From positions 1-44,277 of IMG/VR virus record IMGVR_UViG_3300024290_000007: DNA of 44,277 nucleotides; one strand, 5' to 3'. Of this stretch, positions 1-44,277 are shown one piece after another. The stretch is from a virus. The number at the start of each line of letters is the position of its first letter. Within the stretch, counting starts at the first letter, position 1. The position numbers and the translations under genes were made by a program. The notes beneath the pieces are model-generated. The model did no database searches and had not been told where the DNA came from. It saw nothing but the letters and a program-made list of their open reading frames with translations.

Positions 1-105
1 CCTGAAGCGCCCCACACTGTAGCGGGCCCCACCGCCAGACCGGCCACAGCCGGCGCCATGCCGCCGGGCACCGCCGGCCCTATGCCCGGCAGGACCGGCC
101 CCACG

Positions 106-161
106 TGCAGGCCTGCAGCGCGCCTGCAGGCCTGCAGGAGCGTGGGGCCTGCAGGCCTGCA
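106..161. repeat. Cluster of TGCAGGCCTGCA palindromes
   Basis: Three copies of a palindromic word lie within 56 bp: TGCAGGCCTGCA at 106-117, the 16-bp CCTGCAGGCCTGCAGG at 123-138, and TGCAGGCCTGCA again at 150-161. The outer copies are flanked by ACG and CGT, so the whole block is itself roughly an inverted repeat. No gene covers it convincingly. The function is unknown; cruciform formation or protein binding are possible. Confidence 0.6.
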
Positions 162-179
162 ACGTGCCTGTGGGGTGCA

Positions 180-211
180 GCAGCTCCAGGGCTCTCCGTG
201 CCTGGAGCTGC
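180..211 (-). terminator. Hairpin downstream of the early leftward operon
   Basis: A perfect 11-bp stem (GCAGCTCCAGG paired with CCTGGAGCTGC) encloses a 10-nt loop, about 40 bp past the stop at 249. No uridine run follows on either strand, so classic intrinsic termination is uncertain. It may instead be a transcript-end or processing structure. Confidence 0.35.
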
Positions 212-248
212 GCGCGCCGTGTATCCCGTGAGGCATGCGCGCAGCATC

Positions 249-497
249 TCAGGAGACATACCCGCGTGTCGAGGCTATCTCCTGCAGGCGCTGCGCAGGC
301 GCTGCAGGCACGCACCCCGCGGCCCCCACCCCCGTGCTGAGCGGGCGCTGCAGGGAGTAGAGCGACGCGCGCAGGCGCTCGACCTCGAGGTTGGTGGTAC
401 GGCGCAGTTCTGCAGCGCGCAGCTCGCGCTGCATCTCGAGCCATAGCTGCAGCAGCACCCAATGGCGCGGCTGGTGCGCGGCAACTGCCCAGCTCAC
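249..497 (-). CDS. Small hypothetical protein, last gene of early operon
   Basis: An 82-residue protein begins at a GTG (497-495) that overlaps the TGA of the resolvase gene as GTGA, the same coupling used by the three preceding genes. The translation contains a long amphipathic stretch from about residue 14 to 50 (QLWLEMQRELRAAELRRTT, then EVERLRASLYSLQ) that looks like a charged helix or coiled coil. This is far more protein-like than the competing frames. The C-terminus is Ala/Pro-rich. I do not recognise a family. Support is the overlap pattern and composition only. Longer start sites upstream would run through the resolvase and are unlikely. Confidence 0.5.
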   Translation of the reverse strand: MSWAVAAHQPRHWVLLQLWLEMQRELRAAELRRTTNLEVERLRASLYSLQRPLSTGVGAAGCVPAAPAQRLQEIASTRGYVS

Positions 498-1105
498 GGG
501 GTGTAGCTCCTGCCGAGCATCGAGAGCCCGAGGCGCTGCGCTACCGCGCTCGAGCAGATGGCGACTTGCCCGATGCAGATCGCCGCAGCCTCGTCTGCGC
601 CCAGGGTGCGGCGCTGACTGTGCTGCAGGTCCCGCTGCACGGTCTGCGACGCTATCTCCTGCTCGATACGTCGTGCTTGCGCGCGAGGCATACCGGCACG
701 CCCAAGCAGCGCGCGGCGCCACTCATTTGCGGTGCACTCCAGCATGCGGTCAGGCGAGCGGCCTGCGCTGCGCCACGTGTCGCGCCACAGTTCCACCGAG
801 CCCGCGAGCGACAGCGCTGCGCCCACGTGCCCGCCGAACGGGACCTCGATGACGGCCGCGAGCGGCAGGTTGCGGACCTCCGCCATGGTGATCGCGTCGC
901 GCACGATCAGCCGTCGCCAAGGCGCGTGGGTGGCGTCCGCTTCGGCGTAGTGGTGCAGGCGCCCGCAGACGTACGTCGCAACGCCCGAGCGTCGCGCAGC
1001 GTCGATCGTGAGCAGCACGGCGCGCAGCGGCTCAGCCGTGCGCGTGCCGAACGACTGCGGCTTGCGCTTGATGCGCAGCATCCCGTCGCGGGCGCCTCTG
1101 GTCAT
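494..1105 (-). CDS. RuvC-like Holliday junction resolvase
   Basis: This 203-residue protein is probably a RuvC-family crossover-junction endonuclease that resolves branched DNA during phage replication and packaging. An N-terminal acidic strand (LLTIDAARRSG, about residues 31-41) stands where RuvC has its first catalytic aspartate. Next come an EVPFGG segment near residue 86, the element ECTANEWRRALLG, and a C-terminal ADEAAAICIGQ that supplies the last two acidic residues, as in RuvC proteins (known family features). The ATG overlaps the upstream stop as ATGA. The position at the end of the early leftward operon fits a role just before packaging. The assignment rests on motifs alone. Confidence 0.75.
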   Translation of the reverse strand: MTRGARDGMLRIKRKPQSFGTRTAEPLRAVLLTIDAARRSGVATYVCGRLHHYAEADATHAPWRRLIVRDAITMAEVRNLPLAAVIEVPFGGHVGAALSLAGSVELWRDTWRSAGRSPDRMLECTANEWRRALLGRAGMPRAQARRIEQEIASQTVQRDLQHSQRRTLGADEAAAICIGQVAICSSAVAQRLGLSMLGRSYTP

Positions 1106-1428
1106 TTGCCGCTTTCTGGTGCGGCTCCTGCTGCTGGTGGCTGCGGCGCAGCGCGCCCGTCAAGTCTCCGCTCGGCATGCACGTAGCGGTTCGCTTGGAT
1201 AGTCAGCTCATGCGCGCGAGAGCTGCAGGCGAGCGCCCAGCGCGGGCGTTGTATGTCTCGCAGGTGATCGATGGCGTGCTGCAGCGCGACCTCGGCCTCG
1301 CGGTAGAAGTGCAGCACGCGGGCAAGCGCCGGGTTGGGCTCGCAGCTCAGCAGCGAGGAGATACTCAGCAGGCACTCGGGGTACGGAGGCAGCTCGGTTG
1401 CAGTGGTCTCGGTGTTGTCTGTAGTCAC
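1102..1428 (-). CDS. Hypothetical protein between unknown ORF and resolvase
   Basis: This 108-residue protein starts at a GTG overlapping the upstream TGA (GTGA) and ends in an ATGA overlap with the resolvase, so it is translationally coupled on both sides. The central part is helical and charged (ALARVLHFYREAEVALQHAI), followed by HAERRLDGRAAPQPP and a proline/alanine-rich tail. No catalytic motif, signal peptide or membrane segment is visible. I do not recognise the family. Being sandwiched between replication genes suggests an accessory role in DNA metabolism, which is inference. Confidence 0.65.
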   Translation of the reverse strand: MTTDNTETTATELPPYPECLLSISSLLSCEPNPALARVLHFYREAEVALQHAIDHLRDIQRPRWALACSSRAHELTIQANRYVHAERRLDGRAAPQPPAAGAAPESGK

Positions 1429-2123
1429 GTTGTGGTCTCCCAGAAGTCAGCCGACGCGACTGCCGCGCCGGATACGTCCACGAGCCGCGCGCCGCATGCG
1501 CGCAGCACAGTTCCAACCGTCAGCGCCTGCTGGTCGTGCGCGCTCACCCAGCAGCCGAGCGTCACGGCCGCGGTCAGCTCCCACGAGGCATCGCGCTGCT
1601 TCGCCGCGCACCAGTCCTCGAACGCAACCGCCGTGACTCGGTCTCTCGCGGCGGCCAGCGCGACTGCCGCCCACTCGGCGCCATGCAGCGTCACCAGCTG
1701 GCGACTGCGCGCCTGCGCGTAGTCGTCGCGGCTGGTCGTGACGACGAAGGCCGTGGCTGCGCCTCCTCGGATGCAGGCCTCGCAGAGCAGGGTGGTGGCC
1801 GCCGGCAGCGCCGGCAGGAGGCCCGCAGGGAAGTCCGACAGCTCGGAACACCTGCGAAGCGCCTCGGGGCTCCTGCGGGCGCTCAGGCGGCTGCGCGTCG
1901 AGGCCTTCCGCCCGAGCAGACCACGAACGTGAGCTGATGCGCTCACATTCGGACGCGCAGGCGCAGCGGGAGCGAGCACCGCCTGCGTCGAGGCCTGCAG
2001 CGCCTGCGCCGTAGCAGGTTCGCGCGGCGCTCTTTTGGGCGGCACCGCTTGTCCGCTGAACGGCAGGTCGCCTGCGTAGTCTGCAGGCGTCAGCTTGGGG
2101 CCTCTTTTGGGGCGCTTTCCCAT
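1425..2123 (-). CDS. Hypothetical protein, first gene after the iteron region
   Basis: A 232-residue protein begins at ATG 2123, chosen because an in-phase GGAG lies about 8 nt upstream and the protein then opens with a basic segment (MGKRPKRGPKLTPADYAGD). A longer reading to 2336 would run through the repeat array and translate as low-complexity Arg/Cys. Residues 1-90 are basic and Ala/Pro-rich. The C-terminal 130 residues look folded, with CEACIRGGAATAFVVTTSRDD and a hydrophobic strand pattern, and contain several cysteines. No family is recognised. The gene is coupled by GTGA to the next one. Confidence 0.6.
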   Translation of the reverse strand: MGKRPKRGPKLTPADYAGDLPFSGQAVPPKRAPREPATAQALQASTQAVLAPAAPARPNVSASAHVRGLLGRKASTRSRLSARRSPEALRRCSELSDFPAGLLPALPAATTLLCEACIRGGAATAFVVTTSRDDYAQARSRQLVTLHGAEWAAVALAAARDRVTAVAFEDWCAAKQRDASWELTAAVTLGCWVSAHDQQALTVGTVLRACGARLVDVSGAAVASADFWETTT

Positions 2124-2472
2124 CAGGCTGTCTCCACTTCCGAGAGCGCCCGCAAAAGTGGAGACACCGAGTGGAGACAGCCAGCGCAGCCAAAAAGCGC
2201 AGCATTCCGAGCACTTATGAGAATGAATTGATAGGTGTCTCCACTGTCTCCACTGTCTCCACACCCTTTGCGCTCTACACGCGCACGCACACGCGCTCGC
2301 GCGCGCTCGCTCTCGCACGCTCGCGCGCACACGCACGCGCCCGACGCACTTGCCGCTATGGAGACAGCGGAGACAGTGGAGACAGCAGAGCTAACTGCGC
2401 GGCATTCCAAGCGATTTGCCGTCTCCACAGGCTGTCTCAACAGCCGCGTGCTGGCGAAACTGGAGACAGCGT
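2124..2472. other. Candidate replication origin (iteron region)
   Basis: This is the only substantial gap inside the leftward replication operon, directly downstream of the primase-helicase gene. It contains about eleven copies of a 9-bp word, GTGGAGACA or its complement, many in tight 9-bp phase. Between the two tandem blocks is an alternating purine-pyrimidine stretch (about 2279-2342) made of CG/CA steps, a class of sequence prone to left-handed DNA and melting effects. Iteron arrays beside initiator genes are a known origin design. Calling this an origin is inference. Alternatives are operator sites or a termination/antitermination region. Confidence 0.5.
2129..2468. repeat. Iteron-like 9-bp repeats GTGGAGACA, inverted triplets
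   Basis: Copies read as TGTCTCCAC on the plus strand lie at 2129-2137 and at 2236-2244, 2245-2253 and 2254-2262, the last three perfectly contiguous. Near-copies lie at 2420-2428 and 2433-2441. Copies read as GTGGAGACA lie at 2158-2166, 2171-2179 and 2376-2384, with one-to-two-mismatch copies at 2358-2366, 2367-2375 and 2460-2468. The triplet at 2358-2384 is again contiguous and mirrors the triplet at 2236-2262. The two triplets face each other about 95 bp apart. Confidence 0.85.
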
Positions 2473-5463
2473 TCATGGCGCGAACGCGTCCTCAGCTGGG
2501 GGAGCCGTCAGCACATAGAGCCGGGTGCGCTTGCCGTTGATGCGCAGCTGGCAAGTGACGTGCGCGGTGCCGACCACCTGCTGCACGAGGCGCCCGCGCG
2601 CCACCAGGTCCCGCTTGAGCGCGTTCGTCCAGGCTAGGCCGCGGCTGACTAGATGGGCCTTGAGCGCCTCCGGGATGAAGCAGATCGCCCCGTCCTCGCG
2701 GATGTAGCCGTGCACCACGGGACGGCTCGCCGTGGGCGCTTCCCGCTCCCCGGTCTCGGCGTTCTTGGTGATCTGCGGAAACGCTGAGGGGGCCTGCGCA
2801 GGCCAGTCCTCGAGCACGTCTAGCACCCGCTCGAGCAACGTTGCTGGAGCGCCCCCGCCGTTCTGCGCGCCGCTGCAGCGCTGCTCGAACACTCGCCGCA
2901 CCGTCAGCCCGCCGGCCTGCCCGAGCCCGTACTCGCTCACCAGGTCCTCGGCGAGCGCCATCGCGGCGAAGTAGCCCGCGATACGTCCGTTGAGCGGGTT
3001 CCCACTGGCGCGCGCGATCTCCTGCAGCGCGCGCCGGTGCTCCTGCAGTTGTTCGCGCGCCGCTAGCAGGCGCGCAGGGTCAGCGGCGATGTCCACGACC
3101 TTGCGTAGCCACAGCATGCCGAGCGCTCCTGCGTGGGCGCTGCAGCGCTCGCGCACGCCGTCTACGCCTGCGCCGTCGAGCTTGCCGAACCCGGTGATCG
3201 GCAGGGAGATCACGCGGACCTGCGCGCCCGTTGCTGCAGCCTCGGAGGCCAGCTCGCGCTCACCGGTGCTGATGACCACCGTCTGCCAGCTCGCCGTGCG
3301 CCTCATGGTCAGCTCCTTCGTGGAACGCGCACGGCCGACGCCGTTGATCAGCATGTAGATCGCCGTCTGGATAGCGTCCGCGTCGCCGGTGCCGGCCTCG
3401 TCGAAGCACAGCGGCAGGTCGCAGAGCTGCACGGCGTGCTGCTCGAGGCCCGACATGGTCGTGTTCCAGCTCGGCACCCACGCGGAGCTGTGCGGGTTCC
3501 CGAACACCGATGCAGCGCAGCGCAGCATGCTCGTCTTACCCACGCTGGAGTCGCCGCATAGGTGCACCGCGAAGTTCGGCAGGTCGAAGGGCCGCAGCAG
3601 CGGCGCAGTGAGCGCTGCGAAGATGGCGAGCGCGCAGTCGTCCGAGGCCTGCGCGGCAACCTGCAGCGCCTGCGCGTGGTGCGTAGCCTCGAGCTCGGCG
3701 TCTGCAGCCCGGCAGCCCAGCGCGTCGAACGCCCGCGCTTGGTCGTAGTTCACGTCGAACACACGGGGCTCAGCGCCTGCAGGAGCGAACACCATGTCAG
3801 GCCCGAGCGCGAACTGGTCCTCGCACCAGCCTGCGCGGTCCACGCACTGCATGGGCTGCAGCTGCGCGCCGTTGCGGTCCTCCCACGCAGACAACCACTT
3901 GATGACGTCAGTCACGTTGGTTTCGTCTACGAGCGCGCCTGCACGCCGCAGCTCGCTCGACAGCGCTCGGGAGCCCGAGAGCGCTCGCGCGACCCGTATG
4001 CACTGCCAGCTGCGGCGCGCAGTCTGGAACCGCAGCTCGACCCGGTACTCGCCGTTGCGGTGCAGGTCCTGCAGCACACGCGTCACGAAGATCGGGCGCG
4101 GGCTGATGAGGCGCTTCTCGTCGTCGTTGTAGCCGCCGTGCAGCCACACTGCGCCTGCGTCATCGACCGCGTACGGCGCAGGCACCACGAAACCTGGCTC
4201 CCACGGCAAGTCGGCGCCGCCTGCGCTCGCACCTCCGAACATCGACAGCTGCTCGAGCGGCTGCTCGTTCACGCGCGGCGCGAGCTGCGCGATCTCCTCG
4301 CGTGTCGTGGCCAGCAGCTCGCGCGCAGCCTCGACGCCGCGTGCGAACGCGTAGTCGTCGATACCCTTATTGATGGGCTTGTCGGCCTTGCCTGCAGCGT
4401 ACTCGAGCGGCGGCAGCGCCATCGTGACGCTGCGCGCGCCGAGGCGCATGAGCAGGTCTGCGAGCTTGCGCATAGCTGCAAGCACGTTCGCGTTTGTATG
4501 CGCGTCGGAGTCGAAAACGATCACGTGGTCGCGGTTGGCGACCTCGTAGTGCAGCGCGATGTACGGGTGCAGGCGCGACGACTTCGAGCCTGGCGCAGAC
4601 CACGAGTCGACGCCTGTTAGCCCGACAACGCAGAGCCCGAGCTGCGCGATGAACAGCGCTTTCTTCTCGCCTTCGGTCCAGTAGAGCGGCGTCTCGGCGC
4701 GCAGCTGCGCAAGGCATTCTGCGAGCGGGGGCGTGTAGACCAGCAGCTCGGTACCGAACGGCTGGTCATACTTCTTGAGCTTCTGCTTCTGCCCCGGCTT
4801 GGTGCGCGGCACCGGCACCGGATACTCAGGCCGCAGGCGATACCCGTGCGGCTCTGCAGCGCCTGGAGCAAAGAACGGCAGGAGCAAGCCCGCAGCTGCA
4901 GCGCGCTCGCTGAGGTCTTTGTACGGGCCTGGCTGACAGCGGAACCCGTACGAGCGCCATTTGCCGTGGTGGATGACGGTGAGGCGCGCAGCTTCGATCG
5001 TTGCGTCCGTGAGCGCCGAGCTGCGCAGGTCCTCGAGGAGAATGTCTGTTGCGTGAATCGGGTGGTCGGTGCGGAACGACGCGAGGCCGGTGACGTCGGG
5101 AAGCTTGGGCACTGCAGCGCGCTTCTGCCGCGCGCTGTCGATAGGCACGACTGCGCCGCGCGTAGCGTCCGGCCATGCAGGAGCTGCAGCTTCGCGCTCG
5201 GGTGCTACGCCGACCGGCGCCTCAGTGCCCACAGGCAGTGGGAGCGCGCGCGTCGGCGCCTCGGGCAACGGTAGCGTTCGCGCTGCGGGAGGATCGGCGG
5301 GACCAGGGGCCACCGTCTCCTGCGCGGGCGTTTCGGGATCGGTTGCAGCGGCAGCGTGCGAGTAGTCATCGTCGTCGGCCTCCTCGGGGTCCAACGTGTA
5401 TCCGTGCGGGTTCGTGTCTACTGCGTCGTCCTGGTCCTCGTCCCACTCGCCGCCGCTTGACAT
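2473..5463 (-). CDS. Primase-helicase (DUF3854 TOPRIM-like plus DUF927-type helicase)
   Basis: This 996-residue protein is probably the phage replication initiator/helicase. The first 110 residues are acidic then Pro/Ala-rich and disordered. A TOPRIM-like DUF3854 module follows: WTEGEKKALF near residue 260, then VIVFDSDAHTNA, matching the Glu and DxD positions of TOPRIM primases. The C-terminal half carries a DUF927-type P-loop ATPase: Walker A GDSSVGKTS near residue 633, acidic LCFDEAGTGDAD near 686, and a sensor-like VVISTGE. Families of this kind prime and unwind DNA in phages and mobile elements. The gene ends at the edge of the iteron array. The ATG at 5463 has a G-rich ribosome site upstream. 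Function from domains is confident; the exact biochemical role is inferred. Confidence 0.8.
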   Translation of the reverse strand: MSSGGEWDEDQDDAVDTNPHGYTLDPEEADDDDYSHAAAATDPETPAQETVAPGPADPPAARTLPLPEAPTRALPLPVGTEAPVGVAPEREAAAPAWPDATRGAVVPIDSARQKRAAVPKLPDVTGLASFRTDHPIHATDILLEDLRSSALTDATIEAARLTVIHHGKWRSYGFRCQPGPYKDLSERAAAAGLLLPFFAPGAAEPHGYRLRPEYPVPVPRTKPGQKQKLKKYDQPFGTELLVYTPPLAECLAQLRAETPLYWTEGEKKALFIAQLGLCVVGLTGVDSWSAPGSKSSRLHPYIALHYEVANRDHVIVFDSDAHTNANVLAAMRKLADLLMRLGARSVTMALPPLEYAAGKADKPINKGIDDYAFARGVEAARELLATTREEIAQLAPRVNEQPLEQLSMFGGASAGGADLPWEPGFVVPAPYAVDDAGAVWLHGGYNDDEKRLISPRPIFVTRVLQDLHRNGEYRVELRFQTARRSWQCIRVARALSGSRALSSELRRAGALVDETNVTDVIKWLSAWEDRNGAQLQPMQCVDRAGWCEDQFALGPDMVFAPAGAEPRVFDVNYDQARAFDALGCRAADAELEATHHAQALQVAAQASDDCALAIFAALTAPLLRPFDLPNFAVHLCGDSSVGKTSMLRCAASVFGNPHSSAWVPSWNTTMSGLEQHAVQLCDLPLCFDEAGTGDADAIQTAIYMLINGVGRARSTKELTMRRTASWQTVVISTGERELASEAAATGAQVRVISLPITGFGKLDGAGVDGVRERCSAHAGALGMLWLRKVVDIAADPARLLAAREQLQEHRRALQEIARASGNPLNGRIAGYFAAMALAEDLVSEYGLGQAGGLTVRRVFEQRCSGAQNGGGAPATLLERVLDVLEDWPAQAPSAFPQITKNAETGEREAPTASRPVVHGYIREDGAICFIPEALKAHLVSRGLAWTNALKRDLVARGRLVQQVVGTAHVTCQLRINGKRTRLYVLTAPPAEDAFAP

Positions 5464-5475
5464 GTCGCCCCCGTG

Positions 5476-5889
5476 TTAGTTCGAGCTGTGCCGCGGCTTC
5501 TTGGACTTCCCCTTCGTGGTGCCGATGCCGATCGGAGTCGGCGACGGGATGAGTCTCATCTGCAGGTCTGCTTCGGGCATATCGCGGCGCTCGACTTCAG
5601 CGCCGGTGTCGGTGCGGATCAGCGAGTAGACTCGCGCGTCGAAATCGGGCTCCCACCTGCACGGCACGTCGCGCGTTTCGTGCTTGGTCTCGATGATTTT
5701 GCCGAGGTCGCCGCGCTTGTCAGACTGCTCGCGTATCGACGCGTTCAGCCTGCGTCGCTCGTCTTTGAACTCCTTGATTGTCGACTCGCATGCGGCCATG
5801 GCCTCGCCGCGCTCGAGCAGCTCGGCCTCGGTCAGCTCGCACTCCAGCTCGCGCACGACCGTTTCGACTTCCTGTGTCTTCGGGGGCAT
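5476..5889 (-). CDS. Hypothetical coiled-coil protein upstream of primase
   Basis: This 137-residue protein lies 12 bp upstream of the primase-helicase gene in the same operon. Residues 8-60 are strongly charged and heptad-like (TVVRELECELTEAELLERGE, then STIKEFKDERRRLNASIREQ), a likely coiled coil. The second half is strand-like (KHETRDVPCRWEPDFDARVY) and ends in a Lys-rich tail. Small coiled-coil proteins beside replication genes are common in phages, but I do not recognise a named family. The stop context is AACTAACA. Confidence 0.65.
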   Translation of the reverse strand: MPPKTQEVETVVRELECELTEAELLERGEAMAACESTIKEFKDERRRLNASIREQSDKRGDLGKIIETKHETRDVPCRWEPDFDARVYSLIRTDTGAEVERRDMPEADLQMRLIPSPTPIGIGTTKGKSKKPRHSSN

Positions 5890-5915
5890 AGTTCAATCCT
5901 CGTGATTCGGGACAC

Positions 5916-5972
5916 AAAAGCCAGCGAGCTGTCGACAGCGCAGACCATTCCGCGCTGTCGACGCTCGCTGGC
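5916..5972 (-). terminator. Intrinsic terminator after the Cro-like gene
   Basis: On the minus strand a stem of about 20 bp (GCCAGCGAGC..GACAGCG paired with its complement, one bulged base) with a 12-nt loop is followed by TTTT. It sits between the stop of the HTH gene (6004) and the start of the coiled-coil gene (5889). It could partially separate the regulator from the replication operon and would be a natural target for antitermination. Confidence 0.75.
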
Positions 5973-6003
5973 GGGGCTTAGAGCTTGAAGGCGCAGCGCG
6001 TAG

Positions 6004-6393
6004 CTACTCAGCGCGCGCGTCAGCGGGTGCCGATTCGGTGGCTGCTAGCGCGGCGAGCCGTTGCTCAAGCTCGTTGACGCGCTTGCGCAGCTTGCTGTTG
6101 GCGGCGCGCTGTTTATCTTCAGGCGTCTGCGGCTTCGGCTTCGCCTTCGGTTTGAGCGCTTTCCGCTTCGGGCTCTTACGCAGTGTCTGCAGCTCCGCCA
6201 TGCTGCATCGACCGCCCGTAGCAGTGTTTACGAGCGTCGCGTTCTCAAAGCTCAGCTTGCTCGGGCGCTCGGGATTGCACCACTTCCAGACGTACGTGTA
6301 TGGGAGCTGAACGCCCGTGCGCTCGCGGATCAAGCGGCGTAGCTGACGCGGGCCATCGGGGCAGAAAGCGGCAACGTACTCGTGCAATGTCAT
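6004..6393 (-). CDS. Cro-like HTH regulator (candidate early lytic switch)
   Basis: A 129-residue protein starts at ATG 6393 (MTLHEYVAAF), preceded by a weak GGTGAG. An in-frame TTG at 6462 would add 23 residues but would put an operator-like palindrome (6420-6437) inside the gene, so I prefer the ATG. The N-terminal half looks like a phage helix-turn-helix: RQLRRLIRERTGVQLPYTY, then VWKWC and a helix ending GGRCSMAEL. The C-terminal half is Lys-rich (RKSPKRKALKPKAKPKP), then a coiled coil (LRKRVNELEQRLAAL) suited to dimerisation. It is the first leftward gene, divergent from the CI-like gene, and is followed by a terminator. A Cro-like role is inferred from position. Confidence 0.6.
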   Translation of the reverse strand: MTLHEYVAAFCPDGPRQLRRLIRERTGVQLPYTYVWKWCNPERPSKLSFENATLVNTATGGRCSMAELQTLRKSPKRKALKPKAKPKPQTPEDKQRAANSKLRKRVNELEQRLAALAATESAPADARAE

Positions 6394-6607
6394 GCAGCTC
6401 ACCGAAGGTTCTGGAGAATGTGTCTCGCGAGGCACACTCGCATCCTCGGTTGAGTCGCGCAAGGCATATCAAAACAGCGCCGTAGGAGTTTCTTGCTGAC
6501 GGGGTGTGTCTCTCGCGCACATACCTCGCGCGAAAGCATGACGCCGTTATAGCGCGCGTGATATACGAGGACTCTTGAACCCCTAGTCCAAACAGATATC
6601 CGCAGCT
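6394..6607. promoter_or_regulatory. Divergent control region of the lysogeny switch
   Basis: This gap lies between the leftward HTH gene and the rightward XRE gene. It carries a near-perfect operator-like dyad at 6420-6437 (GTGTCTCGCGAGGCACAC), a right half-site CGCAAGGCATAT at about 6458-6469, and a left half-site with imperfect partner at 6520-6540. There is also a CTCGCGC-containing element around 6505-6522. I cannot place minus 35 and minus 10 boxes with confidence. The arrangement resembles a multi-operator immunity region. Confidence 0.6.
6420..6437. promoter_or_regulatory. Operator-like dyad, switch region
   Basis: GTGTCTCGCGAGGCACAC has 7-bp arms around CGCG with one mismatch between arms. 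It shares the CTCGCGAGGC core with the sites at 17.9-18.3 kb. It lies just upstream of the preferred ATG of the Cro-like gene. Confidence 0.6.
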
Positions 6608-7429
6608 ATGAACAACACTCCTCGTAAGCGCGTGAAAACTCCCACGCGCGTCCCGAAGGCAGCATTGAAGTCCGACACCGGCGCGAATCCTGCGCTGTCT
6701 AAACCGAATATCGACGATCCGCTTAGCGAGCCCACGCGTCATCGACGCGTCTGGGCTGCGTATCTTGCGCGCGGGTTTACTCGGCGGCAGTTCGCCGAGG
6801 AGCTGGGCACGAACTACCACACGGTCAACCGGTGGGACGCAGGCGCTGCAACGATCTCGCTCGACATGCTGCAACGTGCCAGCGAGCTTCTGAAATACAC
6901 AATGGACGAGCTGTGCTTCGGACGGCGCGGGCCTGTAGAAGCGCCGCGCGTCAACGCAGCGCCTGCAGCGCCTGCAGCGCCTGCAGCGCCTGCAATCGCA
7001 GCGCCCACTGCAGCTGCAGCGCCTGCAGCGCGCGCGGCGACTGCTGTTCGCGCAGCGCTAACAGCCCTTGCAGCGCCTGCTCAGCTCGTAGCGCCTGCTC
7101 AGCCTGCAGAGCGCGCCGGCAGCGCGCTGCACTTTGCAATCGGAAGTGTGCTGAACGAGTCGGAGATTCGGGCGTTGTTCGGCATGCAACGCATTGATCC
7201 GCAAACTCGCGCAGCGTTCGGCGAGCACACCGTAAGCCCCGTGGGGCGCTACCAGTCGTTCACTGCTGAGTACGTCACAGCTTGGTGCGCTGCGTACGCA
7301 GCGAGCCAGAGCCCGGAAGTCGCGCTCAATGCAGCGGTCAACGCTCGCGCGGTGACCGAGGCAGTCAGCAACGGGGTCTCTCCTGTTACCGCTGATGAAC
7401 TACGCGCAGCACTTCGCCAGAAGCAGTAG
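6608..7429 (+). CDS. XRE-family repressor candidate (CI-like)
   Basis: This 273-residue protein has an N-terminal Cro/CI-type helix-turn-helix: HRRVWAAYLARGFTRRQFAE, then ELGTNYHTVNRWDAGAATIS and LDMLQRASELL (about residues 40-97). An Ala/Pro linker of about 65 residues, encoded by tandem CTGCAG-containing repeats, follows. The C-terminal domain (residues 175-273) contains YVTAWCAAYAASQSPEVALN and is of unknown fold. There is no Ser-Lys self-cleavage signature, so RecA-driven autoproteolysis is not evident. It is divergent from the Cro-like gene and surrounded by the dyad sites, making it the best candidate for the protein that binds them (inference). The ribosome site is weak. Confidence 0.7.
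   Translation: MNNTPRKRVKTPTRVPKAALKSDTGANPALSKPNIDDPLSEPTRHRRVWAAYLARGFTRRQFAEELGTNYHTVNRWDAGAATISLDMLQRASELLKYTMDELCFGRRGPVEAPRVNAAPAAPAAPAAPAIAAPTAAAAPAARAATAVRAALTALAAPAQLVAPAQPAERAGSALHFAIGSVLNESEIRALFGMQRIDPQTRAAFGEHTVSPVGRYQSFTAEYVTAWCAAYAASQSPEVALNAAVNARAVTEAVSNGVSPVTADELRAALRQKQ
6957..7105 (+). repeat. Tandem GCGCCTGCA repeat coding an Ala/Pro linker
   Basis: Units of 9 bp (GCAGCGCCT/GCGCCTGCA) repeat in phase from about 6957 to 6995 and continue degenerately to about 7105, with seven CTGCAG palindromes by my count. They encode the AAPAAPAAPAAPA linker of the repressor candidate. Related CTGCAG-rich expansions occur in linkers of unrelated genes at 13.7, 20.1, 23.0 and 39.8 kb. Confidence 0.75.
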
Positions 7430-7712
7430 GCTCGAACACTTCGCGAGCGAGAGCTGCGATTGTGATCTGCCTCGGCAGCCGCAGCTCCAGCGCATCCAGC
7501 ACGTGACAAATGATCGCGCGCTGGATGCAAGCTCGCTGTTCCGCGGGTGTTGCTAGCGAGTCGTACTCGACGCGAGGACACACTGCGACGAAGCGGTAGC
7601 GCGCGGCAGGCCTCGGGCATAGCTCGATGTCGAGCGCAGCTGCAGTAGCTTCTGCCGACAAACCTGGGCAAGTGACTCGCAGGACATACGCGACTTGGCT
7701 AGCGATCGACAT
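7386..7712 (-). CDS. Hypothetical protein opposite the repressor gene; possibly degenerate ImmA-like
   Basis: A 108-residue protein starts at ATG 7712 behind a strong GGGGAGGA ribosome site, which decides this start over longer options. Its 3' end overlaps the 3' end of the repressor gene by 44 bp in convergent orientation. The middle reads YDSLATPAEQRACIQRAIIC followed by HVLDALEL and ends ALAREVFEP. This is reminiscent of the ImmA/IrrE (DUF955) layout (paeqR..HE..H..A.EllmP) but lacks the HExxH zinc motif. ImmA-type antirepressors often lie beside CI-like genes. I regard this as a weak family resemblance. It could equally be an unrelated small protein. Confidence 0.5.
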   Translation of the reverse strand: MSIASQVAYVLRVTCPGLSAEATAAALDIELCPRPAARYRFVAVCPRVEYDSLATPAEQRACIQRAIICHVLDALELRLPRQITIAALAREVFEPTASGEVLRVVHQR

Positions 7713-7918
7713 CAGTATCCTCCCCTGGACGGTCGTCTGCAGCGCGGTGCGAAACTGTGATAGCCGATCCACAAGATCGACACACCAGGATTCATATCTC
7801 GCGAGCAAAGTTAGGTGCGACACCGCCGGTGTTGTGTGTGCAGCCCGCGCGGGCACAAAACAATCACTAGCGAGATATGTTGACCTCGTTGTGCCTCGGC
7901 AGATATACCTCGCCGGAC
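7713..7918. promoter_or_regulatory. Divergent control region upstream of the nuclease operon
   Basis: The region separates the leftward 7712 gene from the rightward nuclease operon. Operator-like half sites occur at 7793-7806 (CATATCTCGCGAGC), at 7868-7878 in inverse orientation (AGCGAGATATG), and at 7913-7921 (ATACCTCGCCGGACAT), which reaches the ATG at 7919. No clear sigma-70 boxes are identified. Confidence 0.5.
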
Positions 7919-9103
7919 ATGGCCTGGAACTATCGACGCTTCGGCACGAGCAGCTTCCCGATCCACAAGTCGCACGTGAACACCATCACGGGCACGTTCG
8001 GATGTCCGAGGCGCTTCCAGTTCGAGATGGACCTGCTAGCGGGCGCAGTCGAACGCGACGCAACGAGGCGCGGGATCATCTCGGCGAGCCTCGCGTGCGG
8101 GTCTGCAGCGCACGAGACCATCGCGCGCGCGCTGAGTAACCCCGAACTCTGCGACGCGGTGCTAGCAGGCCCAGGCGCGGTCACCCGAGCTCGGGTCAAG
8201 GCAACGTTCTGGGAGGAGCTGGAGACCGAGCAGGAAGGCCGCTCGATCGACTGGGGCAAGCACGACGCCGACGACTACATCGACATGGTGTACGGGGCGC
8301 TCGATCGGCTGCACTTGCACGTTGCTGGCATTGTGATGCTCGAGGCGGGCTTCACGCTGCAGCTCGACGGCCTTTACCTCGCTGGGCACATCGACCTGAT
8401 GTACAGGCCTCGGGCGAACCCTGCAGCGCTTGCGCTCGGTGACTGGAAAACAGGCAAAACGAAGCCCGATCCCATCGAGCTGAACCACGGCTGGGAAGCG
8501 GGCATCTACAGCGCAGCAATGCGCTTCGGGACGTTCCTCGGGCGCGAGCACGTGAGCTTCGAGCGCGCGCCGAGCGGCGAGTGGGTAGGCACGTGCGGAG
8601 CGCGCAGCGTCACGCGTGGAACGCGCTGGCAGGCTGAGCGTGATGCGCTCGAGGCTGCGCTCGATGACGTAGCGCAAGGCGTCGAGCATCCCGGCACGGT
8701 GCGCTTCGAGGAGTTCCCCGCTGAGATTCGCCACGTTCACTTGCGCGATTACATCCCGTATCGGAAGGCAGGAGCGAAGCAGGCGAAGCGCGCCGAGGAC
8801 CTGACGCACTACGGGCTGACGCAGCCTGCGTCGGTGCTCTACAAGGCGGGCGAGATGCGCGGGCCTGCGTGGCTGCCGGTGCGTCGCGACGAGCGGGAAG
8901 TGCCTCGCCTGAAGCACAGGCTGCGTACCGTCGTGGGCACGGTCCGCATGGGGCGTTTCCTGGACCTCGTAGGCGAGCGCTGCAACCGGTGCCCGTTCTC
9001 CACGCAGTGCCTCAACGACGGGTACGCCCCGCGGGGTGAGGAGCTGCAGCGCATCACGCAGGCCTTCGAGGAGGCCGGGCTCGACATCAGCGGCGACGAC
9101 TAA
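7919..9103 (+). CDS. PD-(D/E)XK nuclease with predicted Fe-S staple (Cas4/AddB-like)
   Basis: This 394-residue protein belongs to the RecB/Cas4-like nuclease superfamily. The catalytic core is visible as GHIDLMY (about residue 156, Asp) followed by LGDWKTGKTK (about 172, the D-x-K element with QxxxY-like LNHGWEAGIYSAAM after it). One cysteine lies near residue 29 (FGCPRRFQFE) and three more near 355-364 (CNRCPFSTQC). This is the 1+3 arrangement that holds a 4Fe-4S cluster in AddB and Cas4 families. A role in DNA end processing or recombination is expected, alongside the downstream RecD2-type helicase. An alternative ATG at 7877 adds 14 residues. Neither start has a good ribosome site. Confidence 0.8.
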   Translation: MAWNYRRFGTSSFPIHKSHVNTITGTFGCPRRFQFEMDLLAGAVERDATRRGIISASLACGSAAHETIARALSNPELCDAVLAGPGAVTRARVKATFWEELETEQEGRSIDWGKHDADDYIDMVYGALDRLHLHVAGIVMLEAGFTLQLDGLYLAGHIDLMYRPRANPAALALGDWKTGKTKPDPIELNHGWEAGIYSAAMRFGTFLGREHVSFERAPSGEWVGTCGARSVTRGTRWQAERDALEAALDDVAQGVEHPGTVRFEEFPAEIRHVHLRDYIPYRKAGAKQAKRAEDLTHYGLTQPASVLYKAGEMRGPAWLPVRRDEREVPRLKHRLRTVVGTVRMGRFLDLVGERCNRCPFSTQCLNDGYAPRGEELQRITQAFEEAGLDISGDD

Positions 9104-9120
9104 CAGGCAGGAGACAACAG

Positions 9121-9387
9121 ATGAGCACCAGCAACAAAGACGAGGACAAGCCGTGCGACCACGAGGTAGCGGGGCCTGCAGCGCTCGCGGCGGTGATGAC
9201 GCTGCGGATGCACATCAGCGGCCCGACAGCGCGCGCGAAGCTGCAGACTGCAGCGCTGCTGGTGCTCTCCGCTGCAGACGACATGAGCATCAGCACCGGC
9301 GAAGCGATCGCAGCGCTGCGCACCGAAGTCCGCAAAGTCGAAGAGGCAATCGCAGCACGTCGCGCGGCTGACCACGCAGACAACTAA
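9121..9387 (+). CDS. Small hypothetical protein in recombination operon
   Basis: This 88-residue protein has a good ribosome site (GGCAGGAGACAACAG before the ATG). It is predicted mostly helical (ALAAVMTLRMHISGPTARAK, then LRTEVRKVEEAIAARR at the C-terminus), with no catalytic motif. It lies 17 bp after the nuclease gene and 41 bp before the Cys-containing protein, so is probably cotranscribed. No family is recognised. Confidence 0.65.
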   Translation: MSTSNKDEDKPCDHEVAGPAALAAVMTLRMHISGPTARAKLQTAALLVLSAADDMSISTGEAIAALRTEVRKVEEAIAARRAADHADN

Positions 9388-9428
9388 CATCAGCACCTAA
9401 ACACGCAACACACCACGGAGAGAAACGC

Positions 9429-10376
9429 ATGCCGAAACCACCAGCACCAACGACCCCCAGAGCTCCGGCGCAGCGCGCAGGAGCACCAGCAGCACCCGCT
9501 GCAGCGCCGAGGCCCGCCGAGACTCACAGCGCGCTTGCGCTTGCGCCGTCAGTCGACGATGCAGCGCTGCGCGCTTTCGAGGCTGCAGGCATCGACCTGA
9601 GCGAGGACGAGTCGTGCAGCGAGCTTGCGCCGAGCGACTTCCGCACGGCCGTCAAGCTGTTCAACCTCAAGGGCAAGACTGCAGCAGACGGGCGCAAGGT
9701 GACTCAAGACGTGTTCTACGACTCGGTCGAGAACGCGGTGCAAGACACGATCGAGTTCGCCATTCTCGGGCTGCACAAGTCGAACCTCTACGGCATCTAC
9801 GATGCAGGCGAAGGCCGCACGAACCGCGTGTGCTCGAGCTACGACCAGGTCACAGGCGTCTGGGCAGAAGACGGCCACACGCGCAAGTGCGAAGGTTGCC
9901 CCGATCGCAACTCGGTGAAGCAGGCTGACGGCAAGGTGCGGCCGAACTGCAGCCCGCTGTTCGATCTGTTCTGCCTCGAGCTGCAGAACACTCGTGTGTT
10001 CATGTTGCGGGGCAAGCGTACGTCGTTGCCCCCAATCAAGAACTACCTGCACCAGCATCACTTCGGGAAGGGCGGCGTGCGGAACGGCAAGCGCCTCGAC
10101 CTCGCGTTGTATGCGTACCGCGTGACGGCGCGCCTCGAGATGGACGCCAGCGGGAACTATGCGAACCTGCTGCTCGAGAAGGGCGCGCTGTTCAGCCCGG
10201 GCGATCTCAAGGTGCTGGCGGAGTCTGCAAGCGGCATCCGTGAAACGCTCGCGGAGCGCTTGGCTGAGGCTGAGCAGCAGACTGCAGCCACCGAGGCGCA
10301 CGACACCGACGCGAGCTTCAACTACGGCAACAACGCAGCTGCAGGCGCTGAGCCGCAGCGCTTCGTCACGACCTGA
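9429..10376 (+). CDS. Cys-cluster protein, possible ssDNA-binding protein
   Basis: This 315-residue protein has a disordered Pro/Ala N-terminus (1-50). A structured core follows with TAVKLFNLKGKT and a probable metal-binding cluster: VCSSYDQVTG, then RKCEGCPDRN and NCSPLF (about residues 138-178), giving C..CxxC..C. After this come beta-rich segments (RVFMLRGKRTSL, LDLALYAYRVTARLEM). Proteins of this appearance lie next to RecB-like nucleases and helicases in other phages and are often called ssDNA-binding or recombination-associated; I recall the type rather than a named family. The tail after residue 285 is acidic/disordered, as in many SSBs. A strong terminator follows. Confidence 0.55.
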   Translation: MPKPPAPTTPRAPAQRAGAPAAPAAAPRPAETHSALALAPSVDDAALRAFEAAGIDLSEDESCSELAPSDFRTAVKLFNLKGKTAADGRKVTQDVFYDSVENAVQDTIEFAILGLHKSNLYGIYDAGEGRTNRVCSSYDQVTGVWAEDGHTRKCEGCPDRNSVKQADGKVRPNCSPLFDLFCLELQNTRVFMLRGKRTSLPPIKNYLHQHHFGKGGVRNGKRLDLALYAYRVTARLEMDASGNYANLLLEKGALFSPGDLKVLAESASGIRETLAERLAEAEQQTAATEAHDTDASFNYGNNAAAGAEPQRFVTT

Positions 10377-10399
10377 TTCTGCAGCCTGCGCGCTGCCCC

Positions 10400-10445
10400 G
10401 AAAACTCGCGCTATCGGCGACAGCCTGAGCGCGAGTTTTCTTTTT
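10400..10445 (+). terminator. Intrinsic terminator after the Cys-cluster gene
   Basis: A perfect 13-bp stem (GAAAACTCGCGCT with AGCGCGAGTTTTC) and a 15-nt loop are followed by TTTTT. It lies 24 bp after the stop at 10376 and 35 bp before the helicase ATG. Confidence 0.9.
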
Positions 10446-10479
10446 CTGCGGTCTAACAACTAACAACGCTGAGGTTCCG

Positions 10480-12894
10480 ATGAACGAGGTATTGCTCTGC
10501 GAAGTGGTGTCGTGGCGTGACGAGCCGCGGGAGTCGTCCGGCTGGCACATTATCCGCGTGCGCGGGATGGATGACACCGATCACACTGTGACGGGCTGCA
10601 ACCTTCCGCGCCCCGGCTCGCGCTGCGAGTTCCACGGCGAGTGGCAGTCGACAAAATGGGGCGAGCAGTTTTACGTCCGCAACATTGCTGCAACGCGCCC
10701 GCCGCTTACAGCTGCAGGAGTAGAGCGCTGGCTTGAGGACCGTTGCGAAGGCATCGGCAAGGCGAAGGCTGCAGCTATCCTGACCTACTTCGATGGCGAT
10801 CCTGCGCGCCTGTGGGCTGCGCTCGAGACGGGGCCGATCGTGCTTGCGAACGTGCCGGGGCTGAACGCCGAACTCGCGGCCCACGTGCACGAGTGCTACG
10901 AGGCGGAAGGCGCAGCGCGCGAGCACTACGCAACGCTACGAGGCTGGCGCCTGACGCAAGCGCAGATCAGCCGCATCCTGAAACACTGGCCGATTGCTGA
11001 GGCCTGCAGGCGCCTGTACGACGACCCGTACCTGCTCGCAGAGCACATCGGCGGCTTCGGGTTCAAGCGCGCAGATGACATCGCGAACGAGATCGGCGTC
11101 CCGAAGCACTCCCGGCAGCGCCTGCGCGCCGGCATCCTGCACGCACTGTCCGAGGCCGCGCAGGCTGGGCACGTGTTCGGCGACCTGAACCTGTTTGAAG
11201 GTATCTCGCAGTCGTTCCTGCGCGTGCCGCTGCACGAGACGGTGGACGTGCTCAAGGAGCTGCTCGACGCGGGGCGTGTAATCGGCGAGGACGGCGCGCG
11301 AATGTACTTGCCGATCTACGAGCGTGCGGAGCGCGAGTCTGCAGAACAGACGCTGGAGCTGCTGCAGCTGCAGCGCGAGATGGCAGACGGGGCGCTGCCG
11401 CGCGACTACACCGCGGCCGCGGTCGGGGCAGTGGGCTTCAAGCTGCACCCGCAGCAGCTCGCTGCGATCAACCTGGCTGCAGATATGTTCCGCCCGTTCG
11501 CGCTGATCACCGGCGGCCCAGGCACGGGCAAGACGACCATCCTGCAGTACGCAATCGAGGCGCTGCGCGCGCAAGGCATCGGGGTAGTGCTCGCTGCGCC
11601 GACAGGCAAGGCCGCGAAGCGCATGACTGAGGCAACGGGGCACGGCGCGCAGACACTTCACAAGCTGCTGGGCTTCCGGCCTGACCACGTAGTCGACTGC
11701 GACGCGTGCCAGCGCGCGTCGGGGCGCTTCGAGCGCGCCTCGATGGAGCGCTGCGCGATCTTCGTAGACGAGGCCTCGATGGTGGACGTGCAGCTGTGGG
11801 CCGAGCTGATGCGTGCGATCCGTCGAGGAGGCAACCGCGCAGTCGTGCGCCTGATTGGCGACGCAGACCAGCTGCCGCCGGTGGGCCCAGGGCAACCGTT
11901 CCAAGACCATCTGCGCGCGCTTACTGCAGGCCCGCATGCGGATGCTGTCGTGCGCCTCGAGGCAGTGTTTCGCCAGGGACACGGCTCGTGGGTCGCAGAG
12001 TCTGCGCCGGTCATCCTCGCGGGTCGCGTGCCGGACCTCTCGCAGCGCGCAGACTTCCGCTTCGTCGACGTGCACCGCGCAGACCAAGTGCCCGTTGCAA
12101 TCGAGCGCCTGCTGCTGGGCGTGTACGACGCTGCAGACTGGGACGCGTCGACGCTCGGCGCAGACTACGTGCCCAAGAAGAAAGCGCCGACGGGTGTGCC
12201 TGCGCCTGTACTTGTGCCGCAGCACAAGGGGCTCGCAGGCGTTGCAGTCATCAACCGACTGCTCAGCGAGCACTACAATCCGCACGCTGCAGCAATGTCC
12301 GAGCAGGACCTCGTGCGCATCGCGCTCGAGGACGGCACGGACCTGCGCGTGGGCGCCCGCGTGCTCTGCACGAAGAACGACTACACGCGCAACGTCCGCA
12401 ACGGCGACACGGGCGTGATCGAGTCGATGGTGATGGAGCGCGACAAGCGCGGAGAGCCCCGGCCGAAAGTGCTCGTGCGCCTCGACGCTGACGAGACGAC
12501 TGCGCAGCTCATCCTGGGCGCGCAGCAGAGCGGTGAGGAGCTGCCGCAGACTGCGCTCGTCGAGTACTCGTTCACGCAGGCGCGCGAGCAGCTCACGCTG
12601 GCGTACGCCATGACAATCCACAAGTCGCAGGGTTCGCAGTATCCGTGGGTTGTTGTCGTGTGCCATTCGAGTCACGCGCGCATGCTGACTCGCCGGCTCA
12701 TCTACACCGCGCTGACGCGCGCGAGCGAAGGCGTGGTGCTCGTAGGCAACCGCGAAGGCATCGAGCGCGCAGTGGGTAACGCGCAGGAGCAATCGCGCAA
12801 CACATGGCTGAGGCAGCGCCTGCAGACGGGCGCGCGAGCTGCAGCTGCGCGCGCCGCAGCAAGTGCAGCAGCAGACGCGGAGCATGCGTCGTGA
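10480..12894 (+). CDS. RecD2-type ATP-dependent DNA helicase
   Basis: This 804-residue SF1B helicase has the RecD2 layout. Residues 1-90 look like an OB-like region. Helix-hairpin-helix segments follow (CEGIGKAKAAAILTYFDG near 88 and HIGGFGFKRADDIANEIG near 190). Walker A is GGPGTGKTT (about 345-353), Walker B FVDEASMVD (about 428), motif III GDADQLPPVG (about 460), and motif V/VI TIHKSQGSQY (about 711) and YTALTRAS. The family unwinds DNA 5' to 3'. Phage copies work in recombination, repair or replication without RecBC. It lies downstream of the PD-(D/E)XK nuclease, with a terminator between, so the two may act together (inference). The C-terminal Ala-rich tail is unusual. Confidence 0.92.
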   Translation: MNEVLLCEVVSWRDEPRESSGWHIIRVRGMDDTDHTVTGCNLPRPGSRCEFHGEWQSTKWGEQFYVRNIAATRPPLTAAGVERWLEDRCEGIGKAKAAAILTYFDGDPARLWAALETGPIVLANVPGLNAELAAHVHECYEAEGAAREHYATLRGWRLTQAQISRILKHWPIAEACRRLYDDPYLLAEHIGGFGFKRADDIANEIGVPKHSRQRLRAGILHALSEAAQAGHVFGDLNLFEGISQSFLRVPLHETVDVLKELLDAGRVIGEDGARMYLPIYERAERESAEQTLELLQLQREMADGALPRDYTAAAVGAVGFKLHPQQLAAINLAADMFRPFALITGGPGTGKTTILQYAIEALRAQGIGVVLAAPTGKAAKRMTEATGHGAQTLHKLLGFRPDHVVDCDACQRASGRFERASMERCAIFVDEASMVDVQLWAELMRAIRRGGNRAVVRLIGDADQLPPVGPGQPFQDHLRALTAGPHADAVVRLEAVFRQGHGSWVAESAPVILAGRVPDLSQRADFRFVDVHRADQVPVAIERLLLGVYDAADWDASTLGADYVPKKKAPTGVPAPVLVPQHKGLAGVAVINRLLSEHYNPHAAAMSEQDLVRIALEDGTDLRVGARVLCTKNDYTRNVRNGDTGVIESMVMERDKRGEPRPKVLVRLDADETTAQLILGAQQSGEELPQTALVEYSFTQAREQLTLAYAMTIHKSQGSQYPWVVVVCHSSHARMLTRRLIYTALTRASEGVVLVGNREGIERAVGNAQEQSRNTWLRQRLQTGARAAAARAAASAAADAEHAS

Positions 12895-13106
12895 CGCGCG
12901 ACGAACTACTCGAGCACATGGCGCAGGCAGTGCACGAGCACTGCGAGCCCGAGGACGAGCTGCTGATCGCAGAGGTCCTGATCACGCAGCCTGCGCGCAT
13001 GCTCGCGATGATCAACGGCGCGCTGCAGAGGCGCTTCACAGACGCCGAGTTCGCCGCGTTCATGCTGCAGAGCGCAAGGCGCATTCACGGTGGACCGACG
13101 ACCTGA
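12891..13106 (+). CDS. Small hypothetical protein coupled to RecD2-type helicase
   Basis: A 71-residue acidic protein starts at GTG 12891, whose GTGA overlaps the helicase stop. Longer in-frame starts would lie entirely inside the helicase gene. The sequence is helical (RDELLEHMAQAVHEHCEPED, then EFAAFMLQSARRIH). No motif is recognised. The coupling suggests it is made with the helicase. A strong terminator follows. Confidence 0.65.
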   Translation: MTRDELLEHMAQAVHEHCEPEDELLIAEVLITQPARMLAMINGALQRRFTDAEFAAFMLQSARRIHGGPTT

Positions 13107-13146
13107 CACAACGAACAGTCAACCTGACAGTCAGCAAGCAGGAGTA

Positions 13147-13204
13147 GTCGACTATTTTGTGGTCAGGCGTTCTACCGACTGACCACAAAATAGTTGACGT
13201 TTTT
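13147..13204 (+). terminator. Strong intrinsic terminator after the RecD2 operon
   Basis: A 19-bp stem (GTCGACTATTTTGTGGTCA with its complement, one G-T pair) and a 14-nt loop are followed by GTTTTT. The stem is A/T-rich compared with surrounding DNA. The right arm contains a palindromic match to the left arm long enough to act on both strands. Confidence 0.9.
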
Positions 13205-13281
13205 CGCACGAGTCGCTTTTTACCCACATCGGACTACGGCTAAGGTTTAGACAGTTGGTTGACGCAAGCAGGAGAGAGCAG

Positions 13282-13473
13282 ATGAACGCAGCAGAAGTTA
13301 TCGTGGGCGGTGTGTACGTGACACGGATTGCGGATCGGATGACGAAGGTTGTTGTGATTGCAGTAGCTTCTACGCCTGCCGGCGCCCGCAAGATGTACGA
13401 AGTACGCCCCGTGCGCAGCACGCGCGACACGTTCCTCGTGCGCTCCGCTCATCAGCTCTACATCGCGAAGTGA
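13282..13473 (+). CDS. Small beta-rich phage protein (SH3/KOW-like)
   Basis: A 63-residue protein starts at ATG 13282 behind AGGAGAGAG. A TTG at 13255 would add nine residues without a ribosome site. The pattern VIVGGVYVTRIADRMTKVVV, then KMYEVRPVRSTRDTFL and SAHQLYIAK, is a run of short beta strands typical of small phage proteins with an SH3-like barrel. Its role is unknown. It is flanked by a terminator upstream and a GC-rich hairpin downstream, so is probably a separate short transcript. Confidence 0.65.
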   Translation: MNAAEVIVGGVYVTRIADRMTKVVVIAVASTPAGARKMYEVRPVRSTRDTFLVRSAHQLYIAK

Positions 13474-13482
13474 AACTAACAG

Positions 13483-13507
13483 GCGCCCCGGCAGGAGGCC
13501 GGGGCGC
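13483..13507 (+). terminator. GC-rich hairpin after the small beta-rich gene
   Basis: A perfect 10-bp stem (GCGCCCCGGC/GCCGGGGCGC) has a 5-nt loop and starts 10 bp after the stop. No T-run follows, so termination would be weak or need Rho. It may instead protect the transcript end. Confidence 0.5.
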
Positions 13508-13564
13508 TGCGCACCTAGACTCGACCTAAACCCTAGACCTCACAGAATCGAAAGCAGTAAGACC

Positions 13565-14464
13565 ATGGCCACCAAGAACGCTAAGACCGCCTCCAAGAAC
13601 GCCCCGAAGACTGCCGCCAAGAACGCTCCCAAAACCCCCAAGCCCGCCCCCTGGATGGACATGGCGAGCGTAGGCAAGGCTGCGATTGCAGCGCAGGAGA
13701 AGGCCCCGAAGGCAGCGCCTGCAGCGCAGGAGCCCAAGGCCCCGAAGGCCCCGAAGGCAGCGCCTGCAGCAGCGCCTGCAGCGCAGGAGCCCAAGGCCCG
13801 CAAGGTGGACTTCGGCCTACTGAGCACGCCCGACCTGCGCAAGCTGTGCAAGGTAGCCAAGGGTGAGATCGCGGTGGCCGCGAAGGCTGCGCTTGCTGCG
13901 CGCCTGGCGGTGGAGACAACGAAGGCAGCAGCAGCGCCTGCAGCAGCGCCTGCGCCTGCAGCAGTGCCTGCGCCCACGAAGGCCGCGAAGGCGCCCAAGG
14001 CTGAGAAGGCCGCGAAGGCGCGCAACGTGAACACGAACAGCGCCGTGCACGCCCCCGAGACGCTCGAAGCCTGCCAGGGCAAGGCGCCCAAGGGCGACAG
14101 CATCCACGCCCACTTCCTGCAGTTCCTGGCGCACAACGCTGCCTCGAACAGCGAGGCCTTCGTGGGTAGCCTGCGCCGCCCCCTGGGCGAGTTCATGGAC
14201 TTCCTGAAGGCGCAGCGCATCACCACGTGGGCGCAGCTCGACAGCAAGACGCTGGTGGCCTACCGCAAGGCTGCGAAGCAGACCGAGTCCGGCGAGGCGC
14301 GCGCAGTGTCCACGATGCGCATGTCGCTGGCGCGGGTCATCACCTTCCTGCGCGCCCAGGAGGAAGGCCTGGTGAACGCCGACGTGAGCCTCCTGCGGGT
14401 GAAGCTCAGCGCGGAGGAAAAGCAGGAGAAGGCCGAGGCTGCTTTCGTCGCGGAGGAGGAGTGA
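13565..14464 (+). CDS. Histone-H1-like tail fused to recombinase core-binding domain
   Basis: This 299-residue protein has three parts. Residues 1-78 are Lys/Ala/Pro repeats like histone H1 or bacterial nucleoid proteins (KNAKTASKNAPKTAAKNAPK; duplicated AAPAAQEPKA). Residues 79-112 resemble a SAP motif (LSTPDLRKLCKVAKGEIAVA), and then a second Lys/Ala/Pro linker follows. Residues 165-270 match the SAM-like N-terminal core-binding domain of tyrosine recombinases (FLQFLAHNAASNSEAFVGSL, RITTWAQLDSKTLVAYRK, TMRMSLARVITFLRAQ). No catalytic domain follows: there is no R..HxxR..Y. It is probably a DNA-binding architectural protein. Codon use is richer in GCC and AAG than in neighbours, suggesting high expression or a separate origin. 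Confidence 0.7.
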   Translation: MATKNAKTASKNAPKTAAKNAPKTPKPAPWMDMASVGKAAIAAQEKAPKAAPAAQEPKAPKAPKAAPAAAPAAQEPKARKVDFGLLSTPDLRKLCKVAKGEIAVAAKAALAARLAVETTKAAAAPAAAPAPAAVPAPTKAAKAPKAEKAAKARNVNTNSAVHAPETLEACQGKAPKGDSIHAHFLQFLAHNAASNSEAFVGSLRRPLGEFMDFLKAQRITTWAQLDSKTLVAYRKAAKQTESGEARAVSTMRMSLARVITFLRAQEEGLVNADVSLLRVKLSAEEKQEKAEAAFVAEEE

Positions 14465-14673
14465 TGGGCGACTACGCAGCCGAGTACGCCCGCTTCCACG
14501 CAGGCCCCGACGTCGACGACGAACACACATGCTGCGGGAAGTGCAGCCCCGAGGAGGCGCCCGCGCAGGAGATGGACGGGCGCGCCTGGCAGCCTTGCGA
14601 GGCCTGCCAGGAGTGCGAGGCCTGCAACCTGCAGGCCTGCGCTGAGCACGCTGCAGAGCGCGCTACGCGCTGA
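14464..14673 (+). CDS. Cys-rich miniprotein with CxxCxxCxxC motif
   Basis: A 69-residue protein starts at ATG 14464, overlapping the previous stop in a TGATG junction, so is translationally coupled to the core-binding-domain protein. It has eight cysteines: CCGKC near residues 23-27, CEACQECEAC at 45-54 and another at 59. The spacing CxxCxxCxxC is ferredoxin-like and could bind an Fe-S cluster, though two zinc sites are equally possible. The rest is acidic. I do not recognise a family. A strong terminator follows within 20 bp. Confidence 0.65.
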   Translation: MGDYAAEYARFHAGPDVDDEHTCCGKCSPEEAPAQEMDGRAWQPCEACQECEACNLQACAEHAAERATR

Positions 14674-14689
14674 CAGGTAGAACAGACGG

Positions 14690-14733
14690 CAGAACGCCCC
14701 CGGTGCAGAACGCGCCGGGGGCGTTCTGCTTTT
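14690..14733 (+). terminator. Intrinsic terminator ending the core-binding-domain operon
   Basis: A perfect 14-bp stem (CAGAACGCCCCCGG with CCGGGGGCGTTCTG) and an 11-nt loop are followed by CTTTT. Confidence 0.9.
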
Positions 14734-15132
14734 CGGCGTTCTGCCTGCGCTCCTGCAGCGCCCACCGGTGGCGCGCCTGCCTGCGCCTGCGCTCCTGCAG
14801 CCGGGAGCTGCGCGCCTGCGCCTGCGCTCCAGCTCCTGCAGCCTGCGCCTGCGCCTGGGGCGCTGCCTTGCCTGCCCGCTGCAGGCCCCGAGGCGCCTGC
14901 AGCCTGGAGCGCTCCTGCGCCTGCGCTGCAGCTGCGCCTGCGCAGGCCTGGAAAACGCGCAGCTCGGACTGCGCTGCGCAGGCGTTTTTCGGGGCGTTTC
15001 CAGGGAGCTGCAGACGCGAAGTGTGAGGTGATTGTGGGGGTCATATTCCCACTTTTCTAGAGTCGGCGGCCGCGCCTGCGCGCCTGCGCTTGCGCGCTCA
15101 AGAACGCTCCTGCGTCGGCCGAACGTCTAGCG
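14734..15132. repeat. Non-coding CTGCGC/CTGCAG repeat tract
   Basis: No convincing gene is found between the terminator and the lipoprotein ATG. From 14744 to about 14960 the DNA is made of irregular units of GCCTGCGC and CTCCTGCAG, with several CTGCAG palindromes. Frames across it translate to Cys/Arg/Ala low complexity, unlike real genes here. At 15032-15054 a small GTGGG..CCCAC hairpin is followed by TTTT. The tract may be a decayed Ala/Pro linker gene, a structured RNA, or a by-product of the CTGCAG bias. Confidence 0.55.
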
Positions 15133-15666
15133 ATGGAGCACGTCGGCCGAAGACTGCTGCCCGCGTTGCTTGCAGCCTGCGCTGCAACGCCTGCAGCGCA
15201 GGAGCCCGACGCCTTCGTGGCTGCAGGAGCTGCAGGCACCGCAGAGCGCGTCAGCCCGACAGCAGAGTGTCCGCCCGCGCCGATGTGTCCTGCGGCCACA
15301 GCGTGCCCGGCTGCGCCCACGTGTCCCGCAATCGCACCACAGGTGAACTACGCCACCGAGCACGCACTGCGCGCGCCGTTCTGCCGCACAGCGGACGGCA
15401 AGACGTGGGGCTGCGAGACGTTCGACAGCGCAGGCGAGCCCGCAGGTAACGTCACCTACAGCGCAGGCAACACTGCGTGGTCGTGCGTGCTGCGCTCGCC
15501 CGATCCGTCAGCGCCTAACGGGCTCGGCTGGGGCCCGCGCTACACTGCGCCGCTCGCGTGCGGCGCAGGCAACGCGTGCGACGTGACCGTGGTCCTGACG
15601 AGCGGGGCAATCGAGCACCGCGCAGGAGTGTGCCTCGCGCAGCGCGCGCTCGATGTTGCGCCGTGA
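15133..15666 (+). CDS. Predicted secreted lipoprotein, Cys-rich
   Basis: This 177-residue protein begins with a short signal-like segment (MEHVGRRLLPALLAACAATP) containing LAAC, an acceptable lipobox with Cys16 as the lipid-attachment site. A Pro/Cys-rich region follows (ECPPAPMCPAATACPAAP, about residues 45-65), then a domain with regularly placed cysteines (FCRTADGKTWGCETF, SCVLRSP, ACGAGNACDVTVV) that could form disulphides outside the cytoplasm. A surface-exclusion (superinfection immunity) or lysis-related function is possible. No known family is recognised. No ribosome site is clear and it is not obviously cotranscribed with neighbours, as befits a lysogenic-conversion gene (inference). 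Confidence 0.6.
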   Translation: MEHVGRRLLPALLAACAATPAAQEPDAFVAAGAAGTAERVSPTAECPPAPMCPAATACPAAPTCPAIAPQVNYATEHALRAPFCRTADGKTWGCETFDSAGEPAGNVTYSAGNTAWSCVLRSPDPSAPNGLGWGPRYTAPLACGAGNACDVTVVLTSGAIEHRAGVCLAQRALDVAP

Positions 15667-15669
15667 GCA

Positions 15670-15978
15670 TCAGTCCCAGTCGACTTCGTGACCGTGGTAG
15701 GTCGCCCAGCCGATGATCGCGTAGAGCCGGGGCGCTGCGCTCTGCTTCGCAGTGCCGAACGAGACCGTGATGCGGACCTTGTCGGGTGCAGTCTTCTCGA
15801 GCGCGCACGGATAGCCGCGCGTGCCGTCGTCGAGCAGGCACGCGAACGCGCCCCAGTACAGTCCGTGCGCCTGCGCTGTGGTGAAAGGTTCGCCGAGCGT
15901 GGCGGAGATGAACGAGATTGCTTCCGCCATCGGCGTCCACTGGTCGGGCGATGTTTGTGTGTCGCTTTTCTTGCTCAT
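15670..15978 (-). CDS. Hypothetical protein convergent to the lipoprotein
   Basis: This 102-residue protein is tail-to-tail with the lipoprotein gene, with 3 bp between stops. It has a polar N-terminus, then ISFISATLGEPFTTAQAHGL and a beta-rich C-terminal half (DKVRITVSFGTAKQ, RLYAIIGWATYHGHEVDWD). It looks like a compact folded domain, but I do not recognise it. The ATG at 15978 has no strong ribosome site. Confidence 0.55.
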   Translation of the reverse strand: MSKKSDTQTSPDQWTPMAEAISFISATLGEPFTTAQAHGLYWGAFACLLDDGTRGYPCALEKTAPDKVRITVSFGTAKQSAAPRLYAIIGWATYHGHEVDWD

Positions 15979-16052
15979 GGGGGCTCGCGCAGATAGTTGC
16001 GCGAACGCGCCCGCAGCGCCAAAAAAGCTGCCGTGTGTCGGTGGACGTAGCG

Positions 16053-16077
16053 CGGCGGGCGCAGCCTGCGCCCGCCG
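16053..16077 (-). terminator. GC hairpin downstream of the DUF6876-type gene
   Basis: An 11-bp perfect stem (CGGCGGGCGCA with TGCGCCCGCCG) starts 14 bp past the stop at 16091 on the minus strand. A TTTTTT run lies about 25 nt further (complement of 16021-16026), too far for a textbook intrinsic terminator but compatible with termination in this zone. Confidence 0.5.
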
Positions 16078-16090
16078 TTGCAGCTGCGCC

Positions 16091-16462
16091 TCAGTACTCG
16101 CCGGGCAGCATCAGACAGCGGTCTGTCAAGAACAGCTTGATCGTCGACAGCGGGAAGTCGCTGTATTCGATTTGCTGCACTGCGATGAACCTGTCGTTGC
16201 CGTCCGTGGCAGACAACGTCCATGTCTCGTCGTCGTTGCGCTGCAGCTCCCACGCCTGGAACGTCTCGACGCGTACGCTCGGCGTGGTCTGATGAGACAC
16301 AACTGCGTCGATCAGCCAGTACGCGTTCGCGGTCTCAGCGAGGTAGTGCACCCCGTCCGTGTAGCGGTACTTGCGCGTCCAGTGCAGGTAGTAGTTCGTC
16401 GTCCCGCAGAACTGCGCAAGCGCAGCGGTCAGCGCGCTGATGTCGATGCTTGCGTTGCTCAC
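16091..16462 (-). CDS. DUF6876-type protein coupled to integrase
   Basis: A 123-residue protein starts at GTG 16462 overlapping the integrase stop as GTGA. The sequence matches the DUF6876 pattern as I recall it: FCGTTNYYLHWTRKYRYTDG, then VHYLAETANAYWLIDAVVSH. It ends with a strand-rich half (WTLSATDGNDRFIAVQQI). The family is common in phages and plasmids but has no known function to my knowledge. Coupling to the integrase suggests it is made during lysogeny. Frames extending further upstream belong to the integrase locus and are not real. Confidence 0.75.
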   Translation of the reverse strand: MSNASIDISALTAALAQFCGTTNYYLHWTRKYRYTDGVHYLAETANAYWLIDAVVSHQTTPSVRVETFQAWELQRNDDETWTLSATDGNDRFIAVQQIEYSDFPLSTIKLFLTDRCLMLPGEY

Positions 16463-17850
16463 TTCTGACCTCCGTTCAGGCGCGCGATGATCTCTCTGAG
16501 CTCGGCCTTGCACTTCATGACCGTCTCGAGGTCCGGCGCTGTAGAAGGCGTGCCGCTCGGTAGTGCCAGGTAGTGCTTCTCGGCAACCTGCAGCGTGTGT
16601 CCGAGGCGGTCTGCTTTCGCCTTGGCGTTGCCCGGCAGTGGCGACTGGTAGGTCGCGCATGTGCTGCGCAGGTCCTTCAGGCAGAAGCCTTTCGGAGCGC
16701 TGCGCCCAGCCTTGCGGAGGCGCTTCGCAATGTTGCCCATGGCCTGGTAGCCCGTGCGGAACACGTACTCGCGTCCAGCTCGACCACGAATGAGCGCGCG
16801 CATCAGCTCGCCGAGCAGCGGGGAGTACGGCGCCATCTCGACGTCTCGCTCCATGCCAGTCTTCACCTTCTCCTTCGGCAGGCGCAGGATGTCGAGGCCT
16901 GTCCTGACGTCGGGGTCGTAGTCGCTCGGCGCGTCGAACATCACCTCGTGAACCTGCAGCGTTGCTAGCTCGCCGCGGCGCAGCCCACCGAGCAACGCAG
17001 CAGCAACGATGGGCGCTGTCGGGGCGGAGCGCTTGTGCCTGTGCGGCGACACGTCGAAGTCGAGCGCAGCGCGCAGGATGCTGCGGACCTGCGGCACCGA
17101 GTAGCAGACAGGCAGCGGCATCGGCTGCGTGAGGCGCTTGAGCCCGCCGCGGATCGCGTCGCTGTTCAAGTGCACGAGGCGTCCCGCAAGCGCAGCTGCA
17201 ACGAGCATCTGGCGCACGGGCTTCATCTCCTGGTTGACGGTCGAGACCTCGCGCGGCTCGCCGTGCTGCGTCAGCGTCCCGAGCCGCCACGTCACCCAGT
17301 CTGCAAGCGTGGGGCGCGTCAGCTGGTTCAGCTGCCTCGTCTGGCGCTTCTCGCACCACGTAGCCCACTGCTCGAGCGTGTCGCGGTAGCGGCGCAGAGT
17401 GATGGGCCTCGTGGGGCGTCCGCGCGCCGACACTTTCTTCCTGAGCCTGCCGAGATACGTCTCGATCTCCTGCCGCAGAGTCTCCGTGCTGCTGGTGAAC
17501 TCACGCCCGCCGGCGAGCGTGACCTGCAGCGCGCGGGCCTGCAGGTTGCGAGACAGCGTGACGGCCGAGGCCTCTGCATCCAGGGCGGTCGTCACCCCGT
17601 CGAGCTTGCGCTCCTGCGATTGTCCCGTCTCCGGGACGGTGTAACGCAGCGCGTAGAAACGCCGCCCGCGCCGCGGCGGTATCACAATCACGCCGGGATG
17701 CTTGGACTGCCCGCGCTCGACGCGCTTGCGCTTGCGCTCTCGCTTGGCCTTGCGCTCCCGGAGCTTCCCGCGCTCCGTCTCGGGCGGTGGCGGCGGAAGT
17801 AGCTCGGGGACGAAGGCCGGGACCAGTCTCAGTTTCGGTATTGCTGACAT
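16459..17850 (-). CDS. int: Tyrosine site-specific integrase
   Basis: This 463-residue integrase starts at ATG 17850 (MSAIPKLRLVP). It has a basic N-terminal arm-binding region (RKAKRERKRKRVERGQ), a core-binding domain (about 165-265, TLRRYRDTLEQWATWCEKRQ) and a catalytic domain. Catalytic residues visible are Arg in GGLRRGELATLQ (about 290), Lys in PKEKVKTG, KDLRSTCATY (about 392), LGH (about 417) and Tyr in EKHYLAL (about 427). The usual His of HxxR is Lys here (KDLR), a tolerated variant in some integrases. It catalyses phage integration and excision. Upstream is a 526-bp spacer with dyad sites and a divergent excisionase-like gene. attP probably lies nearby but I could not locate it. Confidence 0.92.
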   Translation of the reverse strand: MSAIPKLRLVPAFVPELLPPPPPETERGKLRERKAKRERKRKRVERGQSKHPGVIVIPPRRGRRFYALRYTVPETGQSQERKLDGVTTALDAEASAVTLSRNLQARALQVTLAGGREFTSSTETLRQEIETYLGRLRKKVSARGRPTRPITLRRYRDTLEQWATWCEKRQTRQLNQLTRPTLADWVTWRLGTLTQHGEPREVSTVNQEMKPVRQMLVAAALAGRLVHLNSDAIRGGLKRLTQPMPLPVCYSVPQVRSILRAALDFDVSPHRHKRSAPTAPIVAAALLGGLRRGELATLQVHEVMFDAPSDYDPDVRTGLDILRLPKEKVKTGMERDVEMAPYSPLLGELMRALIRGRAGREYVFRTGYQAMGNIAKRLRKAGRSAPKGFCLKDLRSTCATYQSPLPGNAKAKADRLGHTLQVAEKHYLALPSGTPSTAPDLETVMKCKAELREIIARLNGGQK

Positions 17851-17927
17851 GCTGCACTTTCGTGTTGCGAGGTCTGCACACCCATCTGCACACCCATAAG
17901 CGTGCTGATGCGTCGTATTCCGTTGAT

Positions 17928-17943
17928 ATGCCTCGCAAGGCAT
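17928..17943. promoter_or_regulatory. Operator-like dyad O1
   Basis: ATGCCTCGCAAGGCAT has perfect 6-bp arms around CGCA, about 80 bp upstream of the integrase ATG. Confidence 0.75.
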
Positions 17944-17992
17944 GACTCTCAGGATATCGGACAGGTGATGCATTTCCCGCACAATCTAGCGC

Positions 17993-18012
17993 ATATGTCT
18001 CGCGGGGCATAG
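17993..18012. promoter_or_regulatory. Operator-like dyad O2
   Basis: ATATGTCTCGCGGGGCATAG matches the dyad consensus with two arm mismatches. It lies 50 bp from O1. Confidence 0.6.
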
Positions 18013-18067
18013 CAACATCGTGTACCTAGTACGCGCGAGATATATCGCCTGGATATCTTTGCTGTTT

Positions 18068-18087
18068 CTATGCCTTGTAAGGCATAG
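18068..18087. promoter_or_regulatory. Operator-like dyad O3 (best copy)
   Basis: CTATGCCTTGTAAGGCATAG has perfect 8-bp arms around TGTA and is the most symmetric member of the family. It sits mid-spacer between the integrase and excisionase-like genes. Confidence 0.8.
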
Positions 18088-18290
18088 CGCGCCACCTAAG
18101 CGCCCACCCATGCACGAGTGATCGTGCTTGAAAACAAGTGTTCAACGCGCTCGCGCGCGGCGTCCGCACACGCGGACGTTAGGCTTCTGCGCCGCGCTTT
18201 ACTGCTACCGTTTGAGCGCCTGTCAACAGCGATATGCCGCGCGAGCAATGTCCGTTTCAGCTCATGCGTCGGCGCTGCAGCCTGCGCCGG

Positions 18291-18309
18291 TATGTCTCGC
18301 TGGGCTTAG
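18291..18309. promoter_or_regulatory. Operator-like dyad O4
   Basis: TATGTCTCGCTGGGCTTAG is a degenerate member of the same family, about 70 bp upstream of the excisionase-like ATG. Confidence 0.5.
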
Positions 18310-18376
18310 CCACCACTAGTGGTTTGCATCGCATCCGCAGCGGTGCTTATCTGCCCCACTCTCTCTTGCGAGAAAT

Positions 18377-18625
18377 ATGACTAGGCCGAACAACCTGCCG
18401 CCGTGGCTCGACGACATCTACCAGGGGCTCGCTCCGCTCCTGACGGTAGCTGAATGCGCCGAGGTCCTACGGCTCGCGCCTGAGACGGTGCGCAGGCACT
18501 GCCGTGCGGGCACGCTGCGCGCAGTGCAGCAACACACGGGCCGCGGCGGTTCGCCCATTCTTATTCCTCGCGCCAGCGTGATCGAATGGCTGGCGCGTCG
18601 AACGCTGCACCCAACGGTCGACTGA
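18377..18625 (+). CDS. Excisionase-like HTH protein
   Basis: This 82-residue protein carries a MerR/excisionase-type helix-turn-helix (HTH_17-like): LLTVAECAEVLRLAPETVRR, then HCRAGTLRAVQ and ILIPRASVIEWLARR. This is the typical pattern of DNA-binding directionality factors that bend DNA next to attP. It is divergent from the integrase across the operator-rich spacer, where an excisionase gene is often placed. Alternatively it could be an AlpA-like activator. The start is preceded only by a weak GCGAGAA. Confidence 0.75.
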   Translation: MTRPNNLPPWLDDIYQGLAPLLTVAECAEVLRLAPETVRRHCRAGTLRAVQQHTGRGGSPILIPRASVIEWLARRTLHPTVD

Positions 18626-18700
18626 CCTGTTAGACGGTGTGGCGTTTTTGCCATCCGCTCTCACAGATTGTTCGACCATCAAACGGAAAGACGGAGACCC

Positions 18701-19132
18701 ATGACCGAGGACACCGGCACAACTGCCCCCGACGCAAACGGCACCGACCCCGCTGCAGCTGCAGCTCCACCGCCTGAGCCTCCCGAGGCAGCAGCTCCTG
18801 CGCCCGCGCCCGAGGCGCCTGCAGCTGAAGCAGCCGCCGAGGAAAAGAAAGGGCGGATCGGCTCGCTTTTCAAAGTCATCCGCTACGCAACCGACCTCGC
18901 GGGCATGAGCAGCAGCATCGGGCTCCTGCAGATCGCTGCGTTCCTGATCGACGAGGCCTGCGAGCACTCCCAGCGCACGCACGACGAAGGCATAACCCAG
19001 GTCAAGCTCACGCTCGCGAAGGTGAAGGCTGAGCGCGACGATGCCGGCGCGATCGTGGACCAGCTGTTGAGCCTCATCGAGAGAGCGCGCAAGCCCAGGA
19101 CCTCAGCAGCAGAGGCGGCGCAACCAGGATGA
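18701..19132 (+). CDS. Hypothetical protein with Pro/Ala N-terminus and helical domain
   Basis: A 143-residue protein starts at ATG 18701 with GGAGA upstream. An ATG at 18668 would add 11 residues and lacks a site. Residues 1-60 are acidic Pro/Ala repeats, probably disordered. Residues 62-135 form long helices (LFKVIRYATDLAGMSSSIGL, QIAAFLIDEACEHSQRTHDE, IVDQLLSLIERARK). The mildly hydrophobic GMSSSIGLLQIAAFL segment is too short and interrupted to be a confident membrane anchor. It is the first gene of the rightward accessory operon, coupled by ATGA to the next. Function is unknown. Confidence 0.6.
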   Translation: MTEDTGTTAPDANGTDPAAAAAPPPEPPEAAAPAPAPEAPAAEAAAEEKKGRIGSLFKVIRYATDLAGMSSSIGLLQIAAFLIDEACEHSQRTHDEGITQVKLTLAKVKAERDDAGAIVDQLLSLIERARKPRTSAAEAAQPG

Positions 19133-19416
19133 TGCGCGGCCCGTGGCACATCACGCGCACGGCCTGCGCTCGCTACGCGCAGCTGCGCGAATGGGATGGC
19201 GAGAACGCCGAGCAAGCTACTCGTGAGATCAGCGCGCTCCTGACGCGCGCGCATTTCATCGAGAGTGATCGCCACGGGCGAGAACTCTGGCGCAGCTCGC
19301 GCAGTGACGGCAGGCTGCGCTGGGTTCTCGATCGCCGCAAAGTGCACGAGCAGGACCTACCCCAAGTGATCTGGGTAGGACACTCGAAGCCGCCCGCGCG
19401 ACTGTGGGCGCCGTAA
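19129..19416 (+). CDS. Hypothetical protein (WHITRTA..RY type)
   Basis: A 95-residue protein starts at ATG 19129, overlapping the previous stop as ATGA. It opens PWHITRTACARYAQLREW, resembling phage/plasmid proteins in which a short helix carries an RY motif. A beta hairpin follows (HGRELWRSSRSDGRLRWVLD) and it ends LPQVIWVGHSKPP. I have seen this layout among uncharacterised phage ORFs but know no function. Confidence 0.6.
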   Translation: MMRGPWHITRTACARYAQLREWDGENAEQATREISALLTRAHFIESDRHGRELWRSSRSDGRLRWVLDRRKVHEQDLPQVIWVGHSKPPARLWAP

Positions 19417-19437
19417 ACGCAGAAGGGGGAGACACGC

Positions 19438-19932
19438 ATGAGCAACACCATCAGACCGACGGGCCACTGCTTCGACGACGCGCTGCAGTTCTTCGAGATA
19501 TTCCGACTCGACGACCCGAAGGTGCGAGCTGACGTGCTGCGCTCCATGCGTGTCGCCCACGGCATATGCGCGAACGCGTCAGGCGAGACCTGGGCTCACG
19601 CCTGGGTCGAGGAGCGCGTACGCAACGACCCCGATCGTCGCTCGTGGCCGGAGCGTGTGATCTGGCAAGGCATGTCCGCCGAGTCGGGTCACGCGTTCTT
19701 TGCTGTCGCGCTCGACTGGTTCTACGAGGCATACGCAGTGCGCGAGCGCACGCTCTACACGCTGCAGGAGTGTGCCGTGCTGAACCTGCGGAGCGGGCAC
19801 TGCGGCCCGTGGATCGCACGCTACCGACTGCTCACGAACCGCAACCGCCCGGTCCTGGGCGAGCTGCCGAACGCTCCGCTGCTGGGCGTTCTCGAGACAC
19901 GACTGCAAACAACTAACAGCCCCACGACCTAG
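19438..19932 (+). CDS. Hypothetical protein with His/Cys-containing core
   Basis: This 164-residue protein has a GGGGGAGA ribosome site. The central part reads VAHGICANASGETWAHAWVE, reminiscent of the Cys and His spacing of transglutaminase/peptidase-like folds. It continues with a tryptophan-rich segment and ALDWFYEAYAVRERTLYTLQ. The catalytic triad cannot be confirmed by eye, so I leave it unassigned. It is a phage accessory gene of unknown role in the rightward operon. Confidence 0.6.
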   Translation: MSNTIRPTGHCFDDALQFFEIFRLDDPKVRADVLRSMRVAHGICANASGETWAHAWVEERVRNDPDRRSWPERVIWQGMSAESGHAFFAVALDWFYEAYAVRERTLYTLQECAVLNLRSGHCGPWIARYRLLTNRNRPVLGELPNAPLLGVLETRLQTTNSPTT

Positions 19933-19952
19933 ACACGAGGAGACAACACAGC

Positions 19953-20306
19953 ATGTCGAGACCTGCACTCAAAGCAACGTTCGTTCTGGATAACCGCGAC
20001 CTGCCACCAGCGCAGATAATCGCGCTCGGCGCCAAGCGCGGCATACCGCTGTCAGGCGGCTACGTCGGCAAGGTGCTGCGGAACAATCCTGCGCCGAAGG
20101 TGAGGCGCGCTGCCGTGCGGCCTGCAGCGGCGCAGCCTGCAGCGGCGCAGCCTGCAGCGGCGCCCGCAGCGGTGGTGCCCGCAGCTCCTGCGCCTGCAGC
20201 GCCGCCCGCGTCGGCCGTGTCCGACCTGCGCGAAGAGTTTCTGCGCCTGATATTCCGCATCGGCACTGACCGCGTGCAGGAGTGGATCGCGGGGATTCGG
20301 CCGTGA
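19953..20306 (+). CDS. Putative DNA-binding protein, Myxococcota-like, with Ala/Pro linker
   Basis: This 117-residue protein has two short domains. The N-terminal residues 5-45 look like a small helix-turn-helix (ATFVLDNRDLPPAQIIALGA, then KRGIPLSGGYVGKVLR). The C-terminal residues 92-117 form one helix pair (LREEFLRLIFRIGTDRVQEW). They are joined by an Ala/Pro linker coded by 15-bp CTGCAG repeats. The layout resembles numerous small proteins that I associate with myxobacterial genomes, and it is my main hint of host range. Ribosome site GAGGAGA. Regulatory function is inferred. Confidence 0.6.
   Translation: MSRPALKATFVLDNRDLPPAQIIALGAKRGIPLSGGYVGKVLRNNPAPKVRRAAVRPAAAQPAAAQPAAAPAAVVPAAPAPAAPPASAVSDLREEFLRLIFRIGTDRVQEWIAGIRP
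20121..20165 (+). repeat. 15-bp tandem repeat CCTGCAGCGGCGCAG
   Basis: There are two exact copies (20121-20135, 20136-20150) and one degenerate copy (20151-20165), each containing CTGCAG and coding PAAAQ units of the linker in the HTH protein. Confidence 0.85.
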
Positions 20307-20752
20307 CGAAGCAGCCAGAGTCACTGCCGCAGAGGCGACGCAAGTACGGGCCGCTCCACTTCTACGACAGCGAAGGCAACGAGATAGCAGTGCGCGAGTG
20401 GGGCCTGCTGTTCGAGGTCGCTGATCGCCAGGTTGCGTTGACCGAGCTCGGGCACACGACTGTCGACACTGTCTGGATGGGCATGACCCGCTACTTCGAT
20501 GAGACGGGGCGCCCGCTCGTTTATGAGACGCTGGTCTGGGGCAAGACGAGCGCAACGCATCTATGGGCGACACGAGGCGAAGCGCTCGCCGGACACCGTG
20601 CGCTCTGCGATACCTTGCTCGCCGGAGTGTCTGCGCCAGCTCGCAGCATCGTTTGTCCTCGCTGCGGCATCGAATCGCACCACCCCGAAGACGTCGCGCA
20701 GCGCTACTGCGGCAACTGCCACGACTGGCACCCCGACGATCCGAGGCCGTAG
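20303..20752 (+). CDS. Small protein with C-terminal zinc ribbon
   Basis: A 149-residue protein starts at GTG 20303 in a GTGA overlap with the previous stop. The N-terminal domain follows a pattern seen in many small phage and actinobacterial proteins: GPLHFYDSEGNEIAVREWGL, then DTVWMGMTRYF and LVYETLVWG, ending TRGEALAGH. The C-terminus is a CPRCG...YCGNCHDW zinc ribbon (about residues 115-142). Function of the family is unknown to me. The zinc ribbon suggests nucleic-acid or protein binding. Confidence 0.7.
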   Translation: MTKQPESLPQRRRKYGPLHFYDSEGNEIAVREWGLLFEVADRQVALTELGHTTVDTVWMGMTRYFDETGRPLVYETLVWGKTSATHLWATRGEALAGHRALCDTLLAGVSAPARSIVCPRCGIESHHPEDVAQRYCGNCHDWHPDDPRP

Positions 20753-20754
20753 CT

Positions 20755-21081
20755 ATGCCGAACACCCCACGCGCGCCACGAATACGCGTGCACTACACGC
20801 ACAAGTCTCGGAGACCGCACCCATGCCCGACGTGCGGCGACGAACTCTGCAACGCAACGAACGTCGAGCAGGACGATTCGGGCGGGCCGCGCCCTGGCGC
20901 GATGTGCTTCTGCATCACCTGCGGCCACCCGTCAGTCTTCACGCCCGACCTGCTGCTGCGGAAGCTGCGCTCGGAGGAGCTTCGGGCGGCGCTGCAGGCG
21001 AACGTGTTCGTCAACGCGTACGCAAGCATGGCAGCGAAGCGCCGCGCGTATCGACGCGCGCACGGCGAAGCCGAGCAGTGA
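20755..21081 (+). CDS. Small zinc-finger-like protein
   Basis: A 108-residue protein starts at ATG 20755, 3 bp after the preceding stop, in the same operon. It has CPTCGDELC near residues 22-30 and CFCITCG near 51-57, giving a CxxC..C..CxxC zinc-binding ribbon. A helical tail follows (LLLRKLRSEELRAALQANVF) with a basic end (AKRRAYRRAHG). Function is unknown, probably an adaptor or nucleic-acid binder. Confidence 0.65.
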   Translation: MPNTPRAPRIRVHYTHKSRRPHPCPTCGDELCNATNVEQDDSGGPRPGAMCFCITCGHPSVFTPDLLLRKLRSEELRAALQANVFVNAYASMAAKRRAYRRAHGEAEQ

Positions 21082-21107
21082 CACCCGAACATTGAGAGGC
21101 CCCAGGG

Positions 21108-21536
21108 ATGAACCGATACAAGCATGACGACCCAGCGCAGCGTTTCCTCCGCGAAGTCGTGCACCCCGAGATCGCTGCTGTTCTGCAGAAGCACAGCTGT
21201 GGTGCAGTGGTGATCACGTGCTCGAAGGAGGCCGCAGCGTGGATCACTGTCTTGCCGGACTGGGGCGCGTTGCGACCCGATCCGAACCCAGCAGGCATGC
21301 GCTTCACTGCGAAGCGAGACGACCCAGACCAGCACGAGAAGCTCGAGCTCGGGCTGCACTTCCTGAAAGCCGTCAAGTTCGTATGCAACGACATCAACAA
21401 CTTCTACGGCAGGTTCTGGCGCCAGATCACAGGCCACCTGAAGGCGCAAGGCGTCGAGGTCACCGAAGGCTACGTCAACCACTTCGGCGAGATCACTGGC
21501 TACAGACCGGACCCGCTCGGCGGCAAAGTCGACTGA
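21108..21536 (+). CDS. Hypothetical protein ending the rightward operon
   Basis: This 142-residue protein has a compact alpha/beta look: EIAAVLQKHSCGAVVITCSK, then WITVLPDWGALRPDPNPAGM and LKAVKFVCNDINNFYGRFWR. The segment WITVLPDW..LRPDP recurs in uncharacterised phage proteins in my experience. No catalytic motif is seen. It is the last rightward gene. Its stop codon lies inside the left arm of a hairpin that also contains the stop of the converging glycosyltransferase gene. Confidence 0.6.
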   Translation: MNRYKHDDPAQRFLREVVHPEIAAVLQKHSCGAVVITCSKEAAAWITVLPDWGALRPDPNPAGMRFTAKRDDPDQHEKLELGLHFLKAVKFVCNDINNFYGRFWRQITGHLKAQGVEVTEGYVNHFGEITGYRPDPLGGKVD

Positions 21537-21559
21537 GCACTCTTCCTGAATGTGCTCAG
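21533..21559. terminator. Bidirectional hairpin enclosing both converging stop codons
   Basis: CTGAGCAC (21533-21540) pairs with GTGCTCAG (21552-21559) around an 11-nt loop. The rightward TGA is at 21534-21536 and the leftward TGA at 21558-21556, symmetric within the arms. There is no long T-run on either side. It separates the accessory operon from the late operon. Confidence 0.7.
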
Positions 21560-22386
21560 CCGGGCGTGACCAGACGCATGCCGTAGTTGTCTGGTCCGTC
21601 CGGCAGCACGAGCCCAGGCTTGCGCTTGAGCTTGTTAGTCTTGAACGGGCGGTAGTCCACCTTGTGCTGCCAGCGGTTCCACAGACGCGTAACCTTGGTC
21701 ACGTCGGGGTGCTGGCGCTGCAGCGAGCGCGCCATCTCGAGGCGCCCGTCGCCCTGATACAGCGCCTCGGTGTTGCCGCCTGTCATCTTCATCGTGGCAA
21801 CCTTCGTCGCCAAGAACGCGATGAACAACACCGTGCACCAGCCGTCCTTCAGCGCGCGCAGCGACAGGTCCGTGTCTTCGTTGTAGCGGCCGCGCCAGCG
21901 ATACGGCAGGTCGTTCTTGATCAGGATGCAGGAGTAGATGCGGGTGTTGAAGCGCATCGGCGGCCACGAGCATTCGGCGGTCTGCGCGAACATGGTGTAC
22001 TCGAAGCCCGCGATCGCCACGTTCTCGTAGCGGTCCACAAAGTCTTCAGCAGCGCGGAACATGGTGCCGTCTGCAACGATGCGCCTGTCGCCTTTGTGCA
22101 GGCGGCGGAAGTCTCGAATGTTGTCGTCGAGTATCCAGTGCCGCTCTGCGCCTCGGCTCACCGCATGCTCCCAGACCCAGTTGCGCGCCGGGATGCTGCC
22201 GAGCCCGAGGTTGCTGAACGGCAACACGAGCAGCTTCTCGGGCGCCATCACCGCGCGGTACTCGTCGTACTCCTGCGGCTCGATCACGACGTGATGCGGC
22301 ACGCGCATCCGCTCGAGCGCGCGCACCGTCAGGCGGGTGTCCGCTCGGCCCTTGGAGATCACGTAAACGGGGTAGCGAGGATTCAC
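21556..22386 (-). CDS. TET-associated-type glycosyltransferase (TAGT-like)
   Basis: A 276-residue protein starts at GTG 22386 in a GTGA overlap with the ParB-like gene. The sequence fits the phage TAGT family: YPVYVISKGRADTRLTVRAL, SNLGLGSIPARNWVWEHAVS, RHWILDDNIRDF (the DDN acting like a DxD sugar-nucleotide site), and RWRGRYNEDTDLSLRALKDG. These enzymes are known or predicted to add sugars to oxidised 5-methylcytosine in phage DNA, protecting it from restriction. No TET dioxygenase or cytosine methyltransferase is visible here, so the acceptor base is unclear. Placement at the end of the late operon suggests modification late in infection. Confidence 0.8.
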   Translation of the reverse strand: MNPRYPVYVISKGRADTRLTVRALERMRVPHHVVIEPQEYDEYRAVMAPEKLLVLPFSNLGLGSIPARNWVWEHAVSRGAERHWILDDNIRDFRRLHKGDRRIVADGTMFRAAEDFVDRYENVAIAGFEYTMFAQTAECSWPPMRFNTRIYSCILIKNDLPYRWRGRYNEDTDLSLRALKDGWCTVLFIAFLATKVATMKMTGGNTEALYQGDGRLEMARSLQRQHPDVTKVTRLWNRWQHKVDYRPFKTNKLKRKPGLVLPDGPDNYGMRLVTPG

Positions 22387-23186
22387 TGCGCGGGCTCCTC
22401 GGCTGCAGCGCTGCCCGCAGCATCCGCCTCGCCCCACTGCTGGGTGCTGAGGTCCGTCTGCCGCTTGTACGGGTACCAGATCGACACCGTCTCCGTGGTC
22501 ACAGCTTGCCCCACGAGCGCAGCAAACTGCGCGACGTGCTCCTCGCAGGTGAAGAGCACCGCGACCCGCGCGAACGATCGGGGCGTGCCGTCGAACTCGG
22601 GCATACCCTTCCACTCGTCCTCGGCGACGTCCGGGATGTTGAGGTCCGGCATACCCCACTCGTTCAGCTTGATCGGGTCGAACTCCTTGAGCAGAACCTC
22701 GAGGTCGAACTCGCCCGTTGCGCCGCGGTGCAGGTAGATCGTCAGCTTCTCGCGCTCGAGCTCGGTCAGCTCGCGCGAGCAGACGCGGGCCTCAAGCTCG
22801 AAGTCGGGGCCGTGCTTCGCGGCGAGAACCTTCAGCCGCTGGTGCCCGTTGTAGACTTCCATGTTCGGGCCTACGGCGATCAGCTCCACCTGCCCGAACT
22901 CCTCGAACGAGTTGAGCAGGCGGGCGGACTGCGCCTCGTTGATCCGTCGCGGGTTCCTGGGCCACGGCATGAGCGCCCGCAGCTGCACCCGCTGCGTAGT
23001 CCACGCGAGCGCTGCTGCAGGAGCTGCAGGCGCAGGAGCTGCAGGCGCAGGAGCTGCAGGCGCAGGCGCGGGAGCTGCCGGGGCCTGCACACGCTTCAGC
23101 ACGCGCTTCGGGACGCGCTTCGGAACAGTCGCCGCAGACTGCGGCTTCGGGCTCGGGCGCTTGCGTTTCGGTGTTGCACTCGTCAT
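22383..23186 (-). CDS. ParB-like (sulfiredoxin-fold) protein with Ala/Pro linker
   Basis: A 267-residue protein starts at ATG 23186 (MTSATPKRKRPSPKPQ). A basic N-terminus and an Ala/Pro linker coded by 15-bp repeats lead into a ParB/Srx domain: LMPWPRNPRRINEAQSARLL, then EEFGQVELIAVG and the signature VYNGHQRLKVLAAKH (GHR-type NTP-binding box). The C-terminal 130 residues contain HLHRGA-like YLHRGATGEFDLEVLLKEF. Single ParB-like domains occur with DNA-modification genes in phages, and some are CTPases or nucleases. Coupling by GTGA to the glycosyltransferase implies a shared pathway (inference). Confidence 0.78.
   Translation of the reverse strand: MTSATPKRKRPSPKPQSAATVPKRVPKRVLKRVQAPAAPAPAPAAPAPAAPAPAAPAAALAWTTQRVQLRALMPWPRNPRRINEAQSARLLNSFEEFGQVELIAVGPNMEVYNGHQRLKVLAAKHGPDFELEARVCSRELTELEREKLTIYLHRGATGEFDLEVLLKEFDPIKLNEWGMPDLNIPDVAEDEWKGMPEFDGTPRSFARVAVLFTCEEHVAQFAALVGQAVTTETVSIWYPYKRQTDLSTQQWGEADAAGSAAAEEPAQ
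23021..23065 (-). repeat. 15-bp tandem repeat in the ParB-like linker
   Basis: Three exact copies of GAGCTGCAGGCGCAG lie at 23021-23035, 23036-23050 and 23051-23065 and encode PAPAA units. The unit shares CTGCAG and GCGCAG with the repeat at 20121-20165 in an unrelated gene. Confidence 0.9.
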
Positions 23187-23203
23187 GCGTTCTGCAGCCT
23201 TCG

Positions 23204-25696
23204 TCAGCAGGGGATCGACGCCATCAGGCCCAGTTGCCCCGGCGAAAGTGTGCCCGCTGCGATCGCGGTCGTCGTCCCTGTCGCGAACAGGAGCGCGTAG
23301 AAGTTGTGCACGCCCTCTGACGGACGCGCGTTTAGAGTCGACATCAACGCAGCATAGACGGTGGCCGCCGCGTTGCTGACAGTACGAAAGCCCGACGCCG
23401 ACGAGCTGGAGTCGGCTCCGATGCCCACCGCGCACGCGAAGCCCTTCGTGTCGATCGACCCGACCATCGTCAGCGGCCACGAGTCGCACTGAATGCCGCA
23501 CACGCCCGTGATGCGTGACGTCGTCACGCCGTCATACGGAAGCCATGTGCTCGCGGTCGGGATCGTGTAGGTCGACGTGGTCGCTTGCCACGAATATTGG
23601 AGCGGAACGCGGTTGTCCTGGTTCCAGATCCCGCAGATCGCAGGAGTGGTGCCACCACCCGTGAGAGCTTGGACGTACTGCGTCGCGCTCGAAGGCAAGA
23701 TCGTTCCGACATAGCGTCGCGTCGCGTCAATACCCTTCGTCCAAAACCCGTACGAGCTTTGCGAGATCGACGTCGATCGTGCGGTCGCGCTCGACCAATG
23801 TTGCAGCTCAAGCGCAATGCGCGCGGCCGTATTGACCGCATACGCAAAGACGTCGATCGGCCTTCCGGCAACGGCGCTAGTGATAGCGATCGACGGAATC
23901 GACGCCGTGTTGACCTGCACGTGATAGACGCCATCGGCGGCAACGATGCCGCTCGTCAGTGGGACAAACAGACTGATGTGTTGTCCGTTCCACGGTGTGA
24001 GGTAGACCGTGGAGAACGTGCCATCGGCAGCAATCGGCACCACGCTGGAAGTCGAGATACGCAGATTGTTTTGTGCCGCGCCGCCCGGAGGCACCCACAC
24101 GGCACTGGTCGCGGAGTTCGCCGTGAGCACGTTGCCGACCGTAAGCCCCGAGAGATTCGCGATCGAATCAACCTTGTTTTTGTCCGTGTTCGACATGAAG
24201 CCCGATGCGCCGCTCGTCGCAGCGTTCGGCATCGCGTGCACGTGGTCAGCACGCGCCAACTGGTTCGAGGTGCCGCCGTTGTTCGAGCCGCCTACCGTTA
24301 GACCGGTCGGCGTCCCCACCGACACGCTATGCGTGTGGTCACGTCGAGCTGCATCGGTGGCTGCGCCTGCAGCTGCAGTCGTCACAGTGATCTGCGTCGG
24401 CGCAGTGCTCGTCAGAGCTGCTGCGCCTGTAGCGATCCCCGCAAGCTTCACCTTCTCGGCGCCAGAAAAGAATCCGCTCACCGTCGTCGTTGCGTCAGCG
24501 TGCAGCGCTCCGCCGCCGAGGTTCCCGTGCACCCCAGCAGTGATCGGCCCAACGAGATGAATCTTGTTGCCGACGCGCGTCATGAAGTCGCCGCCAGTGA
24601 TCGGCGAGCCCGGCGAGATTTGGTCCCACTGACCGTCGCCGCGATATGTCCACATCGAGCCTGCGAACTTGGTGCCGTCGTCCACCACCACGAGCTGTCC
24701 GACTGGCGTGTCCTCCGGGAGCGGCAGCGCGCGCGGCCATGTGCCGTCGAATGTCTCCCAGAAACCGTTCTCGCTCGGGTCGCTCTGAGCAACCGCAAGC
24801 ACGGTGATGTTGGTGCCGTACCCGATCCCGTCTGTCTCGGCCCCGCCACTATTCCCGTAGAGGTCACTGGGCGCAGATACAATCGCGTCGACATGGATCG
24901 CGTTCGTGTACGCATCGCCCAGCGTCGGCCAGACCGCCGGACCCACGTCCGACCACGCAGCATGCTCTGCGTCGAGCGCAACCAAAACTTGACCCGCGGT
25001 CGGCGCTGCAGAGCTTGCGACCTCGACCGTTCCACCTGCGACTGCAATGCGCTTCGCGATGCCTGCCGTGTCGCTCACGAGTCCCCAGAGCGCAGCAGCG
25101 TCCTCGTGATAGAACACCCACTCATAGTCGGAGCCCGGCAGGAGCGCCGTGCTCGACGCGAGCACGCCATCGGTCCCTTGAATCTGCGACGCGCCGAGCA
25201 CACTAACAGTCACAGGCACTGTGACGTCACGCCCGACATACAGACCGAATCTAGAGTCTACTGGCGGCGCTTCGAGCGACGACACGATGTAGACCACGAC
25301 GGGCGTTACGCCGTCCGCCGGCTGCGATATGAATCCCCACGTGCCGGGTCCGATAGTCGCCGAGCCCACGCTGTTAGTCCAAAACTTGATGCCCGGATCG
25401 TAGTGCAGCCCAGGCACACGCCACTCCGCGTGCTCTGCGTCGACAGCAGTCAGCACCTGGCCTGCAACGGGAGGCGCAGCGTTCGAGACGTCGACAGGAT
25501 CGCCGGTGGTCTCGAGCCCGCCCGCATCGCTGCCTGCGCCTCCGCCTGGCTGCCAAGTTGCGTGCGTAGCGTCGACAGCTTTCAGCACGTCGCCAGGATT
25601 CGGCGGCGTTGAGTTAGACACGTTGACGGGTACGTCCGTCGTCGCGAGGTCCGCTGCGGTCGCGCCGCCCTGCAGTATGTTGTCGAGAAAGCTCAC
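23204..25696 (-). CDS. Tail fibre protein with repeated modules
   Basis: This 830-residue late protein starts at GTG 25696 behind GAGGTGA. It has the low-charge, Thr/Ser/Gly/Ala-rich composition of tail fibres. A module of about 30 residues recurs: GDVLKAVDATHATWQ (about 35-49), GQVLTAVDAEHAEWR (about 79-93), GQVLVALDAEHAAW (about 237-250) and GNVLTANSATSAVW further on. Such GQVL.A......W modules are typical of trimeric fibre shafts. The C-terminal 250 residues lack repeats and are the likely receptor-binding head. It lies after the baseplate genes, as expected. Confidence 0.8.
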   Translation of the reverse strand: MSFLDNILQGGATAADLATTDVPVNVSNSTPPNPGDVLKAVDATHATWQPGGGAGSDAGGLETTGDPVDVSNAAPPVAGQVLTAVDAEHAEWRVPGLHYDPGIKFWTNSVGSATIGPGTWGFISQPADGVTPVVVYIVSSLEAPPVDSRFGLYVGRDVTVPVTVSVLGASQIQGTDGVLASSTALLPGSDYEWVFYHEDAAALWGLVSDTAGIAKRIAVAGGTVEVASSAAPTAGQVLVALDAEHAAWSDVGPAVWPTLGDAYTNAIHVDAIVSAPSDLYGNSGGAETDGIGYGTNITVLAVAQSDPSENGFWETFDGTWPRALPLPEDTPVGQLVVVDDGTKFAGSMWTYRGDGQWDQISPGSPITGGDFMTRVGNKIHLVGPITAGVHGNLGGGALHADATTTVSGFFSGAEKVKLAGIATGAAALTSTAPTQITVTTAAAGAATDAARRDHTHSVSVGTPTGLTVGGSNNGGTSNQLARADHVHAMPNAATSGASGFMSNTDKNKVDSIANLSGLTVGNVLTANSATSAVWVPPGGAAQNNLRISTSSVVPIAADGTFSTVYLTPWNGQHISLFVPLTSGIVAADGVYHVQVNTASIPSIAITSAVAGRPIDVFAYAVNTAARIALELQHWSSATARSTSISQSSYGFWTKGIDATRRYVGTILPSSATQYVQALTGGGTTPAICGIWNQDNRVPLQYSWQATTSTYTIPTASTWLPYDGVTTSRITGVCGIQCDSWPLTMVGSIDTKGFACAVGIGADSSSSASGFRTVSNAAATVYAALMSTLNARPSEGVHNFYALLFATGTTTAIAAGTLSPGQLGLMASIPC

Positions 25697-25712
25697 AGTG
25701 TCACCTCAGCGC

Positions 25713-26474
25713 TTAGCGGTTGTTGAGGCCGTAGTTCGTGAACGCGAGTCGAAAGCCCCAGATGAACCCATCGTCGAACAGCGCGTTGCTGATGATGCGG
25801 GCGTAGTACGACTCGTTGGCGTTGTTGATGGTGTAGTTCCCCAGCGGGCACGTAGCGGTGTGCATACCTGCAAGCGAGCTAGCACCCGTGCCGATGCCGT
25901 TCTGAGCGGGGCCCGCTCCTGGGTCTGCAGCCCAATCAGTGATCGTCTGCCGCATGATGTTGAAGTCGAACGCGTCGTCAGACGGCCCACCGTTGTACTG
26001 AAACTGAGCCTCGACCAACTTGCAGCCCGATGGCAGCTCGATCGGGATATGCCAAACGCCGTCGTTCGCGAGCGCGAAGTTTTCGAGGATTGGGTTCGCG
26101 ATGCCCAGGCGGATGTTGCCTGCGTTGCCCGCTCCTCGCGCGAGCGACAGCTGCTTACGCACCGTGACGACGGCGCCCATGTAGAGCACGTCCTTGGACG
26201 AGTCGACCCACAGGTTACCCGCAACCTCGGTCGTGCTGTTCACGTGCAACGTCTGCATCGTCACAAGCTGCGTGAACGTGTTAGGCGCCGTGAACGTGTT
26301 GCTGACATCTTTCTTCGCAGCGACGTCAGTCACCAGCTTCATCGACTGCGTTCTGTTCGCGAGCTTCTGCGCGATCGCTGCAACCTTCTCGGCTGCGTCC
26401 GCGCGCGAGTCAGTGCCATCAGGCACAACAATGTTGAGGTCGAACGACGGGGTCTCGGCAATGGTATGCGCCAT
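25713..26474 (-). CDS. Tail fibre/baseplate-associated protein
   Basis: This 253-residue protein begins with helical residues 24-60 (DSRADAAEKVAAIAQKLANR) and a short repeat-like NTFTAPNTFTQLVT typical of phage fibre trimerisation stretches. A beta-rich domain follows (VWHIPIELPSGCKLVEAQFQ, YNGGPSDDAFDF) that looks like a receptor-binding or collar domain. It sits between the gpI-like tail protein and the long fibre. A fibre-connecting or short-fibre role is inferred from position. Confidence 0.65.
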   Translation of the reverse strand: MAHTIAETPSFDLNIVVPDGTDSRADAAEKVAAIAQKLANRTQSMKLVTDVAAKKDVSNTFTAPNTFTQLVTMQTLHVNSTTEVAGNLWVDSSKDVLYMGAVVTVRKQLSLARGAGNAGNIRLGIANPILENFALANDGVWHIPIELPSGCKLVEAQFQYNGGPSDDAFDFNIMRQTITDWAADPGAGPAQNGIGTGASSLAGMHTATCPLGNYTINNANESYYARIISNALFDDGFIWGFRLAFTNYGLNNR

Positions 26475-26478
26475 CTGA

Positions 26479-27159
26479 CTATCTCACTGGGACTCGAAAG
26501 CCTGTGTCGACACTGTTCCAAAGGCCTGGGCCGTTCCACGTCTCGCTCGCTGGGTAGTCCCAGAGCTCCGCGCCTGCAGGCATCACGATGATCTCTCCGA
26601 AGCAGTGCGCAGCGATCCAGTCGCGCGGGATGAGCACGAGGTCGTCTTCGTCTGCTGCAGTGAACTCGTCGCTGAAGTACAGCAGCGACCACTGCGCCCA
26701 GTCAGGGTGCAGCGGCAGCGACGGCGGCAGGTTGCGCGTGATCGTGCCGTCGACTGCCATCTCGTAGCGTGTGCCCGAGCGGTACCACAGCGCGATCGGG
26801 AAGTTATTCGGCGCGTAGTGGTACCAGAGCTGCTGCAGCAGTGCATACGCTCCGCCGCGTCGCCGATGGTCCTCGAACCAGCGTACGAGGCGCGCGGTGT
26901 AGTTCTCGGCAGTCTCCTCGAGCCCGCGGCGTATCCTGCGCTCGGCGCCGATCTCGGGGAGCGAGTCGCTCGAGTACAGGTTCGGGAAGCGCATCTTGAC
27001 GCCGGCAATGATGGCGTCGCCTGCAGCGTCGAGCTGCACCGCGATCGAGTAAAGCAGGCGCTGCGCAGTGCCCGTCTTGAGCCACGGCGGCACGCTGCGC
27101 CACATCGTGTCGCGGAACGTGATCAACGGCGCGTCGGGGTTCGGTGTTAGATCGCTCAT
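26479..27159 (-). CDS. Tail protein I-like baseplate component
   Basis: A 226-residue protein starts in an ATGA overlap with gpJ. Its N-terminal part (TMWRSVPPWLKTGTAQRLLY, then AGDAIIAGVKMRFPNLYSSD) and a helix with ERRIRRGLEETAENYTARLV match the style of P2 gpI / Mu gp48-type proteins, which lie after gpJ and attach fibres to the baseplate. The C-terminal half is Trp-rich. The family name is by gene order and resemblance, not a specific motif. Confidence 0.65.
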   Translation of the reverse strand: MSDLTPNPDAPLITFRDTMWRSVPPWLKTGTAQRLLYSIAVQLDAAGDAIIAGVKMRFPNLYSSDSLPEIGAERRIRRGLEETAENYTARLVRWFEDHRRRGGAYALLQQLWYHYAPNNFPIALWYRSGTRYEMAVDGTITRNLPPSLPLHPDWAQWSLLYFSDEFTAADEDDLVLIPRDWIAAHCFGEIIVMPAGAELWDYPASETWNGPGLWNSVDTGFRVPVR

Positions 27160-28316
27160 GGGTGGTATGCCTCCGGGGGCGGCACGAGCGTCAGCGTTAC
27201 GTTGATGGCCCCAGGCGTTGCGACCTGCGCGGGCGTGAGCGCCGTGTCGCTGCCTGCAAGCACAACGTGAAAGACCTCGGGCGCAACGCCTGCAATGGCG
27301 GTGCGTATGCCGTCCTGGAAGACATAACCCGTGGGCGGCGTGATGACGTTTCCGCCTACAGGCTGCGCGATGATGAACGTGGTCACTGCAGCCTGGATCG
27401 CGGCGATGAACTGCGCCGACGTCATGCCGCTGGTGTTGTAAGCGTAGACGGTCGCGTTCACGGAGATGATGAGCTGGACTGCGGGATGCACCACAGCTGT
27501 GATCGCCTGCGGCACTGCGTTCAGTTCGATGGCTGCAGTGGCGTACGGGACGTCAGTTGTCGGCAGCGTGCCCGTGCTCGTCGCGCAGTAGACGTCGATC
27601 AGTCCGTATCCGTTAGGCACAAGCGACACGCGTGTGATGTCGAGGTTCCGCCCGGTGGGGTCCGTCGCGTTGCGCAACGCGCTCGAGTACGCATCCCACG
27701 GCCCCATCGGTGAGAGCGCGCCAAGCATCTCGCTGCAGCGCTGCCGCAACGCAACGTCAGGCTCGGCGTCGACGCCTGTGATCGCTGCAGCGTTGTCGCA
27801 GCTCACGCCGAGCAGCGTGGTCACAAGCGCGTTGATCGCATGCGCTGCAGCGCTGCCGTCCGCGCCCGCTTCGATGGCAGCGACGCCCACCGTCGTGCTC
27901 GAGCTTGGGTTGATCGTGACCGGCCCAGTGTTGCGGTACGTCGCACCTGTCGTGCCGTTGCGCGCGATGAGGTCCCCGGCCTCCAGGATGTAGAGCCCGC
28001 CGCCCGCGTTCGTGAGCGTGAGCGTGCCGCTGGCGAACGTCGGGGCGTGCCGCTCGATCCCGTACACGTACCAGGCGACAAGCGTGAGCCAGTCGCCGGA
28101 CGACAGCGCCAAGAAGCCTGAGCGCGCGATGAGCGCCATCAGTTCTGTGTACGCAGCGAATACGCTCGACGCGCCCACGATCATCGTGCGCACCACTGAG
28201 CCCGACTTCCACGAAGTGGTGTTCACGCCGAGCTGCGCCAGCACCGCATAGATCGAGGCCTGCACCTCCTCGCGGCTCAGCGGTTGCGTCAGCTCGTCCA
28301 GCGTTAGTCTAGCCAT
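27156..28316 (-). CDS. Baseplate J-like protein
   Basis: A 386-residue protein starts at ATG 28316 (MARLTLDELTQPLSREEVQA). It has the gpJ plan: a helical N-terminus (ELMALIARSGFLALSSGDWL), a strand-rich domain with TGATYRNTGPV, then DAEPDVALRQRCSEMLGALS and a C-terminal domain (VTTFIIAQPVGGNVITPPTG). DVALRxR followed by a helix is the typical gpJ signature. It forms the wedge of the contractile-tail baseplate. It overlaps the upstream W-like gene by 8 bp. Confidence 0.88.
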   Translation of the reverse strand: MARLTLDELTQPLSREEVQASIYAVLAQLGVNTTSWKSGSVVRTMIVGASSVFAAYTELMALIARSGFLALSSGDWLTLVAWYVYGIERHAPTFASGTLTLTNAGGGLYILEAGDLIARNGTTGATYRNTGPVTINPSSSTTVGVAAIEAGADGSAAAHAINALVTTLLGVSCDNAAAITGVDAEPDVALRQRCSEMLGALSPMGPWDAYSSALRNATDPTGRNLDITRVSLVPNGYGLIDVYCATSTGTLPTTDVPYATAAIELNAVPQAITAVVHPAVQLIISVNATVYAYNTSGMTSAQFIAAIQAAVTTFIIAQPVGGNVITPPTGYVFQDGIRTAIAGVAPEVFHVVLAGSDTALTPAQVATPGAINVTLTLVPPPEAYHP

Positions 28317-28788
28317 GTTGGTTGATGCTCCCGACGAGCTGCACGCCGTCAGCCGTGACAAAGAACGTCAACGAGAACTCGTCGTCAGTTGCGTGCGGTG
28401 TGACTGCGATCACGACGGACATCGCCGAGCGCGAAGGGAACGTCAGCGTGACGTCCGCGTCCGACACGCGGTCATCCTTTAGGCTCTCGACACGTATCTG
28501 CGAGCGCAGCCCAGTGAGCGACGCTTGGGTCTGCCCGGTGTTCAGCCGCGCGCGCAGGTCGAGCCCATACGCGTTGTCGTCCAGCACGCTGGTGCGCGGC
28601 GAGATGTACCTGCGCGCAAGCGACTCGCCGATCGCGCGCGGCGTCATCGGGTCCACCTCTGCAGCGTCGGGCGTGATGTCGGTCACGCACGACAGGTCCG
28701 TGCCGTACCCGAGCGCCTGGGGCGCAACGCGATCGACCACCGGCAGCAGCGCGAGCTGCGCCGCGATGAAGTCGTGCAGCAACGTCAT
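28309..28788 (-). CDS. Baseplate W/gp25/gp46-like protein
   Basis: A 159-residue protein starts at ATG 28788 in an ATGA overlap. An early segment (ALGYGTDLSCVTDITPDAAE) and the following helix (GESLARRYISPRTSVLDDNA, YGLDLRARLN) fit the GPW_gp25 / Mu gp46 family that joins the baseplate wedge with gpJ. Its position directly upstream of gpJ supports this. Confidence 0.75.
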   Translation of the reverse strand: MTLLHDFIAAQLALLPVVDRVAPQALGYGTDLSCVTDITPDAAEVDPMTPRAIGESLARRYISPRTSVLDDNAYGLDLRARLNTGQTQASLTGLRSQIRVESLKDDRVSDADVTLTFPSRSAMSVVIAVTPHATDDEFSLTFFVTADGVQLVGSINQHG

Positions 28789-29996
28789 GGCGGGAACTCC
28801 GTTGGGTCGGGCTTCGCTGCGCCGGCAATCGACAGGCTGTCGCTGCCTTGCATGACGTTGCCGGTTGCATAGACACCGGGCCACGTGATCGTGCCCGTGA
28901 AGGGGGTGCCGGGGCTTCCGCCGATAGTCCCGCTGATGGCGCCTGTAGGCAGCGCTACGCGCACGATGTCCCCCTCGCGTGCTGCGCGCTTAGCGCTAGC
29001 GCCTGCAGGAGGCGCGAAGCCTTCCGCCCCGTAGGCTGCGTAGGACACAACGAACGGACGGCTCCTGCTGCCTTCCGCGAAGGCCACGAGCACAATCCCG
29101 CCCGTGGTTACCTGGGACCGGACAGCCGTGGCCCCAGGCAGCACCGTGATGGCGCGCAGGTCCGGGAGCCCGAGCGTGGTGTCCACAGCCTGCAGGTCGA
29201 GCCTGTCATCGCCCCCGCGCTGGACAACGCGGTAGCGGTAAACGCCGAACAGCTGGCTGTCCATCGCGCGCTGCACGATGCCTTCGAGCAGCACAGCAAG
29301 GCGGCCGGGCTGCTGCTCGGTGCCTCCCAACCAGACGTGAAAGCTCAGCGGCTCATCCCCGCTCGCGGTGATCTCCATCTCGCGGATGGTGCTCGTGCGG
29401 TCGATCCCGTCCGTGAGCGTTGCGCCCACCTGGATGGTGGTCGGGTCGTCGGCGATGAGCTTTGCTGTGCGCTCTGCAGGGTCGAACGAAATGACGGTGT
29501 AGCTCGCAGCCTGGAGCGCGCGCTCTGGACGAGGCCCGACCTGCGTCACGCCTGCGTAGTCCACCCACCACGCAGCGCCGCCGATCGCACGCGACAGCGC
29601 GCGGGAGGCTGGGCCCGCCTCGCGTGCAAAGTCGCTGCCTATGCGTTCGCGCGCAGGCACGAAGGCGCCCAGCGTCTCGCCCACTTCGCGCGCTGCATCC
29701 TGCGCCACGAGCAACGCCTTGACGCCTGCGTCGTTGTGATAGCCGAGCCGCCCGATTGGTCGTGACCACCCTGCAGCGCCGCCGGCGATCCGTATCCACC
29801 GCTGGTCGCCGTACACGCCTTGCATGTCGGGGATCGGCGCGCCTACGAGCGTCAGCGGCCCAATGCGCAGCGTCACGCGCTCGCCGAGCTCGGCTGCGTC
29901 GGGCAAGTGCAGCTCTGCGGTCCACGGGCCGACGTAGCCGACCGTGACCTTGGCGCGAACACAAGTGTGGCCGTTGGCGGTTACGTACGCGGTCAT
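28785..29996 (-). CDS. Baseplate hub/spike-like protein (gp44/gp45-type)
   Basis: This 403-residue protein is likely a baseplate hub or spike component. The N-terminal region (GERVTLRIGPLTLVGAPIPD) resembles strand patterns of hub proteins. The C-terminal third is an OB-fold/gpV-like region: ITVLPGATAVRSQVTTGGIV, LVAFAEGSRSRPFVVSYAAY, and REGDIVRVALPTGAISGTIG. It looks like a fusion of hub and spike-base domains, longer than a typical gpV (about 200 residues). It has ATGA overlaps on both sides. Exact homology needs a profile search. Confidence 0.65.
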   Translation of the reverse strand: MTAYVTANGHTCVRAKVTVGYVGPWTAELHLPDAAELGERVTLRIGPLTLVGAPIPDMQGVYGDQRWIRIAGGAAGWSRPIGRLGYHNDAGVKALLVAQDAAREVGETLGAFVPARERIGSDFAREAGPASRALSRAIGGAAWWVDYAGVTQVGPRPERALQAASYTVISFDPAERTAKLIADDPTTIQVGATLTDGIDRTSTIREMEITASGDEPLSFHVWLGGTEQQPGRLAVLLEGIVQRAMDSQLFGVYRYRVVQRGGDDRLDLQAVDTTLGLPDLRAITVLPGATAVRSQVTTGGIVLVAFAEGSRSRPFVVSYAAYGAEGFAPPAGASAKRAAREGDIVRVALPTGAISGTIGGSPGTPFTGTITWPGVYATGNVMQGSDSLSIAGAAKPDPTEFPP

Positions 29997-30526
29997 GGGT
30001 TCCCCGCGTCACGCGCAGCCTTCAGCAGCTGCGCTTCGTCCGTTAGTTCCTGGATGCGTTGCTCGCGCGGGTCTGCAGGCGTTGCGTCGGCGCCGTCAGG
30101 CTTGCTGAGCGCCATGCCGTAGCGTCGCCACTCGATGCACTTGCACTCGATGGTCCAGACGCCGTCCTCGGTCTGCTCGGGCGCAGTCACGTCCTCGATG
30201 ACCAGGTGCGTAATGCCGACCTCGTTCAACTGCGGGTGGTCCACGTCGAGCGCCTTCGCGCGCTGCCCGATAGGCGGGCGCATCAGGATCGGACGGATCG
30301 CGGCCCACTCCTCCCAGTGCTCCGCCGTGAGCAGCTTGAAGCGCAGCGTGAACCGGCTGAGCGCCGTGCCGCGGTAAATCAAGATCGCGCCCGTCATGGC
30401 GTAGCCGGCCTGTTCGTCCCACTTGCGTGGCGACGAAGCGCCTGCGACCTCGAGGAGCCCAGGTGTTAGATACCCGCCGAGCAGGCACCGATCGATCGGC
30501 GCGTCGATGGGGTTCCAGGTCGTCAT
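29993..30526 (-). CDS. Tail/baseplate protein downstream of tape measure
   Basis: A 177-residue protein starts at ATG 30526 in an ATGA overlap with the tape measure stop. It has a strand-rich core (GAILIYRGTALSRFTLRFKL, VGITHLVIEDVTAPEQTEDG) and a helical tail (REQRIQELTDEAQLLKAARD). Genes at this position in contractile phages encode small baseplate or DNA-circulation-type hub adaptors. I do not recognise a specific family. EWRRYG and the RPILMRPP segment are notable conserved-looking stretches. Confidence 0.6.
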   Translation of the reverse strand: MTTWNPIDAPIDRCLLGGYLTPGLLEVAGASSPRKWDEQAGYAMTGAILIYRGTALSRFTLRFKLLTAEHWEEWAAIRPILMRPPIGQRAKALDVDHPQLNEVGITHLVIEDVTAPEQTEDGVWTIECKCIEWRRYGMALSKPDGADATPADPREQRIQELTDEAQLLKAARDAGNP

Positions 30527-32466
30527 GCGAACGCTGCCCCCGTCTGCACTGCAACCGTCTCGAGGATGGACTCCAGCTCGCGCTTCACTGCCTGCGCGAT
30601 GTTGCGTGCGTCCTCGGCGCTGGCGTTGCCGCCGACCTGCACGGTGAGCGATGCGATGGTGATAGCTGCGCCGCCTGCGCGCGCAGCTCCTGCAGGCACT
30701 GCTGCAGTGGGGTCGCCGCCTGCGTTCGCGATGGCATCCTGCGCGCTGTCGGACTCCTTCGACACGCCTTGCTCGAGACCTTGCACGACGTTCACGCCGA
30801 GCTCGGCCATCACCTTCGACGGCGACTGCATTCCGAAGATCGACTTGAAGCCCGCGATGCCTGCCTTGGCGATGTCGACCAAGGAGTCGATGAATATCTC
30901 CTTGGCGCGCTTCAGCCCGTTCACGAGCCCGTCGATGATCTGAATGCCGAGCTGGCCAAAGTCCGCTGTCGTGAACAGCTCCCACAGATACTCGAACACT
31001 TTGATCAGCAGGTAGACCGCGCCGACGGCGAGTATGAACGGCCACGTTGCGGCGATGACCGACACAGCGAGACCGGCGAACGCGACAACTGCTGCAGCGC
31101 AGGCGCTCACAGCTGTGCCTGCGAACGCCCACAGCGACGGTATGACCATGTAGAGCAGCACGCCCGCGCCAGCTGTCAGCAGTTCTTTCCACTCATCGCC
31201 GAGCACCGACTTCACGGTCTCCCAGAGCTTGTCGAGCGCAGTGCCCACAGCTGCGATCGCCTTCACGGCGTTCGGAAACTTTTCCTTCAGCATCGCGATG
31301 CCGGTCTGCGTGGCGATCTGGAACTTGAGCCAGATGACCTCTGCAGTCAGGAGCGCGATGATGATCTCCTGCACCGTGATTTTGAACAGGCGCGAGAGCG
31401 CAGTCAGCCCGTCCACGAGCGGCTGCGTGATCGTGCCGAGCATCTGGCGCATTGCGCGCCCGCTCGCGGTGCTCTGCGAGAACAGGTCGTTGAATGCCTT
31501 GCGCGCGTCGAGCAAGCCCGAGATGTCGATGTCGCCGAACAGCGAGTTGTAAGACTCGGCGAGCTTGCGCGCCTGCACTTCGCTCGACTTCATCTTGCGC
31601 GAGACGACGCCGCCGATCTGGTTGTTCACCCGCTGCGCCAGCTTGTCGACGCTGCCACCTGTGAGCGCGAGCTGTGCCGCCCAAGCTGCAGTCTGCGTCG
31701 CGCGCTCCTCGCCCCACCCAGACGCCGCCATCGAGACTGCGCGCAACGCGGGCGCGACGTTCTTTCCGCGCACGCCCATCTTGTCGAGCTGCGCGGCGTA
31801 CTTCGCCACCTCATCGCGCCCGATCGTGACGCTCGCAGCAACCTGATCGACCGCAGTCTGCAGGTCCTTGGCATTGTTGCGCGCGAGCCCGAAGGCCATG
31901 CCCATCACGGTCGGGAGCTTCGTGCTCGCCTCGAGCATCAGCAGTTCGTTGCGCCGTGCCTCCTGCGCCGCGATTGCGAAGTCGGCGAGATGCTTCGCAG
32001 ACGCTACTGCTGCAACACCGAGCGCGAGCACTGCGCCGGCAAGCGCGAACGCTGCCACCTTCGCGAGCTGCTTCGAGTTCGCGAGGCGCGCGAGCATGCT
32101 GACGACGCCGCCGAACGGACCCGGCAGTGTCGACGCTGCCTTCGCTAGCTCTTCCATCTTTTCTCGGAACTGCTTCGCGCCCTTGTAGTTCTTGCCGAAC
32201 TGCCCGCCCTGGGCGATGAACTTTTCCTTCGACTGAGTGATGCGCGCGTTCACCTGCGCGATCGACTTCTCGAGCTTGCCGATTTGCTCCGTGTTCGGGT
32301 TCGTCGCCTTCTTGAGCTGGTTCAGCGTCCGCTGCATCTCAGCGAGCGCCTTCGTGTCCGACTTGATGCTGTCTTGCAGCTTGGCCAATGCAGTAGCGGC
32401 GGACTCGGCGGGCTCGCTGACCCCGTCCACCATCTCAATGCCGAATGTTGCTGTCTCTTCAGCCAT
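30523..32466 (-). CDS. Tape measure protein
   Basis: This 647-residue protein sets tail length and is ejected with DNA. It starts right after the GT chaperone region, as in nearly all tailed phages. Residues 20-90 form a coiled coil (AKLQDSIKSDTKALAEMQRT, QIGKLEKSIAQVNARITQSK). Hydrophobic segments occur near 150-170 (VAAFALAGAVLALGVAAVAS) and 425-490 (VLLYMVIPSLWAFAGTAV; AVVAFAGLAVSVIAATWPFI). A C-terminal GMQSPSKVMAELGVNVVQGL motif is common in tape measures. The length would predict a short tail (about 95 nm at 1.5 angstrom per residue, a rule of thumb). Confidence 0.9.
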   Translation of the reverse strand: MAEETATFGIEMVDGVSEPAESAATALAKLQDSIKSDTKALAEMQRTLNQLKKATNPNTEQIGKLEKSIAQVNARITQSKEKFIAQGGQFGKNYKGAKQFREKMEELAKAASTLPGPFGGVVSMLARLANSKQLAKVAAFALAGAVLALGVAAVASAKHLADFAIAAQEARRNELLMLEASTKLPTVMGMAFGLARNNAKDLQTAVDQVAASVTIGRDEVAKYAAQLDKMGVRGKNVAPALRAVSMAASGWGEERATQTAAWAAQLALTGGSVDKLAQRVNNQIGGVVSRKMKSSEVQARKLAESYNSLFGDIDISGLLDARKAFNDLFSQSTASGRAMRQMLGTITQPLVDGLTALSRLFKITVQEIIIALLTAEVIWLKFQIATQTGIAMLKEKFPNAVKAIAAVGTALDKLWETVKSVLGDEWKELLTAGAGVLLYMVIPSLWAFAGTAVSACAAAVVAFAGLAVSVIAATWPFILAVGAVYLLIKVFEYLWELFTTADFGQLGIQIIDGLVNGLKRAKEIFIDSLVDIAKAGIAGFKSIFGMQSPSKVMAELGVNVVQGLEQGVSKESDSAQDAIANAGGDPTAAVPAGAARAGGAAITIASLTVQVGGNASAEDARNIAQAVKRELESILETVAVQTGAAFA

Positions 32467-33096
32467 TCGATGACAACGCCTTGACCAGAATCCTGCGGAG
32501 TAGTGTCAGCTCGCGTGACACATCGACCAGCAACATCGCGCCCACGTATGCGCGCGCGAGCGGTTGCGTCTCGTCCGACTCGCGGTAGCCCAGCGCCTCG
32601 AGCAGGCACATGGCAGCTACCGCATCGTCGCTACGCGCTTGCGCGCGCAGATCACCTATTTTTTTTTGACCTCGTCGACCCTGAACCCAGCAAGCTCAAC
32701 GCACGCACTGGCAACCTTCGCCAGCACGCCGGACTGCGCCTCTAAGTGTTTGCTGAACGTGCGGCGGTCTGGATACAGCAAGCATCCGAGCACCAGCTCC
32801 TCGGTGCCTTCGTACGTGAACTCCTGCTGGTCTTGAAACTTGCGGAACGCTACCCAGTGCGGGCGACGCACCACAACGGCGAGGTCGCCTGCCTGCACGA
32901 GCCGCACCTGCTTCGCGCCGTGCTTGCGCTGCGCGTCGTCCAGCGCCTGTTCTGCAGCGTAAGCCTGTCGCTCGCGCTCCAGCTCCTCCTCGGGCGTGGG
33001 CTGCGAGCGCGCTGCGATAGTCTCGCGCAGCGCTGCACGTTGCTCGCGCAGCTCCTCGAGCTGCTTGGCAACGTCGTCTTGGTTTACCTCGGTCAT
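32459..33096 (-). CDS. Tail assembly chaperone GT, product of -1 frameshift
   Basis: The G reading frame ends GTC AAA AAA AAA TAG. A ribosome slipping back one base on the nine A (complement of 32659-32667) would continue ATA GGT GAT and read 66 further sense codons, ending at a TGA (32461-32459) that overlaps the tape measure ATG. The extension begins IGDLRAQARSDDAVAAMCLL and ends VLVKALSS-like, with normal composition. G/GT frameshifting before the tape measure is a conserved feature of tailed phages (established). The fusion would be 212 residues. The direct evidence is the open -1 frame plus slippery run; actual slippage is untested. Confidence 0.75.
32656..33096 (-). CDS. Tail assembly chaperone G
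   Basis: A 146-residue protein starts at ATG 33096, overlapping the tube stop as ATGA. It has a coiled-coil N-terminus (QLEELREQRAALRETIAARS) and a compact domain (FRKFQDQQEFTYEGTEELVL, then GCLLYPDRRTFSKHLEAQSG). Proteins at this position bind the tape measure during tail assembly. It ends KKK-stop at an A9 run, the likely frameshift site into the T extension. Confidence 0.8.
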   Translation of the reverse strand: MTEVNQDDVAKQLEELREQRAALRETIAARSQPTPEEELERERQAYAAEQALDDAQRKHGAKQVRLVQAGDLAVVVRRPHWVAFRKFQDQQEFTYEGTEELVLGCLLYPDRRTFSKHLEAQSGVLAKVASACVELAGFRVDEVKKK

Positions 33097-33575
33097 ACTG
33101 GCGCAAGCTCCGTGTTATCGAACAGCGTGAGACCGTTGCGGCGGATCGCCATGCAGTCGATCTCCAGCTCCTCTTTGAGTGGGTCGGCGCCTTCCTCCTC
33201 GCTGCTGGACTGCCCGACGATCACGCACCCAGTGATGAGCACTTGCGTCGGTGGCAGAGGCGGCTCGGAGTAGAGCACCGAAATCGTGAACTCGACGTTG
33301 CCGTAGCTCGACTGGTCGGGCGCGCGCTGCGCGAGCGCTGCGATGAAGGCCTGCACCGAATCTTTCCATCCGGTGAGCTTCACAGGGTCGGGTGTGTACT
33401 TGCCCGAGCTGCGGCCGCGCGGCGCCTGATGTCGACCCATGCCCCAGGCCTTCACGCGCTCGCGCTTGTCGGCGTAGCTGATGCCCGTGAAGCCAGTGAA
33501 CGTTTCGGTGTCGAGCACCAGGCGGATGCTGCCCCAGCTGAGCTGGTTTCCATTGACTCTGATTTGGTCGGCCAT
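33093..33575 (-). CDS. Tail tube protein
   Basis: This 160-residue protein is directly downstream of the sheath gene, the canonical tube position. The sequence opens with strands (IRVNGNQLSWGSIRLVLDTE, TFTGFTGISYADKRERVKAW) and continues YGNVEFTISVLYSEPPLPPT. This is a beta-barrel pattern of Mu/P2-like inner tail tubes, with GMGRHQAPRGRSSG as an exposed loop. Confidence 0.8.
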   Translation of the reverse strand: MADQIRVNGNQLSWGSIRLVLDTETFTGFTGISYADKRERVKAWGMGRHQAPRGRSSGKYTPDPVKLTGWKDSVQAFIAALAQRAPDQSSYGNVEFTISVLYSEPPLPPTQVLITGCVIVGQSSSEEEGADPLKEELEIDCMAIRRNGLTLFDNTELAPV

Positions 33576-33592
33576 CTGTCAGAACCTTCCCG

Positions 33593-35050
33593 TCACGCTG
33601 CAGCGGCCAGCGTCACAAGCGCGGGGTTGTAGAACCCGATTTGAATCTCGATGAACTCGGGGTAGGCCAGCGGCACGATGCGACACGTGCCTGTGAGCGT
33701 CTTCGTCGACAGCAGGTTGTCGGTGCGGCTCAGCGTGAACTTGACGTCGCTCGCGCTCGGTCGCGACATGAGCGCGCTGCGGAGCGCAGCGTTCGCGCCG
33801 CCTTCAATCTCGAGCGCGTCAGCTTCCAGGATGTAGCCTGTTGCCTTGTCGATGCGCACAGGTCGGTTGAGCCGCCGCACGAAGTACGTTCGCAGCGTGC
33901 GCTTGCCCATGTTCATGACCCGCCGGTGCGGGATCAACTCGAAGTCGCTGCCGACCTGTGAGAACAGCAGCGGGCGGTTGATGTACACACCGCCGTAACC
34001 TTCGACAGTGCGCAGCGCGAGAAAGCGCAGTGCATCCAGCGTGGGGTTTACCGCTTCGTCGTGCTCGACGACGTTGCCGTTTGCGTCGCGGATGGACACT
34101 CCAACAAGCGGCCCGCGGTTTACGTCGGCCGTATTGATCTCGGGGTGACACGACTGCGCCGACGCGACGGGGAAGATCGGCGAGCGCCGATAGAAGCGAC
34201 CCGACACGCCGCTAGGCACGCGACACGCTGCAGCGCAGATCGTGCCGTAGCTCGTGACGAACCCGCCGAGCGCGGTGTTGAGCGCAGCTGCGTAGACCGT
34301 CTCGCTCTCGCCAGTGTTCGGCATGCGCGCCTGCCCGACCCAGCTGCAGTCTTTGCCAGGAGACGATGCAAAGCCTACGAACGCAGTGTCGATGACAGCT
34401 GCCACCGCCGTGGTCATGAGCGCCCCGATAACGAACAGCTGCTCCCACGGCTGCGCTGTTGTGCGCAGCGCCTCGAGCGCAGGAGGCAGCGTCGTTGCGT
34501 CCCAGTTGGGCGCCGTGATTGTTGCGGCGTATGTGGTGCCCGTTTCCAGCTTCGCAGGAGCTGCTGCGAACGTGAACACTACGCCCGCAACTGTGACCGC
34601 GGCACTCGTGCCGAGCGCAGTGACAGGCCCCCAGGTTTGCCCGCCGTCCTCGGACACCTGGTATGTGTTGCCGGCGGTTCCGATCACGACGCCGCCCGAA
34701 ACAACCTTGATGATGACCTGCCTGTCGTCGAACGCAGCTGTCGCTGGACCAGCAGTCGCTGCGGCGCCGAGACCCGTCTGCACGATAGTGCTCACCGTCG
34801 CAGCTACGACTGAAGCCGCGCGCAGCACGATGCAGGCGTTGCCCGTCTGCGTGATGTACAGCGCTGCAGCCTCGACTAGAGGCCCATCGCCAAACGTTCC
34901 GGTCACGTCTGTTGCTCGCGCAAACATGACGGGCGTGTTCAGCGGGCCAGCAGTGCTGCAGCCGAGAAAAGCATGCAGCGTGATCTGGTTGCTCGGCACT
35001 ATGCCGAGCGCGCCATCAACCTCATTGATTCTGACTGTGGGAACACTCAT
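33593..35050 (-). CDS. Contractile tail sheath protein
   Basis: This 485-residue protein has N-terminal VPTVRINEVDGALGIVPSNQ and an early GCSTAGPLNTPVMFARATDV. In the C-terminal half it carries NRGPLVGVSIRDANGNVVEH, GGVYINRPLLFSQVGSDFEL and MGKRTLRTYFVRRLNRPVRI. This plan (conserved C-terminal domain with VYI.RP..T and R..I...R) is typical of phage sheaths. With the tube next door it makes the particle a myovirus. Confidence 0.9.
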   Translation of the reverse strand: MSVPTVRINEVDGALGIVPSNQITLHAFLGCSTAGPLNTPVMFARATDVTGTFGDGPLVEAAALYITQTGNACIVLRAASVVAATVSTIVQTGLGAAATAGPATAAFDDRQVIIKVVSGGVVIGTAGNTYQVSEDGGQTWGPVTALGTSAAVTVAGVVFTFAAAPAKLETGTTYAATITAPNWDATTLPPALEALRTTAQPWEQLFVIGALMTTAVAAVIDTAFVGFASSPGKDCSWVGQARMPNTGESETVYAAALNTALGGFVTSYGTICAAACRVPSGVSGRFYRRSPIFPVASAQSCHPEINTADVNRGPLVGVSIRDANGNVVEHDEAVNPTLDALRFLALRTVEGYGGVYINRPLLFSQVGSDFELIPHRRVMNMGKRTLRTYFVRRLNRPVRIDKATGYILEADALEIEGGANAALRSALMSRPSASDVKFTLSRTDNLLSTKTLTGTCRIVPLAYPEFIEIQIGFYNPALVTLAAAA

Positions 35051-35057
35051 GCATGCC

Positions 35058-35612
35058 TCACGGGGTAACTGTTAGAACGTCCGTAATATCCAACTCGTTG
35101 ACGTCGATAACTGCAGCCTCGATCGGGACCTCGCTCGGGATGCCGTCGTCAGGCCATGCCTCGTCGGGGATCGCTGCCTGCAGCTCGCACGCGATGCGCA
35201 GCGCAGCGCCGTGACGACGCTCGAGCCGCGTAGTGATCCACGTCTCGCCGCGGATGGTGAAAGCGCCGTAGGCTGCGTGGTAGACCGCGCGAAACCATGC
35301 GTCGCGCAGGTACCTAACAATCTCGTACTGACGCATCTCGTTCTCAGGATCGGTCGGGTCCTGACCGTTGATGACGATCGTAAAGACTTCGCCCAATGTG
35401 CCGAGAGAGCGCGGCTCGCCGCCAGGGTTACGCGGCGGCAGGAGCGAGCCCACGATGCCGTTAGGGTCGCCAGGCACCCACGCAATGCGGTTCCCCTTCG
35501 GGTGCTGCGCCGGGATGCGCCACCCAAACAGGTTCACAGCTGGCACGTTCTCCAAGACGAAGCGCGCGCTCACCAGCTCGAACAGGTTCACCCATGCGTG
35601 CTTGCTCGTCAT
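35058..35612 (-). CDS. Tail completion/terminator-like protein
   Basis: A 184-residue protein lies between the virion-morphogenesis protein and the sheath. It starts in an ATGA overlap and contains WVNLFELVSARFVLENVPAV, GEVFTIVINGQDPTDPENEM and YEIVRYLRDAWFRAVYHAAY. Proteins at this position usually cap the tail or join head and tail. The mixed alpha/beta pattern with a strand-end VDVNELDITDVL-like tail agrees. The specific family is not recognised. Confidence 0.65.
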   Translation of the reverse strand: MTSKHAWVNLFELVSARFVLENVPAVNLFGWRIPAQHPKGNRIAWVPGDPNGIVGSLLPPRNPGGEPRSLGTLGEVFTIVINGQDPTDPENEMRQYEIVRYLRDAWFRAVYHAAYGAFTIRGETWITTRLERRHGAALRIACELQAAIPDEAWPDDGIPSEVPIEAAVIDVNELDITDVLTVTP

Positions 35613-36022
35613 GCGGCCTTCTTGGCCTCGCCGTAGAGCAGCCAGAAGCGCGTGCGGAGCACGGCCTCCATTGCAGCGACGATGCGCGGAGGCAGCGCTC
35701 GCACGCCGTCTTTCTTGTACATGATGATCGGGCGCTGCACGGAACCGCGGACCGCGCCCTTGTGGTGTCGCGCTTCGATGCCGCGCACCGTGACGTCGAT
35801 GCGACCGTTAGCGCCGTAGGCGGATACTGCGTCAGCCGCCTTGTTGAGCACGGGACGCGTGCCGCGCTTGCGAGGCGCCCACGGTACGCCCGCAGGAGAC
35901 TGATGCGCGCGGATGGTGATGCGCAGCTCCCGGTGGATCGCCTCCGCAAGCTCCGGCGCAGACTTCAGCACAAGCTCCTGCGGCAGGCTGCGCGTAAACA
36001 CTATGAGCGAGTCGATGGTCAT
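35609..36022 (-). CDS. Virion morphogenesis protein (gp10/gpG-like)
   Basis: A 137-residue protein starts at ATG 36022 in an ATGA overlap. It is basic and resembles the gp10/virion-morphogenesis group: ELAEAIHRELRITIRAHQSP, AGVPWAPRKRGTRPVLNKAA, then MYKKDGVRALPPRIVAAMEA. The phrase G.pWap.k is a hallmark of Mu gpG-like proteins. It probably acts in head-tail joining. Confidence 0.72.
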   Translation of the reverse strand: MTIDSLIVFTRSLPQELVLKSAPELAEAIHRELRITIRAHQSPAGVPWAPRKRGTRPVLNKAADAVSAYGANGRIDVTVRGIEARHHKGAVRGSVQRPIIMYKKDGVRALPPRIVAAMEAVLRTRFWLLYGEAKKAA

Positions 36023-36501
36023 GAGTTCCGATCCTCCTCGCGTCCGATCTCGGCCTGCTTCGACATCCACACGTACGGCGACTGTTCGGAGACTGACTGC
36101 GGGAACCCGCGCGCGACGCCGGTTGCGTCAGTGTCACTGCGCAGTGGCAGGTCGAAGAGCCCGACCTCACTGTTAGCTGCGCTCTCTAGATCGCCGCGCG
36201 CAAGGTCGCGGTCGGTCTTGTATTGCTCGGCCTGCTCATCAGTCGCAGCGATGCCGCGCTTCAACCAGGCTTCGTAGGTGACGAGTGACACCAGCCACTC
36301 GAGCACTGCTGCAGGATACGGCTGCTTGAATGGCGCGTCGTAGCGCTTCGCGAGGCGCGCATCGATCTTCGCCGACTGCAAGTACAGTCGCCTGTCGATG
36401 AACCCAGGCTCTGCAGCCTCAAGCTCGTCGACGAACGACCCCGGCATGAGCGTCGAGGATCGAAACTCAGCCAGCGTCATATATGCGACTGTGCCCGCCA
36501 T
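36019..36501 (-). CDS. Head-tail connector, gp36/DUF1320-like
   Basis: This 160-residue protein opens AYMTLAEFRSSTLMPGSFVD. It continues FIDRRLYLQSAKIDARLAKR, YDAPFKQPYPAAVLEWLVSL and VTYEAWLKRG. This is the DUF1320/Mu gp36 connector pattern (short helices with a conserved R/K-Y-..PF..P). It ends in an ATGA overlap and lies just downstream of the capsid gene. Confidence 0.8.
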   Translation of the reverse strand: MAGTVAYMTLAEFRSSTLMPGSFVDELEAAEPGFIDRRLYLQSAKIDARLAKRYDAPFKQPYPAAVLEWLVSLVTYEAWLKRGIAATDEQAEQYKTDRDLARGDLESAANSEVGLFDLPLRSDTDATGVARGFPQSVSEQSPYVWMSKQAEIGREEDRNS

Positions 36502-36504
36502 AGC

Positions 36505-37554
36505 TCAGGTCGCCTGCACTTTGAACAGCAGGTACGGGTGGCCGTTCATGATCGAGTTGCGACCCTCGGTCAGCCACTGGTATTCGCGGATGCGAGCGAG
36601 CTGCGCGTCCGTGCTCGGCCCGTAGTAGAGAACCGAAAACGGCTCTCGCATGATGTACGAGAAGGCCCCCAGCTCGTTGCTGGTGATCTCTTCCATCGCC
36701 AGGTAGTACGTCGTGTCGGAACCGCCGAACGCTGACCCGAGCTCGGGCGCCTCGATCGGCTGGCCGAGACCGAAGTTGCGGATCACAGCCTCGACGTCAG
36801 CGCCGCCGCCACCGGTGCCGCCCGTAGCTGCGAGCTGCGCGATGTACTTCGCGTTAGTGATCTGCTGCGCGCGCGCTACGAGCGCGGGCGGCACGATGAT
36901 CTCCGCCAGGCGCAGAAAGCGCGGGTCTTCGCCGTTCGGCATCTTGATCGACGACACGTAGGCAATCGCCTTCGCGATGTTGGCGACAGCCTCATCGACG
37001 GTCACGGTCGGCGAGTGGATCGGCAGCGCGCCGGGGTAGCCCGTCGCTGGTACTGGTGCGCCGGTGAACACGTTGGCGAACGTGCCTGCGTTCGGCTGAA
37101 ACGGATTCACGGGATGCGCGCCGTGGAAGAAAGACAGCGTGTCGTAGGTCGGCCCGTTGGCGAGAATCTGCTTCGCCAGAACCTTCTGCGGCCAGTAGGC
37201 GGCATACGCGCCCATCTGACGAGACCAGTGCGAGGCGTAGTCGATGCCGTTGCCGTCGACGTCCTCGAACTGCTCTTTCTTGATCTTCAGACCGCCGGCC
37301 GCGTTCTCGTGCTCGACCTCGGTGGTCTGCGCAACGATGTCCTCGAACTCGACGTTGCCGCCCTTGTTAGTCTTCTGGATGCGCGCAGTGTCGAGCAGCC
37401 AGGAGACACGCTCGCGCTTGGCGCCGCTCGGAGGTCCGAGCCTGCAAACGCGGTTCCACCAGAGCTTCTGAGTGAGACGCTCGTACTCGCGCGCAGTGAT
37501 CACGCGCATGTTCGACTCGAGGTCGAACAGGAATGACGGGGTGATGGTAGGCAT
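36505..37554 (-). CDS. Major capsid protein (gpT-like)
   Basis: This 349-residue protein has N-terminal FLFDLESNMRVITAREYERL and central DYASHWSRQMGAYAAYWPQK, then HPVNPFQPNAGTFAN. C-terminal parts are EIIVPPALVARAQQITNAKY and EPFSVLYYGPSTDAQLARIR. This matches Mu gpT-type HK97-fold major capsid proteins, which lie in the same place relative to protease and connector. It assembles the icosahedral head. Confidence 0.88.
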   Translation of the reverse strand: MPTITPSFLFDLESNMRVITAREYERLTQKLWWNRVCRLGPPSGAKRERVSWLLDTARIQKTNKGGNVEFEDIVAQTTEVEHENAAGGLKIKKEQFEDVDGNGIDYASHWSRQMGAYAAYWPQKVLAKQILANGPTYDTLSFFHGAHPVNPFQPNAGTFANVFTGAPVPATGYPGALPIHSPTVTVDEAVANIAKAIAYVSSIKMPNGEDPRFLRLAEIIVPPALVARAQQITNAKYIAQLAATGGTGGGGADVEAVIRNFGLGQPIEAPELGSAFGGSDTTYYLAMEEITSNELGAFSYIMREPFSVLYYGPSTDAQLARIREYQWLTEGRNSIMNGHPYLLFKVQAT

Positions 37555-37610
37555 GTGTTAGGTCCAGTCCTCGGTGTTAGTTCGCGGTTGTGCTTGCGCT
37601 TACGCGCGGC

Positions 37611-38054
37611 TCAGGGAGCGGGGTCCTCAACGACGACGGCTGGTCCGACGCCGTGCATCGGGAAGTGAACGAGCACGCCCTTCGCCGCTTGCACGTCGAG
37701 GATCGCGCCGGCGATCGAGGCTGCAGCGCCTCCCGTCATAGTCACGGTGGTCGCGTTCTTGAGGTAGCAAACCTTGCCGCGGTCGGTGAGCAACACAGGC
37801 GCAACCGTGTCGTTGTCCCACCACGTTGCCTGCAGCTCGCGGTGCAGCTTGACCTGCACACGCTTGATGCCGTCGCCGGTCATCGACTCGGTAAAGATGC
37901 CGATGTTGAACAGCCCGGCTGCAGCAGTCGCGTTGATCAACGCGCCGCCGTTGGCGGTGTCGAACACCGCGAGCTTGCCCTTCTCGACTACGACTCCGAC
38001 CCCCAGGACGAAGGCGTAGTAACCCCAATGCGCTTCAACGAGCATGCGGTCCAT
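37611..38054 (-). CDS. Head decoration-like protein
   Basis: This 147-residue late protein lies between protease/scaffold and capsid. It has a beta-rich, gly/ala-rich sequence (YAFVLGVGVVVEKGKLAVFD, TDRGKVCYLKNATTVTMTGG) like the small beta-tulip decoration or DUF2190-type proteins often found here. The position is the main evidence. Confidence 0.68.
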   Translation of the reverse strand: MDRMLVEAHWGYYAFVLGVGVVVEKGKLAVFDTANGGALINATAAAGLFNIGIFTESMTGDGIKRVQVKLHRELQATWWDNDTVAPVLLTDRGKVCYLKNATTVTMTGGAAASIAGAILDVQAAKGVLVHFPMHGVGPAVVVEDPAP

Positions 38055-38116
38055 ACAGGTATCCTCAGTGTGATTTAGTTGTGAGTAACGCTAGGTGACA
38101 GATCGCGCAGCACGCT

Positions 38117-38809
38117 TCAGCGCGGCTTGTAAGCGCCGAGAGTCAACTTGTATTCGTTCTGCACCACGTGCAGGCCGGGCTCGCTGAGGCCCATGCGCTG
38201 GTCGAGATCGGCCTTCTCAGCGGCAGGCAAGTGCGACGCGCCTGCAGGCTCGACGTTGCCCGTGACGGGCTTGCCGTACGCAACCACGCGCGGGTTCTTG
38301 AGCCCGCCTGCAATCTCACCCTTCAGCGGAGGCAAGCTCGCAATGTGCTCGCGCACGAGCGCCATCGGAGCGCGCGCGAGCAGCGAGACGGTGTCGGTCG
38401 GGAGGTCCGGGCGCGACGCGATGAGCTGCTGACGTTCTGCAGCCTCGTCGCGCGCCTTGAGCTGCGCGCGCAGCTGCGCGGACTCAGTCTGCGCCTTGAG
38501 CGCCATACGGTAGGCCGCCGTCGCGGTGCTCGCCGTCTTGTCGTCCTCGCTGCCTTCCGCGCGCTGCGCCGCTTTCGCTGCAGGCTTGGGCTTGCCTTCC
38601 TCGTCGGTCTCGGGCGTCTCGCCTTCGGCAGTCTCCTCGGGCGTCTCGCCTTCGGCAGTCTCCTCGGTCTCGCCGCCTTCAGCCTCTGCGGGCTCTGCTT
38701 CGTCCATCACTGCGAGCGCGCGCTTCGCTGCCTTCGCGTTCGGATCGGTTCCCTCTGCGGCGGCGGCAAGCGCCTCGCGCAGGTCCTCGTAGCTCATCTT
38801 CTTGGCCAT
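38117..38809 (-). CDS. Nested scaffold protein (in-frame internal start of protease gene)
   Basis: Inside the protease gene an ATG at 38809 (MAKKMSYEDLREALAAAAEG) is preceded by AGGAGG, 9 nt upstream, which is among the best ribosome sites in the window. It would produce the C-terminal 230 residues: an acidic Glu/Thr/Pro-rich repeat (EETAEGETPEETAEGETPET) and a helical segment (RMALKAQTESAQLRAQLKAR). Lambda C/Nu3-type phages make scaffold this way (established). That this phage does so is inferred from the internal ribosome site. Confidence 0.72.
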   Translation of the reverse strand: MAKKMSYEDLREALAAAAEGTDPNAKAAKRALAVMDEAEPAEAEGGETEETAEGETPEETAEGETPETDEEGKPKPAAKAAQRAEGSEDDKTASTATAAYRMALKAQTESAQLRAQLKARDEAAERQQLIASRPDLPTDTVSLLARAPMALVREHIASLPPLKGEIAGGLKNPRVVAYGKPVTGNVEPAGASHLPAAEKADLDQRMGLSEPGLHVVQNEYKLTLGAYKPR

Positions 38810-39574
38810 GACTCTCGTGCCTCCTGCTGGGCTCGCGGTCGCGAGCACGGTTGTCAGCGAACCCACTGCGTCAGCGAGCCCGACCTGCACTGCGGCCTCG
38901 CCGTGGAACACTCGCGCCTGCAGCTGCGCGACAGCGACAGGCTTCAGCCCGCGACCTTGCGCAACGAGGTCGAAGAACACCGCAGCCATCGAGTCGACGA
39001 TGCTCTGGGTGTTCGCCAGCTCTGCATCGGTGATCGGCATGTCAGGGTGACCGTCGCCCTTGCGACTGCCGCTCATGACGAGAGCAACGCGCAGCCCGCG
39101 CGCAGCGTTCATCGCGGTGATGTCCTCGCGGCTCGACAGCACACCGATCGAGCCGACGAGCGCGCTGATGGCGATGGTGATGCTGTGGCACTGCGACGCG
39201 AGCGCGTAGGCAGCGCTGGCGCATTCGCCTTCGACGTACCCGAGGAGCGGCTTGCCTGCAGCGTCGCACGCTGCACGAATCGCGAGCGCAGCCTCGAAGC
39301 AGCCGTGCGCGTCGCCCCCAGGCGAATCGAGGCGCAGCACGACAGCGCGCGCGGACGTAGCGCACGCGGCCTGCACGCGAGCCAGAATGTCTTCGTACGA
39401 GTCGCACCACGCGTGGGCGTGGTTCTCGAGTGGGCCGCGGACATCGACCACCGCGCAGCCGTCCATCTCGACTACGTCACGCTTCTGCGTGTCGTCGACA
39501 AAGAACTGCTCGAACAGTGCGCGCGGCTCAATGGCGAGCAGACCGCGACGCTCATAGCGGCGAGCGAGAATCAT
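38117..39574 (-). CDS. S49-type head maturation protease with C-terminal scaffold
   Basis: A 485-residue protein starts in an ATGA overlap with the portal stop. The N-terminal 240 residues are an S49/SppA-ClpP fold: GCAVVDVRGPLENHAHAWCD, VVLRLDSPGGDAHGCFEAAL (about 80-99, oxyanion GG), GECASAAYALASQ (about 136, catalytic Ser), and IGVLSSREDITAMNAARGLR. The MSGSRKGDGHP that follows supplies the family Lys. After a hinge come an acidic repeat and coiled coil used as scaffold. It cleaves capsid precursors during head maturation. Confidence 0.88.
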   Translation of the reverse strand: MILARRYERRGLLAIEPRALFEQFFVDDTQKRDVVEMDGCAVVDVRGPLENHAHAWCDSYEDILARVQAACATSARAVVLRLDSPGGDAHGCFEAALAIRAACDAAGKPLLGYVEGECASAAYALASQCHSITIAISALVGSIGVLSSREDITAMNAARGLRVALVMSGSRKGDGHPDMPITDAELANTQSIVDSMAAVFFDLVAQGRGLKPVAVAQLQARVFHGEAAVQVGLADAVGSLTTVLATASPAGGTRVMAKKMSYEDLREALAAAAEGTDPNAKAAKRALAVMDEAEPAEAEGGETEETAEGETPEETAEGETPETDEEGKPKPAAKAAQRAEGSEDDKTASTATAAYRMALKAQTESAQLRAQLKARDEAAERQQLIASRPDLPTDTVSLLARAPMALVREHIASLPPLKGEIAGGLKNPRVVAYGKPVTGNVEPAGASHLPAAEKADLDQRMGLSEPGLHVVQNEYKLTLGAYKPR

Positions 39575-41277
39575 GCTGCGGTCTCCTGACTAACAGGCGC
39601 CGTCGCAGGCGCTGCAGTGGTCGGAACGAACCCGTTGCCGACTGAGCCGAGCAGCTCGTTAGCCTCGGCGTCAGTGACGAGAAACGCGCGCTTCATGATG
39701 CCGATGGCGGCGTCGCGCGGCAGCTCGCCGTTTGCGACTGCACGCACGATGTCCAGCAGCGACGTCACCTGCGCGCCGTTCAGCGCGGTGTCCTGAGCAG
39801 GAGTGCCCGTCGCGACCTGCTGGCCTGCAGCCACTTCGGTTGGCTGCGCAGGCGCTGCAGCTGCAGCAGCGGTGTCTGCCTCCGCAGCGCCTGCGCCGCC
39901 TTCGATCACGCGCAGCTGCGGAGGCGCAGCCTGCACCGGAGCTCCGGTAACTGCATCAGGCTTGCCGTCGCCGTCAGCGTCACCCTTGATTGGCACTGCG
40001 AAGCGCGCAGCAAGCTCCGGCACGTCCAGCTCCATGCTGTGAGCGCCGAGCGCCGCGGTCAGCAGCTCGATAGCGTTCGCAACCTGCGTGAGCGCAGTCG
40101 CTTCCGAGTTGCGGTCCTTCGCAGGCATGACGTCGTACTCGTACGCGCATGGCTTCTGCAGGATCGCGTCAGCGCCCCAACGCTGCGCGACGAACACCGG
40201 AATGCCTTGCGTGTTGATCGTGTACGAGAGTCCGTCGCCGGTGTCCTTGATGAGATCGGCGCGGATGGTCTTGTGAATGTCGGCGTTGGCGAAGCCCGCG
40301 CCGCCGTCAGTCGTCACCGACTGGCCCGCGATCGCGATCACATACTCCATGTTCTGCTGCGCGATGGTCTCGTTGAACGACTCCCATCCGCGGCCGTTCG
40401 ACTCGACGAGCTTGACGTCGTAACCGGGCGTAACGCCGAAAACAGTGTTGACGCCCCACGCCATCAGCTGCTGAAAGAACGCTTGTTTTTGAGGCTCGGC
40501 AGCGCCTTGTGGTGCAACGGCTACGCGTGCGGGATTGGCGAGCTTCGCCTCCCAGTTGTCGCGGTGCATCGCAGCGTGTTCTTTGCGTACGTACGCGCGC
40601 CCCACTGCGCGCCAGAGGCCCGCTTGCCAAGGCGCGATGCGCCCGCCTGGTGCGTGCAGTATCCAGTGGCCATCACCCGGAACAACGCGCAGGCGGCCAA
40701 CAGTCGAGTTGTAATACCACTGGTTCTCATACCACTGATAGTTCAGGTACTGCGGGTCGAGGCGGACCATTACGGGATAGTCGCGGCCTTCGACGGGCAC
40801 TAGCTCTGCAACACCGACGCCGAGCAGGAGCCCGTCTGCTGCGAGCAGTGCTAGCTCAGCAGGCGGAAACATCTCATCGAACACCGAGCGCACATCGTCG
40901 TGCCCGAACTCGAGCGCGCCGACGACATCAGGATCGCCGCGGAAGCGCTTCGGCAGGCGCACGAGACCGCCCGTTCGCGTGCTGAGTACGCCTGCGAGCT
41001 GCCCGTCTTTACGCGCTGCAAACATGAGGCGGCCTGCAGCTGTCAGGTTGCCGATGTCCGCCATGCGCTCGGCGTTCTCGACATCCGACATGTACCAGCG
41101 CGTCTGAGATGCAGGCGGCTGCACGAGCTGGCCGCCCAGGTTCTCGCGCATCTCGACTACCTGCGGCGAGTCGATATCCTGCGCTGCACCTTGGCTTGGC
41201 AGCGGGCGCTTGTAGGCGGATATCCCAAGCAGGATGTCGCGCGTGTACTCGCTGATCGTCTGCGTGATGCCTGCCAC
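39571..41277 (-). CDS. Portal protein (DUF935, Mu gp29-like)
   Basis: A 568-residue protein starts at GTG 41277 (no strong ribosome site). It contains GRLMFAARKDGQLAGVLSTR, then ALLAADGLLLGVGVAELVPV and YLNYQWYENQWYYNSTVGRL. Further on are WQAGLWRAVGRAYVRKEHAA and IAGQSVTTDGGAGFANADIH. These follow the DUF935 portal family of Mu-like phages. The portal forms the dodecameric DNA channel and binds terminase. The last 150 residues are Ala/Pro-rich with CTGCAG-coded stretches, an unusual extension. Confidence 0.88.
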   Translation of the reverse strand: MAGITQTISEYTRDILLGISAYKRPLPSQGAAQDIDSPQVVEMRENLGGQLVQPPASQTRWYMSDVENAERMADIGNLTAAGRLMFAARKDGQLAGVLSTRTGGLVRLPKRFRGDPDVVGALEFGHDDVRSVFDEMFPPAELALLAADGLLLGVGVAELVPVEGRDYPVMVRLDPQYLNYQWYENQWYYNSTVGRLRVVPGDGHWILHAPGGRIAPWQAGLWRAVGRAYVRKEHAAMHRDNWEAKLANPARVAVAPQGAAEPQKQAFFQQLMAWGVNTVFGVTPGYDVKLVESNGRGWESFNETIAQQNMEYVIAIAGQSVTTDGGAGFANADIHKTIRADLIKDTGDGLSYTINTQGIPVFVAQRWGADAILQKPCAYEYDVMPAKDRNSEATALTQVANAIELLTAALGAHSMELDVPELAARFAVPIKGDADGDGKPDAVTGAPVQAAPPQLRVIEGGAGAAEADTAAAAAAPAQPTEVAAGQQVATGTPAQDTALNGAQVTSLLDIVRAVANGELPRDAAIGIMKRAFLVTDAEANELLGSVGNGFVPTTAAPATAPVSQETAA

Positions 41278-41296
41278 GCAGCAGTGGTGCCACGCT

Positions 41297-41548
41297 CTAA
41301 GTCAGCTTGTAGCGGCGCACTGTATCTCGCGGAGGAGACACGAAGTGTATATCCCACGAGCGATATGGAATGCCGTAGTTGAAGTCTAAGCTTAGACGCG
41401 AGCGGTGACTGGGTGCGCGAACGCCGCTCGCCCAATCAGATACGCGCTGGCGGTGCACGCGGCAGCGCGCAGCAATGTCGGTCGCAGTTGTGACCTGCAG
41501 GATCGCCAGCAGCAGTCTTCGTCCTCGACTCATCCCCTCGAGCGCCAT
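41297..41548 (-). CDS. Small XRE-like HTH protein between terminase and portal
   Basis: An 83-residue protein starts at ATG 41548, with GCGGAG 7 nt upstream, overlapping the last 19 bp of terminase. A second ATG at 41533 makes an ATGA overlap. It reads RGRRLLLAILQVTTATDIAA, then RCRVHRQRVSDWASGVRAPS and YGIPYRSWD. This is a compact helix-turn-helix like the HTH in the gene at 43185-43763 (both end in a GIP...W element). It could autoregulate late genes or be a duplicated terminase-small HTH. A possible operator half site (41322-41341) lies inside it. Confidence 0.65.
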   Translation of the reverse strand: MALEGMSRGRRLLLAILQVTTATDIAARCRVHRQRVSDWASGVRAPSHRSRLSLDFNYGIPYRSWDIHFVSPPRDTVRRYKLT

Positions 41549-43188
41549 GTGTTCTCCGCAGCGTACGGGTCGATCACGTGCTCCTGCTCGTGCACGTCGT
41601 CTACGAGGTGAGCTGCAGACGCGGGCAAGTCTTCGCGCAGCGACAGCGGTTCCCAGCAGGCGAGCGCGAGGCTGTCTAGGCGGTCGGGTGAGCGGCCTAT
41701 CAGCTTCCTGATTGTGTCCTTCGGTGTGAGCTTGAGGCGGCCGTTTAGAGCTTCTTTCCACTCGAGCACATGCAGCTCGGCGGCGAGTCGCGTGTCTTCG
41801 ACGATCGCGCCGCCGTCGCGGAACCACAGCTCGAGGTTCGCAACAAGCTCGTCACGCATGCGGTCGTAGGTCTGCGGCATCCGCACCGCCCGGTCGGACG
41901 CCTGCACGCCCACCAGCTCGAACGCGTGCGGGTGTGCCTCAAGGTAGTCAGCGAGCAAGCGGAACAGCGGCGTGCCGATGGGGCCCGTACGGTCGATCAC
42001 GACGACCGGGACCTCACGCGGGAGGCGCAGCTCGCGCAGCAAGTGCACGAGATGCGTCACGTGTGCCTCGGGTGTTAGTCCGCGGAAGCCGCGGAACATG
42101 AGCAGCTTCATTCCGCGCCGCGGCGCGAACATGCTCTCGTCGCCTTTGCCCGACTCGCCTGCAGGGTCGAGGCCCACGTACAGGCGCCCAGCGTCGGGAG
42201 TGAGAGCCCAGCGCGCTTCGGCCTCGCCGATTTGATGCACGCTGAAGATGCGGCCCTCTTCGTGGATCGCGTGCTCGCCCTTGACGCGTATTCTGTAAAG
42301 CGCGCTCTCCTCGCCCCACTCTAGTTTCTTCTCGTCGATCCACTCGCGCGTTGCGAGCCCAGGGATGAGCACGTCGCCGCTGATCACGTTCGGCGTTTCC
42401 TCCGACGAGACCCGCATCGTGAAGTAGTAGTGGGCCTTGCTGGTGAAGGCCTCGTAGAACTCGCCTTCGTTGCGCGTGCCGTTGCTGAACATGACGATGC
42501 GCGCGCCGCCTGCGCGGTTGCCTTCGATGGCCTCGAAGATGTCGTCACCTACGCCCGAGGCCTCGTCGACGATGTAAAGCAGGTTACGTCCGCTGATGCC
42601 TGCGACAGCTTCTGCTTCGCGCGCGGTGAAGCCCACCACCTCGCGGAAGTCCGCCGCCTTGAGGCCCGTGCGTGCAAGCTCGCCTTGCTCGCCTTCGATG
42701 AGCGCAGAGTGCTGACACGGGCGCGCGATGCGCAGGCCTTCGGGGTCGTCGGTCTTGCACGCAACGCAGCGCCCCGATCGCGCGCGCATCATGCGTAGCT
42801 CGCGCCACAGAATCTGATCAACCTGGCGCGAGGTCGTGCTCGTCATGACCACGCGCGCATCGGCGAAGCTGCAGTAGTACCAGAGCGCGAGGCCTGCAGC
42901 GGAGTGCGACTTGCTGACCTTGTGACCCGAGCACACTGCAACGCGTGGGTGATCACGCACTGCGTTGATGATGTCGATCTGCCTCGACCACGGTTCGACG
43001 CCGAGCACTTCGCGAAAGAACTCGACAGGCTGCGCGGCGTACTCGCTTGACGGGAAGCGCGTGTGACTCGCGTGCAAGAGCCCCGTGCGTATGCGCAGCG
43101 CGAGGTCCACAGCGAAGCCGCTGCGCTCGCGCTCGGCGTTGCGCGGGCGCCCGCGTGATCGGACCTCGTATGCGTTGCTGGTGGTCAC
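41530..43188 (-). CDS. terL: Terminase large subunit
   Basis: A 552-residue protein starts at GTG 43188 in a GTGA overlap. It has a packaging ATPase with Walker A CSGHKVSKSHS (about 86-96) and Walker B NLLYIVDEASG (about 202-212, Asp-Glu pair). A coupling-motif-like MFSNGTRNEGEF follows. The RNase-H-like nuclease begins YVGLDPAGESGKGDESMF (about 347) with later acidic VVVIDRTGPIG. A Cys/His insertion CVACKTDDPEG..CQH (about 141-160) may bind zinc and is less usual. It drives DNA into the prohead and cuts it. Confidence 0.92.
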   Translation of the reverse strand: MTTSNAYEVRSRGRPRNAERERSGFAVDLALRIRTGLLHASHTRFPSSEYAAQPVEFFREVLGVEPWSRQIDIINAVRDHPRVAVCSGHKVSKSHSAAGLALWYYCSFADARVVMTSTTSRQVDQILWRELRMMRARSGRCVACKTDDPEGLRIARPCQHSALIEGEQGELARTGLKAADFREVVGFTAREAEAVAGISGRNLLYIVDEASGVGDDIFEAIEGNRAGGARIVMFSNGTRNEGEFYEAFTSKAHYYFTMRVSSEETPNVISGDVLIPGLATREWIDEKKLEWGEESALYRIRVKGEHAIHEEGRIFSVHQIGEAEARWALTPDAGRLYVGLDPAGESGKGDESMFAPRRGMKLLMFRGFRGLTPEAHVTHLVHLLRELRLPREVPVVVIDRTGPIGTPLFRLLADYLEAHPHAFELVGVQASDRAVRMPQTYDRMRDELVANLELWFRDGGAIVEDTRLAAELHVLEWKEALNGRLKLTPKDTIRKLIGRSPDRLDSLALACWEPLSLREDLPASAAHLVDDVHEQEHVIDPYAAENTWRSRG

Positions 43189-43763
43189 AAGCCCATGCGC
43201 TCCAGCGCATCGGCGACAGCCACTGCGGCTGCGGGATGCTGCACGAGTACGCGTGCGATCTCATTGCGGGCGCGCAGCCACGCGGGGTGCTCGCGCACAT
43301 AGCGATCCTCGGAGAGCTCGGCGCGCTGCTCGAGGTCGGCGCGCAGCTTCAGGATGCGGGCCTCGGCGTCGATGAGCTTGCTGCGCTCGCCAGGTAGCAG
43401 GTTCGGTGCAGAGCGATCGCGACGGATCACGGACAGCAGCTCCAGGCACTCGACCATGGTCGGGAGCGTCGGTTGCTCCTCGATCATCGCGAGCGCGACC
43501 TGCTCATCGTGGGTCGCCGGCAGTTTGTTCCAGGCGTCGATCGGGATGCCGAGCGCAGCCTGCATCTGAGCGCGGGCTGGACCTCCCGGCGTCTGATCGC
43601 CGTTGCGCCACTTGAGCACGGAGGCGGGAGACTTGGCGCCGATTGCAGACGCGATCGCCGCGAGCGAGCCGCTGACGTGCAGCAGCATGCGCTGGCCTTC
43701 GGAGCGCAGCATGGGCGCTTGGGCAACGGGTACGGTGCTCTGCTTCGGCGGCGGTGCCTTCAT
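43185..43763 (-). CDS. HTH protein, terminase-small-like
   Basis: A 192-residue protein starts at ATG 43763 in an ATGA overlap and ends in GTGA with terminase. Residues 30-85 form an XRE-like HTH (LAAIASAIGAKSPASVLKWR, NGDQTPGGPARAQMQ, ALGIPIDAW). The rest is helical (AMIEEQPTLPTMVECLELLS, SKLIDAEARILKLRADLEQR), as in small terminase subunits or their partners. Two successive small-terminase-like genes are present. Which of them recognises pac is not clear. Confidence 0.7.
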   Translation of the reverse strand: MKAPPPKQSTVPVAQAPMLRSEGQRMLLHVSGSLAAIASAIGAKSPASVLKWRNGDQTPGGPARAQMQAALGIPIDAWNKLPATHDEQVALAMIEEQPTLPTMVECLELLSVIRRDRSAPNLLPGERSKLIDAEARILKLRADLEQRAELSEDRYVREHPAWLRARNEIARVLVQHPAAAVAVADALERMGL

Positions 43764-44182
43764 TTGACAACCGACAGCCATGGGCTGTGGACGCCGGGCT
43801 CCGCGTCTGCAGCCTCGGTGCCTGCAGTGTCGTCGATGTTCTCGGCGATGCGCTTGCCGTAGAGCTTCGGATACTTGCGCTCGAGCAGCCACGCGGCGGC
43901 CTTCCAGTCGCCTTCGATCTTGCGGACTGCTGCAGCGCTCACGATGGCCTGGTTGCGCAGCGCATCCTGCGCGCGCGCCATGTCGCACTCGTGGGCGAAC
44001 CTGACAAACGGCTCACGACCTGCGCGGCCTGCTTCGATCCACACGTCTAGCGTCTCGCGCGATATGCCTGCAGCGTGCGCGGCGTGTGTCTTGTAGCCGC
44101 CGTTTTTCAGCGCATCGACAATCGCCTTGTGGACCTGCGCGTTATACGAGCTTGGTCGCCCCCGTTTCTTAGATGTCGTCAC
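43760..44182 (-). CDS. Terminase small subunit-like protein
   Basis: A 140-residue protein starts at GTG 44182 with a good AGGGGGA ribosome site 7 nt upstream. It opens KKRGRPSSYNAQVHKAIVDA with a homeodomain-like HTH (GGYKTHAAHAAGISRETLDV, then WIEAGRAGREPFVRFAHECD). It ends with the signature DWKAAAWLLERKYPKLYGKR. That WKAA.W.LER..P..wG phrase is characteristic of terminase-small families. It starts the late operon and probably recognises the packaging site. Confidence 0.8.
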   Translation of the reverse strand: MTTSKKRGRPSSYNAQVHKAIVDALKNGGYKTHAAHAAGISRETLDVWIEAGRAGREPFVRFAHECDMARAQDALRNQAIVSAAAVRKIEGDWKAAAWLLERKYPKLYGKRIAENIDDTAGTEAADAEPGVHSPWLSVVK

Positions 44183-44277
44183 GTCAAAATCCCCCTGTTT
44201 TACTGCGCGAACGCCAGGAAAACCGCGGCGTTTCTTTTCCTGCGCAAGCGAAAAAACGCCTATTTTTTTTCGAGACA
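44183..44277. promoter_or_regulatory. Late operon leader and window end
   Basis: The leader of the late operon carries the ribosome site of the first terminase gene and, further upstream, a strong hairpin with a T8 run on the plus strand. No clear minus-strand promoter box was found. If the genome is circular, this joins the 1-248 palindrome region. Confidence 0.45.
44227..44270 (+). terminator. Terminator-like hairpin at window end
   Basis: GGCGTTT (44227-44233) pairs with AAACGCC (44254-44260), with inner CGC-AA-GCG and T/A pairs, and is followed by TATTTTTTTT on the plus strand. No rightward gene precedes it in this window. Read on the minus strand, the same stem is followed by GCGGTTTT, so it could act on leftward late transcripts as a site for antitermination. 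Confidence 0.6.

Follow-up and report, generated by a model that had tools for sequence, protein, structure and literature searches.

In the origins of PICIs, which lie 3′ of rep, two iteron sets flank an AT-rich region, and this organisation has been described as "shared by ... no other known bacterial replicon" (PMC6092414). SaPI Rep was reported to read its origin via the C-terminal domain, and the C-terminal domain of Cch2 showed specific in vitro binding to the directly downstream repeats (PMC7581432). The P4 record carries annotated type 1 ori repeats (crr) just 3′ of alpha, arranged in 9-bp steps and in both orientations. In the RepA/origin modules of Vibrio PLE, origin and DNA-binding domain were described to change in a coupled manner, which may be driven by an iteron-targeting phage nuclease (PMC8263062).

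The whole of a virus record classed as linear (44,277 bases) was analyzed and is referred to here as the window. An array of 9-bp iterons was found between the 3′ end of a helicase gene (2473–5463, minus strand) and the gene for P0002 (1425–2123, minus strand). Allowing up to one mismatch, GTGGAGACA occurred 16 times in the 44,277 nt, of which 12 matches lay within 2129–2468 and four elsewhere. Since the count for the whole window is near chance (shuffle mean 10.5; 16 or more were reached in 4 of 100 shuffles), the signal is the clustering within 2129–2468. The best 8-mer score of the 470-bp region was 21, compared to a mean of 6.3 and a maximum of 9 for dinucleotide shuffles. Exact copies of GTGGAGACA are located at 2129–2137 (minus strand), 2158–2166 and 2171–2179 (both plus strand). 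Motif count and inverted-repeat search further identified two triplets in 9-bp phase on either flank of a central core, one of exact GTGGAGACA units at 2236–2262 (minus strand), the other composed of ATGGAGACA, GCGGAGACA and GTGGAGACA at 2358–2384 (plus strand). Three units with one mismatch follow, namely GTGGAGACG (2420–2428, minus strand), GTTGAGACA (2433–2441, minus strand) and CTGGAGACA (2460–2468, plus strand), the last ending 4 bp from the helicase stop codon at 2473–2475. The facing triplets form a 26-nt inverted repeat with arms that are 96% complementary and 97 nt apart. The original prediction of mirror-facing triplets was thus borne out, as was the local clustering for which it had proposed the motif count over the whole window. 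It had estimated about eleven copies in 340 bp and two perfectly phased triplets; the cluster and the phase were confirmed, but there are 12 copies, and two of the three units at 2358–2384 carry one mismatch. The GC skew of the window showed no clear turn at the array and did not locate an origin. Repeated palindromic CCTGCAGGCCTGCAG motifs were observed near the contig end, at 100–180.

The helicase gene encodes P0001, a protein of 996 amino acids and the proposed initiator. Pfam revealed DUF927 (6e-39) and DUF3854 (6.5e-14) domains, PHROG assigned a DNA primase/helicase, and sequence comparison with the PDB matched SaPIbov1 Rep (8tch, 2e-15) and SCCmec Cch (5dgk, 1.4e-10). The predicted neighbour of the array, a primase-helicase of the DUF927 type, is indeed present. 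AlphaFold modelling of 27 aligned C-terminal segments yielded a winged-helix domain (mean pLDDT 83) at approximately residues 927–985 (2509–2685, minus strand), the proposed iteron reader, with a predicted recognition helix at approximately residues 947–955 (2599–2625, minus strand). Its best fold matches in the PDB were Cch (5dgk) and SaPIbov1 Rep (8tch), followed by the relaxosome protein TcpK, whose structure was determined with oriT DNA; E-values ranged from 0.005 to 0.15 and probabilities from 0.97 to 1.0. A profile match of the domain to 5dgk was also obtained (E=0.001). P0002, which borders the array opposite the helicase gene, has 232 amino acids and belongs to no known family; the domain search detected no known domain, and P0002-like proteins are found at the matching position in relatives. 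RepA_N and Rep_3 initiator domains were absent from both P0001 and P0002 in this search. An iteron-plasmid origin of the RepA_N or Rep_3 type was therefore ruled out, there being no such initiator domain beside the iterons. The virus record encodes a Mu-like portal, gpT and a DUF2586 protein, so that it represents a phage contig and not a PICI, a satellite which borrows helper virion proteins. Megablast of positions 1–20000 against phages gave no match.

The locus closely resembles the rep-ori module of SaPIs (SaPIbov1) and of PICIs, Gram-negative ones included (PMC6092414). A helicase homologous to SaPI Rep is followed immediately 3′ by the iterons, and two mirrored sets flank a core; CGGGAACT-type repeats likewise lie 3′ of Rep in SaPI PT1028. 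Unlike in PICIs, the contig that carries the module is that of a tailed phage and has Mu-like head genes, the primase domain is fused to the helicase and the core is GC-rich and alternating. The P4 unit [G/T]GTGAACA resembles the frame TGG-NNN-CA described below for the relatives, but P4 differs in its separate ori site kilobases away, its helicase family and its core. SCCmec Cch shares DUF927 with the window's helicase, whereas the proven binding is that of Cch2 and not of the DUF927 protein, and the iterons (AAGTG for Cch2) and the layout differ. The PLE modules have an unrelated initiator (RepA_N) and semi-palindromic iterons of about 30 bp. The original prediction knew no described match. 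A match exists for the layout, namely the PICI origin (PMC6092414), while the alternating core and the rapid concerted change are indeed unusual. What is new is the presence of the known P4/SaPI layout in these phages, together with the shared frame, the concerted switching and the alternating core.

This core (2263–2357) is a candidate unwinding element. Its densest part, 2281–2340, shows the strongest purine/pyrimidine alternation of any 60-bp window in the contig (0.83, a value reached by 0 of 43,778 windows outside the region), in agreement with the predicted alternating tract next to the primase-helicase. The AT-rich core of PICI-type origins was not found; the 60 bp of lowest GC content in the 3′ region (0.45, from +203) lie mostly beyond the core. 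Among 27 DUF927 relatives an alternating core, with the locus-wide maximum within the origin, was detected in six (L187, L188, L191, L192, L197 and L199) and not in the remaining ones. The alternating stretch lies between facing sets in L187, L191, L192 and L197; its placement is less clear in L188 and L199. At the core position of L020, L023, L036 and L194 a CT-rich and AT-rich stretch was observed. A GC-rich alternating core in place of an AT-rich one is unusual for this origin layout.

The 27 relatives were collected by related-locus searches with the window protein and alignments, which also returned one distant match, L206. Repeat units and their register were in part chosen manually. Shuffle controls (40 each) covered the 3′ regions of 17 DUF927 relatives. 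Fifteen of the 17 regions scored above the maximum of their 40 shuffles, the exceptions being L022, which has a degenerate array only, and L033. The margin was small in L026, L028 and L031, and for L006 the score covers 151 bp of 3′ region only. No recognisable array was found 3′ of the helicase in L033, L193, L201 and the distant L206. The array keeps its place and a similar spacing while the unit sequence differs in nearly every relative, for instance TGGTCTCA in L179, TGGACTAA in L191, GGGACACA in L192 and L197 and TGGGACGG in L194. Thus, the expected conservation in related phages holds for the array in most of the 27 relatives but not for the unit sequence. The units of L010 lie at 25/34/45, 76/85/94, 196/205/214 and 245/268/277, similar to 14/42/55, 98/107/116, 221/230/239 and 303/316/346 in the window. 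The majority of units fit the frame TGG-NNN-CA; L021, L023, L032, L036, L187, L188 and L194 depart from it at one or more positions. On a tree of the helicase core, the 22 unit-label states (including "none" and "degenerate") need 21 changes, a number which partly depends on the labelling. A second shared element close to GAAATCnnT was noticed in the spacers between iteron sets (L010, L021, L024, L025, L034, L192 and others): GAAATCA occurs in 6 of 20 origins, AATCATT in 7 of 20 and neither in control stretches. The window version is CAAATCGCTTGG.

Loci with exact longer matches to the array were mostly rejected. Of the four 26-mer loci in genome contigs, L016, L017 and L019 are apparent coding repeats, L018 lies beside other genes, and none adjoins a recognised primase-helicase. 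Among the exact 18-mer viral loci, L012, L013 and L015 are coding; L011 is the sole origin-like array, besides L014 of uncertain type. In L011, a VapE phage contig, the unit at 1950–2430 is the window's GTGGAGACA, mirrored around an AT-rich core beside a helicase of another family.

A blind scan for three phased TGGNNNCAN units (motif TGGNNNCANTGGNNNCANTGGNNNCA) returned at least 120 stretches, most of which are not arrays, and a mirror filter kept at least 20 loci among the matches listed. Among these listed matches, the arrays of L066, L113, L122, L125 and L151 immediately follow the genes of VapE-domain proteins on the 3′ side (separated by a small frame in L125), that of L121 lies 3′ of a VapE-domain protein near the contig edge, and that of L088 adjoins an NrS-1-polymerase-like protein. 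Much of the L088 array is present twice in tandem (2020–2650), and its TGGTTACA units resemble the NrS-1 primase site TTTGGTTA. The VapE-seeded scan added one group with clear arrays (L207–L232, in part) and one without: in the Pseudomonas VapE group (RLGWRRVRLPALAKSGQRPWAYKKP) no clear array was found within 440 bp of the stop codon. The VapE search in genome contigs of one class gave few loci. The gap that follows the helicase gene on its 3′ side also contains repeats in the isolates Marinobacter PS3, Bacillus phi105, Paenibacillus ApiWellbeing, Acidovorax ACF1, Thermoanaerobacterium THSA-485A and Pseudomonas phiAH14b. No clear array was found 3′ of the helicase in Pseudomonas U5, in which another gene directly follows the helicase gene, and in Rhodobacter RcCWillis. 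VapE-helicase phages, the isolates phi105 and PS3 among them, apparently share the design of the window array.

In two pairs of relatives all scored repeats changed in the same way. From L036 to L194 every scored unit switches from TGGGACTGG to TGGGACGGG, with a shared T-to-G change in 7 of 7 scored units. The iteron columns of this pair contain 8 differences in 63, the non-iteron columns 18 in 282 (94% identical). As this difference in amount is not significant (Fisher P 0.11), the weight lies on the sameness of the change. From L020 to L023 every scored unit switches from TGGGACCAC to TGAGACCAC. The eight scored units differ essentially in the third base only (8 differences in 72 columns), while the other origin columns are 36% diverged (109 of 300). 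Such concerted change could come from gene conversion between copies or from stepwise selection. In the mostly open-access literature, no report of concerted iteron switching in this origin class was found. About 390–440 bp past the helicase stop codon of L036 and L194, inside the start of the P0002-like gene, iteron-like CAGTCCC / CCGTCCC repeats were observed which appear to track the unit switch partly.

The C-terminal domains of the initiators were also compared. Between L036 and L194 the helicase domain (columns 520–840) shows 4 differences in about 320 columns and the recognition helix and wing 9 differences in 25 residues; the counterpart of the recognition helix differs in this pair, and the iterons differ too. 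In the control pair L192/L197, which has a common unit, the last 60 amino acids are identical, with 56 differences elsewhere. An excess of differences in the last 110 columns was observed in several close pairs with different units, namely L029/L031 (P 6.5e-7), L020/L036 (P 2.6e-8) and L023/L036 (P 8.8e-12), and was also significant in L023/L194 and L020/L194. By this count L036/L194 was not significant (P 0.16) and L020/L023 borderline (P 0.048); both pairs also differ in a second variable stretch ahead of the helicase domain. The pairs L025/L026, L025/L030 and L026/L030 with identical or close units showed no excess in the last 110 columns, and counting the last 100 gave P 0.002 for L025/L030. 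As a counter-case, L006/L179 has a common unit, yet shows a C-terminal excess (P 3e-5), and an excess was also found for L006/L022 (P 6e-4), where one of the two units is degenerate. In a Mantel-type test over all pairs the correlation between unit and C-terminal divergence was weak and not significant (partial r 0.09, p 0.23). Six members of the VapE set with the unit TGGGACA have KGDQM ahead of the helix, and in six others the G of this motif is replaced by I, T, L, I, A and A, raw counts in which kinship is ignored. On the whole, the association is only suggestive: a few pairs suggest that unit change tracks change of the winged helix.

Taken as a putative replication origin of the phage, the array is well supported by its sequence context. 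This part of the original prediction is sustained by the position 3′ of a SaPI-Rep-like helicase, the arrays in most of the 27 relatives and the P4 crr/PICI layout. Very probably, it is an origin of the P4/PICI kind whose units are bound by the winged helix of the adjacent helicase, with initiator and units changing together. The C-terminal winged helix of the DUF3854-DUF927 primase-helicase would bind the 9-bp units; the protein would assemble on the two mirror-facing sets, probably as two hexamers, and open the alternating purine/pyrimidine core between them, upon which the fused primase would prime. The unit would keep a mostly fixed frame TGG...CA with a variable centre, and the joint change of initiator and all copies would give each phage its own initiator-origin specificity. 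The selective reason may be insulation from related replicons or satellites.

It is unlikely that the repeats of such an origin are instead read single-stranded by the fused primase as primer start sites. Primer synthesis by the NrS-1 polymerase begins at TTTGGTTA or GTG(G) (PMC8718748), the repeats of the NrS-1-like phage L088 are in line with such sites, and priming by SCCmec CCPol-MP maps to the iteron region (PMC7581432). However, the units occur in both orientations and in mirrored sets, the frame is constant while the primase type varies (DUF3854, Prim-Pol, NrS-1 type), and in the clearest pair, L036/L194, the unit change goes with the C-terminal domain. Less probable still are operators or sites of another protein, such as P0002, with a role in gene control or partition. 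Relatives have P0002-like proteins beside the array, but these are 94% identical in L036 and L194 despite the unit switch, no known domain was detected in P0002, and arrays of like design adjoin other genes in VapE phages. Least probable is ordinary repeat turnover by slippage or gene conversion with no role in initiator specificity, for although gene conversion yields concerted change and fast change by itself could account for differing units, the sets retain their spacing and orientation as the sequence changes, and the eight L020/L023 units differ at one shared position in an otherwise strongly diverged origin.

Beyond the proposed duplex-reading winged helix of this locus, a widespread DUF927/VapE/P4-like origin class may exist, a proposal to which we give somewhat less than an even chance. 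Its winged helix would read TGG-NNN-CA, its recognition helix and all of some 12 iterons would switch to new centres together, conflict among related replicons would drive the resulting readable initiator-origin codes, and in some GC-rich phages an alternating pyrimidine-purine (Z-prone) tract would have replaced the AT-rich melting element. The origin layout that was called unique to PICIs now extends to many tailed phages, cultured ones included, and provides a simple rule for locating origins in phage genomes. In the natural pairs L036/L194, L020/L023 and VapE L211/L217, one or few bases per iteron and few recognition residues are changed. With such pairs, it can be tested directly how an initiator and a dozen binding sites come to change jointly.

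Follow-up and report, generated by a model that had tools for sequence, protein, structure and literature searches.

A 299-aa protein encoded by a tailed phage couples a Lys/Ala/Pro-rich tail to a tyrosine-recombinase core-binding domain, as predicted by sequence profiles and structure models, and ends where the catalytic domain of an integrase would stand. On balance, judging from sequence, models and analogy, we favour the view that it is a non-catalytic DNA-binding accessory protein of the phage, which would combine an integrase-type grip with a cationic tail and serve on phage DNA in an architectural or occupancy role.

The stretch of DNA analysed, referred to as the window, is the IMG/VR record IMGVR_UViG_3300024290_000007 at its whole length of 44,277 bases. 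Its minus strand carries tailed-phage genes (portal, head maturation protease, major head protein, tail sheath and tape measure), and its left part encodes a primase, an exonuclease and a RecD2-type helicase. No bacterial relative was found via the primase alignment and no tRNA in the window, so that no host was assigned. The motif CTGCAG occurs 173 times in the window (positions 1-44277, 3.9 per kb), against about 15 copies expected from base composition; its density in the near relative G002 is 3.4 per kb, and four remoter records have 0.7-1.6 per kb.

Gene and Reading Frame

The open reading frame extends exactly from an ATG at 13565 to a stop at 14464 and is a genuine coding gene. Its frame reaches a per-codon log-odds of +0.281, and the five other frames range from -0.597 to -0.120. 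Each half of the gene, with 0.257 and 0.308 per codon, shows the codon usage typical of the genome (all other frames being negative), and the GC content at the three codon positions (0.67/0.53/0.85) resembles that of the neighbouring genes. The gene and the parts of its product are:

13565-14464, plus strand: Lys/Ala/Pro-tailed protein of 299 aa with a predicted stand-alone core-binding domain (ORF, codon usage)
13565-14059, plus strand: residues 1-165, Lys/Ala/Pro-rich tail, mostly disordered by prediction, net charge +19, with KAPKA and AAPAA repeats and without a SAP match (composition, AlphaFold2, Pfam, repeats)
14096-14368, plus strand: residues 178-268, predicted tyrosine-recombinase core-binding (SAM-like) domain, net charge +3 (PF02899, Foldseek, VIA-align, integrase-group profile)
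14369-14461, plus strand: residues 269-299, acidic C-terminal end, net charge -4, where a catalytic domain would stand (composition, phrog_1)

A Stand-Alone Core-Binding Domain

The first-pass annotation had proposed an orphan core-binding domain in the C-terminal part and suggested a profile search and a structure prediction, both of which gave a match. Taken together, PF02899, the structure matches and a profile of related integrases confirm residues about 178-268 as a stand-alone tyrosine-recombinase core-binding domain, as far as sequence and models can tell. The Pfam model of the phage integrase N-terminal SAM-like domain, PF02899, matches the whole 299-aa protein with E 0.0045 and residues 161-299 with E 5.4e-4 and 20.6 bits, a score below the curated cut-off of 22.3 bits, while none of eight controls (one reversed, seven shuffled) matched. 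When the window was scanned in six frames with the same model at E up to 10, the integrase alone was matched and not the gene described here, which counts against the domain call. Weak matches of the NCBIfam XerD (TIGR02225, 15.1 bits) and integrase_1 models fall in the same place as PF02899.

Two AlphaFold2 models, each computed from one sequence, have a pLDDT of 46.7 (whole protein) and 65.3 (residues 161-299). The best Foldseek match for both is 3nrw, the N-terminal domain of a haloarchaeal integrase, with a TM-score by target of 0.71 and E 0.40 for the whole-protein model, and of 0.64, E 0.053 and probability 1.00 for the model of residues 161-299. Eight of the first nine of 22 VIA-align rows are named integrases or Xer recombinases (Z 9.9 to 7.5, in a range, below about 13, where helical bundles can give trivial values). 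The ninth row, 2khv, is named only Nmul_A0922 and is presumably an integrase domain; the next row is an unrelated chain with Z 5.4. For such models the purity of the list is a stronger point than the Z values. A fold search in BFVD delivered nothing at E 0.001 or better, with some integrases among the top rows.

The group profile was built from the core-binding region of five aligned integrases, namely those of the window, G025, G036, G033 and G030; a sixth, from G023, is included in alignment A4 and was left out of the profile. Residues 161-299 obtain 22.7 bits with this profile and the reversed sequence 5.0, and 0 of 1,913 scored shuffles (of 2,000) reach 22.7 bits, their maximum being 10.2. 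Over the 7,933 ORFs of all loci, residues 161-299 appear at E 1.6e-4, ranked below the true integrases but above L045, a 300-aa ORF that bears PF02899 and obtains 6.0 bits. If one integrase at a time is left out, the resulting profiles give the domain 14.4 to 22.9 bits. Profile-profile comparison by hhalign placed it on the same integrase region (E 0.001 as a single comparison, probability only 21). Compared as single sequences, the domain beats all scored shuffles against two of twelve integrase-like ORFs (L084, L112), and 23 of 346 shuffles reach its score against the window's own integrase. Since this latter match falls within the shuffles, we do not claim that the domain was copied from the window's own integrase gene. 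The weak profile scores fit what the cited passages of the literature say of core-binding domains, the architecture of which is preserved while their sequence is much less conserved (PMC8138268).

Cationic N-Terminal Tail

Residues 1-165 consist of 35% A, 15% K and 13% P, with a pI of 10.3, and KAPKA occurs four times in the protein. The Lys/Ala/Pro-rich, histone-H1-like tail that had been noticed from the letters alone is thus real in composition and, by the model, mostly disordered: pLDDT stays mostly below 50, with a single weak helix at residues 88-117 (block means about 33-42). The SAP-like helix pair claimed along with it found no support, given that the N-terminal 160 aa have no match among Pfam families up to E 10 and that the model offers just this one low-confidence helix; this verdict is based on profiles and a single-sequence model, and a degenerate SAP could escape profiles.

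The DNA coding for the tail is made of short repeat units (GCAGCGCCTGCA and the like), and GCCTGC-type repeats are also present in the stretch 14743-15089. The tail may be a composition effect or a product of slippage. Lys/Ala/Pro-rich stretches are not unique to this protein, because five further ORFs carry one in a set of 18 records that includes the window: 22383-23501 on the minus strand of the window and one ORF each in G024, G026, G030 and G035. In the window ORF the stretch precedes another domain, and the part scanned had no Pfam match; by eye, from its motif, this domain looks ParB-like. The ORF of G035 (30999-32279) is arranged in a similar way. A further observation concerns a 128-aa Lys/Ala/Pro-rich ORF in L014 (17510-17896, plus strand), in which VD..LS...RK.C recalls residues 81-95 of the 299-aa protein; this may be chance.

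Search for Relatives

The first-pass annotation had also proposed to look for the same fusion in other genomes. No sequence relative was found in viral contigs, in phages and plasmids (tblastn, residues 161-299) or in bacterial genome contigs, and none of 36 related phage records holds one. The query was the whole protein for 18 of them (E limit 1) and for twelve others (E limit 10), and residues 161-299 for the remaining six (E limit 10); the whole-record search at E up to 1 took in 18 of the 43 loci from the helicase and portal scans. When all 57 loci were searched by tblastn, the window's own copy alone matched. The three closest records, G001-G003, cover the window only beyond about 25.4 kb and are uninformative for this gene. 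A sequence search of PDB gave nothing meaningful and PHROGs no match for the protein. By sequence it is the only case found to date, which limits its interest.

Four records, G025, G030, G033 and G036, encode an integrase of the same type as that of the window, and no relative of the 299-aa protein was found in any of them. Consequently, an integrase of this type seems not to need the protein in general.

Missing Catalytic Half and the Phage's Own Integrase

Besides the gene described here, the window carries one recombinase gene:

16459-17982, minus strand: tyrosine recombinase of the phage, with core-binding and catalytic regions of its own (profiles, group alignment, phrog_1)

Scanned in six frames with phrog_1, the window gives a single match, the integrase at 16570-17727 (E 1.0e-27), and thus neither a second recombinase nor another catalytic domain was found in it. 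We relied on phrog_1 because PF00589 at E up to 10 had no match in the window and missed even the real integrase. The 299-aa protein ends 31 residues past its core-binding domain and lacks a catalytic domain with the RKHRH pentad and the tyrosine. Since no catalytic domain follows the core-binding domain, in agreement with what was first read from the sequence, it is not an integrase. Loss of a catalytic domain through a downstream frameshift is ruled out as well: phrog_1 sees the integrase only, and the ATG of the next gene, which encodes a 69-aa Cys-rich protein, overlaps the stop codon and leaves no room for a lost half. The window integrase retains residues that are invariant in the group alignment, among them (numbered as in this protein) R335, K374, R439, H462 and Y471, which correspond to catalytic residues of the family. 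To judge from its sequence, the window's only tyrosine recombinase looks intact.

The region next to the integrase shows a further feature. Between the integrase (minus strand) and an HTH gene (plus strand), at 17925-18308, there are five copies of palindromic sites like TATGYCTYGYNNGGCATA, and two more are located at 6419-6468, upstream of an HTH_3 gene (6608-7429). Over the whole window and both strands 18 such sites match, against 1.0 expected. By their sequence and placement these palindromes resemble operator sites for a regulator of lysogeny.

A link between the 299-aa protein and the phage's integrase is possible. The protein might share the site preference of the integrase, occupy the core-type sites of attP or of attL/R, either inhibiting or helping synapsis, similar to a recombination directionality factor made from a part of a recombinase. 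We consider this unlikely, if worth keeping in mind. It fits the kinship between the domain and its counterparts in the group's integrases, as well as the position of the integrase gene, which follows after 2 kb on the opposite strand. However, the same-type integrases of the four records named above do without the protein, the domain, compared as a single sequence with the window's own integrase, does not stand out from its shuffles, that integrase has a core-binding region of its own, and an excisionase-like HTH candidate is already present at 18377-18625.

The nearest precedent for such a partnership is MpsB of Salmonella genomic island 1 (SGI1), a 98-aa protein that resembles a tyrosine-recombinase core-binding domain (predicted PF13495), is made beside MpsA, a tyrosine-recombinase-like relaxase, and is required for conjugative transfer, according to the cited passages (PMC6414798). 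Like the 299-aa protein, MpsB is a natural stand-alone protein of the core-binding type without a catalytic domain, encoded on a mobile element, and its recombinase-like partner needs it (PMC6414798). In contrast, a cationic tail does not figure in those passages (PMC6414798). In addition, MpsB is encoded beside its partner, whereas the protein described here has the 69-aa Cys-rich protein as neighbour and the sole recombinase found is 2 kb away on the other strand.

Accessory Cassette and the Related Phage G023

The surroundings of the gene were compared with a related phage, G023 (IMGVR_UViG_3300024222_000003, 44,282 bases):

13282-13473, plus strand: upstream cassette gene of 63 aa, homologous to part of a 152-aa G023 protein (37% identity)
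13549-13559, plus strand: leader motif CGAAAGCAGTA ahead of the gene for the 299-aa protein, with exact copies before two G023 cassette genes
14464-14673, plus strand: Cys-rich protein of 69 aa, 52% identical to a 118-aa G023 protein over the aligned part
15133-15666, plus strand: downstream cassette gene of 177 aa, the homologue of which is a 181-aa G023 protein

No relative of the 299-aa protein was found in G023, though the flanking small genes have homologues there. From this comparison, the gene sits in an accessory cassette which G023 possesses without it. Another cassette like these two was not found with the Cys-rich protein as query.

The G023 homologue of the Cys-rich protein (L056, 16585-16941, minus strand) has an added C-terminal recombinase-like helix-turn-helix, which matches PF20552 with E 0.0062, below the cut-off, and PF07508 with E 0.12. 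Together with the core-binding domain of the 299-aa protein, recombinase-type DNA-binding parts would thus occur in two phages at one cassette, of the tyrosine and, weakly, of the serine kind. An AT-rich inverted repeat at 13147-13198, between the helicase operon and the cassette, has 23-nt arms that are 91% complementary and a 6-nt spacer, and no other copy of its arm was found in the window at up to 3 mismatches. By its sequence it is a candidate operator, terminator or recombination-type site.

Such a setting of short genes with the common leader CGAAAGCAGTA might also suit a DNA-binding regulator that acts as repressor or activator of promoters, in its own cassette or among the host's genes, and has no part in recombination, and both the recurrence of recombinase-type DNA-binding parts at the cassette (the G023 helix-turn-helix, with PF20552 below cut-off) and the inverted repeat upstream are in line with it. 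However, no operator is tied to the 299-aa protein and the repeat arm is unique in the window, and we therefore give a regulatory role only a rather small chance.

Proposed Role and Known Parallels

We thus return to the non-catalytic accessory protein as the preferred reading. Its C-terminal domain, a type shared with the group's integrases, would grip one face of the DNA duplex, with a contact expected from the family and resembling that of lambda Int or the Xer enzymes. The disordered cationic tail would add electrostatic affinity and might let the protein coat or bridge DNA in the manner of H1-like tails. Lacking the catalytic half, it could occupy DNA and could not cut it. Its role on phage DNA, in infection or in lysogeny, would then be an architectural or occupancy one that the phage can do without, and the protein may prefer integrase-type sites. 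The functions suggested in the first-pass annotation, namely binding to attP, compaction of phage or host DNA and modulation of the integrase, are conceivable.

A bolder version, to which we assign little probability, would see in it a phage-made chromatin-like factor derived from an integrase: the captured core-binding domain would bring attachment-site preference, the H1-like tail would condense or bridge DNA there and thereby set whether the integrase acts, and the helix-turn-helix of G023 would mean that such a recruitment had happened a second time, independently, at this cassette. It is very improbable that the domain is just a leftover of a broken integrase, fused by chance to a low-complexity tail made by slippage, since, in spite of the repetitive tail DNA (GCAGCGCCTGCA and similar units, with GCCTGC-type repeats also in 14743-15089) and of the failure to find relatives that would show conservation, the frame runs uninterrupted from its ATG to its stop codon and both halves use codons as the rest of the genome does, the leader motif common to G023 genes stands in front, the stop codon overlaps the start of the next gene and phrog_1 detects no catalytic leftover downstream.

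For the non-catalytic accessory protein, each half has a known counterpart. AlgP/AlgR3 of Pseudomonas aeruginosa consists of a helical domain and a histone-H1-like tail of KPAA repeats, which is long, disordered and rich in K, P and A, and KPAA fragments bind DNA (PMC9239181). However, this tail is C-terminal and built of KPAA tandem repeats, whereas the tail described here is N-terminal and KPAA is absent from the sequence; moreover, AlgP is cellular and not of phage origin, and the cited passages do not describe its helical domain as a recombinase domain (PMC9239181). Lambda Int, XerA, XerH and 3nrw share the helical core-binding fold, as judged from the best structural rows and the profile match, but in the 299-aa protein this domain nearly ends the chain and no catalytic domain comes after it. 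A core-binding domain and an H1-like tail in one protein were not found described in the literature searched. The earlier statement that no described protein of this architecture was known is partly weakened, as each half has a precedent in MpsB and AlgP, going by the cited passages (PMC6414798; PMC9239181). Thus the halves are known and their combination looks unusual.

Recombinases are generally thought of as whole enzymes. If the proposed role is true, a phage can turn a part of an integrase into a non-cutting DNA-binding factor, with the grip kept and an H1-like tail added, and the 299-aa protein would offer a simple test of what a core-binding domain does alone.
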